A stretch of DNA of 42,012 nt from a virus. Both the position numbers and the translations under genes were made by a program. Below the pieces are notes generated by a model. That model did not search any database, was not told the DNA's origin, and saw nothing but the letters and a program-made list of their open reading frames with translations. Of this stretch, positions 1-42,012 are shown piece after piece (position 1 is the first letter of the stretch; each line of letters starts with the position of its first letter). The stretch covers positions 1 to 42,012 of IMG/VR virus record IMGVR_UViG_3300020207_001947; one strand, given 5' to 3'.

Positions 1-430
1 CATCAGAGGCAACAACTAAGGTAGAGTTTGAAATTTCTTTACTCACACCTTTTTGAGTTGTTCTCTTTTTAACCTTTCCATCTACAACCAATTCACCAAT
101 AGCGATAATTTGTGTTGCAGATACTTTATTATGATAAACCCCAATGGATTTACCAATATTCTTTATATCAAAAAAGACCAATCTAACATTCACTTCTGTG
201 GATGCTTGGTCTGATAAATCATAATCTAAATCTAAGAGGAGTTCTTCGAGGATATTTTTTACACCATATGCAAGGTTTTTATTACCAGCAAATTTACCCA
301 TTCTAATTTCATTGGTAACTTCACCAACTTTGATTGGGTCTTGGGTGTAATGTGTTTCTTCGCCACCTGGTAATAATATTAATATACAGATAACGAATAT
401 TTTAAATACATTTAATGTAGCGTACTTCAA
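1..430 (-). CDS. Membrane-anchored or secreted protein of unknown function, 3' end outside window
   Basis: Only the first 143 codons are visible; the gene runs off the left edge. I chose the TTG at 430-428 because AAAGGAG lies six bases upstream, an in-frame stop lies not far above, and no ATG or GTG occurs close by. The N-terminus (KYATLNVFKIFVICILILL) is a short basic segment plus a hydrophobic stretch, so it is a signal peptide or membrane anchor. The one Cys sits inside the hydrophobic stretch, so a lipobox is doubtful. The following roughly 115 residues are polar, alternate like beta strands and include VGEVTNEIRMGKFAGNKNLA. I do not recognise the family. An envelope role is inference from the anchor only. 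Confidence 0.7.
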   Translation of the reverse strand, partial: MKYATLNVFKIFVICILILLPGGEETHYTQDPIKVGEVTNEIRMGKFAGNKNLAYGVKNILEELLLDLDYDLSDQASTEVNVRLVFFDIKNIGKSIGVYHNKVSATQIIAIGELVVDGKVKKRTTQKGVSKEISNSTLVVASD

Positions 431-431
431 A

Positions 432-452
432 GTAATCTCCTTTATAGATTAC
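432..452 (-). promoter_or_regulatory. Hairpin carrying the Shine-Dalgarno of the TTG-start gene
   Basis: On the coding strand GTAATCT (452-446) and AGATTAC (438-432) are perfect 7-base inverted arms around the loop ATAAAGG. The ribosome-binding AAAGGAG spans the loop and the first bases of the 3' arm, and the TTG start follows one base after the stem. Folding should therefore affect translation. The remaining 431-572 gap shows no convincing promoter or terminator. Confidence 0.55.
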
Positions 453-572
453 CGTAACTGCTTATTAAAACCAATAAATAAAACTAATTTTTGAAACTAA
501 ATGAAGTAACAAGTTTCTATAACACATTCCATTATAAATATAAAATAAAAAAGAATAAAGGGAGTTCTGTGT

Positions 573-1463
573 TTAAAGTTTATCTAACTCATCTTTAAAG
601 TTAGATTCTGCTATCTTACGATATTCTTCTCGTTTATCATAAGCAGAGAGATTATTTAAGTAATGATAATTACTTCGATATTTGTAGTTTTCACAAACTA
701 CAAGGTTTTTTAATTTGAATTGTTGAATATCTAATTGTTCTGATTGAATTAGTTTTTCACTTGCCCACATTATAAATGTATCTTCGTATCCATAATGTCC
801 AAATGATTCTGGTACACCAATTCTTCGTACCAAATCTCCACTCAAACAAGTCATCCAACCACCAGCAAATTTAAATCGTGGTTGATTTTGAAAATTATTT
901 CTTACTGATTCAACAGTAACATCTCCTTTAATTCCACTGTCTTTGTAGGGGTCATTTGTTTTTTGATAATCAAGTGGTTTATCTAAGAATTCTTCATTTA
1001 CCAAACAATCCCAAGTTGTATCCCATACTTTTACAATCTCTGGTGTAATTACTGAGTATGGAGTAACATTTTTGATTGCTTCCATTGTATTCTCAATGTA
1101 AGAAAGAGTTCTTTCTTCGAATACAATATCCGTATCTAACCAAATAAAATAATCAGCATCTGTATTTTTATTTAGAGAAAATCTTCTTTGAGAAACACAA
1201 CCATTTACTTCTGTTGAGGTTTGGAAGTTTTTGGCACACCAATCAGTTTGAGCACTTAACTTTAAAAGTTTATCTTCAAAGTAAGATTTAGGTATTGATG
1301 ATTTATTCCAATTGATTAAATCATTAGAAAGAGAAAGAGTTACATCAACTACCCATTCATTCTTACCACTTAAATAATAGGATGCTCTCTTTAATTGATT
1401 AAGAGTATTTTCTAACTCATCAATCTCATAAGGTAAACAGAATATTGATATTACAATTCTCAT
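573..1463 (-). CDS. GT-A type glycosyltransferase-like protein
   Basis: The protein has 296 residues and no signal peptide or membrane segment. Features of a GT-A nucleotide-sugar transferase are visible. FIWLDTDIVF near residue 110 supplies a DTD metal-binding (DxD) motif. FAGGWMTCLSGDLVRRIG followed by GHYGYEDTFIMW near residues 200-235 resembles the GG...ED acceptor/catalytic region of galactosyltransferase-type GT-A enzymes. It is the last gene of the glycan run; its ATG overlaps the preceding stop by four bases (ATGA at 1460-1463), so the two are probably translationally coupled. Donor and acceptor cannot be read from the sequence. Confidence 0.75.
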   Translation of the reverse strand: MRIVISIFCLPYEIDELENTLNQLKRASYYLSGKNEWVVDVTLSLSNDLINWNKSSIPKSYFEDKLLKLSAQTDWCAKNFQTSTEVNGCVSQRRFSLNKNTDADYFIWLDTDIVFEERTLSYIENTMEAIKNVTPYSVITPEIVKVWDTTWDCLVNEEFLDKPLDYQKTNDPYKDSGIKGDVTVESVRNNFQNQPRFKFAGGWMTCLSGDLVRRIGVPESFGHYGYEDTFIMWASEKLIQSEQLDIQQFKLKNLVVCENYKYRSNYHYLNNLSAYDKREEYRKIAESNFKDELDKL

Positions 1464-2254
1464 TGATATTTCTTATAAATAAATTCTTTAAACTGTGGAA
1501 TCCTATCGTACTGATGAACCAATGGAAACACTTCTCCTTTTTGATTTTTAACAATAAAATTTGAATCCACTAAAGGAGTTGGTTCTAATAATTTATCACC
1601 AAAGTGGTCTTTCTTAACTAAAACAGTTCCTAATTGAGTTACAAATCCCTCTTCTTGTTCTACTTTTTGTATAATATCTTTGAATTGTGATAAGTTGATA
1701 AGAACATTAAATGCAGCCTGGTCTGATAATTGTTCTGGGTTTGATGTTGTTAAACTCCATCTGTAAATACTAATAAATAAATCTCTTAGATATTCCGAAT
1801 CACCAACAATAGTTCCTGCACAATAAGAAGGTAGGTGCTGTAACCATTCCCATTCCATAGGAAAAGAAGTTCCACTATTTACACAAGCCCATTCATCATC
1901 TTTAAATGTAATACATTCTGAAAATGCAAGTATAGGTTTAGTTTTGTTTTGTTCTATCCAAGTTGTTGGGTCTATTTGAAATATAACATCTTTAACATCT
2001 GTCCAAATTATAATTTCATTTGGAAATGATTCTAATAGTTTATAGATATCCCTAAATCTTTGTAGAATAATATGTTGTTGTAGTTGATTACCATATAATT
2101 CCCATCCTTTAGATTTAAGGTAATCAATAGTTTCTTGTGGTACATCATATACCATCATTATTTTTTTACCAGAATAACCACTTTGTTCTATTGATTCAAC
2201 ATATGGTTTTATATCTTCTGGTTTGTATTTTGTTATGCAACCTAATATTATCAT
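1460..2254 (-). CDS. Putative glycosyltransferase (GT-A fold, DxxD)
   Basis: The protein has 264 residues. The start MIILGCITKYKPEDIKPYVES is a typical first beta strand of a nucleotide-sugar transferase. IIIWTDVKDVIFQ near residue 85 carries acidic residues at the position of the DxD motif, and the C-terminus holds PLVHQYDRIPQFKEF, a conserved-looking His segment. It overlaps both neighbours by four bases, inside an operon of sugar enzymes. The family assignment rests on fold-like features and context, not on a full motif set, and the sugar is unknown. Confidence 0.6.
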   Translation of the reverse strand: MIILGCITKYKPEDIKPYVESIEQSGYSGKKIMMVYDVPQETIDYLKSKGWELYGNQLQQHIILQRFRDIYKLLESFPNEIIIWTDVKDVIFQIDPTTWIEQNKTKPILAFSECITFKDDEWACVNSGTSFPMEWEWLQHLPSYCAGTIVGDSEYLRDLFISIYRWSLTTSNPEQLSDQAAFNVLINLSQFKDIIQKVEQEEGFVTQLGTVLVKKDHFGDKLLEPTPLVDSNFIVKNQKGEVFPLVHQYDRIPQFKEFIYKKYQ

Positions 2255-3075
2255 AGTGTTCTTATATCTTCTATATTTTTTACAAAATCTGCAATCTCAT
2301 AATCTTTCCAATGAGTAAAACCAGGATATAAATCTGGTCTGTCAGGATACCAAGTTTGTATTTGTTGTTTGTTCATAACAACATCATACCCCCCTACCAT
2401 TATTGTAATTTGTGGTAGTACATCAACCCACCCAATAAGGTGAGTGTGATTATCTTTTAAGTAATCAAAATTCAAATCTAAAATAGGTCTGAACTTATCC
2501 CAACTTTCTACAAATTGTTCACAATTTATAATGAATCCACCCATTGCACCATAACCTTTTCTACCAAATCTATTTAAAGGTATATCAGTATTTCCACCCA
2601 ATTGGTGTACCATATCTAAAAGTGATGGGTGTAAAATGTTTGTATTGTATTCACAAACCGCGATACCAAAATCTTTTTCTAAAATTGATATTGGTTTAAG
2701 AATGTAAGTATCATCTTCTAATGAGATAAGATATTTTGAACCACAAGTTTTAGCAACTTCATATAATCTATCCATCCAAACGAATGCATTTTCTTTAGGC
2801 CAACACTTTCTTGTTAATTCACTTTGCGGAGAATCTTCTTCGTATTCTTCATAATGTGCCATCCAACCACATCTTCCAACATTTATTGGATTTACTTTTA
2901 AATCAGCACCCCATTTATCACAAACTTTTTGGAACTCACTTTCTAATCCACCTAAATCTACGGTACAATGAATAGTTCCATCTTTATAGAACTCTCTATA
3001 TTTTCTGAATGCAACATCTGCTGCTTCTGGTTTATCATAACCCCAAAGGTAACAACTTAAAAGTGATTTACTCAT
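2251..3075 (-). CDS. Putative glycosyltransferase (EDD motif)
   Basis: The protein has 274 residues. LISLEDDTYILKP near residue 115 is a DxD-like metal site after a hydrophobic strand. A later GAMGGFIINCEQFVESW fits the acceptor-binding region of GT-A enzymes, where a GG precedes a hydrophobic strand. There is no transmembrane segment, so a cytosolic location is likely. It lies one base after the epimerase gene stop and overlaps the next gene by four bases. Several cysteines (C8, C37, C52 and others) are unremarkable for a cytosolic enzyme. Specificity is unknown. Confidence 0.6.
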   Translation of the reverse strand: MSKSLLSCYLWGYDKPEAADVAFRKYREFYKDGTIHCTVDLGGLESEFQKVCDKWGADLKVNPINVGRCGWMAHYEEYEEDSPQSELTRKCWPKENAFVWMDRLYEVAKTCGSKYLISLEDDTYILKPISILEKDFGIAVCEYNTNILHPSLLDMVHQLGGNTDIPLNRFGRKGYGAMGGFIINCEQFVESWDKFRPILDLNFDYLKDNHTHLIGWVDVLPQITIMVGGYDVVMNKQQIQTWYPDRPDLYPGFTHWKDYEIADFVKNIEDIRTL

Positions 3076-3076
3076 A

Positions 3077-4075
3077 TTATTTATTTTTCCAAAAGGAATA
3101 AATTCCTTTTTCTAATTCGTAACTTGGCCACACAAATCTTTCTCTCATTGGTTGTTTTTGAGCCCATTCCCACATTTGTGTTAATCCTTCTTTCAATGGA
3201 GTTTTGTATTCAAATCCTAATATATCAATTGATTTCTGATAAGTTGGTATTGAGTGTTTAACTTCGTGTCTTGCTTCTAAATGAGATATACCGAGTGTAG
3301 TTCCTGTTACTTCTCTAAGAACCGATGCAGCATCTCTAATTGATATTTCTTCAATACCACCTAAGTTGATAATTTCTTTTGAAGCCTGTGGTAAAACTGC
3401 TGAGTTCCAAAGTGGTTCTAATGAATCATCAATGAATGAAAATGCACGAGTTTGCTCACCATCACCAAAAATTGTCATTGGTTCTCCATTCAATTGTTGG
3501 TACATCCAAATACCCAATACATTTCTGTACTTATCCCAAATGTTTTGTTTTACACCATAAACATTATGTGGTCTGATAATACACCAATCTAATCCATGTT
3601 GTTCGCCTGCAATTTGTATATCCATTTCACAAGCATATTTTGCAACTCCATAAGGGTCAATCGGTGCCTGTTGTTGTGATTCATCAAAGATACCACCATC
3701 GCCATGACCGTAAACTGCAAGAGTAGATGTGAATACTAATCTCTTTACATCATTTTTAATACACTCATTAACTAATCGTGCAGTAGATTTTAAGTTATTA
3801 TCATAGTTATATCCTCTAATAAAAGGAGAAAGTCCTTCAGCAGCATAGGCAGCAAAGTGAAATACATAATCAATATCATGTGCCTCAAAGATGTTTTCAA
3901 TTGGGTGATTTACTAAATCCATTTGCCAAAATTTAACTTTTGGATTTATGTTTTCTTCATAACCACCACTTAAATCATCAACACCAATTACCTCCACTTC
4001 TGGTTTGTTTTCTATAATCCAATCTGCTAATCGTGAGCCGAGTAAACCTGCAACTCCTGTTATTAATACTTTCAT
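3077..4075 (-). CDS. NAD-dependent epimerase/dehydratase (extended SDR, GalE/WcaG-like)
   Basis: The protein has 332 residues, a normal length for the family. The N-terminal ITGVAGLLGSRL is the GxxGxxG dinucleotide site, FHFAAYAAEG is the AAYxA segment, and TSTLAVYGHG plus YGVAKYACEM near residues 117-147 give the catalytic Ser/Thr and Tyr-x3-Lys. Members of the extended short-chain dehydrogenase family epimerise, dehydrate or decarboxylate nucleotide-linked sugars, so this gene probably makes a donor for the surrounding transferases. It is the first of two such enzymes here. Substrate (UDP-, GDP- or dTDP-sugar) cannot be decided by eye. Its ATG is shared in an ATGA overlap. Confidence 0.9.
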   Translation of the reverse strand: MKVLITGVAGLLGSRLADWIIENKPEVEVIGVDDLSGGYEENINPKVKFWQMDLVNHPIENIFEAHDIDYVFHFAAYAAEGLSPFIRGYNYDNNLKSTARLVNECIKNDVKRLVFTSTLAVYGHGDGGIFDESQQQAPIDPYGVAKYACEMDIQIAGEQHGLDWCIIRPHNVYGVKQNIWDKYRNVLGIWMYQQLNGEPMTIFGDGEQTRAFSFIDDSLEPLWNSAVLPQASKEIINLGGIEEISIRDAASVLREVTGTTLGISHLEARHEVKHSIPTYQKSIDILGFEYKTPLKEGLTQMWEWAQKQPMRERFVWPSYELEKGIYSFWKNK

Positions 4076-4701
4076 AGGTATCTACTTAATTTATATTTTT
4101 TTGATATTTGGACTGTTTGTTTTTCTTCATCTATAAAATTAAATTGATTTGGATTTATATAATTTTCCAAATCTAAATGTAAAGCATGAAACAGTCCTAT
4201 ATATCCTGGTTGTCCATTTTTATTTCTACAATCATTACACGCCTTTATAAATCTATCCAACATTAACTTTGGAAATCCATAAAAGGTATCTGTTGTACAT
4301 TTATAATTATCCCACCAATCTAATTCTTTGAATAAAAAACTAAACTTATTAAAATCTAAATTTATTTGTTCACCAAACCACAAATCAAATCGAGTTACAA
4401 TATAATAATCATAATCCATTTCTTTTAATTCACTTATAGATTTTAAATAAGTATCAAAAGCTCCTTGAGCTCCTTTATCACTCATTTGTATAAAATCTGA
4501 TTTTACAGGTTCGTATATCGATTCAATTTGATTTTGTTTTTCTGTTTCATATGTTTTTAAAAAGAAATCTACTTCATGTCCTTTTTCTTCTAAGGGAATT
4601 ACAACCTTATCAAACAAACTTTGGTAACATTTTTCAAAAGAATGTAACCCATTACCAACATCGTGGTGAGATAATCCAACTAAATTAATTAATATTTTCA
4701 T
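4072..4701 (-). CDS. Putative glycosyltransferase-like protein (TRFDLWF motif)
   Basis: The protein has 209 residues. MKILINLVGLSHHD opens with a beta strand, and DYYIVTRFDLWFGEQI near residue 130 gives an R-x-D motif after a hydrophobic strand. The protein at 5116-5811 has a comparable segment (CVIRSRYDLDGLP), so the two may be distant relatives. Such R-x-D segments occur in small transferase-like proteins of polysaccharide loci; that link is my inference. It lies between the epimerase and the GDPD-like gene, overlapping the latter by 17 bases. Function is otherwise unassigned. Confidence 0.5.
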   Translation of the reverse strand: MKILINLVGLSHHDVGNGLHSFEKCYQSLFDKVVIPLEEKGHEVDFFLKTYETEKQNQIESIYEPVKSDFIQMSDKGAQGAFDTYLKSISELKEMDYDYYIVTRFDLWFGEQINLDFNKFSFLFKELDWWDNYKCTTDTFYGFPKLMLDRFIKACNDCRNKNGQPGYIGLFHALHLDLENYINPNQFNFIDEEKQTVQISKKYKLSRYL

Positions 4702-5125
4702 ATTTTTTTATATAATCTGAACAGATTCCCATACAATCATTTAAATCCCAATCATAATTATCAGGTAAAACTGCTATACTATTTTTAAGTGGTTGAATTT
4801 TTGGATGGGCCCAAATAATACCTCGTGATGTTAAAGTTACATCATCATCATGGTGCCAAAAATAATGAAATTCACTTCCATAAAGAGTTTCTAATGCTTT
4901 GTGGTTTTTACAATGAATCCAAAGTTTATGATTTCTTTCTTGTAACCATTCTATTTTAATTGGAAAAGTAGGTTCATCATGTCCTAAATAAAGTCCATCA
5001 TTATCAACCCATAAATCAATCTCAACATCAAATCCTTTTTCTATTGCAGAATCAATGTATGTTGGGTCATTTTCTAATTCAATATTCTTTCCTTCAAGAT
5101 TTCCTCTGTGTGATATTAAAACCAT
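4685..5125 (-). CDS. Short GDPD-like phosphodiesterase (PLC-like TIM barrel)
   Basis: The protein has 146 residues. LISHRGN (H6, R7), VEIDLW (E35, D37) and LGHDEP (H49) match, in order and spacing, the metal-binding and catalytic residues of glycerophosphodiester phosphodiesterases. Family enzymes hydrolyse glycerophosphodiesters to glycerol-3-phosphate and an alcohol. This version is much shorter than the usual 230-300 residues, so it is a minimal or trimmed barrel. There is no signal peptide, so it acts in the cytosol. Sitting in a sugar operon, it may process a glycerophosphate-linked or lipid-linked intermediate; that is inference. It overlaps its neighbours by 10 and 17 bases. Confidence 0.7.
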   Translation of the reverse strand: MVLISHRGNLEGKNIELENDPTYIDSAIEKGFDVEIDLWVDNDGLYLGHDEPTFPIKIEWLQERNHKLWIHCKNHKALETLYGSEFHYFWHHDDDVTLTSRGIIWAHPKIQPLKNSIAVLPDNYDWDLNDCMGICSDYIKKYENIN

Positions 5126-5811
5126 AATTTATTATCTCTTAGTAAATTAAACTTTATATGTTCACTTTTATTTGATAAATGGTGTAAATTATTTCTAATT
5201 AAAAAATTTGTAAAGTTTTGTTCTGCTCCATCAATCGTTCCAAGTTTTTTATGATATGAAATTATATCAGTAAAAATATTTCCAAAAATTTTATCTGAAT
5301 TTTCTTGGTTAGTTACACACAAATTATCATCATTTATGTTTGTACCAGCCCAATGATTTCCAGCAACATTTATTTTTGTTAAATCTAATTTTTCTAAATC
5401 AAGTGGCAACCCATCTAAATCATATCTACTTCTGATTACACAATCATATTTCTCACCAGATAACTGAATATTTTGGTAAGTAGATTCCCATCCATAGTAC
5501 ATAGGAAAACTTCTAAAGTTACCATACACATCAAAATCTTCTAATGGCCTTGAATTATCATTATTAGGATTATCAATCCCTTCTCTATATTCTGTAAACT
5601 TAAATGGTTCTTCAATATAAATGTAGTTCGGATTTGGATATACCTTTAAAACTTCATCACTATCTTCATGATTCGTAACACCATCGGGTTTACTTACCCA
5701 AGCATGAAGATATAAATCCACATCATTGTTATCAATAACATATTTCCAATATCTATCATACCCTTCTTGTACTTTTCGTGCAAGACCAGTAAGCATTAGT
5801 GCTACTTTCAT
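5116..5811 (-). CDS. Putative glycosyltransferase-like protein (SRYD motif)
   Basis: The protein has 231 residues. It starts with a beta strand (MKVALMLTGLARKV), followed by a segment listing YLHAWVSKPDG, and then YDCVIRSRYDLDGLPLDLEKL near residue 130, an R-x-D site like that of the 4072-4701 product. IDGAEQNFTNFLIRNN near the C-terminus resembles the region where such proteins bind their sugar acceptor. No signal or membrane segment is visible. Its ATG shares one base with the preceding stop (TAATG at 5809-5813). I assign it to sugar metabolism with moderate confidence because of motif and context together. Confidence 0.5.
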   Translation of the reverse strand: MKVALMLTGLARKVQEGYDRYWKYVIDNNDVDLYLHAWVSKPDGVTNHEDSDEVLKVYPNPNYIYIEEPFKFTEYREGIDNPNNDNSRPLEDFDVYGNFRSFPMYYGWESTYQNIQLSGEKYDCVIRSRYDLDGLPLDLEKLDLTKINVAGNHWAGTNINDDNLCVTNQENSDKIFGNIFTDIISYHKKLGTIDGAEQNFTNFLIRNNLHHLSNKSEHIKFNLLRDNKLWF

Positions 5812-7178
5812 TATTTATAATTTTCCAAATAATATTTCAAATCTTCTGGTGTACCCAATCCCCACATCTTAGAAATATCAAATGTTCTTATTTGTTTACC
5901 ATCTTCAATTGCTTGATTGAATACAGGACAAACATAAAACTCATTGTTTACTCTGATATCTTTTTCAATCATATCTTCTGCATATTTCACAAAATCAGAA
6001 CCTTTCTTCCAATAGTAATATCCAACTGTTGCGATATCTGAGATAGGATTTTTTTCTGCAACTTCAGTTACCAATCCTTGTTCATCTACTTTAGCAAAAC
6101 TCCACTTTGGGTGTGTTGCTCTAAATGATACAATTCCACCATCTGCATTTGTTTCATTCATTTTGTATAGAAACTCATTTGAATCCCATTCAACAAATTG
6201 GTCTGAATTAGCGAAGAATAAAGGATTATCATTATCAATATATTCCTTTGCTAGAAGTGCCGTACAAGCAGCTCCTTCTGTAATACCATCAACCTCAACT
6301 ATTTTACAGCCTGGTGTGATTAGATTTAATAAAGTATCTAAATTATATTTTTCCCTATGTTCTTTTTGTACTACATAAACATAATTTGCTTTGATGTTTA
6401 AATTATCTACAACTACTTGAATCATAGGTTTTCCTTTTACATCAATCAATGGTTTTGGAAAAGTATATCCCGCTTGTTGGAATCTACTTCCTGCTCCTGC
6501 CATTGGAATTAATACTGTGAGAGTTTCATCTCTCCATGCTGGTGTTGTTTGTTGTTCTCCCATATCTATTTCTACTAATTTTTTAATTATATTTTTAAAT
6601 CTAACTTCTGATGGATTCTTTACTCTAAGTATATGTGATTTAGAACGAGCCGCTGCAAGTAATCCATAAGGTGAATCTTCTACAATAAGAGTTTGTTCTG
6701 GTAAACAACTCATCATTGAGATTGCTTTCCAATACATTTCAGGATGGGGTTTGGAATTTTTTACATCCTCATTTGAAATAACCAAATCCATATACTCCAT
6801 TATACCCAACTTTGAAAGTACAGTCAAAACTGTCTTTCTGATTGAGTTAGAACATACTGCAATTTTATATCCAGATGATGATAGTTTATCCATCAAATCA
6901 ACTAAAACTTCATTAGGTTCTAATTTTTTTAACATCTGAAGAGTGATTTGTTGTTTTTTCTCCCATATATTAGAATGTTCTTCAACAGGTAATCCTTTCT
7001 TTTCTGTTAACATCTGTAACTTTTGAGTAGTTTTTAACCCATCATAAGTTGAAAGATGTTCATTCCAAGATATTGCATATTCACCCAATGCCTCGTTAAG
7101 GGCTTCATAATGAATATTCTTAGCTTCAACTAAGACCCCATCTAAATCGAATATTATTAATTTAATTTTATCTCCCAT
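5811..7178 (-). CDS. Bifunctional HAD phosphatase / sugar nucleotidyltransferase fusion
   Basis: About 455 residues in two domains. Residues 1-205 form a HAD hydrolase of the beta-phosphoglucomutase type: IIFDLDGVL holds the nucleophile and acid Asp pair, CSNSIRK is motif II, and SKPHPEMYW...VEDSPYG covers motifs III and IV. After a short linker, residues 222-455 form a nucleotidyltransferase: PMAGAGSRF is the NTP-binding loop and FPKPLIDVKGKPMI the conserved KPL segment. It likely dephosphorylates or isomerises a sugar phosphate and activates a sugar-1-phosphate to NDP-sugar. I chose ATG 7178 over the earlier ATG 7190 because GAGGG lies a few bases upstream of the former; the alternative adds four residues. 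Confidence 0.88.
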   Translation of the reverse strand: MGDKIKLIIFDLDGVLVEAKNIHYEALNEALGEYAISWNEHLSTYDGLKTTQKLQMLTEKKGLPVEEHSNIWEKKQQITLQMLKKLEPNEVLVDLMDKLSSSGYKIAVCSNSIRKTVLTVLSKLGIMEYMDLVISNEDVKNSKPHPEMYWKAISMMSCLPEQTLIVEDSPYGLLAAARSKSHILRVKNPSEVRFKNIIKKLVEIDMGEQQTTPAWRDETLTVLIPMAGAGSRFQQAGYTFPKPLIDVKGKPMIQVVVDNLNIKANYVYVVQKEHREKYNLDTLLNLITPGCKIVEVDGITEGAACTALLAKEYIDNDNPLFFANSDQFVEWDSNEFLYKMNETNADGGIVSFRATHPKWSFAKVDEQGLVTEVAEKNPISDIATVGYYYWKKGSDFVKYAEDMIEKDIRVNNEFYVCPVFNQAIEDGKQIRTFDISKMWGLGTPEDLKYYLENYK

Positions 7179-7908
7179 GTTTTCCCTCATCTATATGTTT
7201 AAATAATCCCTCACCATGAGCAACTTTATAAGTTTGTTGTGCCCACCACTTTGAAATATTACCTTCTAATGCAATACCTGTTCCTGCAAATTGTTTTACT
7301 GTTTCTAAATAAAAATCTTTTTTATATAAACAAGGATTGTTTGTCCAATTTCCATATCTTGATGTTGTTGTAAAATACTCACCATCTTTACCAATGTGTT
7401 GTGGGAATTGTTCTGCAGGGTCTGTCCAATGAACTGAGTCTAAAAGGTGTGGTGAAGTTACTTCGATTTCTTTATCGTAATAATCTAATTCTCTACCTTG
7501 ATATTGGAATGAAAAATGTGGATAACCTGGTTCCTTTCTGTGTCTATATCTGATACAAGAATATCCTTTATCTAACATTTCAATACCACTTTTTAATCTA
7601 TGTATTGTAGTTTGTCTATCTTCTATAAGTTTCCAATCATGTTCCAATACCAAGACATTATCAGTTTGGGCTTGCTCGGTTAATCTAATAAATCCCTCAC
7701 CAATACCAATATTTTTTTCTAATCCAATATAAGGAATACCAAAGTGATTTGCTATTTGTTTATCTTGTTCCGATACTTCTTGAAACAGAATACAAACGTC
7801 ATTTACTTGGTGAAGAAATTGTCTTTCAAAATAAGTTGTTAAACTATTTACAAGAGTTTGTCCACTTTTCCAAGCAAGTATTCCTATTGAGATTGGGAGT
7901 CTTTCCAT
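7168..7908 (-). CDS. Family 2-like glycosyltransferase
   Basis: The protein has 246 residues. ISIGILAWKSGQTLVNSLTTY is the family 2-like opening strand and helix, YIGLEKNIGIGEGFIRLTEQA is the usual nucleotide-sugar segment (N.G...G...), and VLVLEHDW near residue 88 replaces the DxD with an acidic E-H-D. The C-terminal half has many aromatic residues (WTDPAEQFPQHIG and SKWWAQQTY) that could bind sugar. It overlaps the HAD fusion gene by 11 bases and the next upstream gene by 25. A soluble GT-A enzyme acting in the cytosol is likely; substrate unknown. Confidence 0.75.
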   Translation of the reverse strand: MERLPISIGILAWKSGQTLVNSLTTYFERQFLHQVNDVCILFQEVSEQDKQIANHFGIPYIGLEKNIGIGEGFIRLTEQAQTDNVLVLEHDWKLIEDRQTTIHRLKSGIEMLDKGYSCIRYRHRKEPGYPHFSFQYQGRELDYYDKEIEVTSPHLLDSVHWTDPAEQFPQHIGKDGEYFTTTSRYGNWTNNPCLYKKDFYLETVKQFAGTGIALEGNISKWWAQQTYKVAHGEGLFKHIDEGKHGR

Positions 7909-8795
7909 GCGTTGTATTGTCTTATTATAAAATCTACTCTTTGTTTTTCTGTATGGTTTCCTAAAACATTTTCATAACCATTTTTAGCTATTCTTTCTCT
8001 TTCTACACTATCCTCGTGATATTTGTTCATTTTTGTAATACAATCGACCATATCATCAAAGAAAACAATTTCTTCTCCTTCTACAAATAATTCGTGTAGT
8101 TTTTTTGATTCAGCCAATCTATCACATAGAACCATTTTACCACAAGCCATTCCTTCAAATATTCTACGAGTTATTTCACCCCATCTTGATTTCTGAACAA
8201 CCATTAGTCCTTTGTTAAGAAATTCAGTATGTTCTTTTGGTCCGAATCCATTTTGATTACCAATAGTTCCACCACCATGTTGAGTAAGTGTATCTAAAAA
8301 TTCAGAACCACCCTTACCTCTTGTTGTAACTGCAACATATTCTGATTTAATTTCGATTGGAAACTGAACTCTTGTATCTGCAAAATGTGTCCACCAATGA
8401 GCATCGATACCTCGTTTTTTGTATTCTTCAGTCGAATCCGCATCTGGTGAAAGTGTGATATGAAATCTTTCTGATTTGGGGAAGTTTCTTTCAAAGTTTT
8501 GTGGGTCATCTCCACTTTCTTGTACCCAAAATGTATTTGGTAGTAATTCTTTATTAAGTAAAGGAGAATCAAATCTTCCCCAATCCATATATAAAACTAT
8601 GTTAGTTTGAGGGTCATTCTCCATCCATTCTTTTAATTTAGAATCATTCCAATTTCTTAATCTATTTGAACCAATGGAAACAAACTCAACATACCAACCT
8701 CTTGATTTAAATTCTTTAGCGAGAGCTAGTGGAGTTGACCATTCTTCATTTTCATGTGCGTAAACAAATGTTATTTTTGTTCTATGGTCTTTCAT
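7884..8795 (-). CDS. GT-B glycosyltransferase (family 4-like)
   Basis: About 303 residues. The start is taken at ATG 8795, which gives the four-base ATGA overlap with the upstream stop that recurs in this operon; the ATG 30 bases upstream would add ten polar residues buried in the preceding gene. KITFVYAHENEEWSTPLALA is the N-terminal Rossmann strand, and RRIFEGMACGKMVLCDR near residues 210-228 is the E-G-MACG donor-site segment of family 4 transferases, where the Glu contacts the sugar. VEGEEIVFFDD is the following conserved strand. Length is slightly short for the family, which usually has 350-400 residues. Confidence 0.8.
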   Translation of the reverse strand: MKDHRTKITFVYAHENEEWSTPLALAKEFKSRGWYVEFVSIGSNRLRNWNDSKLKEWMENDPQTNIVLYMDWGRFDSPLLNKELLPNTFWVQESGDDPQNFERNFPKSERFHITLSPDADSTEEYKKRGIDAHWWTHFADTRVQFPIEIKSEYVAVTTRGKGGSEFLDTLTQHGGGTIGNQNGFGPKEHTEFLNKGLMVVQKSRWGEITRRIFEGMACGKMVLCDRLAESKKLHELFVEGEEIVFFDDMVDCITKMNKYHEDSVERERIAKNGYENVLGNHTEKQRVDFIIRQYNAWKDSQSQ

Positions 8796-9625
8796 ACTAC
8801 TGCTCTTCCTTTCATTTGTTCCCAATCTCTGTTTTTCCTAACTTCATCATTTGTTTTCTGAGTTGCTTCTAATACATTGTGAATTGAACCTTGTTTTCTT
8901 GCAACATAAAGTAATGCTGATAAATCTTTTGGGAAACAATGTCCTCCAAAACCAAAATCACCATCATGACCAGGAACTCCCCAATGAGATTCTCCTAATC
9001 TTTCATCTAATGTTGCGTATTCAATTACTTTATCGTAATCAGCACCAACTCTTTGACAAATTTCATAAATCTCATTTGCAAAAGATACTTTGGTTGAAAG
9101 AAAAGTATTTGTTGTGTACTTTACCATTTCAGCATAAGTTGAATTGGTTTTGATTATTCTTGCCTTTGGAAATACTTTTGAAAATATTTGTTTTAATTCA
9201 GTAGTTGTTGGTCTTGGTCCACCTAATATAATTCTATTTTGATTTTCATAATCAGATACTGCATTTCTTTCAGTAAGAAACTCAGGATTAAAAACTATAT
9301 TTAGTGATTCATATCTTAAATTAAATTTTTCTGTTGTACCTGGTGGTATTGTAGATTTAATTACAACAGTTCTTCGAGTTTCTAAGTTATCTGTTATCAA
9401 ATCTATATTATCTAAAACATCTTCTAAAATAGATACATCACATTCCCCACTTGGTTTCATTGGAGTTGGTAAACAAAGAAATATTGTATCACATAATCTA
9501 ATTAAATTATCGATGGTTGATGTAGATTTATTTTCATCTAAATCATTTGTTAAAACATCATAATAATTTTTAAACTTTTGATAAACAGCGTTACCAACAA
9601 AACCTTGCCCTACTATTCCTATCAT
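8792..9625 (-). CDS. UDP-glucose/GDP-mannose dehydrogenase family, lacking C-terminal domain
   Basis: The protein has 277 residues. IGIVGQGFVGNAV is the NAD-binding GxGxxG, FNPEFLTER holds the conserved Glu, AEMVKYTTNTFLSTK gives the catalytic K169 with N173, and FGFGGHCFPKDLSALL gives the nucleophile C230. The family oxidises a nucleotide sugar to the uronic acid with two NAD+. Complete enzymes have about 390-450 residues with a third UDP-binding domain; here the protein stops about 45 residues after the catalytic Cys, with no frameshift remnant seen downstream because the next gene starts at once. It may still work with an altered substrate pocket. It overlaps both neighbours by four bases. 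Confidence 0.88.
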   Translation of the reverse strand: MIGIVGQGFVGNAVYQKFKNYYDVLTNDLDENKSTSTIDNLIRLCDTIFLCLPTPMKPSGECDVSILEDVLDNIDLITDNLETRRTVVIKSTIPPGTTEKFNLRYESLNIVFNPEFLTERNAVSDYENQNRIILGGPRPTTTELKQIFSKVFPKARIIKTNSTYAEMVKYTTNTFLSTKVSFANEIYEICQRVGADYDKVIEYATLDERLGESHWGVPGHDGDFGFGGHCFPKDLSALLYVARKQGSIHNVLEATQKTNDEVRKNRDWEQMKGRAVV

Positions 9626-10500
9626 AAACTTAGTATATAATTTCTTAACCTATCTTGTGGTATCCAACCTAATCTTTCTTTTGTATCTGTATTAGTATTG
9701 AGAGTTTCTCTATAATTTCCTTTTTGTTCTGGTATATAAGTTGATTCTATATTTGGGTGTTTTTCTTTGAAGAAACCAAATAATTCATTAACAGAATAAT
9801 TTTTACCTAAACCAAGTTCCCAAGCATCTTCATGTTTTTCAGAACCAAATCCAATTTTAATTAATCCATCTACAATATCTTCAACATGAATAAAATCTCT
9901 TCTTTGTTCTCCATCACCGACAATTGTAATTGGTAAGTTTTGTTCAATTTGTTCTCTCCAAATTCCAATAACATTACCATTTTTTAAATCAAGTGATTCG
10001 AATGGGCCGTATGCATTATAGAATCTGCAAATTTCTACATCAACATCATAAGTTTTTTTATATAACTTACAAACTTCTTCACCTAAAAACTTATACTGAG
10101 CATAAGGTGAATCGGTTGGGTCATGGTGTTTAGAAGATGAACCAGCATAAACAACCTTAACTTTATTATGCCTTGCCCATTCTAAAACTGATTCAGTTCC
10201 TTTTACATTTACCCTAAATGTTTCTGTTGGTTCATCAAATGAAGGTTGAACTCTTGATTGAGCCGCTAAATGAAAACAAAGTCCATATCCACCTTTTGGG
10301 TCTATAGCCTTAATAGTCTCACCATTGATATATTCGATTGTTTCTATATCGGCATCGATATATTTACAACCATCTATGTGATTTTCTTCATTACCTGTTT
10401 CGTAATTATCTATTGATACAACATCATGTCCTTCACTTACCAATCTTTTAATAAGATTAGAACCAATAAATCCAGCACCACCAGTTACTAATATTCTCAT
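9622..10500 (-). CDS. NAD-dependent sugar epimerase/dehydratase (extended SDR)
   Basis: The protein has 292 residues. ILVTGGAGFIGSNLI is a textbook GxxGxxG site, CFHLAAQSRVQPS the NAA-like segment, AGSSSKHHDPTDSPYAQYKFLGEE the Ser and Tyr-x3-Lys catalytic set, and CRFYNAYGP plus GDGEQRRDFIHVEDI the usual C-terminal substrate segments of UDP-glucose 4-epimerase and UDP-glucuronate decarboxylase relatives. With the dehydrogenase immediately downstream it could make a uronic acid or pentose donor; that route is inference. The gene overlaps groES and the dehydrogenase gene by four bases each. Confidence 0.92.
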   Translation of the reverse strand: MRILVTGGAGFIGSNLIKRLVSEGHDVVSIDNYETGNEENHIDGCKYIDADIETIEYINGETIKAIDPKGGYGLCFHLAAQSRVQPSFDEPTETFRVNVKGTESVLEWARHNKVKVVYAGSSSKHHDPTDSPYAQYKFLGEEVCKLYKKTYDVDVEICRFYNAYGPFESLDLKNGNVIGIWREQIEQNLPITIVGDGEQRRDFIHVEDIVDGLIKIGFGSEKHEDAWELGLGKNYSVNELFGFFKEKHPNIESTYIPEQKGNYRETLNTNTDTKERLGWIPQDRLRNYILSL

Positions 10501-10805
10501 CTTACAATTCCAATTAATTGATGTTCGTTAAATAAAAAAAGTTTTTCTCCATCAACTTCTATTTCATTAACTGCTTGTGATTTTTCATAAATAACAGTAT
10601 CACCTCTTTTTACAGTCATTGGAATTCTCTCTCCACTTTGAGAAAATATACCAGTTCCTACTTCTACAACTTCGCCTTCAACTTTTTGGGTTCTGTTCAT
10701 AGATTCTGCGATAATAATTCCACCACTACTTTTTGATTCTTCTTTTGTAGTTGGTCTAACCAATACTCTATCTCCTAATGGTTTAAATTGTTTCATAAAA
10801 TTCAT
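10497..10805 (-). CDS. groES: GroES-like co-chaperonin
   Basis: The protein has 102 residues (99 if the second ATG at 10796 is used). FKPLGDRVLVRP is the signature first strand. ESKSSGGIIIAESMN is the mobile loop, with III where host proteins have IVL, and VEGEVVEVGTG and KRGDTVIYEKSQA follow in family order. GroES caps GroEL, closing the folding chamber. In T4 the analogue gp31 is needed to fold the capsid protein. Its location inside a glycan operon, 20 kb from groEL at 30465-32084, is unusual. It overlaps the upstream glycosyltransferase gene by 23 bases (14 from the second ATG). Confidence 0.95.
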   Translation of the reverse strand: MNFMKQFKPLGDRVLVRPTTKEESKSSGGIIIAESMNRTQKVEGEVVEVGTGIFSQSGERIPMTVKRGDTVIYEKSQAVNEIEVDGEKLFLFNEHQLIGIVR

Positions 10806-11403
10806 TTTGTTTTTCTTGTCTATCTATTTGTTTTGGGTGATATAAACACCAAGTTTCTTCTGCTGGAAAGTTTGAGAATGTATCATAACCTGTGATTCTT
10901 TCATGTACTTTATTCATCCAAGTTATATCTTCTGTATTTTTGTAAATTCGTGTTTGATAATCAGGAAAGTTTACCCACCCATTATCATCCACTTTCCATT
11001 TCCACTTATCAATATGTTCTTGAGTTAATCCCTCAACTGTATTGACTCTTGGTACAAAAATTATATCCACAGGATTATCACTTAATAATTGTGGTAAATA
11101 ATCTACCAATACTTCATGTGGAATTTCATCTGCATCAATTTGGAAAATATAATCTTTTGTACAATTTGATTTTAGATTATTCTTAAAAGATGCAAAATCT
11201 TTATTAAGAGGGAATCCAATAATAGTATGATTGTGCATCATTTTCTGAAGATTTAAATATTCTAAAACTTCAGGTGTTACTGATTGTTCATCATATTGAA
11301 TTACAATCTCATCTTCTTTATTTATTTTAGTTGAAAGAAAATCTACTAACTTCGTAATTTCTTCCAACTCATTACAAACCGTAATTGCGTAACTAATTGT
11401 CAT
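10783..11403 (-). CDS. Family 2 glycosyltransferase
   Basis: The protein has 206 residues. SYAITVCNELEEITKLVDFL is the GT2 start, PLNKDFASFKNNLKSN matches the N-x-G/D-F...N donor segment, and YIFQIDADEIPHEVL near residue 92 has the DxD motif (DAD) followed by Glu. TWMNKVHERITG and YHPKQIDRQEKQNEFY are typical of the C-terminal part of small phage and SunS-like family 2 enzymes. It is likely soluble. It is followed by groES and preceded by a gene of unknown function with an 11-base overlap. Confidence 0.82.
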   Translation of the reverse strand: MTISYAITVCNELEEITKLVDFLSTKINKEDEIVIQYDEQSVTPEVLEYLNLQKMMHNHTIIGFPLNKDFASFKNNLKSNCTKDYIFQIDADEIPHEVLVDYLPQLLSDNPVDIIFVPRVNTVEGLTQEHIDKWKWKVDDNGWVNFPDYQTRIYKNTEDITWMNKVHERITGYDTFSNFPAEETWCLYHPKQIDRQEKQNEFYETI

Positions 11404-11923
11404 CTGGTGTATCTATTTCTGATTGTTCTTCTCTTAATACTTCTCGTTTTTCTGAAGTAGTTGTTCGTTCTCCAAAAAGGTTTTCTAATACATCTTGTTC
11501 AAACCTAATTTCATAAACATTTATAATCTTATCTAAAAAATAAGTTCTATAATTATTTAAATCTCTTCTATATAAATTTTTATTATTTTTTATAAAAGAA
11601 TTAAAGAGTGAATTACCATCTTTTGAAAACTTTTTTAACATACTTTCTAACCTTAAATTAGAACTTAAAGGTAATCTTTTATCTCTCAACTTTCCTATTA
11701 ACTGAGTAAAATGTAAAGGTACAATTGGATTAATTTTGATACAATGTACTTTACCACCAACAACACCTATTACAAAAACATATCTTGCCTTTTCAGCAGA
11801 TTGAGTTGGTGGGTCTCCATCCTTATATGTTGTTATACGATATATATTTCTCGGTCTAATTTCAGAACGAGGTATTCTTTTTTCAGGTTTTAAAAATTTG
11901 GTATATTGTCTTGTATAAAGCAT
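11393..11923 (-). CDS. Hypothetical protein
   Basis: The protein has 176 residues and I do not recognise it. The N-terminal half is basic and strand-rich (IRPRNIYRITTYKDG, ARYVFVIGVVGGKVHCIKIN), suggesting a small beta barrel. The middle is basic and helical (FIKNNKNLYRRDLNNYR) and the C-terminus is acidic (EREVLREEQSE-like, ending DTPDDN). There is no signal peptide or membrane segment. It sits between two transferase genes and shares one base with the upstream stop. Its basic surface could suit nucleic-acid binding, but nothing specific supports that. Confidence 0.65.
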   Translation of the reverse strand: MLYTRQYTKFLKPEKRIPRSEIRPRNIYRITTYKDGDPPTQSAEKARYVFVIGVVGGKVHCIKINPIVPLHFTQLIGKLRDKRLPLSSNLRLESMLKKFSKDGNSLFNSFIKNNKNLYRRDLNNYRTYFLDKIINVYEIRFEQDVLENLFGERTTTSEKREVLREEQSEIDTPDDN

Positions 11924-13182
11924 TATAATTTCTTAATTTCAGGTAATTTTAACTGAACATGCTGTTGTATTTTTACATATTTATTAAGTATATCACCTAA
12001 TTTACTTGTCATTTTATCTAATGTAAAATTCTTGTTGATATTAGTTTTTAATCCCTCACTTTGTTTAGAGTACTTTTTATAATTTTTATGTACATCAAAA
12101 ATCTTACCAGCTGCTTTTGAATAATCTACTGTAAACCACTTTGATTCTTTAAGTAAAAATTTATTTTGTGCAGATTTATGTACTTCCTTTAACTCACCTT
12201 CTAAATAAACCGTATTTTCTTTAGGTAAGAAATCTTTATACCCACTCCAATCGGAAACAATAATTGGTTTACCTGTTGTTGCAAATTCTGCAAGAGGCCT
12301 ACCATATCCTTCACCTTTAGTGAACATAATAAATGATTTTACTTTTTCATCATTATATAAATCATTTAATTCTGATTCAGATAAATCACCCCATACTAAA
12401 TGGATTGGTGGACAGGAATCACCATACTCTTTCGTTACTTCTTCTATTCTTCTTTTAATATCTTCTCGTTCACCAACAGAAAATCCTGCATGAGATGTTT
12501 TCATAATTAAACCAGGTTGTTGTTTCTTTGGTAAATCTTTGAAAACTGTACAGAACGTTTTAACCATCATTCCAACATCTTTTCTATCTTGTCCTAAATC
12601 TCCTGCTAACCAATGTCCTACAAATAGGAAGTTGAAATCTGTATCAACTGAATCTAAAATGGATTTAGAAGATTTACCATTGAATATCTCTGTGTTTACT
12701 CCTTCGAATAAAACCTCAACTGGTTTCTGTAATTTTAACTCACCAGTTGGTTTATTTGTAGCCTTATCAACCTGAGTATAAATTGTTTTTACTAAAGTAT
12801 TCTTAGTGAATTCGGATGGTGTAATAATCAAATCCATTTGATTTGAACCTTGAATAAATTCTTGAGGTGCAACCGTAGTTTCAACTCCTGCGGTTATACC
12901 AATATTATATTTACCAACTCTTTTGAATTCATTTGCAACTGATACTTGAATAAAAATATCAGGTTGTCTATCTAATTGTGTTACAATACTTTGTAATATC
13001 TTTTGTCCAAATTCTGTTGATGGGTCTATTTGGTCTTGTGGGGTATTTCCCCATCTTGTTGGTACAACTTTTACATCGTACTTATCTAATTCGAATAGTG
13101 ATTTCAAGATATCTCTTGAATGGTCACCATAACCACTTCTTGTTGCTATTGGTGCCTGAAATACTAATAATGGTTTATTCAT
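11923..13182 (-). CDS. GT-B glycosyltransferase (family 4-like)
   Basis: The protein has 419 residues, normal for a family 4 enzyme. PIATRSGYGDHSRDIL near the N-terminus is the glycine-rich acceptor-side loop, DFNFLFVGHW begins the second Rossmann domain, and FTKGEGYGRPLAEFATTGKP is the donor-site E...GxGRP..E segment with both glutamates. VSDWSGYKDFL follows as in retaining transferases of this family. It resembles the 13453-14841 product in order of motifs, so both may act on the same glycan. It overlaps a small hypothetical gene upstream by eight bases. Confidence 0.88.
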   Translation of the reverse strand: MNKPLLVFQAPIATRSGYGDHSRDILKSLFELDKYDVKVVPTRWGNTPQDQIDPSTEFGQKILQSIVTQLDRQPDIFIQVSVANEFKRVGKYNIGITAGVETTVAPQEFIQGSNQMDLIITPSEFTKNTLVKTIYTQVDKATNKPTGELKLQKPVEVLFEGVNTEIFNGKSSKSILDSVDTDFNFLFVGHWLAGDLGQDRKDVGMMVKTFCTVFKDLPKKQQPGLIMKTSHAGFSVGEREDIKRRIEEVTKEYGDSCPPIHLVWGDLSESELNDLYNDEKVKSFIMFTKGEGYGRPLAEFATTGKPIIVSDWSGYKDFLPKENTVYLEGELKEVHKSAQNKFLLKESKWFTVDYSKAAGKIFDVHKNYKKYSKQSEGLKTNINKNFTLDKMTSKLGDILNKYVKIQQHVQLKLPEIKKL

Positions 13183-13453
13183 CTTCTAATTCTCTTAATC
13201 TGTTTTCTTCTTCGTTTCTTAAACATCTCTCTATTGAGAGTTTAGTTAATCTTGTTATTTCTTCTAATGTTTCTGGTTCATGAGGTGAGTTGTAACATTC
13301 AAATCTTGTAGTTTCGATTTCGTTATCTTGTAAAGTTAATACATGATAATCCTCGTTAAGTTCTTTCATATTATGAATTGCTCTACGAGATTCATTAACT
13401 TGATTATTTGTCCAATAACCAGGAAATCTTACTATAAAGATTGGTTTACCCAT
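13175..13453 (-). CDS. Small hypothetical protein
   Basis: The protein has 92 residues and no recognised family. KPIFIVRFPGYWTNNQVNE is a strand followed by a helix start. The rest reads as one small alpha/beta domain ending in a charged helix (RCLRNEEENRLRELEDE) with coiled-coil character. It shares single-base and eight-base overlaps with two GT-B genes and is therefore almost certainly co-translated with them; an accessory or scaffold role is only a guess. Confidence 0.65.
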   Translation of the reverse strand: MGKPIFIVRFPGYWTNNQVNESRRAIHNMKELNEDYHVLTLQDNEIETTRFECYNSPHEPETLEEITRLTKLSIERCLRNEEENRLRELEDE

Positions 13454-14841
13454 TACCTAATTTTATAAACATTAAATTTTTCTTTTGGTTTCCAATTTTC
13501 AAATGTAGTTTCGATTCCATCAACAAGTGTTTTACACATATTTTTAGAATTTAATCCCATTTCTCCCAAGAATTCTTCTCTACCTTTTAAACCAGCTTCA
13601 CTTCGTTCTTGTGGTGTTTTATCGTACCAATATTGAATTGCATCTGCAACATCAACTACATCCACCTTATCATCAATAATATAAGGGGTTGGTATTGAAC
13701 CAACAAGGGTTTGAACTCTTGGCCATACTGGTTTTACCCACTCACCATGTGTTACTTTATCTTCCCATTCTCTCCAATCATGCAATGAACCGATTTGTTT
13801 GTAATCTTCAGCAGTGAAGTATTTTTTAGTAGATTTCTTTTTGAATCCACATTGGTCTTGTAATCCACCTGTAACATTTACAATTGATGGTGTTCCTGCC
13901 ATAACTGATTCTGCAGTTACTAAACCAAATCCTTCATTACCAGCTATGTTAATAGTACAATCTACTAAGTTATAAACATAGTTTAATTCTTTTTGTGAGA
14001 TTCTATCTGTTGAGAACTTGATATCACAATCAGGAGCAATCTTCTCTGCAACTGCGAATAAATCTGTACCGTTTTGGTCTTTTGGTTGTGTATGCATTAC
14101 CAAACATACTTTATCTTTATCTTCTTCAGGCAAACCATCCACAAACTTTTTAAATGCCCAAATTACATCTGAAGGTTGCTTTCTTTTGATGTTTCTATTC
14201 ATCCAAAAAAGAATGAACTTGTATTCTTTATCACCAAGTAATCTTTGTTTAAATTCTTGTGGTACATCGGTTGGTTTGTAAATATCTGAATTAATACCAT
14301 GTGGTACATACGAAACCTGCCAATCTTCTAATGGTTTAATTGTTTCTGAGTCAATCTTACCAACTCTACTCACAATACCATAAGTTTGTCGTGATATACA
14401 ACCCAACCAATCACATGATTCATAGTAATCTCTGTTATAATCAGGGTCTGGTAGGTCATCCCAAATATGGTAGAATAAGATTGGAATATTTTGTCTTAGT
14501 TCTGCCTCCATTTCATATAACCATCTCCAATATCTTGGGTCTGTAAAGTGTAGGATTGCATCTGGTTGATGCCTCATTATCAATTCTCTTAGAATGTTTG
14601 CATCTCCATAACCACTCCAAGGAATGATTTTAAGTGAAGCATCTTCTACCCCACTAATTTTACGAGCATCTCCACCCATATCTATTTCTTTTCCTTTATC
14701 TGGGTGATTTACTGCCGCTCCTAATTGAATCCAATGATATTTATCAAATGTTCCAAATACCAACTCTTTTGATACCGTTGCGATACCAGATGACATCCTT
14801 AAATCATCTGATAAGAGAAGAATCTTCTTTTTATCTGCCAT
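13453..14841 (-). CDS. GT-B glycosyltransferase (family 4)
   Basis: The protein has 462 residues. ILLLSDDLRMSSGIATVSKEL is the N-terminal Rossmann strand plus glycine loop, FHIWDDLPDP-like IWDD follows, YVPHGINSDIYKP (178-190) is the hinge segment seen in family 4 enzymes, LFWMNRNIKRKQP begins the C-terminal domain, and AGNEGFGLVTAESVMAGTP (300-318) carries the E303-x7-E311 donor site. It is the first gene of the long glycan run. An AAAGG sequence precedes the ATG, and a 45-codon gene ends ten bases upstream. Confidence 0.9.
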   Translation of the reverse strand: MADKKKILLLSDDLRMSSGIATVSKELVFGTFDKYHWIQLGAAVNHPDKGKEIDMGGDARKISGVEDASLKIIPWSGYGDANILRELIMRHQPDAILHFTDPRYWRWLYEMEAELRQNIPILFYHIWDDLPDPDYNRDYYESCDWLGCISRQTYGIVSRVGKIDSETIKPLEDWQVSYVPHGINSDIYKPTDVPQEFKQRLLGDKEYKFILFWMNRNIKRKQPSDVIWAFKKFVDGLPEEDKDKVCLVMHTQPKDQNGTDLFAVAEKIAPDCDIKFSTDRISQKELNYVYNLVDCTINIAGNEGFGLVTAESVMAGTPSIVNVTGGLQDQCGFKKKSTKKYFTAEDYKQIGSLHDWREWEDKVTHGEWVKPVWPRVQTLVGSIPTPYIIDDKVDVVDVADAIQYWYDKTPQERSEAGLKGREEFLGEMGLNSKNMCKTLVDGIETTFENWKPKEKFNVYKIR

Positions 14842-14851
14842 TAACCTTTAT

Positions 14852-14989
14852 TTAAATTGTTCTAAATCTTCTATAATCGTTTAACTTAACTCTTGTAGAT
14901 TTACCTAAAAAATGTTTTGTCTTAACCCTATCGTTAAACTCACTACGAGTTTGATTGAGTTGTGTATTTCCATTACTCTGTTTATTCAT
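14852..14989 (-). CDS. Small basic protein, 45 codons
   Basis: A complete ATG-to-TAA frame of 45 codons fills the gap between the ribbon-helix-helix gene and the first GT-B gene. It begins MNKQSNGNTQLNQTRSEF and ends STRVKLNDYRRFRTI. It is polar, strongly basic (many Lys/Arg, few acidic residues) and has no Cys or hydrophobic segment, so it could bind nucleic acid or another phage protein. The tight spacing on both sides (two and ten bases) is as expected for a real gene in this array. No family is recognised. Confidence 0.6.
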   Translation of the reverse strand: MNKQSNGNTQLNQTRSEFNDRVKTKHFLGKSTRVKLNDYRRFRTI

Positions 14990-14991
14990 AA

Positions 14992-15186
14992 TTAAAATGC
15001 GGAGCCGCTTTGTTGTAAGTGTTCGTAATTATTAATTTCATCTCTGAACGATTCGTCCTCTATATATTTGTTTACTGAACGATTTACTAACTTTTGAAGT
15101 GTGATGTTAGAATCAAATGAAATTCTTTTGAATTTTGAGTAAATATCTTTTATGATTTTTACCGTAGTAAGTTTTGTATCTGCCAT
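14992..15186 (-). CDS. Ribbon-helix-helix (CopG/Arc-like) small protein
   Basis: The protein has 64 residues. TTVKIIKDIYSKFKRISFD is a beta strand followed by helix A; NITLQKLVNRSVNKYIEDE is helix B with the turn before it. That is the order of a ribbon-helix-helix domain, which dimerises and inserts its paired strands into the major groove. A transcriptional regulator is plausible, but some phage proteins use the fold for other jobs. AAAGGA lies six bases before the ATG. A weak promoter-like TATATTTA lies at 15214-15207, without a good upstream TTTG. Confidence 0.65.
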   Translation of the reverse strand: MADTKLTTVKIIKDIYSKFKRISFDSNITLQKLVNRSVNKYIEDESFRDEINNYEHLQQSGSAF

Positions 15187-15232
15187 AACTATCCTTTAAT
15201 TTTATATAAATATATATAAATTTAAAAAACCA

Positions 15233-16090
15233 TCAATTCCAAGCAGAACAAAGTCCTCTTTCTTTAAATTCACACCACTTACAATGGTTACCTTTGTTAT
15301 ATGGAAATTCAGTTTGAATAATCTCACCACCCTCACCAAATACAGAATCTACAAAATCAGTAAAACCTTTCCATGCTTTGTTTATAGAAGGTGTACCATT
15401 AGCGGGTACAAACTTTGAAATTCGTGGTATGGGAAATTCGTAATCTTCGTTTATTTTTCTTTTTAGTATTTGATATTCTACTTTGATTTTATCTAATGGA
15501 ATATCATACTTTTGTGAATAGAACTTTTTGTAAAGTAACATCTGAGATGTTTTTACTTTATCGTTCTTTTGATATTTCGACCAACCTCTTGTTGAAGTTT
15601 TTAAATCAATGATAACATATTCTTGAGTTGTTTTATCTTTAAGAAGTACATCAATGAAACCAATAAAGTTTACACCTGGTTTTACCTCAGCGTTTAAAAC
15701 TTGTTCAATTGCCACAAGTTCGAATCCACTCTTAGAATATAGTTTATCTAATTTTTTTGTAAAGTAAGAAAGTATCAATTTACCATCTTGAAAGAACTCT
15801 TCAATTTCTTCTTGGGTACAGGGATATCTACCCTCCATCTTTTCTTTCTCTTTAGTGAAGTGTTCTACAAGTTGCTTGTATAAAAGGTTTTCAAGATTTA
15901 TTTGTAGTGCCTGTTTTTTAGATACATTATACATCACATCCAAAAAGTGTTGGATTGTTTCGTGCATTGCACTACCAAAAATTGTGTGGATATTTGCAGA
16001 TGATGTTCCTAATTTATCAATATAGTTTAACTTGTACTGTTCTTGACAAGTTGAATACATACCATATTGAGAATAACTTACTTTAGCCAT
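15233..16090 (-). CDS. PD-(D/E)XK nuclease with iron-sulfur cysteines (RecB/Cas4-like)
   Basis: The protein has 285 residues. H43 in SAMHETIQHFL, D147 in GFIDVLL, and D162-x-K164 in VIIDLKTS form the catalytic set of the RecB-type nuclease domain. Four cysteines, C15 in STCQEQY and C270, C273, C281 in CKWCEFKERGLC, match the split Fe-S cluster of Cas4/AddB nucleases. Such enzymes are single-strand exonucleases or process ends. The product may help recombination or host DNA breakdown. It has its own promoter (16108-16139), with a leader of about ten bases. Confidence 0.9.
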   Translation of the reverse strand: MAKVSYSQYGMYSTCQEQYKLNYIDKLGTSSANIHTIFGSAMHETIQHFLDVMYNVSKKQALQINLENLLYKQLVEHFTKEKEKMEGRYPCTQEEIEEFFQDGKLILSYFTKKLDKLYSKSGFELVAIEQVLNAEVKPGVNFIGFIDVLLKDKTTQEYVIIDLKTSTRGWSKYQKNDKVKTSQMLLYKKFYSQKYDIPLDKIKVEYQILKRKINEDYEFPIPRISKFVPANGTPSINKAWKGFTDFVDSVFGEGGEIIQTEFPYNKGNHCKWCEFKERGLCSAWN

Positions 16091-16107
16091 AACTTTAATT
16101 TACTATG

Positions 16108-16139
16108 TAAATATACGAAAAAATTATGAGAAATCCAAA
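16108..16139 (-). promoter_or_regulatory. Bacteroidota-type promoter before PD-(D/E)XK nuclease
   Basis: On the coding strand TTTG (16139-16136), a 20-base spacer and TATATTTA (16115-16108), flanked by TTTCG. This copy has A instead of G at the last base of the -7 box, the only one of eight to do so. It overlaps the 3' end of the radical SAM gene. Confidence 0.75.
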
Positions 16140-17365
16140 TTTTTTTCAATATTTATTTCATTAAAAAAATCTTCAAGATAACTTAATTCTTGAGGAGTTT
16201 TTGTTTTATTATATTGATTACCAAACTGCAATCTACTTCTAAAATCAATTAACACATGAGTAATTTTTGTTTTATCTTCTAACTTATTGTTTCTAAGATA
16301 ATTTATATATCTTTCTATATGTGTCTTTAATCTACTTCCATTTATTTCTCCCAATCCTCTTTCAAAGAAATCAGCCACTTTATAACAATTTGAAAAAGAA
16401 GTTACAGCAACTCTTTCCGAACCTACTGCATAATTAAACAAAATTTCATCATCAGATTTGATAAAACCTAAGTCATACATTTGATTTCTAAAATTATAAA
16501 AATCATAACAATTAAATATTGATGATGTATATTGAAAAACATTTCGAATATTATTATATTTCTTTTTGTTTTCTTCTAATCTTTTTAAATTATCACAAAA
16601 TTTTTGATGTGAAAATCCCGTTCTAACAAACTCACCCAATTCACCAAGCCCATCAACAGAAATAATAAAATTTGTAAATCTAAATTCTGATAGAAATCTA
16701 AATATATCTTCTTTTACAAAGTTTAATAAACTAAAATTTGTATTAATATGTAATTCTATTTTAGATTTATCTTCTATTGAATCTAAAAAACTATACATTT
16801 CTTTCATATAAAGTGGCTCACCACCTGCGAAATAAATGTGTTCTAAATTTTTTAAATTTTTATTTTGAATATTAAAGTTTGTTGATTTGTTAAAAGAATA
16901 TGGGTCATATGGTTTTTCCATATGGGGATGTTCTTTAAAAAACTTATCATCCTCTTCTGCCCACTTTGTAGATGATTCTGAACTGCAACTTCTACAAGAA
17001 AAATTACAATTAGTAGATGGTCTCAAATCTAATTTTAGAAAGTTTGGAGAAATTGTACCATCAGCTGATGTACTTTTTACATATTCATCAATGTAATCAC
17101 CATAATGTTCGTTCCATTGTTGACGATAACTATAACTCCCTTCCTTTTCCATATTGTAACAAATATCACAATATGAGGGGTTCTCACCATTTAACATTTT
17201 CTTTCGAACCTCTTTATAAGTTTCTGAATTGAATAACTCAACGACATCATCAGAAGATTCTTCAATATCTAAATACTTCTGAGAATAACAACAAACTTTT
17301 AATTTTTTATTGGGATAAGCATTGAGGTGAGAAAAGGGTAATATACAAAAGCTATCATTTTTCAT
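16124..17365 (-). CDS. Radical SAM protein with N-terminal cysteine (twitch-like) region
   Basis: The protein has 413 residues. STNCNFSCRSC (C120, C124, C127) is the CxxxCxxC that binds the 4Fe-4S cluster and S-adenosylmethionine, followed by FAGGEPLY (181-184 GGEP). Before it, C7, C25, C26 and a CDIC at 66-69 resemble an auxiliary-cluster SPASM/twitch region moved to the N-terminus, an arrangement known for a family of radical SAM proteins. The reaction is unknown; candidates are peptide, sugar or base modification. Its start shares one base with the gp62-like stop. The product at 21356-22567 has the same layout. Confidence 0.88.
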   Translation of the reverse strand: MKNDSFCILPFSHLNAYPNKKLKVCCYSQKYLDIEESSDDVVELFNSETYKEVRKKMLNGENPSYCDICYNMEKEGSYSYRQQWNEHYGDYIDEYVKSTSADGTISPNFLKLDLRPSTNCNFSCRSCSSESSTKWAEEDDKFFKEHPHMEKPYDPYSFNKSTNFNIQNKNLKNLEHIYFAGGEPLYMKEMYSFLDSIEDKSKIELHINTNFSLLNFVKEDIFRFLSEFRFTNFIISVDGLGELGEFVRTGFSHQKFCDNLKRLEENKKKYNNIRNVFQYTSSIFNCYDFYNFRNQMYDLGFIKSDDEILFNYAVGSERVAVTSFSNCYKVADFFERGLGEINGSRLKTHIERYINYLRNNKLEDKTKITHVLIDFRSRLQFGNQYNKTKTPQELSYLEDFFNEINIEKNLDFS

Positions 17366-17817
17366 TACACTTTTAATTTCAACTTAGTAATTTGTTTTTT
17401 ATCGATACCATACTTTTCACAAATATACTTTATGTTTTCTCTACCTTCTCTGGTTGAATAAAGTATTTCACAGTAATCTTCTGCCTCTTTTGAAGAACAC
17501 ATAAAATCTTGTTTAATAATATCGATTAAAAAAGATTCATATTTATTATCTTTTTTACCTTTTGTGTATTTTAAAAAATATCTTCCTTTTGGGATAATCC
17601 CAATAAGTGAAAGATAAAGTTGTTTAGGTTCTAATGTTTGTGTATATGGCTGTATTTCTGAAAGAACTTCTATCCAATCAGGATTCATAGATAAGAATCT
17701 GTGTATCATAAAATTACTCCAAGTTTTCTTATCACTTTCTTCAAGTTTATCCCAATACTTAGGGTCTTGAAATTGTGTAACCGCTTTTATGTGGTCAAAT
17801 AGTGTCTTACTTGCCAT
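17365..17817 (-). CDS. 62: Clamp-loader small subunit, T4 gp62-like
   Basis: The protein has 150 residues against 187 in T4. WSNFMIHRFLSMNPDWIEVLSEIQ and LYLSLIGIIPKGRYFLKYTK correspond in order and character to the FMVENALSQFPE and YLMAAVPRGKRYGKW parts of T4 gp62. The PKGR/PRGK segment is the clearest mark. In T4, one gp62 and four gp44 form the loader that opens the gp45 clamp around DNA. The gp44-like gene is 850 bases upstream, though three small genes lie between. A 1-base overlap links it to the radical SAM gene. Confidence 0.75.
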   Translation of the reverse strand: MASKTLFDHIKAVTQFQDPKYWDKLEESDKKTWSNFMIHRFLSMNPDWIEVLSEIQPYTQTLEPKQLYLSLIGIIPKGRYFLKYTKGKKDNKYESFLIDIIKQDFMCSSKEAEDYCEILYSTREGRENIKYICEKYGIDKKQITKLKLKV

Positions 17818-18070
17818 TATTTTTCAATTCGTTTGGTAGTAGTTCTTCACAAATTTCACCACAATCACCACATAGATATAATTCTACTGGTATGATTGCA
17901 TCATTTGGTGTACTTGTAATCATTTTTGAAATTTTTAAGAACTTTGTACCTGGTATAAATACAGTTCCACCACATTCTTGACAAGATATTTCTTTTGCCT
18001 GAGATAAATCTAATTTCGGTTTTTGTATTGGTGGATTATTATCACCACCCATTCCTACGATTTTTGCCAT
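17807..18070 (-). CDS. Zinc-ribbon protein
   Basis: The protein has 87 residues. ISCQECGGTVF (C30, C33) and YLCGDCGEICEE (C67, C70) form two CxxC knuckles 33 residues apart, an expected zinc ribbon. The N-terminal 25 residues are Gly/Pro-rich and probably disordered. Zinc ribbons of this size bind nucleic acid or partner proteins; in a replication-associated unit it could be a small transcription or replication factor, which is inference. It overlaps neighbours by 11 and 16 bases. A second in-frame ATG at 18052 would shorten it by six residues. Confidence 0.7.
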   Translation of the reverse strand: MAKIVGMGGDNNPPIQKPKLDLSQAKEISCQECGGTVFIPGTKFLKISKMITSTPNDAIIPVELYLCGDCGEICEELLPNELKNNGK

Positions 18071-18318
18071 CTTTTATTATTTTCTTCTTCGTTTAGTTTT
18101 CCTTGTTTTTTTATAGCCTCCCATTCATCCTCTGATATTTTTCTCCCATCAATTGCTGCGGATAAACCCGCAACTTGTTTAAGTTCATGAGAATTCATTG
18201 GCCTGGTTTTTGATTTTAGATACTCAGCTTTTGTATCTAACCATTCAAATAATTCATCTTCAGATAGTTTATCAAGTACATCACTTGATGGGTCTGGTTT
18301 CGTTGGGTCGTATTTCAT
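18055..18318 (-). CDS. Small acidic helical protein of unknown function
   Basis: The protein has 87 residues, highly charged, and without Cys. After an unstructured start (MKYDPTKPDPSSD), LSEDELFEWLDTKAEYLKSK and NSHELKQVAGLSAAID read as helices, ending with a charged tail. It is the first gene after the promoter at 18339-18370, with a leader of around fifteen bases. I do not recognise a family; operon position with the zinc ribbon and clamp-loader gene suggests early expression. Confidence 0.65.
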   Translation of the reverse strand: MKYDPTKPDPSSDVLDKLSEDELFEWLDTKAEYLKSKTRPMNSHELKQVAGLSAAIDGRKISEDEWEAIKKQGKLNEEENNKRWQKS

Positions 18319-18338
18319 ATCTTATAGTTTATTTGTTA

Positions 18339-18370
18339 CAAATATACGAAAAATATTTTAATTATCCAAG
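18339..18370 (-). promoter_or_regulatory. Bacteroidota-type promoter before the 18318-17365 gene group
   Basis: Coding strand CTTG (18370-18367), 20-base spacer, TATATTTG (18346-18339), flanked by TTTTTCG and TA. It lies in the 43-base gap after the thioredoxin gene and overlaps that gene's last codons. Confidence 0.85.
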
Positions 18371-18670
18371 TAAAATGTTTAAAACTTCTTGTACAATTTC
18401 AGTTTTATTACCATACTTACTAAAAATTTCTCTTCCATTTTTAAATGCAACTACCATTGGTATATTAGTTAAATCAGTAAGTTCTCTACTTTTAGGTGAA
18501 TTATCTGGATTTATAAATATAAATGGTATTTCTCTATTTAACTCAGAAACTCGTTCAAACTCTGGTTTAAGAATATCACAATTCCCACACCAATCAGTAC
18601 CAAACATTACCATTAGTTTAGGTTGTGTTCTTAATAATACATCAAGTGAATCTGTTTCTAATTTTATCAT
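18362..18670 (-). CDS. Thioredoxin-like protein (WCGNC)
   Basis: About 102 residues from ATG 18670, chosen because it forms the ATGA overlap with the clamp-loader stop; an upstream ATG at 18697 would add nine residues inside the previous gene. MVMFGTDWCGNCDILKPEF has the active site W27-C-G-N-C31, and TNIPMVVAFKNG supplies the cis-proline. It is a cytosolic dithiol oxidoreductase, perhaps supporting ribonucleotide reductase or radical SAM enzymes. It differs from the second thioredoxin (41742-42005, WCGPC), so they are not a recent duplication. Confidence 0.88.
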   Translation of the reverse strand: MIKLETDSLDVLLRTQPKLMVMFGTDWCGNCDILKPEFERVSELNREIPFIFINPDNSPKSRELTDLTNIPMVVAFKNGREIFSKYGNKTEIVQEVLNILLG

Positions 18671-19614
18671 AAAATTCCTACAATCTGAATGATACAACTC
18701 ATAAAAGTTATTTCTTTATCAACTACCAATGCATCTTTGTGTTGTGATTCTGAAAGAATAAGAATAATATTTGATGTATTGTTACCACCATAATCATCAA
18801 CCTTTTCATATAAGAATGTATATAGTTCTGTAAAATCAGAGATTCTTGCATCGGCAACTGCCTGTCTGATATTTTTCCATTTATTGGGTTTTGCATCTGA
18901 ACCTTTTAGAATCTCAACTACCTTTGATTTGATATCCGAATCAATTACAGAGGTTGTATCAAGTTTTAATTGTCCTTTGGATGAATTTAGTTGACAAGTA
19001 TTAATAATCTTTCTAATATCAGGATATGAACTATCAATGATAGGTACAAGGTCTGTTGGTTGGAAACTTACGCCTTCTTTACCCAAGATTTGTGAGATTT
19101 GTACTGCCACCTCTTTTTTGGATGGTGGTACAATTTGGAAAGTTTGACATCTACTTTGTATTGGGTCAATCACTTTCTCTACATAGTTACAAGTCAGAAT
19201 GAATCTACAATGTTTTGAGAATGTTTCCATCAAGTTTCTAAGGATTGCCTGTGCATTTGGTGTCATGTAATCGAACTCATCTAAGATGATTACTTTCATA
19301 TCCTTAAAACCAATAGTGGAAGCAAAACCCTTTACTTTGTTTCTAACTGTGTCAACATTGTTTTCATCTGATGCATTTATAATGATATAATCACAATTGA
19401 TTGAGTTAACAATTAACTTTGCTAAGGTTGTTTTACCTGTACCTGCTTTACCAAAAAATAAAAGATGAGGTACATCTCCACTTTGAAGATAATCACTTAC
19501 CTTTTGTTTAAGATGTTCGTTACCAACATATTCTGTTAGTTTTTTTGGTCTGTATTTCTCAACCCATAATGAGTTGTTTACTTCTTGGTTTGTTGTATCT
19601 TCGAAGAATGCCAT
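18667..19614 (-). CDS. 44: Clamp-loader large subunit, T4 gp44-like AAA+ ATPase
   Basis: The protein has 315 residues from ATG 19614. A longer reading frame begins at a TTG at 19635, but that triplet is part of the promoter -7 box, so it cannot be the start. LWVEKYRPKKLTEYVG is the RFC-box opening, FFGKAGTGKTTL (55-63) Walker A, VIILDEFDYM (109-115) Walker B, and IQSRCQTF (154-156) the SRC arginine finger. It loads the sliding clamp, using ATP, together with the gp62-like subunit. Length is close to T4 gp44 (319). Confidence 0.95.
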   Translation of the reverse strand: MAFFEDTTNQEVNNSLWVEKYRPKKLTEYVGNEHLKQKVSDYLQSGDVPHLLFFGKAGTGKTTLAKLIVNSINCDYIIINASDENNVDTVRNKVKGFASTIGFKDMKVIILDEFDYMTPNAQAILRNLMETFSKHCRFILTCNYVEKVIDPIQSRCQTFQIVPPSKKEVAVQISQILGKEGVSFQPTDLVPIIDSSYPDIRKIINTCQLNSSKGQLKLDTTSVIDSDIKSKVVEILKGSDAKPNKWKNIRQAVADARISDFTELYTFLYEKVDDYGGNNTSNIILILSESQHKDALVVDKEITFMSCIIQIVGIL

Positions 19615-19632
19615 ATCTATTTTTTGTTTATA

Positions 19633-19664
19633 CAAATATACGAAAATTATTTGGATTATACAAA
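19633..19664 (-). promoter_or_regulatory. Bacteroidota-type promoter before clamp-loader gene
   Basis: Coding strand TTTG (19664-19661), 20-base spacer, TATATTTG (19640-19633), then TA. It fills the 50-base gap between two genes. The predicted RNA start lies about 13 bases before ATG 19614. Confidence 0.85.
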
Positions 19665-20627
19665 TTATTTAAAAAATAATTTACACATAATATCGTAATT
19701 TTTTTTAATTTTACTATAATTTTTTTTATACATACTTTTAATATCACCATAAGATAACTCATTGTAAGTATTTACCATTTCTACAAAATTATTTATTTTT
19801 TTATCATCACCATAATAGAGAGAATCTGTATTAAATCCAAATTCTTTATTAGCTACCCAAAATCCCATCTCCTCAACTTCTTTTACAAAATTACAACCAC
19901 CATATATAATTGGAATAGATTGTGTTAAAAATGGAAGTAATGTTTTATCGGTTATAGGATTTAAAGGCGATTCAGATGTATCAGTTTCTATAACAAATGA
20001 AACAAATGATTTACAATATTCTTTAACCAACTCAGAAGTAGTTGGGTTTTTATTCATTTCATAATGATGTGGAAGTAACGATTCTCTTTTATAATCTCCC
20101 AGATACGTTTCGACTCTAATATATCTTATTATTCCATTAAATTTATCAAAATTTATTTTATTAAAAATTTTATCTCTTGTTTTATTGTATTTTCTAACTG
20201 ATAAAATTCCTTTATTTGATTTTGATAAATTTTTGAAATTACTTTCATTTATAAAATCAAAGTATCCAATAGTATGAGAGTCTGGCAAATAATCTCCCAA
20301 TTGCCATATTACAAGTTCTTTCATTGGATTTACATAGTCTTTATGTAAATTTGCATAATGTAATAAATTCACAATAGGCTCCATTCCATATTTTATTTTA
20401 TTAGAAACAGGCATTGATATTAATATCTCTTTATCAGGATATTCAGATATTATTTGTATTAAAGTATCAAGACCGTTAGAATATACTTCGTGGTTTGTAT
20501 AAAAGAAAAAATTAGTATTATTTTCAATTTCATTACGAATTTTTTCTTCACTACTAAACTCAGACCATTCAATTGGTTTTTTGTTTTTAAAGAATTCTAT
20601 TTGTGATTTAACTTTGGAACTAAACAT
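19665..20627 (-). CDS. GT-B glycosyltransferase-like protein (family 10-like C-terminus)
   Basis: The protein has 320 residues. The C-terminal half holds FVSFVIETDTSESPLNPITDKTLLPFLTQ (written here as a region near residues 213-240) followed by SIPIIYGGCNFVKEVEEMGF. The T-(D/E)-K-x-x-x-P-F...PIIYG layout is that of family 10 fucosyltransferases and of related phage and giant-virus transferase-like proteins. There is no signal peptide. It is very AT-rich. It stands apart from the main glycan cluster and next to the kinase-like gene (8-base overlap). The 26711-28036 product shows a related C-terminus. Confidence 0.55.
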   Translation of the reverse strand: MFSSKVKSQIEFFKNKKPIEWSEFSSEEKIRNEIENNTNFFFYTNHEVYSNGLDTLIQIISEYPDKEILISMPVSNKIKYGMEPIVNLLHYANLHKDYVNPMKELVIWQLGDYLPDSHTIGYFDFINESNFKNLSKSNKGILSVRKYNKTRDKIFNKINFDKFNGIIRYIRVETYLGDYKRESLLPHHYEMNKNPTTSELVKEYCKSFVSFVIETDTSESPLNPITDKTLLPFLTQSIPIIYGGCNFVKEVEEMGFWVANKEFGFNTDSLYYGDDKKINNFVEMVNTYNELSYGDIKSMYKKNYSKIKKNYDIMCKLFFK

Positions 20628-21159
20628 CTAATAGTTTTATTATTTGTTTTACTGTATTCTTACCAACTTTTATAGTGTGATAAGGAATGTTATTATCATC
20701 TAAAATCTTTTTACAATGTTTATCGATAGCAATTGATTCTTCTAAATTCTGATATCTCTCATCATCATTATGATTACCTTCCGCTCTTTCTAAAAGAACA
20801 TTAATACTATCGTATCTATTGTGCAAATCTACAATCATTTTGTTAAAATATTCACCATAAAACTCAGCAGGATATCCTGTGTTATACCAAGTTTTATAAA
20901 TTAATGAAAACATTATTGGTGAATCGATTACGATGTAATCAACCTTCCCATATGATTGTGCTATACCTCTATGTTGATTTGCAAGTACATAGAGTTGGTC
21001 TTTTATTGCTTCGTTGTTCTTATCCCACGCCAAGAGTTTAGGGAACTCATATGGGTTGTTACAACTAATGTGTTTCTTTTTTAATTTATATGTTACTCCT
21101 GCTGCTATGGAAGATTTTCCTATACCAGGTCCTCCAAATAAATTAATTAACTTACTCAC
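20620..21159 (-). CDS. P-loop NTPase / nucleotide kinase-like protein
   Basis: The protein has 179 residues. INLFGGPGIGKSSIAAGV (Walker A GGPGIGKSS, 9-17) opens the domain, VDYIVIDSP near residue 75 serves as Walker B, and LLERAEGNHNDDERYQNLEES matches the R-rich lid region of small kinases of the NadR and AAA_28 type. It might phosphorylate a nucleotide or small molecule or be an ATPase of unknown substrate. It overlaps the transferase gene downstream (8 bases) and a small secreted-protein gene upstream (8 bases). Confidence 0.8.
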   Translation of the reverse strand: MSKLINLFGGPGIGKSSIAAGVTYKLKKKHISCNNPYEFPKLLAWDKNNEAIKDQLYVLANQHRGIAQSYGKVDYIVIDSPIMFSLIYKTWYNTGYPAEFYGEYFNKMIVDLHNRYDSINVLLERAEGNHNDDERYQNLEESIAIDKHCKKILDDNNIPYHTIKVGKNTVKQIIKLLDV

Positions 21160-21337
21160 TTATGATATCTGTTATTTTTTGTTCACATTCTTTCCAATTT
21201 TTCAGTAACATCTCTGATGCCTTTTTGTACATATCCCTTTCTTCTTTCATATCATCGTACTTTTGTTTCCACTCACTTTCAGTTTGTGAAAAACCAGAGA
21301 ACAAAATAACAATTAGTAATAAAACTAAATTTCTCAT
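21152..21337 (-). CDS. Small signal-peptide protein with coiled coil
   Basis: The protein has 61 residues. MRNLVLLLIVILFSGFSQ is a clear signal peptide or membrane anchor without a lipobox Cys. The remaining 42 residues (SEWKQKYDDMKEERDMYKKA and on) form a charged coiled coil with one Cys. Size and layout recall small inner-membrane spanin or superinfection proteins, but no homology can be shown by eye. Its presence next to a cytosolic kinase-like gene gives no functional hint. Confidence 0.6.
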   Translation of the reverse strand: MRNLVLLLIVILFSGFSQTESEWKQKYDDMKEERDMYKKASEMLLKNWKECEQKITDIISE

Positions 21338-21355
21338 ATTTTAATTATTTTTAAT

Positions 21356-22567
21356 TTATAATAAATATTTATTTGAATTAGCAGTTTCTTCTACAATCTC
21401 TTCAAAATCAACTTCGATAGATTTTATATATTCAATATCCGAAGATTTATTAAAGTGTTTATTGCTAATGTGATGAAAATTATGATTTACAAATGGCAAA
21501 TCATGTATCTTTTTTAACTCATGTAAAAAATCTTCAAAAGAACTGTTGTTTTCATCAAACACTTGAAGTTCTTTCATTTCTTCATAACTATATGTCCACC
21601 AATTTGCAATTTGTCTATAATTAATACCAATCTTATTTTTAAAATTGGAAAATATATCAGTAATTAAATTATAAAATTGTTTCATTTCTTTGTAATTATT
21701 CTTACTAACAACCATTGAACATACAATATCATCTACACTATCTAATGTTGATATAAATTTAAGGTTAGAAATTAATTTATCCCAATCACCATTTAATCGA
21801 GTAACATTTTCATAAGTTTCTTTATTACCAGCATCAATACTAATTTCTATAAAATTAATGTAAGGAGCCGCATTTAAAGAATTCCACATTTTTTCATTAA
21901 GTATTACACCATTTGTAATAATCTGTAATGATTCTAAATTAGGATATTTAGATTTATCAAAATTTTGTAGGTATTTTCTGTATATAGTAGAATAAAACGG
22001 GTCTCCGCTTCCTGTAACTAATATTCTTTTTAAGTTAGAACCGTAGTTATCTTCTATTGAATTTAATATATGGAGTTTATTTTTGTATTGAACCGAATTA
22101 ACATCATCGTTTGTAACAAGAGATAATCGACATGATGGACATTTTAAATTACAACTTCTATCAAAACCAAAAAGAATTTCTTCTGGTGGTTTACTGAAGT
22201 TTTTAATATCTTCAATACTTTTAATATCATACTTCTTATTAAAATCTTCTTTTTTAAGAACCTTTTCAGGTATGATATTAGAGTTTTTTAGTTGGTTTAG
22301 TTTAGGACAAAGTTCATGATTGCATAAGGAATAAGAACCATCATATACAGCTTCTCGTATCCTTCTTGCAGTATTTGAAGTCCAGTTTCGTTGTACATCA
22401 TCTGTTTGATTAAATAGTCTATCACTTTGTATTCCATCTTCGTTTACTTTTATATTTGGTGGGCCCCACGCAGGACAACATACAAACTGTCCATGAGTGT
22501 GTACATCTGTGTAACTAAAAGGTTCTTCACAAACATATTCATTTAGTATGTTAGTTTCGTTGTTCAA
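21356..22567 (-). CDS. Radical SAM protein with N-terminal cysteine region
   Basis: The protein has 403 residues from a TTG start at 22567, the only usable start since an in-frame stop lies ten bases upstream and no ATG occurs near the beginning. SCNLKCPSC (C139, C143, C146) is the radical SAM cluster site, and VTGSGDPFY replaces the usual GGEP. Before it lie C13, FVCCPAW (C30, C31) and LCNHELC (C82, C87), a possible auxiliary cluster. The start lies within the end of a 40-codon gene, so translation is probably coupled. Target unknown. Confidence 0.85.
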   Translation of the reverse strand: MNNETNILNEYVCEEPFSYTDVHTHGQFVCCPAWGPPNIKVNEDGIQSDRLFNQTDDVQRNWTSNTARRIREAVYDGSYSLCNHELCPKLNQLKNSNIIPEKVLKKEDFNKKYDIKSIEDIKNFSKPPEEILFGFDRSCNLKCPSCRLSLVTNDDVNSVQYKNKLHILNSIEDNYGSNLKRILVTGSGDPFYSTIYRKYLQNFDKSKYPNLESLQIITNGVILNEKMWNSLNAAPYINFIEISIDAGNKETYENVTRLNGDWDKLISNLKFISTLDSVDDIVCSMVVSKNNYKEMKQFYNLITDIFSNFKNKIGINYRQIANWWTYSYEEMKELQVFDENNSSFEDFLHELKKIHDLPFVNHNFHHISNKHFNKSSDIEYIKSIEVDFEEIVEETANSNKYLL

Positions 22568-22673
22568 TTTTATTGATTAACAAATTAATTTTTTCACAAA
22601 ATTTTGGAAACTTATTTCTTGTAGCTAATTGTTTCCAAATGTAATACAAAATAGTTAATATAATTTTTTTCAT
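22551..22673 (-). CDS. Small protein, 40 codons, overlapping the radical SAM start
   Basis: A complete ATG-to-TAA frame of 40 codons (begins MKKIILTILYYIWKQLATR). The N-terminus is basic and hydrophobic, so it may insert in or sit on a membrane; the rest is basic with one Cys. It fills the gap between the terminator after the receptor gene and the TTG-start radical SAM gene, which begins in its last codons. That arrangement would explain how an otherwise weak TTG start is reached by ribosomes. No family recognised. Confidence 0.5.
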   Translation of the reverse strand: MKKIILTILYYIWKQLATRNKFPKFCEKINLLINKIEQRN

Positions 22674-22686
22674 AACAAAAAGGATT

Positions 22687-22715
22687 ATGGGAGAGTTGTA
22701 GAACATCCCTCCCAT
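22687..22715 (-). terminator. Probable Rho-independent terminator after the TonB-dependent receptor gene
   Basis: On the coding strand ATGGGAG (22715-22709) and CTCCCAT (22693-22687) form a 7-base stem, with an inner GTT/AAC pair (22704-22695), followed after four bases by a run of five T. It begins about 20 bases after the receptor stop codon. This would end the receptor transcript. Confidence 0.6.
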
Positions 22716-22735
22716 GATTATTCCTTCTATAAATA

Positions 22736-25444
22736 TTAGAATCTGTATTTAAGTGAAGCGTTCCAAGTACGGCCGAATCCGAACCATACTGAGTTTCTTA
22801 CATCGATTCCATTCCAAGTTTCTGAACCTGCAGAAGCGTGGATATTTGAGTTTGATTCTGCAATATAAACAGTATCAAATAAGTTGTTGATGTTCACTCT
22901 AAATGAAGCATCGTTTCCGAATAAGTTAAATCTAAGTGTTGAACCTAAATCAACTAATCCATAAGATGGTAACTTTAACGCACCATCGTTATCAGGTTGT
23001 GTAAACGCTGAATCAGTAATTGAATAATCTGCAAATAAGTTATCTACAAATCTATATCCTAAATCAACATTTAGTTTATTACCTAATTTATAATCAGCTT
23101 CTAAGTAAGATACGAATTGTGCAGCGTCACCAACTTTTGCATCTTTAAGGTAAAGTGTACCTGTACCGATTGATTGTTGGTTATCATCAAATAACTCTGC
23201 ATCAAAATCTTTAGTATATCTCCAATCACCGATTGATAACATACCTTTTAATCTTAAATTAGAAGAAGGGTCATAAGTTGCTTCAACTTCGATACCATTG
23301 TGTACTACATCGATATCTCTGAATTGAGCAAATCCATCAACACCTTGTTGGTTAGATAAACTTCTTGTAACAAATCTATTACCCCATACAGTTGAGTATA
23401 AGTTAACATTTGCTTTGAAGTTGTTACCAATGAAACCATATCCAAATTCAACTGATTTGATTTCTTCGTTTTGTAAATCAGGATTTACATTGTTAGCGAA
23501 GTTAGGGAATACTGCATCAAAGTTAGGTTGTCTTGAGATGAAACCAGCATTGAAGAAAACATTTTGTCTATCATCAATGTTGTAGTTTGCACCACCTTTA
23601 ACATACCCACCACCTACATTTTCTGTATCTGATTCAGGATTACCTGGTTGGTCAAAGTAATCGATTCTTTGGAATGATTGGTTAGATAAACCTGCTTGTA
23701 ATACTGCAGATAAGGTAGAGTTGTTATATTCAACTAAACCATTTACACCTTGCCAACCTACTTTACCAATGTTATAGTAATCGATTTTTGGTCCTTTAAT
23801 ACCCGTATCTTTGAATGGAGATGCTTCAACTAAAGTATTGATGATTTGTCCTGCTGAGTTCTTATTACCAGTTGAGTAATAACCATCAAATCCTAATAAA
23901 TCATTTAATACTCTATAATGATATCCTTTATAATTTCTTAAATCGATACCAATTGAAGTTTTCCAATTCCCACTTTCATATTCTAAGTTAGAGATTGCTC
24001 CAACCCAGTCATGAGAGTTCATAGAAGCTCTTCTGATTAAACCAGCTCTGTTTACACCATCTTCTCTAAATCCATTAGATGCGATTAACTGACCACCGAA
24101 TGGTAAATCACCACTATAACCATCTGTATTAGCTTGGTTATATGCAACGATTGCATCAAAGTCAATAAATCCATTAGCATCTCTTGAACCTCTACCATCT
24201 TCTAAATAATGTTCCGTAAGGTCTTTCCTGAAAGGTAGGATATCAGTTTCCGAGTTGTAGTAATTTCTACCTCTTGGTCCTGTTCCTCCACCTCTACCTG
24301 CTGAACCATATAATGATGTTGCAAGTTTAAGGTTATCAGAAATATCAAAATCCCAGTTTAAAGTTGCCAATGGTTTGTTGTAGAAGTTTCTTCTTAGAGA
24401 ATATTCTTCTCCATTTAAAATACCACCATTGGTATTCCATCTTCTATCAATTCCTTCTGTACCAAAGTTTTGGTAATCTCTAATAGATACCCAAACATCT
24501 CTTTGGTGGTGCCATTGTCCTGCACCTAATAAAGAAAAGTTTACAGAATGTTTAGAATCTTCAGGTGCATATCCTAATGCAAAGAAGTAAGTGTAACCCT
24601 CACCACTTGTATTATAGATATATCCATCACCTGCCCATTTAGATAGCAAAACAGATGAAGCCCATCCATTCTCACTAAGACCAGTAGAGTGAGTTACAGT
24701 AGTTTTTGTGTAACCATCGTTACCAATAACTTGTTGTACTGAACTACCACTTTTAGCCTCAGCGGCTTTTGTAAAGATTGAAACTGTACCACCAACTGAA
24801 GGTACTGCTAATCTCGAAGCTCCTAATCCTCTTTGTAATTGGATTCCACTTGCAACATCCGTAAGACCTTGCCAGTTTGACCAATAAACCCATCCGTTTT
24901 CCATGTCATTAACTGGCTGACCGTTAATTAGGAAAGAAGTGTTTCTTTGGTCGAATCCTCTTAGAGAGATTCTCGAATCACCATATCCACCACCTTGTTT
25001 GGTAGCATAGACACCTGGTGTCTTATTCATAATTTCAGGAAACTCTTGGTTACCAACTTTTAATGAAATTTCAGCAGGTGAAATCGTAGATACAGCAACA
25101 GGTGTTTCTCTTACCTTTGCAATATCAATCACACCAGAAGTTACAACTACTTCACCAAGAACATTGATATCAGGTTGAAGTGATACCAATAATCCATTCT
25201 GAGCAGATACTTCTGAAGCTGAATATCCAATAAAAGAAACAACCAAAGTGTCTCCTTGTGATGCATCAATTGTGAATGTTCCATCAAATCCTGCTACAAC
25301 ACCTGTTTGTGTTCCTTTAATAAGGACGGTAGCACCTGGTAGAACATCATTAGTTTCAGCATCAACCACTTTCCCACTAATCTGTGCAAAAGCATTTGTT
25401 AATGACATCATTGCCATCAATCCAACTAATAATAGTTTTCTCAT
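22736..25444 (-). CDS. TonB-dependent outer-membrane receptor
   Basis: The protein has 902 residues. MRKLLLVGLMAMMSLTNAFA is a signal peptide. Residues 22-90 (ISGKVVDAETNDVLPGATV...GFDGTFTID) are a carboxypeptidase-regulatory-like domain, typical of Bacteroidota receptors. GEVVVTSG is a possible TonB-contact box, about 100-230 is the plug (NKTPGVYATKQGGG, SLRGFDQRNTSFLINGQPV), and the rest is the 22-strand barrel ending in KYRF. Such receptors import glycans, vitamins or siderophores using TonB energy. This is a complete gene in a phage array, with a terminator after it. Substrate unknown. Confidence 0.93.
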   Translation of the reverse strand: MRKLLLVGLMAMMSLTNAFAQISGKVVDAETNDVLPGATVLIKGTQTGVVAGFDGTFTIDASQGDTLVVSFIGYSASEVSAQNGLLVSLQPDINVLGEVVVTSGVIDIAKVRETPVAVSTISPAEISLKVGNQEFPEIMNKTPGVYATKQGGGYGDSRISLRGFDQRNTSFLINGQPVNDMENGWVYWSNWQGLTDVASGIQLQRGLGASRLAVPSVGGTVSIFTKAAEAKSGSSVQQVIGNDGYTKTTVTHSTGLSENGWASSVLLSKWAGDGYIYNTSGEGYTYFFALGYAPEDSKHSVNFSLLGAGQWHHQRDVWVSIRDYQNFGTEGIDRRWNTNGGILNGEEYSLRRNFYNKPLATLNWDFDISDNLKLATSLYGSAGRGGGTGPRGRNYYNSETDILPFRKDLTEHYLEDGRGSRDANGFIDFDAIVAYNQANTDGYSGDLPFGGQLIASNGFREDGVNRAGLIRRASMNSHDWVGAISNLEYESGNWKTSIGIDLRNYKGYHYRVLNDLLGFDGYYSTGNKNSAGQIINTLVEASPFKDTGIKGPKIDYYNIGKVGWQGVNGLVEYNNSTLSAVLQAGLSNQSFQRIDYFDQPGNPESDTENVGGGYVKGGANYNIDDRQNVFFNAGFISRQPNFDAVFPNFANNVNPDLQNEEIKSVEFGYGFIGNNFKANVNLYSTVWGNRFVTRSLSNQQGVDGFAQFRDIDVVHNGIEVEATYDPSSNLRLKGMLSIGDWRYTKDFDAELFDDNQQSIGTGTLYLKDAKVGDAAQFVSYLEADYKLGNKLNVDLGYRFVDNLFADYSITDSAFTQPDNDGALKLPSYGLVDLGSTLRFNLFGNDASFRVNINNLFDTVYIAESNSNIHASAGSETWNGIDVRNSVWFGFGRTWNASLKYRF

Positions 25445-25482
25445 AATAATTAATTTTCTATTTATTTAAATTAAACATAACC

Positions 25483-25500
25483 TAATCACCGAAGTGATTA
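25483..25500 (-). promoter_or_regulatory. UUCG-tetraloop hairpin between GMP reductase-like and receptor genes
   Basis: TAATCAC-TTCG-GTGATTA on the coding strand is a perfect 7-base stem with the extra-stable C(UUCG)G loop. No strong T-run follows, so it may be a weak terminator, an RNA stabiliser or a leader element for the receptor. TAATCAC occurs again at 25513-25507, giving an alternative pairing. Confidence 0.55.
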
Positions 25501-25510
25501 TTTTCTGTGA

Positions 25511-26581
25511 TTATAAAAGATGTGGTTTTGCTTCGTTAATACCCGAATTAGTAACAACAACATATGGAGGTTTGAAATCTTCTAAATTACTTGCACCACC
25601 ATAAGATAATGCAGATTTCACTCCATCAAGTAATCCATTCACTATGAACTTAACTCCGCCCTTGTAGGGAATGGCAGTGGATTCACCTTCCACATTTCTG
25701 GTCTGTTGACCATTTGCTACTTTCGTTTCTAACGAGGCCGAACCTCTATATCTCTTATAAAGACCTTTTTGAGTTTCAACAATCTGACCTGGTGCTTCAT
25801 CAGTACCAGCGATTAATGAACCCAACATAACAGAACTCGCTCCAATTGCCAGAGCCTTTGAAATATCACCACTTGAACGAATACCTCCATCAGCCATAAC
25901 CGGAGTTTTCGCAACTGATACAATATCTTCCAAACAACTTACATTCGGTACACCGAATCCTGTTTTAACTCTTGTTGTACAAAGAGAACCACCACCGATT
26001 CCAACTCTCAACCCATCTACTCCCCAAGATTCCAATTCTTGAGCTGCTTCTTTCGTAGCGATGTTACCTGCGATGATATCTACTTTGTCATCAAGATTTT
26101 CTTTACACCACTCAATCATCTTACGAACATTTTCGTGGTGTCCATGAGCAACATCAATCAATAGAATATTACAGCCCGATTCTACCAATGATTTTGCTCT
26201 TTGTTTATCACTTTCACTTACTCCGATGGCTGCCATAATAGGGACATGAGAAATTTCAGAGTGCCATGTATCTAACATAACTCCCCAATCTTCAAAAGGT
26301 CCACCAAACCCTTCACCGTAAATTTTGTGATATAACTCTTTAACTATTTTTGATTGTTCTTCTATTGAATTAAAACGATGGATACAACCTACTCCACCGA
26401 GTTTAAACATTTTATATGCCATATCTAAACCACAAACCGTATCCATTGGTGAGGCTACGATTGGGTTTATTAGACCGTATCTACGAGATACTAATGTATT
26501 TAAATTGATTTTTGTACGAGATGGGATGTTAGAGTATTGTGGTACTAACTGAATATCATCGTATGTAAGGGAATAATTCAT
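25511..26581 (-). CDS. IMP dehydrogenase/GMP reductase family enzyme, GMP reductase-like
   Basis: The protein has 356 residues. [10 protein letters not shown] is the N-terminal barrel motif, [13 protein letters not shown] carries the Asp for nucleotide binding, [17 protein letters not shown] has the catalytic Cys (C201), and [12 protein letters not shown] plus PYKGGVKF are the phosphate and flap segments. No CBS pair is inserted, and the flap (RGSAS to PYKG) is short, as in GMP reductase (GMP to IMP plus ammonia) rather than IMP dehydrogenase. Yet PYKG resembles the latter, so the choice is not certain. It could shift purines from G to A. AAAGG precedes the ATG. Confidence 0.88.
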
Positions 26582-26609
26582 GAACCTTTATTTGTGTTTG
26601 TAGTGTAGA

Positions 26610-26668
26610 AAGTTACCCTGTCCATCGTGGCAGTTCCCCATAAGAAGTAGGGGTTATTTTGGTAACTT
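26610..26668 (-). ncRNA. Candidate structured leader RNA (three-way junction) upstream of GMP reductase-like gene
   Basis: Coding strand: outer stem AAGTTACC (26668-26661) with GGTAACTT (26617-26610), 8 perfect pairs; then AAAATAA; hairpin CCCC (26653-26650)/GGGG (26639-26636) with a 10-base loop; AA; hairpin CTGCCA (26633-26628)/TGG-A-CAG (26624-26618) with a 3-base loop. No T-run follows. The ATG at 26581 is 28 bases after the last pair. It could be a riboswitch-like cis regulator; it does not match the purine riboswitch junction as I know it. Confidence 0.5.
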
Positions 26669-26710
26669 GAGAAATTTATTAAATAAGTTTCTTCCATCTT
26701 TGAATAAGTA

Positions 26711-28036
26711 TTAATTTAAAATATAATCTCTTAAAAATTGTGTATTTTTATAAATCCAATCTAATATGATAGATTTATTTTCTTTTATTTTTGATAAGTT
26801 CTCTGTATAAATTCTTTTCGCATCTTCTAAAGAAATCTTTTCAAGTGCTTCAATTAAATAATCCATTTGTTTAATTGGGTCATCTTCTTCTAAAAATAAT
26901 GGATTTATTCCAAGTTCTTTAATGAAAGTATGTCCCCCAAGTTTTTCAAATTCTTTGTAGAATCTATTAGCACCAACTGATACAAATAACTTTTCAAAAA
27001 AGATTCCATGATAAGTTTTTTCTGACCAGAACCCATATAACTTATCCCATATAATATGTGTTTCTGCAACTATCTCAATATAACTTTGGTTATATTCTTC
27101 CTTTCTAATATTTTCAGAAGCATATTCAAATCTTTTATCTAAACCAAGTGGGTCTTGAATTTTTTTATAGTAAGAAAGTGGTTTGTAAAAATCTAAATTC
27201 CAAAACTTTTTAATCTGTGGTTTTAGTGAAGCTGCACCATCTGTAAATAAATTGTTTTCTTTTATTGCTTGATAGTATTCATGTAAAAACCATTTGTTCA
27301 TTGTAAGATATCCTTTATCTATCAGACCACTTTCTATACACTTATTTATTAAATATAATCTATGATATCTTGGTTTACCACCTAGCATACCAAAGACATA
27401 AGGTCTATCTTCTTTTGGATTTACCAAAGTATCTAACCAATCATAATAAACTTCTTGTCCATTTTCAATTTCTTGTCTATTGTTTGGTGATACTTCATAC
27501 GAAAGAATATCATAAATGTAATTCCAAAGAGAATAAAAAGTATCTACTTTAGTATTCTTACATTTTTCAAATAACGGATAATCTGAGAATCTTGTGAAAT
27601 CAAAATCATAATCTAAACTACAAGGTACATAATGTCTATTCTCATAATCAAGTGGTTCGAAATATGCATTAGCTAAAATTACTTTTACATTTTTTTTCTT
27701 GTAAACTTCTTCTAACTTTTTTACATATGCCAATCCAAATGTATGATAGAATCCTATAAAACAACCATCAAATATCCACCTATCCATTAAAATAATAGAA
27801 TCTTGTGGTGGATTAAAAAGAATATTATCTTTGGATTCTTCAAACCACTCTAAATTATTTTCTTGTACATTCCAATCAACTTGATGTTCGCTTGGGTCTA
27901 TGATTTTAATTTTGTGATTTGAACCATTATAATCAAATTCATATATAGATGTCCAATCTTCCTTTGATATAAGTTTAAATTTACTTTTACCAAAAATAGA
28001 ATAAATCTGAGATTCTCTTGCTATTATTGTTTTCAT
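26711..28036 (-). CDS. Glycosyltransferase-like phage protein
   Basis: The protein has 441 residues. GMLGGKPRYHRLYLINKCIE and IDKGYLTMNKW near 215-248 followed by WSEKTYHGIFFEKLFVSVGA and FEKLGGHTFIKELG near 340-375 fit the layout (R.HR..L ... EKT..P....PF ... L..LGF.TF) of a large family of transferase-like proteins in marine phages and giant viruses. Charged residues are spread evenly and there is no signal peptide. It lies two bases after the methyltransferase-like gene and is followed by the structured leader region. Acceptor unknown. Confidence 0.5.
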   Translation of the reverse strand: MKTIIARESQIYSIFGKSKFKLISKEDWTSIYEFDYNGSNHKIKIIDPSEHQVDWNVQENNLEWFEESKDNILFNPPQDSIILMDRWIFDGCFIGFYHTFGLAYVKKLEEVYKKKNVKVILANAYFEPLDYENRHYVPCSLDYDFDFTRFSDYPLFEKCKNTKVDTFYSLWNYIYDILSYEVSPNNRQEIENGQEVYYDWLDTLVNPKEDRPYVFGMLGGKPRYHRLYLINKCIESGLIDKGYLTMNKWFLHEYYQAIKENNLFTDGAASLKPQIKKFWNLDFYKPLSYYKKIQDPLGLDKRFEYASENIRKEEYNQSYIEIVAETHIIWDKLYGFWSEKTYHGIFFEKLFVSVGANRFYKEFEKLGGHTFIKELGINPLFLEEDDPIKQMDYLIEALEKISLEDAKRIYTENLSKIKENKSIILDWIYKNTQFLRDYILN

Positions 28037-28038
28037 AT

Positions 28039-29673
28039 CTACTTTTTATGGAATACAAATATTGGTTCAAACTTATAAACCTTACCATCATATTCAACAG
28101 CATTCTTTATACCACTCTTAGATGGGTCTAATCCAACCATTCTGGTCATCAACATTTTGAGTTTACCTTTATACTCACATCCCAATTCTTTTAAGATATC
28201 GATTGAATCTTGTTCAAGTGGATAATAAGTGTTCTCACCAATCTTAATATCAGCAATATTCCAAAGAATATATCTATCGTTCTTAAGATACTCATAAATC
28301 GTTGTTAGTGTAGGTTTTAAGAAGTTATCTCTCCAATCTTCATACTCACCATAGGCTTTGAAAGATTGTTTCTCATCTTGTGAGTATTGTTCTCTATTAA
28401 AGTAAGGAGGTGAAGTAAATGAAATATCTAATTTACCTTTATACTTTTGAAACTTTGGATTGTTTGAGATTAACTCTGAACCATCTTGGAATAACTCATA
28501 AGTATTACCTTGTTTTTCTACATCAAAGAATGTAGTAAGTTTGTCTGAAAAATCATCTACACAATTATCATTGTAAAACTTAGCCATATACTCATAACGA
28601 GAAATACCTTCTTCATCTAAGAAGTTATCAGGATTAGGGTCTGTACCAACATAATGTATTTTCTTACGAGAACTCATTGCTCCTAAGATTCTACCACCCC
28701 AACCACTTGATGAATCGTAAATATGTAGTGGTTCATCTGTATCAATGTGTTTGGTATAGTTTTCGTAAATCCACTTTGCAGTTAGTGCAGGGAAGTTTAC
28801 TGCAGGTTGACCACAACTCAATCTGAATACTTGAATAATCTTTGGAAAGATACCAACTTCTTTTTCGTACCAACGAATCTGATAAAGATACTTTTGGGTT
28901 GTACCTGCTTCAGAAGTCCATTCTGATTCTATTCTATCTATATTTGATAACTGAGTATCATTTAGATATCCATCATCTTTTAGCTCTTGAACTTGTTCTG
29001 ATGTTAAATATAAATTACCATGACCGATATACTCTTCATTGAAAGTACCATAGTTTGAAATAGTTCTTGTATTTACTTTTGATATCCAAATATCAATACC
29101 AGAATATTTACCATTGAATACCTTTCCATCATGAACATCTTTGATAAAATCAATAGCACCTTGTCCATTCCAAAAAGGATTCTCATCTTTCTTATCTACA
29201 ATTGACCTTGACCATGAATACATAGAATCTCGTTTAACTGCTCGTTTCATAATACGAACAAACTTATCTTCCATATTAGGGTCAGAGAAATGGTCATAAA
29301 TAGATAAACCACCCTCTGCAGATTTACCAGTTGATATCTTAGTTTTTAACATTGTAGGAAAAAACTGATTTACAACTGATGCATCTTTGTTAAAGTTTTT
29401 TATTAATCCTAATGATTCAGAATCACCACTTGTATCTTTTTCCCAATAATTTGCAGGATTAGACTTAAGTTTCTTAAAGTTTTTGATAATACCACTTTCG
29501 TTTTTGCCAATAACAGGTGGAGTTCCTCGTTCATCCCATTGCTCTGTAACTTCTTTACGCAGAATTCTAGCCCAAGACACAAACTCATCATCAGTCATTT
29601 GTAACAACTGATGATAAGTAGTGTTGGATTTAAATTCAGAAAATCTGCTTTTTTCGTAGAAGTATTTTGTCAT
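28039..29673 (-). CDS. SPPY-type DNA methyltransferase-like protein (long form)
   Basis: The protein has 544 residues. HIYDSSSGWGGRILGAM (about 318-332) is motif I for S-adenosylmethionine, YVGTDPNPDN motif II, and ISFTSPPYFNREQYS (418-431) motif IV of amino-methyltransferases of the N4-cytosine/N6-adenine type. A 300-residue N-terminal region of unknown function precedes the catalytic part. The 39998-41236 product has the same order of motifs (GWGDR, TSPPYF). It starts on the last base of the clamp stop, so it is coupled to sliding clamp expression. DNA modification or an anti-restriction job is likely. Confidence 0.75.
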   Translation of the reverse strand: MTKYFYEKSRFSEFKSNTTYHQLLQMTDDEFVSWARILRKEVTEQWDERGTPPVIGKNESGIIKNFKKLKSNPANYWEKDTSGDSESLGLIKNFNKDASVVNQFFPTMLKTKISTGKSAEGGLSIYDHFSDPNMEDKFVRIMKRAVKRDSMYSWSRSIVDKKDENPFWNGQGAIDFIKDVHDGKVFNGKYSGIDIWISKVNTRTISNYGTFNEEYIGHGNLYLTSEQVQELKDDGYLNDTQLSNIDRIESEWTSEAGTTQKYLYQIRWYEKEVGIFPKIIQVFRLSCGQPAVNFPALTAKWIYENYTKHIDTDEPLHIYDSSSGWGGRILGAMSSRKKIHYVGTDPNPDNFLDEEGISRYEYMAKFYNDNCVDDFSDKLTTFFDVEKQGNTYELFQDGSELISNNPKFQKYKGKLDISFTSPPYFNREQYSQDEKQSFKAYGEYEDWRDNFLKPTLTTIYEYLKNDRYILWNIADIKIGENTYYPLEQDSIDILKELGCEYKGKLKMLMTRMVGLDPSKSGIKNAVEYDGKVYKFEPIFVFHKK

Positions 29674-30398
29674 TAACTCTGGATTTCTACAAGGTAATAA
29701 TTTGATTCGTAGTTATCGATTTCAAAATAGATATGTGCTAAACCTGAAGATGAAATCTTTAAAGTAGCATCTGTTGCCTCTTTATTTGCAACTAAGATTT
29801 CTTTTAAGAAGTTTGCTGAGAATGAAATTGGTTCTACTTTATCTTTTGAACAAGTACAATCAACATCGATGTTAATTCTATTTGTATTGATATTAGAATA
29901 TCCTAAGATAATTTGACCAGAACCATTTTTACCATCACCACAAGTGAATGTAAAGTTATTCTCATCTGCCAAAGCACCTTTTGCTTTGATGAACTTTGTA
30001 ATGAAGTTTGAATCTAATTTGATTTCAGTATCAAACTCTGGTAATTGTTTTAAATCAGGTACATTAGGGATAACTGATAAATCAGCCAACATATAATTTA
30101 CTGATGTAGAACCATCTTTGAATTTCAAAGAAACTGGTTTGCCATCAATATCATTGATTGAGAAATCAACATCATTTCCTAATACTGATAACATTTTTGT
30201 AAGTTTGGTTGTATCATACACACCGAATGATGCATCTGATGAATCAAACTCTTTCATAGTAACACTACCCAAAACAGATTTATCATCTGAAATGAATGAT
30301 GTTGTAAGAGAACCTTCTTTAGATTCCCATTTTACAGATTCTACTAAACCTGCAAGATTGTACTTCGATACGAAGCGATTTAATGATTGTTTTTCCAT
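29673..30398 (-). CDS. 45: Sliding clamp, T4 gp45-like
   Basis: The protein has 241 residues, near T4 gp45 (228). It is acidic and strand-rich with the repeated beta-alpha-beta layout of processivity clamps. FGVYDTTKLTKMLSVLGNDVDFSI, FSANFLKEILVANKEATDATLKIS and the C-terminal SNYYLVEIQS resemble, in order, the gp45 segments. In T4 the trimeric ring holds the polymerase on DNA and also activates late transcription. Own promoter at 30429-30460 with a leader of about 25 bases. Downstream lies a methyltransferase-like gene, coupled by one base. Confidence 0.85.
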   Translation of the reverse strand: MEKQSLNRFVSKYNLAGLVESVKWESKEGSLTTSFISDDKSVLGSVTMKEFDSSDASFGVYDTTKLTKMLSVLGNDVDFSINDIDGKPVSLKFKDGSTSVNYMLADLSVIPNVPDLKQLPEFDTEIKLDSNFITKFIKAKGALADENNFTFTCGDGKNGSGQIILGYSNINTNRINIDVDCTCSKDKVEPISFSANFLKEILVANKEATDATLKISSSGLAHIYFEIDNYESNYYLVEIQS

Positions 30399-30428
30399 GT
30401 TTTTACTTAATTATAATTTATATTTGTA

Positions 30429-30460
30429 CAAATATACGAAATTATTTTCATATACACAAG
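30429..30460 (-). promoter_or_regulatory. Bacteroidota-type promoter before sliding clamp gene
   Basis: Coding strand CTTG (30460-30457), 20-base spacer, TATATTTG (30436-30429), flanked by TTTCG and TA. The predicted RNA starts about 25 bases before ATG 30398. Confidence 0.87.
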
Positions 30461-30464
30461 TCTT

Positions 30465-32087
<1,623 letters not shown>

Positions 32088-32120
32088 CTAATTATTAAAT
32101 TTTTCTCATTTATATTTGTA

Positions 32121-32152
32121 CAAATATACGAAAAATATTTGAGATATCCAAA
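32121..32152 (-). promoter_or_regulatory. Bacteroidota-type promoter before groEL
   Basis: Coding strand TTTG (32152-32149), 20-base spacer, TATATTTG (32128-32121), flanked by TTTTTCG and TA. The predicted leader is about 30 bases, the longest of the eight. Confidence 0.87.
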
Positions 32153-32174
32153 TGTTTTCATATTTTATTTTTTT

Positions 32175-33968
32175 TTATCTATATGATTTAAAGTAACTAT
32201 ATTTTTTGTTTAATTCAAAATATCTTGTATCAACAAGAGTCCATTTGATTTGAGGAAATGTAGTTTTTAAATCTTCTACTAAATCTTTAGTATCTTGTGA
32301 AAAATTACTATGAGAATCTAATGGTATAGATTCAGCCTGTGAATCACAAGTTATCATAAATTCATCAGGATATTCTCCATTTAATACAAACCACCCAAGT
32401 AACTCAGCTAATATTTGGTCTAAATCAATATCCTTCTCAAGTTTCTTCCACTCATTAGCAATTTTCCAATCTTCCTTAATAACTGCTAAATCAAGTGCTT
32501 TTCTACCTTGAATTAGTTTTACTTCTTTAGGAAATTGAAATTCTTCAATAGATTCAACCATAGATATATTATACAAACTTAAAAATTCTTTAATGGTTGC
32601 TATTGATATAGCTGGTGTAATAAATCTATCATCAATATAAGGTATATCTCCCATAAGAAGCCTACGGCCCAAATCTCTTCTCGAAGTTTCTTTGAATTGT
32701 TGATTTGGATTACATTGTTTTGCAAATAATTTAAAGTAATTATTTATATCACCCCTTCGTGTAACTGGTCTATAATATTTACCATCCTGTCCTTTAATCT
32801 TTACACCATCTCCCTCAGACAATCTCCATCTTCGAGTACCTGGTAGGGTTACTGAATTTTTATTACTATCTGTTCCAACATTTTCAACTGAAGTTTCTAA
32901 GAACATTACAACAAAAGGATGACCAGCTGCTCTACCTTCTCCAAATTCACCTAAAACCACTCCAGCAGTTTCGGTAGTATCGATTACATATCCTCTCCAA
33001 TCATCAGCATGATTTAAACCAAGTTGTGGTATATCACCAAATATTCGTATTTCCTTTCGTTTAGCCTCGTTTTTAAGGTCTGGTGTTAGTTTAGTAGATT
33101 GTAAATATCTACCTGTGTATTTGTGGTCTTTACTTGTTGGAAACTCAACTTTTGGTATTTGAGAATATGGTATAAAGTTACCATATTGGTCAATAAATTT
33201 AGCACCCTCAGTAACATCAATCTCTTCTACATTTCCATCCAAGTCATGTTTTCTAAAATGGAAAGATACTATTTTTTCATCTAACGCCTTAACAAAGTAG
33301 GTTGCAACCATATCAGCAAATACTTCTAAAAAAGTACTATTTTTATCTTCTAATTCTTCAAATATACCAATATTGATACCTGGTATATCGATAGCAAGAT
33401 AATTCTCAGTAGGTTCAAGTCCACTAACAAAAGGAAATTTAGAATCTTCTACTGAATCTAAATATCTTTCACTTTTATTTGGTTTTGTATTAGTATCCCA
33501 TATATTCACACCAGATAATTCATAGTGTTTATTATCAATTTCATCAACTCTATGAGTAAGAACTGTAATTCCACCATTTTTTTCAATAGAATCTTGAGTG
33601 GTGATTTTTGCTATTAATTGTTTTAAACCCACTCCATGTACACCCAATTTACCAACTTCATGAAGTATTCTTTTAACACTACCTACAACATAAAGTAATT
33701 GGTTATTTACAATATATGGTGTAGTTCCTGTATTATTAATATCGTATAATCTAAGTGAGTAATTGTTTGGTGTAATTTCTCTAAAATCTACAACCACCTT
33801 TACATATTTTTTACCTCTAAGGTAATTCATGAATACATCTTTTATAGATGATTCAATTGTTACTGGTGTTACTTGTAATTTTTCGAATAAATCATGTTGA
33901 TTATATAGTTCCACATTTTCTTTATAAACTCCATTATGTGGTTTCGGAGGTGCAAGTATTTCTGCCAT
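32175..33968 (-). CDS. Putative GHKL-type ATPase, possibly rIIA-like
   Basis: The protein has 597 residues. The N-terminal part shows a degenerate ATPase of the gyrase/Hsp90/MutL type: IESSIKDVFMNYL (about 38-50) for the N box, YDINNTGT (75-82) for the first glycine box, and KLGVHGVGLKQLIAKIT (107-123) for the G-H-G-V-G lid. The central and C-terminal parts are unassigned. T4 rIIA is a protein of this fold and of similar length, so rIIA-like is a guess. The key Asn and DxGxG are not clear, thus catalysis may be lost. Two palindromes lie 41-74 bases upstream. Confidence 0.55.
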   Translation of the reverse strand: MAEILAPPKPHNGVYKENVELYNQHDLFEKLQVTPVTIESSIKDVFMNYLRGKKYVKVVVDFREITPNNYSLRLYDINNTGTTPYIVNNQLLYVVGSVKRILHEVGKLGVHGVGLKQLIAKITTQDSIEKNGGITVLTHRVDEIDNKHYELSGVNIWDTNTKPNKSERYLDSVEDSKFPFVSGLEPTENYLAIDIPGINIGIFEELEDKNSTFLEVFADMVATYFVKALDEKIVSFHFRKHDLDGNVEEIDVTEGAKFIDQYGNFIPYSQIPKVEFPTSKDHKYTGRYLQSTKLTPDLKNEAKRKEIRIFGDIPQLGLNHADDWRGYVIDTTETAGVVLGEFGEGRAAGHPFVVMFLETSVENVGTDSNKNSVTLPGTRRWRLSEGDGVKIKGQDGKYYRPVTRRGDINNYFKLFAKQCNPNQQFKETSRRDLGRRLLMGDIPYIDDRFITPAISIATIKEFLSLYNISMVESIEEFQFPKEVKLIQGRKALDLAVIKEDWKIANEWKKLEKDIDLDQILAELLGWFVLNGEYPDEFMITCDSQAESIPLDSHSNFSQDTKDLVEDLKTTFPQIKWTLVDTRYFELNKKYSYFKSYR

Positions 33969-34008
33969 AAAATTATTTTTAAATGTTATTTATATTATAT
34001 CTTAAATT

Positions 34009-34042
34009 GTACCAAAATGGTACTACATGACAAATTGTCATG
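34009..34042. promoter_or_regulatory. Two adjacent perfect palindromes between HD and GHKL-like genes
   Basis: GTACCA-AAA-TGGTAC (34009-34023) and CATGACAA-A-TTGTCATG (34026-34042) are separated by two bases. The second overlaps the stop codon of the HD gene. No T-run follows, so neither is a standard terminator; operator sites or RNA processing hairpins are possible. Confidence 0.6.
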
Positions 34043-34694
34043 GTCTGAATATATTATCTCTTTCTACAACAGTTGAAAGATGGTCGGCCCAATGCATAAT
34101 GTAACCTAAGTTCGTTGTTTTACCAACGATTTTTTCTTGGTCGAATTGAATCAAATATTTCTTATTATCCTCATCGAATAAACCATCAGTAAGTTTCATA
34201 CCAAGATATTCTTTTTCATTGTACTGAATACCATATTGTGATAGTAAAAAGATTGTTCTATCTGTGTGAGATAGATGTGGAATCTTAGGATTGTTTTTGT
34301 AAACTTTTCCTAATTTTTCTCTATGCCATTGTGAATCATTATCGATATAGTGAAGTTCACCTTTTTGACCAAGTTTCCCTAAGTCGTGATGAAAGGCAGT
34401 GAAGAGAAGTTCTTCTTGGGTAAAATCAACTTTACCACCAGCCTCTTTATATAACTTCATCATACGGAGAGCGTTTCTAGCAACATTCATAACATGGTCA
34501 ATATAACCACCTTCGTATGCGTTATGGAAGTTAATATTACCACTCGCTGGAGATAACATTAGGTTTGGTCCTAATTCTTCCATTGAGTACATATGAAGAA
34601 GTTTTTCTAATCTTTCTCCTTCAAATGATTTCTTCAGAGCCTCAATAAATTTATTGTAGTTCTCCTCTAATTGCTTTTCATTGTATCTGTTCAT
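34038..34694 (-). CDS. HD-domain phosphohydrolase
   Basis: The protein has 218 residues. GGYIDHVMNVARNAL gives H67, FTAFHHDLGKLG gives the H103-D104 pair, and IMHWADHLSTV gives D204: the complete metal-binding H...HD...D set. Family members hydrolyse nucleotides or phosphoesters (dNTPs, cyclic nucleotides, (p)ppGpp). A nucleotide-pool or signalling role such as degradation of a host signal is possible, but the sequence does not choose. It has its own promoter at 34719-34750 and ends in a palindrome. Confidence 0.88.
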   Translation of the reverse strand: MNRYNEKQLEENYNKFIEALKKSFEGERLEKLLHMYSMEELGPNLMLSPASGNINFHNAYEGGYIDHVMNVARNALRMMKLYKEAGGKVDFTQEELLFTAFHHDLGKLGQKGELHYIDNDSQWHREKLGKVYKNNPKIPHLSHTDRTIFLLSQYGIQYNEKEYLGMKLTDGLFDEDNKKYLIQFDQEKIVGKTTNLGYIMHWADHLSTVVERDNIFRP

Positions 34695-34718
34695 GCCTTT
34701 TATATTTTATTTGTTTTA

Positions 34719-34750
34719 CAAATATACGAAATTTTTTTGAATTACACAAG
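34719..34750 (-). promoter_or_regulatory. Bacteroidota-type promoter before the HD gene
   Basis: Coding strand CTTG (34750-34747), 20-base spacer, TATATTTG (34726-34719), flanked by TTTCG and TA. The spacer is close to that of the sliding-clamp promoter (both begin CTTGTGTA). Confidence 0.87.
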
Positions 34751-34768
34751 TCTTTTTAAAACTTTTTT

Positions 34769-35599
34769 TTAATATCCAACATTCCAAAATAAACAATCTT
34801 TCTTGCCGAACTCTTTTACGAATCTCCATGCCTTTGCATCGTATGTAATAGCTGATTCAAATGGTAATTCTTTTAGTTCGTTTTCTTTGATTGGTTTATC
34901 GAATTTGTATTCACTTCTATAATACTTTGCTCTACCGATTTCTCTTTCACTCATTTTGTGTCCTACCGATACAATATTGATTGGTAATTCAGGAAATGCT
35001 AAAGCCAAACCTCTAGCCAATGTACCACTTGAAGCAACACTCCAAATTTCTGATATCTTAGTTGGGTCAATATGTTTTCTCGCTACTTTGATAATAGAAG
35101 CAATTACAGTTGGATGTTCTAATCCAATAGGAAACTGAACTCTTTCTTCAGGATTCTCTTCTACATACTTTCTTGCTCTTGATTGAGTTACTGATAACAT
35201 TCCCATGTTTACCCATTTGTACTCAGCACCGAGTGCCATTCCTCTTTTTTGGTAATCATGATAATTTTCAGGATTTCTCTTGGCCATAAACAAAACTGTT
35301 TTCTTATCGTATTTGTTTGTTACAGCAGGTAAAGATATCTGAGCATAACCTGTAGCGGGTGAAGAACCAAATACAATTTCTTTCTGTGGTACATCTCTGA
35401 TGAACTTATCTACAAATCGAATCTTAGAACCATAATGTAGTAACTCATCTTGTACAACATAAACATCATCAAATTTTGTGATGATAGGGTCTGGGTTTGG
35501 GTCATCCCAATCTTTTACTAATTCTAATAATTCATCAACAGTCCATAATCTACCGTTGTTATCTTCATATGTGGGTTCTATAAATTTACTTAAACTCAT
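34769..35599 (-). CDS. Putative PLP-fold (type II)-like protein
   Basis: The protein has 276 residues from ATG 35599, which forms TAATG with the upstream stop; a TTG two codons earlier is less likely. HYGSKIRFVDKFI near 55 resembles the Lys-containing GNKxRK segment of ACC deaminase and D-cysteine desulfhydrase. VFGSSPATGYAQISLPAV matches the helix after it, and SVASSGTLARGLALAFP near 193 the glycine-rich phosphate loop. All are degenerate, so PLP binding is unproven. Alternative: a phosphoribosyltransferase-like fold. It has no known phage role. Confidence 0.45.
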   Translation of the reverse strand: MSLSKFIEPTYEDNNGRLWTVDELLELVKDWDDPNPDPIITKFDDVYVVQDELLHYGSKIRFVDKFIRDVPQKEIVFGSSPATGYAQISLPAVTNKYDKKTVLFMAKRNPENYHDYQKRGMALGAEYKWVNMGMLSVTQSRARKYVEENPEERVQFPIGLEHPTVIASIIKVARKHIDPTKISEIWSVASSGTLARGLALAFPELPINIVSVGHKMSEREIGRAKYYRSEYKFDKPIKENELKELPFESAITYDAKAWRFVKEFGKKDCLFWNVGY

Positions 35600-36066
35600 T
35601 ACCAAAACTTTGTATTAACTTCTTTTTCTCTTTCTTCTGGCAAATCATATCCTAAATGTTCTGCCAATATTCTTGTTCGTTTAGATGGACCTTTATTATT
35701 CTTTGTTGTCATGAAATAACATATCTTAGCATTTGAATAATCTACTTCTTCATAATTAGGAAACTGGTCAATAGCCAAATCTACAATTTGATTATCTGGC
35801 CACATAATGAATCTATGTAAACCATCATCACCAGGTATACCAGGTAACTTAAAAGGTTTAGAACCTTTTGGTGATAAATAATAATAAACAAATTCTGCAA
35901 TCACATAACAATAATTTTTAGTAGGATTATCCTCACTCCAATTATCTTTCATTGCCTTTGTTTTAAGATGTTTCTTACCCATCTTAACAAGAGCCTCGTG
36001 TAACTTTTCTTTTTCAATACCAGCTAAACGAAACATTGATTGTAACTTATCTTCTGGTATTCTCAT
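35599..36066 (-). CDS. YunG-like Cys/His protein
   Basis: The protein has 155 residues. WSEDNPTKNYCYVIAEFVYYYL (C53), LHRFIMWPDNQIVDLAIDQF (H84 and D96) recall the YunG family pattern of a Cys after N-P-T, a His before a hydrophobic strand, and an Asp in D-L-T-x-x-Q-F, a papain-like triad. Whether it is an active peptidase or transglutaminase is unknown. It overlaps the oxygenase gene by four bases upstream and the next gene by one, thus is part of the unit downstream of the polymerase. Confidence 0.55.
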   Translation of the reverse strand: MRIPEDKLQSMFRLAGIEKEKLHEALVKMGKKHLKTKAMKDNWSEDNPTKNYCYVIAEFVYYYLSPKGSKPFKLPGIPGDDGLHRFIMWPDNQIVDLAIDQFPNYEEVDYSNAKICYFMTTKNNKGPSKRTRILAEHLGYDLPEEREKEVNTKFW

Positions 36067-37418
36067 TCTGTATAATCATCAGGTTCTTGTGTAGTAGGAT
36101 ATTTATCAGCTCCTTTTTCTAACCATCTTCTTGTTTCTGCATTTGATTGAATATCAATAATTAAATGATATCTATCTTCATCACCAAAATTTATTGCTGT
36201 GTGTGGTTTTCTCATATCCAAATACCAACACTCACCTAACCCCATTCTTAAAGTAGTTTTTGAACCATCATAATTCCATTGTGTAAATTTAACATCTGGG
36301 TTTGTTTGAAGTGGGAAATGGATTCGTGTCCATTGGCCGTTACCAATACCAGCATCCTTATCTTGTCTATCAGTATGCCTTTCTAATTCTCCTTCACCTT
36401 TTGATAATCTTAGAATTCTAATTCTTTCAATACATTTATCTTCATCCTTTAAGTGAGGTAATTCTTCTTTAAGAATATTAACAAAATGCTCAACCTCAGA
36501 TACAGTTTTTCTTAATGGAGTATCTTGCACATCCCATTCTAACTTTTCTTTATTTTCTTTTTTCCAAGAGTTCGTCATCTCTGCAGGTTTGATAATGAAA
36601 TCTACTAAACCACCATATCCTCTAACTACCATTCCTCTCCAACTGTTTCCTTTATTATAATTTGAATAATGATTAGCAAAATCATCCATGTTTAATTTAA
36701 GGATTTGTTCCATTATCTTTGATGTATCTTGAACAGGTACATCTAATCTTTGTAAAGAAAGTTGTTGAGCTCTTTCAATTGGTTTATAATCACCACCTTT
36801 AACCCAAATACCATATACATCAGCAAATGAAGTAATAATATTATCAATACAAGTAAATCCTAAGTTCGTTAAGATATCTCTATTTCTTTTTAACTGATTA
36901 TCTATTTCAACCAAAGTAATTGGTTCTTCAACTTCAAAGAAAGCAGAAGTTTGTGGTTTTGCGATATGTTTTTCAACTAACCTTTGTAACCATTCCTCAT
37001 AACCAGGATAACACGCCATTTCTTTTATATACTTATCACCTCGTGATTTCTGAAGAACATATGTTTCGTTTGAAAATGAATTCACATTTTTAGTTTGTGT
37101 ACTCATTTTATTTAAATCATAAAATAAGATAATTGCCTTTATCTTGCCTTCATCATCTTCAACCCAATCAACTTCTTTGTACTCATTCTTTTTCATATGT
37201 CCAAGAAATTGTTGTATTTTATATTTGTTTATTTTTCTAAATGGGTCTCGTAATCTTGTGTTACCATCTGTTTTATATGGTTTCACATCTTCAGGTCTTT
37301 GTGTTTCATGAAAACAATTTAAAATCTCGTCATAGATAGGAGATTTTGAATAATCCCAAGGATTACTTCCATCTTTTGTAGGTACTTCGTATTGTTGATT
37401 CCAATCTCTAAATTTCAT
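36063..37418 (-). CDS. Aspartyl/asparaginyl beta-hydroxylase-like 2-oxoglutarate/Fe(II) oxygenase
   Basis: The protein has 451 residues. The C-terminal 120 contain GELERHTDRQD (H348-x-D350) for iron, RIHFPLQTNP for the beta strand, GECWYLDMRKPHTAINFG (H406) for the distal iron ligand, and DEDRYHLIIDI (R416) for 2-oxoglutarate. This is the layout of aspartyl beta-hydroxylase. The first 250-300 residues are a separate domain I do not recognise; LKRNRDILTNLGFTC has some GNAT character. The target may be a protein residue or a small molecule. Start follows a 45-base gap after the polymerase gene. Confidence 0.85.
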   Translation of the reverse strand: MKFRDWNQQYEVPTKDGSNPWDYSKSPIYDEILNCFHETQRPEDVKPYKTDGNTRLRDPFRKINKYKIQQFLGHMKKNEYKEVDWVEDDEGKIKAIILFYDLNKMSTQTKNVNSFSNETYVLQKSRGDKYIKEMACYPGYEEWLQRLVEKHIAKPQTSAFFEVEEPITLVEIDNQLKRNRDILTNLGFTCIDNIITSFADVYGIWVKGGDYKPIERAQQLSLQRLDVPVQDTSKIMEQILKLNMDDFANHYSNYNKGNSWRGMVVRGYGGLVDFIIKPAEMTNSWKKENKEKLEWDVQDTPLRKTVSEVEHFVNILKEELPHLKDEDKCIERIRILRLSKGEGELERHTDRQDKDAGIGNGQWTRIHFPLQTNPDVKFTQWNYDGSKTTLRMGLGECWYLDMRKPHTAINFGDEDRYHLIIDIQSNAETRRWLEKGADKYPTTQEPDDYTE

Positions 37419-37463
37419 AATGTATTAAGTTTTGTTTATTATAAATATGCCTGCAAAAAATTA

Positions 37464-39980
37464 TTAAAAACTAAAAAACTTTTCCGCAGTTCTTTGCTCA
37501 CTTACAACATCTCCCCACCCAATAGCATCGAAGAAATCTTGTAATTTGCCTTTTAACTCTCTTTCAAAGATTTTTGAATGGTCAATATAAGTTGATATGA
37601 AATTTTCTATTTCTGGTGGGTCATTATAACCTGTGAAGGCCAGACCATCCAATCCAAGTGGATTATCTTTAAGGTAAACCCATTTTACTTTATCACCATT
37701 TTTCATTGGTTCGTATTTGAATGGTGCATTAAAATGTTTTAAACAATCGTTGTAAGATATAGCTGCCTTAACATGAGCGGGTGTACCTTTTCCAAACTGA
37801 AATAATTGTCTTTTACCCTTTGGTAGATACTTTGATAAGTTTTTAACTGCTGAATTTTTAGCAACTTCATCAATAGGTCTATTTATCATTTTCTTTTTGA
37901 AATCTACTACATAATCTGAAATCTCATCTTCTGATTTACCTTTTAGAATATCAATTAAAACCGTTCCCATACACTCTTGGAATGCTTTAGGGAAAGATGA
38001 CCTTTTAACATCTAATCCTTTTACATCAAGTTTATCAACAGGTACACCATTATCTGAAATAATCCATTGTGCATATCTTTTCTTTGCAATCCACAATCCA
38101 GCCTTTGCAACATATTCTTTCTTAATTTCTAATCTATGTTTATCTTTATCAACATTGAAAATCTTTTGTGAAAGTATATCATAGAAGTTATTTAGATAAT
38201 CTTGTACCTCTTCTGCGATTTCATTTACATAACCAGCTATTGTATCTTGGTCATTATCTCTCCAAGTTGGGTTTCGTTTATCAAGTAAGGGAGTAGCTGA
38301 GAAAAATACAGAATCAGTATCAATGTATATATTAGAGTCAGCATCAGGAGTACCAAGTTCCTTGTTGTACTTGATGTTAGCCATATCAGCAGTTGATTTA
38401 ATAACTGTCTGTCCTGTCGTGGTAACAGCGGTAGCATTATCAACATCATAGAACCGAAAGGCAGGAAGGCCAAGCACACCATATAAAGAGTTAAGTAAAA
38501 TTTTCTGAACCAACTGACGTTTGTGGTAAAAAGCGTATTTTTCTTTGTTTCCTGCTTTTCCATATTTTTTCATTTCATTTTTGTATTCTACCCTCTGTTC
38601 GAACCACAAATCAAGAATACCTGGTATACAACCAACCGTATCAGTTCTATAAAGAACTCCATTTGATGCAACTGAGAACTTACTATCATCTAAATACTTT
38701 CGTAGATTTTCTTTAGATATTGAGTTATCTCCGATATAATAAGTATCAACTTCGCCTTTTACGAACTTTTGAGCATCCCAATCTTGAATCTTACCAATCT
38801 TAGATTCTGGTGAGATATTCAAAGTCATAATGATTGAAGGATATAGTGAAGTTAAATCTAAATCATAAATCCACTCATACTTACCTACTATTGGCGGTTT
38901 TACATAAGCACCAATAAACTTTTCTTCATTGTTATCTCTAATAGCCTGCATTCTTTCTTCTCTATCAGCAGGTTTATTTGGAGCAACCAACCCTTTTCTT
39001 CTAAGATAAGTTAATAATGCACCTTCTAAGTATTTTGATGAATAAACAAAATCTTCATATGTAACATGGCCTGCATGAGTAATACCTCTACATAAATCAA
39101 TGAATTCTAATTTCTTATCAAATTCTACAACTAACTCAACATCGACAAGGTTATACTCAATGAACTTTTCAATATCATCTCTGAATAATTGGTCTAAGTT
39201 TCCTTGATATTCAATCTTACCTCTACCCAATTCGATTTGAGCAATAGTATCCAATCGATAGTTTGGTAGTTCTCCATAATTAAATTTCTTATAAAGAATA
39301 ATATAATCTAAATAAGATACACCAGCCATAAAAAATCTCTTTCTATAAGGAGACCAGAAACATTGACCAATTGGTGATAATCTATTTGCCTGTTTCTCAC
39401 CCAATAATCGTTTGATTCTGTTGTACAACATTGGTGTATCGAAATAATCAATATTCCAGCCAGTTACAATAGATGGATTAATCATCTCATATAACTCTAA
39501 ATATTTCATCAACATATCTCTTTCATCTCTGAAAGGTATAACAATACACTTATCAGTAGTTTTTTCTTCAAGTATCCCTTCTTTATCCATAACCAAAACC
39601 CAATATTGATTGGTTGCAGAATCATGGAGTGCGATAGAAGTAAGTTCATTCTTCGCTTCTTGGGGGTCTGGTAATCCACTTTCCATTTCACACTCAATAT
39701 CGTATGTGAGAATTACATGACCAGTAGATGGTTCATCAGAATCAGAATACAAATCAACTAAAGCTCTTGTAGTTTCTGGTACATCTGATTCAAACAGATT
39801 GGGGTCATCTTTTTTAAACTTGTAAATCTTTGTTAACTTATCACCATAAATTGAAGTGTACTCCCCTCGTTCTGCTGGTTCATATGCATATCGTGTATAA
39901 GGAAAACTCATATAACCTCGTTGGTCGTCCCAAACATGCATTAAATTTCTTTCTCGTTGATAATAAGCGTTTTGATACAT
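37464..39980 (-). CDS. 43: Family B DNA polymerase, T4 gp43-like
   Basis: The protein has 838 residues (T4: 898). The 3'-5' exonuclease is intact: YDIECE (D94, E96), WNIDYFD (N176, D181), and YNLVD (Y276, D280). Polymerase motif A DLTSLYPS (375-382), motif B KILLNSLYG (493-501), motif C YIDTDSVF (D554, D556) and KKRYAQW are all present. The C-terminus ends KFFSF, which may bind the clamp. Its promoter at 39986-40017 puts the RNA start nearly at the ATG. It is the replicative polymerase of the phage. Confidence 0.97.
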   Translation of the reverse strand: MYQNAYYQRERNLMHVWDDQRGYMSFPYTRYAYEPAERGEYTSIYGDKLTKIYKFKKDDPNLFESDVPETTRALVDLYSDSDEPSTGHVILTYDIECEMESGLPDPQEAKNELTSIALHDSATNQYWVLVMDKEGILEEKTTDKCIVIPFRDERDMLMKYLELYEMINPSIVTGWNIDYFDTPMLYNRIKRLLGEKQANRLSPIGQCFWSPYRKRFFMAGVSYLDYIILYKKFNYGELPNYRLDTIAQIELGRGKIEYQGNLDQLFRDDIEKFIEYNLVDVELVVEFDKKLEFIDLCRGITHAGHVTYEDFVYSSKYLEGALLTYLRRKGLVAPNKPADREERMQAIRDNNEEKFIGAYVKPPIVGKYEWIYDLDLTSLYPSIIMTLNISPESKIGKIQDWDAQKFVKGEVDTYYIGDNSISKENLRKYLDDSKFSVASNGVLYRTDTVGCIPGILDLWFEQRVEYKNEMKKYGKAGNKEKYAFYHKRQLVQKILLNSLYGVLGLPAFRFYDVDNATAVTTTGQTVIKSTADMANIKYNKELGTPDADSNIYIDTDSVFFSATPLLDKRNPTWRDNDQDTIAGYVNEIAEEVQDYLNNFYDILSQKIFNVDKDKHRLEIKKEYVAKAGLWIAKKRYAQWIISDNGVPVDKLDVKGLDVKRSSFPKAFQECMGTVLIDILKGKSEDEISDYVVDFKKKMINRPIDEVAKNSAVKNLSKYLPKGKRQLFQFGKGTPAHVKAAISYNDCLKHFNAPFKYEPMKNGDKVKWVYLKDNPLGLDGLAFTGYNDPPEIENFISTYIDHSKIFERELKGKLQDFFDAIGWGDVVSEQRTAEKFFSF

Positions 39981-39985
39981 AGTTA

Positions 39986-40017
39986 CAAATATACGAATTA
40001 TTTTTCAAATATCCAAA
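39986..40017 (-). promoter_or_regulatory. Bacteroidota-type promoter touching the polymerase start codon
   Basis: Coding strand TTTG (40017-40014), 20-base spacer, TATATTTG (39993-39986), then TAACT and ATG (39980). The expected RNA start is 4-7 bases after the box, so the message would be leaderless or nearly so. It overlaps the end of the methyltransferase-like gene. Confidence 0.85.
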
Positions 40018-41236
40018 TTGGTTCACAAAATCTTTTATCTTTTGTTTCTTCTGCCAACTTTAATGTTTCTTCTTTATATTGTGATTCATCTTTTGCAGTT
40101 CCTGCTCCACCACTATTTGGCCTTTTGGCCATTTCCATACCAATACAACCTTTATAAGTTAGACCTTGAGAGGTTATAAAATCTCCCATAGGATTAGTAA
40201 TTTCTAACCATTGTCTATCTGTACTCCAAGATGAGTTAGTATAAACATCTGCAATGTTCACTGCAATCTTACCACCTTTCTTAACAGTTGGTATAATCTT
40301 ACCAAGTGCTTTGTGTAAGAAGTGTTCATTCCATACATCAATGTTTTTATATCTTACCCAACTCTGAGTATCATCGTGTGAATATCGTTCTACTGAGAAA
40401 TATGGTGGTGAAGTAAAAACTAAATCAAAATAGTTTTGATATTCACTATAATCGAAATCTTCAGCAGGTGAACAATAGAAATCAGTTTTAGTTGGTGATT
40501 CAAAGAACGAAGTGTGTTTAGTATAAAAATCTCTTTGTTGTTCATAGTAAGGATGATTTTCTTTTCGTGGGTCTAATCCTACATAATGTTCAACAGTTTC
40601 ACTTGAAAACGCACCAGCTAATCTATCACCCCAACCCATTGAGAAATCAAGAACTGTTTTAGCTTCATTCATATCGTAGAACATCTTAGCTACATTTGGT
40701 TTGAATTGAGCACATATGTATTTTCTCAATCCAATCATAGTTCTTAATTCTTTTTTACCAACTTGTGGCAGTTTTAAAGAATATGCAGCTCCCATCAAAG
40801 ATGTCATAAACTTCTTTGATTCCCAAGTTCTTTTTGGACCAGGTGAAACCGCTCCATCTACTGACCACCTATTTTTTTGTTGAAAGTAATTTGATGCATT
40901 ATTACCTGTATTTACTCGTGAGAAGTAAACTTGTTTTCCTTCGTATGTCAATGGGTAACGAGTTTGAGCAGCCTTTCGTGGAAACCACTCACCTTCCTTT
41001 AGATACTCATTCCATCTAAATCCTTTTAGTTTTAGATAATCACTATAAGCATCTTCTTCAGTAATATCCGCATAAGGAATCGGATATCTCATAAAAATTT
41101 CAGCTAATTTTTCTTTTACCTCATCCTTTGGATAAGTTTCTTTGATTAGTTCCCAATCTTCAGGCAGTATAGTAGGGTACTCACCATCATAAGTACCCTT
41201 TTCATATTTTGCAAATAAATCTTCTCCGCTTGTCAT
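39998..41236 (-). CDS. SPPY-type DNA methyltransferase-like protein (short form)
   Basis: The protein has 412 residues from ATG 41236, selected because it forms the four-base ATGA overlap with the upstream stop; an ATG four codons upstream is the alternative. TVLDFSMGWGDRLAGAF (about 195-210) is motif I, HYVGLDPRKEN motif II, and LVFTSPPYFSVERYS (about 272-287) motif IV. Distal WLEITNPMGDF and the C-terminal GCIGMEMAKRP follow. It shares with the 28039-29673 product the GWG(D/G)R and TSPPYF segments, spaced by about 75-95 residues, indicating a paralogous pair. DNA is a likely substrate. Confidence 0.75.
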   Translation of the reverse strand: MTSGEDLFAKYEKGTYDGEYPTILPEDWELIKETYPKDEVKEKLAEIFMRYPIPYADITEEDAYSDYLKLKGFRWNEYLKEGEWFPRKAAQTRYPLTYEGKQVYFSRVNTGNNASNYFQQKNRWSVDGAVSPGPKRTWESKKFMTSLMGAAYSLKLPQVGKKELRTMIGLRKYICAQFKPNVAKMFYDMNEAKTVLDFSMGWGDRLAGAFSSETVEHYVGLDPRKENHPYYEQQRDFYTKHTSFFESPTKTDFYCSPAEDFDYSEYQNYFDLVFTSPPYFSVERYSHDDTQSWVRYKNIDVWNEHFLHKALGKIIPTVKKGGKIAVNIADVYTNSSWSTDRQWLEITNPMGDFITSQGLTYKGCIGMEMAKRPNSGGAGTAKDESQYKEETLKLAEETKDKRFCEPIWIFEK

Positions 41237-41433
41237 AAGTGTGTCCAAGTTTTTCTCTTAACAATTTCTTCCACATTCCAAGTGGATACTTTAAAATTAC
41301 GAGCTATAACATTAGTAGAGAACCCCTTTGAATAGAGTTCTCTAATTTGTAATACTTGTTCTGTTGTTAGCTTAGCCTTTGGATGAGATTCTCCTCGTAA
41401 CCTATTACTAAAAAACCATAAGGTTTTTGACAT
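41233..41433 (-). CDS. Small helix-turn-helix protein
   Basis: The protein has 66 residues. KLTTEQVLQIRELYSKGFST then NVIARNFKVSTWNVEEIVKR then KTWTHL is the compact helix-turn-helix common at the ends of phage homing endonucleases and as free small proteins. No HNH nuclease motif (two His and one Asn set) is in the first 20 residues, so it is a DNA-binding domain alone or a remnant of a homing endonuclease. It is coupled to the methyltransferase-like gene by ATGA. Confidence 0.7.
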   Translation of the reverse strand: MSKTLWFFSNRLRGESHPKAKLTTEQVLQIRELYSKGFSTNVIARNFKVSTWNVEEIVKRKTWTHL

Positions 41434-41443
41434 AAATTTTGTT

Positions 41444-41680
41444 TTATATTCTATCGATTGGTATTGTAATTAAATGATAGTTTTCATATTGTGGATGTTT
41501 TTGAGTAAAATCCACTTTAGAATCTATCTTTAATTTAAAAGCAGTTTCTGTTTCTACATAGTATAAAACGGTAGAACCATCCATACTACTTAGTTTTTTA
41601 CTTTTGTTAAATGGAACTTTTGGAGTTCCTTTTATTACTTGTTCTTTTTCTTCTTTGAATGTAACTTTTATTGATGCCAT
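41444..41680 (-). CDS. Small hypothetical protein
   Basis: The protein has 78 residues and is basic. SIKVTFKEEKEQVIKGTPKV begins a strand-rich small domain, and TVLYYVETETAFKLKIDSKV and NYHLITIPIDRI look like beta strands. No family is recognised. It is the first gene after the promoter at 41703-41734, with a leader of about 17 bases, in one unit with the HTH gene and the methyltransferase-like gene. Confidence 0.6.
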   Translation of the reverse strand: MASIKVTFKEEKEQVIKGTPKVPFNKSKKLSSMDGSTVLYYVETETAFKLKIDSKVDFTQKHPQYENYHLITIPIDRI

Positions 41681-41702
41681 ATATTAAGATTTATATTTGA
41701 TA

Positions 41703-41734
41703 CAAATATACGAAAAATATTTGATAAATCCAAA
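41703..41734 (-). promoter_or_regulatory. Bacteroidota-type promoter before the 41680-39998 gene group
   Basis: Coding strand TTTG (41734-41731), 20-base spacer, TATATTTG (41710-41703), flanked by TTTTTCG and TA. Confidence 0.87.
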
Positions 41735-41741
41735 TATTTTT

Positions 41742-42005
41742 TTAATTTTTTAATTCATTGAGTGCATTTGAGTATGCCATCTCTGATTGTAATCCTGCAA
41801 ATCTTTGAACTTCTTTACCATCTTTTTCAATAATAACCGTAGGAACTGAACGAACATAGTACTTTTGTGCTACTTCAAATTGTTCATCAATGTTAATATC
41901 TTGGAATGATACATCATTAAACTTACCTTTAACTTGTTCCATAATTGGTGTTAACATTTTACATGGACCACACCAAGTTGCATAAAATTTCTTTACTTCT
42001 AACAT
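41742..42005 (-). CDS. Thioredoxin (WCGPC)
   Basis: The protein has 87 residues, a short thioredoxin (E. coli 109). FYATWCGPCKML gives W11-C12-G-P-C15, and VRSVPTVIIEKDG gives the cis-proline P55. The first strand-helix of the usual fold is missing, as in other phage thioredoxins. It may reduce ribonucleotide reductase or other phage enzymes. The promoter of the gene lies outside the window; a promoter for the next genes lies directly after its stop. Confidence 0.92.
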   Translation of the reverse strand: MLEVKKFYATWCGPCKMLTPIMEQVKGKFNDVSFQDINIDEQFEVAQKYYVRSVPTVIIEKDGKEVQRFAGLQSEMAYSNALNELKN

Positions 42006-42012
42006 AATTTCT

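Follow-up and report, generated by a model that had tools for sequence, protein, structure and literature searches.

The window analysed here is a complete IMG/VR record, a linear fragment of 42,012 bases in which nearly all long genes lie on the minus strand. It is a fragment of a T4-like phage genome, with genes for a T4-type DNA polymerase B (phrog_262), a clamp loader (phrog_168), and an exonuclease (phrog_69), and it also encodes a sliding-clamp-like protein, GroEL, GroES, and many glycosyltransferases; the GroES and GroEL genes, at 10497-10805 and 30465-32084, are ~20 kb apart. The T4 major capsid gene gp23 is absent from the window but present in receptor-bearing records of 276, 252, 191, 113, and 89 kb. 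At 22736-25444 on the minus strand, a single unbroken open reading frame encodes a TonB-dependent receptor (TBDR) of 902 residues. The features to which we refer are:

22736-25444, minus strand: TBDR, 902 aa, with signal peptide (~1-20), CarboxypepD_reg-like domain (22-101), putative TonB box (~96-105), plug (~106-232), and barrel (233-902)
25445-25510, minus strand: 5' leader of the receptor gene, with hairpin TAATCAC-TTCG-GTGATTA, then GGTTATG..TTTAATTTAAAT; no early promoter
25511-26581, minus strand: GMP reductase/IMP dehydrogenase-like gene (IMPDH domain), directly upstream of the receptor and beside it in ~17 relatives
21356-22567, minus strand: radical SAM gene, directly downstream of the receptor
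20620-21159, minus strand: P-loop kinase (AAA_28, phrog_2107 'thymidylate kinase'), found in the vicinity of the receptor across most T4-like relatives
18667-19635, minus strand: clamp loader, a phage replication gene that proves the context
29673-30398, minus strand: sliding-clamp-like gene with an early promoter ahead at ~30441
37464-39980, minus strand: T4-type family B DNA polymerase, phrog_262
41715, 39998, 34731, 32133, 30441, 19645, 18351, and 16120, minus strand: copies of the early promoter TTTG-N18-TTTTCGTATATTTG

Three Pfam domains score above their gathering cut-offs in the receptor, i.e., CarbopepD_reg_2 (residues 22-101), Plug (111-190; PF07715, 48.3 bits, cut-off 23.9), and the TonB barrel (362-855; PF00593, 38.9 bits, cut-off 27). 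By eye, a signal peptide spans residues ~1-20; the putative TonB box LGEVVVTSG lies between the regulatory domain and the plug and is moderately conserved, and the C-terminus is KYRF with a final F. An earlier sequence-only reading had proposed a complete receptor with signal peptide, regulatory-like domain, plug, and barrel in a phage genome, flanked by a GMP reductase-like gene upstream and a radical SAM gene downstream; the open reading frame, the Pfam matches, and the surrounding phage genes bear this out. Because the AlphaFold2 model of the receptor is of moderate quality (mean pLDDT 68.5, plug poorly predicted), we took only the strand order from it, counting 22 predicted barrel strands. 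The top Foldseek matches of the model are PqqU, FhuA, Fiu, and FecA (E 1e-33 to TBDRs). Transporters of the FhuA/FecA/PqqU type have in common with the phage receptor the plug and the 22-strand barrel, and they have a TonB box, for which the receptor offers a putative counterpart, but at 12-15% identity their ligands are not transferable. By sequence, solved structures gave only distant SusC-like and plug/regulatory-domain matches. The SusC/RagA family also has the CarboxypepD_reg-like domain and plug; membership was nevertheless rejected, as the receptor scores 88.2 with NCBIfam TIGR04056, far below the cut-off of 368.25, and no SusD was recognised in the neighbour clusters. Identity with the vitamin B12 receptor BtuB was likewise rejected (TIGR01779, 37.3 against a cut-off of 599.7). 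The matching PHROGs family is annotated as function unknown.

The motif TTTG-N18-TTTTCGTATATTTG, eight copies of which lie on the gene strand of the window, stands ahead of several operons. We take its arrangement to be that of a Bacteroidota-type -33/-7 promoter, and because of this resemblance the early genes of the phage are probably read by the host RNA polymerase. That the early promoter is real and that no copy precedes the receptor, as had been claimed, holds for the window; in the relatives L040 and L058, however, close matches do precede the receptor. The proposed terminator fared less well: the scan gave none directly behind the gene, and although an inverted repeat (ATGGGAGGG...CTCCCAT) is visible there by eye, the claim is weak. 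In the leader, the order of hairpin, GTTAY, and AT-rich block before the ATG is kept in related phages (including L008, L012, L016, L026, and L059) while the stem sequences differ, and cellular genes are without this pattern. Folding scores of the leaders are modest (z -0.6 to -2.3), and the leader region of the window receptor has no Rfam match. In the L012 and L016 leaders, AGTAAC in a hairpin loop could pair with a downstream GTTACT in a pseudoknot-like manner.

Scanning IMG/VR, we found 452 stretches that encode relatives of the receptor, of which the best 80 (67-100% identity) were retained. About two-thirds of these 80 loci have replication genes of the window type around the receptor, and some receptor contigs also hold genes for phage major capsid, polymerase, and clamp loader. 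The receptor is an accessory gene, for it is missing from four polymerase relatives, partial records that measure 213, 148, 143, and 131 kb. In INPHARED, no close copy was found in a cultured phage, the best match (34%) being in unannotated gut contigs. A complete copy of one host import receptor is carried by many large marine Bacteroidota viruses. In the open-access literature that we searched, there is no description of a phage-encoded TBDR; absence from this part of the literature is not proof of novelty.

All viral copies fall in one slow-evolving TBDR family shared with Bacteroidota and Balneolota, and they lie within the tree of the cellular Bacteroidota orthologue. This orthologue is single-copy in all nine genomes checked, and its usual locus reads DUF3108-M23 peptidase-pgi-receptor, adjoining recA in Schleiferiaceae. 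Of 120 Flavobacteriaceae genomes, three contain a member of the close clade, and many more contain relatives that are further removed (40-50% identity). The orthologue shares domains and conserved loops with the phage copy, at no more than 76% full-length identity, but it is chromosomal, lies beside pgi or recA, and is mostly not adjacent to an S1/P1 nuclease. Viral and cellular receptors interleave, with 10-14 label changes in large FastTree trees. Because possibly viral contigs in metagenome-assembled genomes (MAGs) inflate this count, the one to use is that for rows with verified context, in which supported branches force at least six switches between virus and cell. A single viral origin is rejected (AU p 5e-32), and the window receptor sits in an all-viral clade. 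We conclude that the receptor has been exchanged repeatedly between phages and Bacteroidota/Balneolota. Three short MAG contigs carry close relatives of the receptor (L106, L083, and L084 in genome_contigs); L106 groups as sister to the viral L082 and is possibly viral DNA that was assigned to a MAG in binning. In the pairs L007/L059 and L010/L008, receptor and flanks differ in divergence (e.g., dS 0.52 versus 2.12), which points to recombination of the receptor among phages.

Pairwise dN/dS of phage receptors is mostly 0.1-0.25, somewhat higher than in the neighbouring replication genes; where dS approaches zero, the ratio of a pair carries no information. The phage receptor is kept under purifying selection. 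Mean pairwise identity among phage receptors is 0.75 in the extracellular loops and 0.74 in the strands, compared with 0.66 and 0.68 among cellular receptors, while in outgroup receptors the loops are the more variable part (0.45 versus 0.54). Only one position, in the plug, is conserved in cells yet freely variable in phages. Conserved loops together with purifying selection favour kept transport or ligand handling over a diversified decoy, and a decoy arising through loop diversification is unsupported, there being no excess loop variation in phage copies. A positive charge on the loops, which would hint at binding of nucleic acid, was looked for and not found, the net charge of the extracellular loops being about -20. 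Being host-derived and kept by phages under purifying selection, the receptor is a candidate auxiliary metabolic gene.

Misassembly, host contamination, and neutral cargo are a known long-standing risk for metagenomic viral contigs, and some of the 'cellular' MAG contigs in the tree, such as L106, are possibly viral. The sequence-only reading had itself named breaks at the junctions and identity with a host genome as dangers and a codon and GC comparison as a check. No break was seen: two independent contigs from two other metagenomes (L003 and L004) align gap-free over 15151-26977 and 15462-31883, at 99.75% and 99.86%, and cover both receptor junctions. The receptor is not a copy identical to that of a host, the closest cellular copies being ~76% identical. 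Its GC3 of 0.205 agrees with that of the phage genes (0.13-0.24), and its total GC is higher because of codon positions 1 and 2. The spanning contigs, together with the occurrence of the receptor in gp23-bearing records of 113-276 kb, rule out misassembly or contamination of the window. With ~450 viral contigs that hold the receptor, a copy in the 89 kb cassette record, and purifying selection on the gene, we find it hardly credible that the receptor is an artefact or a passenger.

Clustering of the neighbouring genes revealed recurrent phrog_2107 kinase, GMP reductase/IMPDH, class I ribonucleotide reductase, and thioredoxin. A nucleotide-supply gene lies within 4 kb of the receptor in 45 of 54 dereplicated viral loci and an exported nuclease in 16 of 54. 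In 16 of the 80 viral loci (the best 80 of 452), an S1/P1 nuclease is encoded downstream of the receptor. Because these 80 loci had been picked by the receptor, we searched IMG/VR anew from the nuclease side: among 39 viral S1/P1 loci, 28 have the receptor immediately upstream, mostly with gaps of 49-480 bp, three are cut by a contig edge, and eight are without it. The S1/P1 protein matches PF02265 (E 2.6e-65) and by eye has a signal peptide; its likely zinc ligands, W17, H22, D58, H73, H123, D127, H133, H162, and D166, which we presume from P1 nuclease, are invariant. Ten loci have an exported Endonuclease_NS directly upstream of the receptor (L049, L053, L067, L069, L078, L282, L285, L286, L288, and L292), and eight have class I ribonucleotide reductase just upstream (L283, L285, L287, L288, L043, L047, L080, and L082). 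In several phages, these genes form a cassette of Endonuclease_NS, receptor, S1/P1, a small membrane protein, and a thymidylate-kinase-like gene, all pointing the same way and either overlapping or separated by short gaps; in some cases, the cassette stands directly after ribonucleotide reductase. The small membrane protein (L026:3687-3956, L069:5277-5501, L285:8729-8956, and relatives) has 72-89 residues, three predicted helices, and the motif TxQTQxTKxYNLSLLNxVG, and its gene overlaps or abuts that for S1/P1; a SemiSWEET/PnuC-like identity was rejected because no Pfam, PDB-sequence, or fold match was found. L005, with a receptor 90% identical to that of the window, and L008 have the small membrane protein and S1/P1 where the window has the radical SAM gene. 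No S1/P1 gene was found in the window (42 kb) or in its relatives of 276 and 252 kb. Across phage records, S1/P1 is present in 6 of 38 receptor-positive and 0 of 20 receptor-negative ones, a contrast that is suggestive only. The linkage of the phage receptor to exported nucleases is new here and was absent from the sequence-only reading.

Two other kinds of neighbourhood were observed. In L078 (510-14000), L049, and L064, the receptor lies amid genes for QueC, a QueE-like radical SAM protein, and GTP cyclohydrolase I, and these 7-deazaguanine-type genes suggest modified phage DNA. In a 252 kb phage, a run of exported proteins of unknown function, which have signal peptides and one of which is lipoprotein-like, is encoded near the receptor (L033:544-6187 and L058:1026-6265, minus strand); one of them is 72% related to the truncated open reading frame at 2-430 of the window.

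Exported nucleases also occur beside cellular copies. In two contigs of Ca. Arcticimaribacter (L101 and L103), S1/P1 is encoded 45-49 bp downstream of the receptor, and in nine further loci an exported Exo_endo_phos nuclease lies beside it, usually followed by a pair consisting of a barrel and a DUF5689 protein. Where Flavobacteriaceae have both genes, the S1/P1 nuclease mostly lies apart from the receptor. In Riemerella, natural transformation requires RA0C_RS04915/RA0C_RS04920, which encode a CarboxypepD_reg barrel and a DUF5689/DUF5017 protein (PMC8459023). On the basis of domains and gene order, the pair beside the cellular receptor apparently corresponds to the Riemerella pair. Like the receptor, the Riemerella barrel has a CarboxypepD_reg-like domain and belongs to the outer membrane of Flavobacteriaceae. 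The neighbour barrel is, however, only ~21-27% similar to the receptor, and the phage receptor differs from the Riemerella pair in that a plug domain can be recognised in it and a DUF5689 partner is missing. Of 45 matches in Flagellimonas, the neighbour barrel is the sole additional one whose alignment covers most of the receptor (24%, residues 22-753).

The position of the receptor in a row with secreted nucleases and nucleotide genes suggests import of nucleic-acid building blocks into the host. Our working hypothesis, to which we give about an even chance, is that the receptor is a TonB-dependent importer of nucleic-acid-derived nutrients that feed phage replication. T4-like and other phages of marine Bacteroidota took it repeatedly from one conserved host family; during infection, it would be exported and placed in the outer membrane, where, with energy from the host TonB, it would import oligonucleotides, nucleotides, or nucleosides. 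In relatives with the cassette, the exported Endonuclease_NS would cut extracellular nucleic acid, the periplasmic S1/P1 would degrade the imported pieces to nucleosides and phosphate, the three-helix membrane protein might aid passage across the inner membrane, and the kinase together with ribonucleotide reductase or GMP reductase would convert the products to dNTPs. In the window phage, a nuclease may lie elsewhere in the unsequenced part of the genome or come from the host. That marine Bacteroidota phages encode a dedicated pathway for scavenging extracellular nucleic acid, comprising exported endonuclease, TBDR, S1/P1, membrane protein, kinase, and reductase, is the more tentative claim, and we hold it with somewhat less than even confidence. 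Nucleic-acid import is spoken against by the negative loop charge, which is unlike that expected for a polyanion channel, by the lack of a nuclease beside the window receptor and of S1/P1 in the relatives of 276 and 252 kb, and by the distance between nuclease and receptor in most Flavobacteriaceae that have the two genes. Moreover, nucleotide genes abound in the early regions of T4-like phages, so that such neighbours alone are weak evidence. The sequence-only reading had offered that a phage copy keeps nutrient uptake going or that it replaces or masks the receptor used by other phages. The former is the better of these two ideas, given the conserved loops and plug, the low dN/dS, and the adjoining nucleotide genes and exported nucleases.

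It is also conceivable, although we judge it unlikely, that the receptor is kept for transport of another ligand (iron or another metal, a vitamin-like cofactor, an oligosaccharide, or a peptide) and that its neighbours merely reflect the early region. Metal chelates are the cargo of most known TBDRs, receptors for siderophores, PQQ, and copper come closest in fold, a metal is required by class I ribonucleotide reductase and zinc by S1/P1, and the usual cellular neighbour pgi carries no hint of nucleic acid; yet this leaves the viral S1/P1 beside the receptor and the exported nucleases beside cellular copies unexplained. Vitamin B12 in particular is an unlikely ligand, given the TonB-B12 score of 37 against 599.7 and a neighbouring reductase of class I. 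A distinctly improbable explanation is superinfection exclusion, in which the phage version of a receptor that other phages use would supplant the host copy or crowd the host surface, and the exported nucleases, which could serve this end, would destroy the DNA of incoming phages. TBDRs are common phage receptors and are blocked by phages (FhuA with Llp is among the Foldseek matches). However, phage loops are as conserved as strands, the one cell-conserved position that phages vary lies in the plug, the nucleotide kinase and reductase of the cassette do not fit, and exclusion by nucleases would need no receptor; the earlier idea of replacing or masking a receptor gains no support from loop variation or from the neighbours. 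Finally, the phage might boost competence-like uptake to capture DNA for recombination, acquiring genes rather than nutrients; in favour of this, the pair near the cellular receptor is of a kind that Riemerella needs for natural transformation. We consider this very improbable because S1/P1 and Endonuclease_NS would destroy the DNA, and ComEC, DprA, and ComF were not noticed among the annotated neighbours.

Cyanophage pstS is a phage auxiliary metabolic gene, a host nutrient-uptake gene that lytic phages acquired more than once. The phage receptor, too, is a host uptake gene that was taken repeatedly and kept by phages; unlike pstS, it is a TonB-dependent outer-membrane receptor and in some phages is part of a nuclease-kinase-reductase cassette. 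Outer-membrane receptors are known as the doors of phages, whereas here one is phage cargo, repeatedly and under selection. If importing nucleic-acid pieces is indeed its function, it would represent a long-missing outer-membrane importer for such pieces in Bacteroidota, TonB-dependent and testable with a defined gene set. If our reading of the cassette is correct, infected cells would be net importers of nucleic acid, feeding on the DNA and RNA of lysed neighbours to build phage genomes, which would directly link viral lysis to viral production in the sea.
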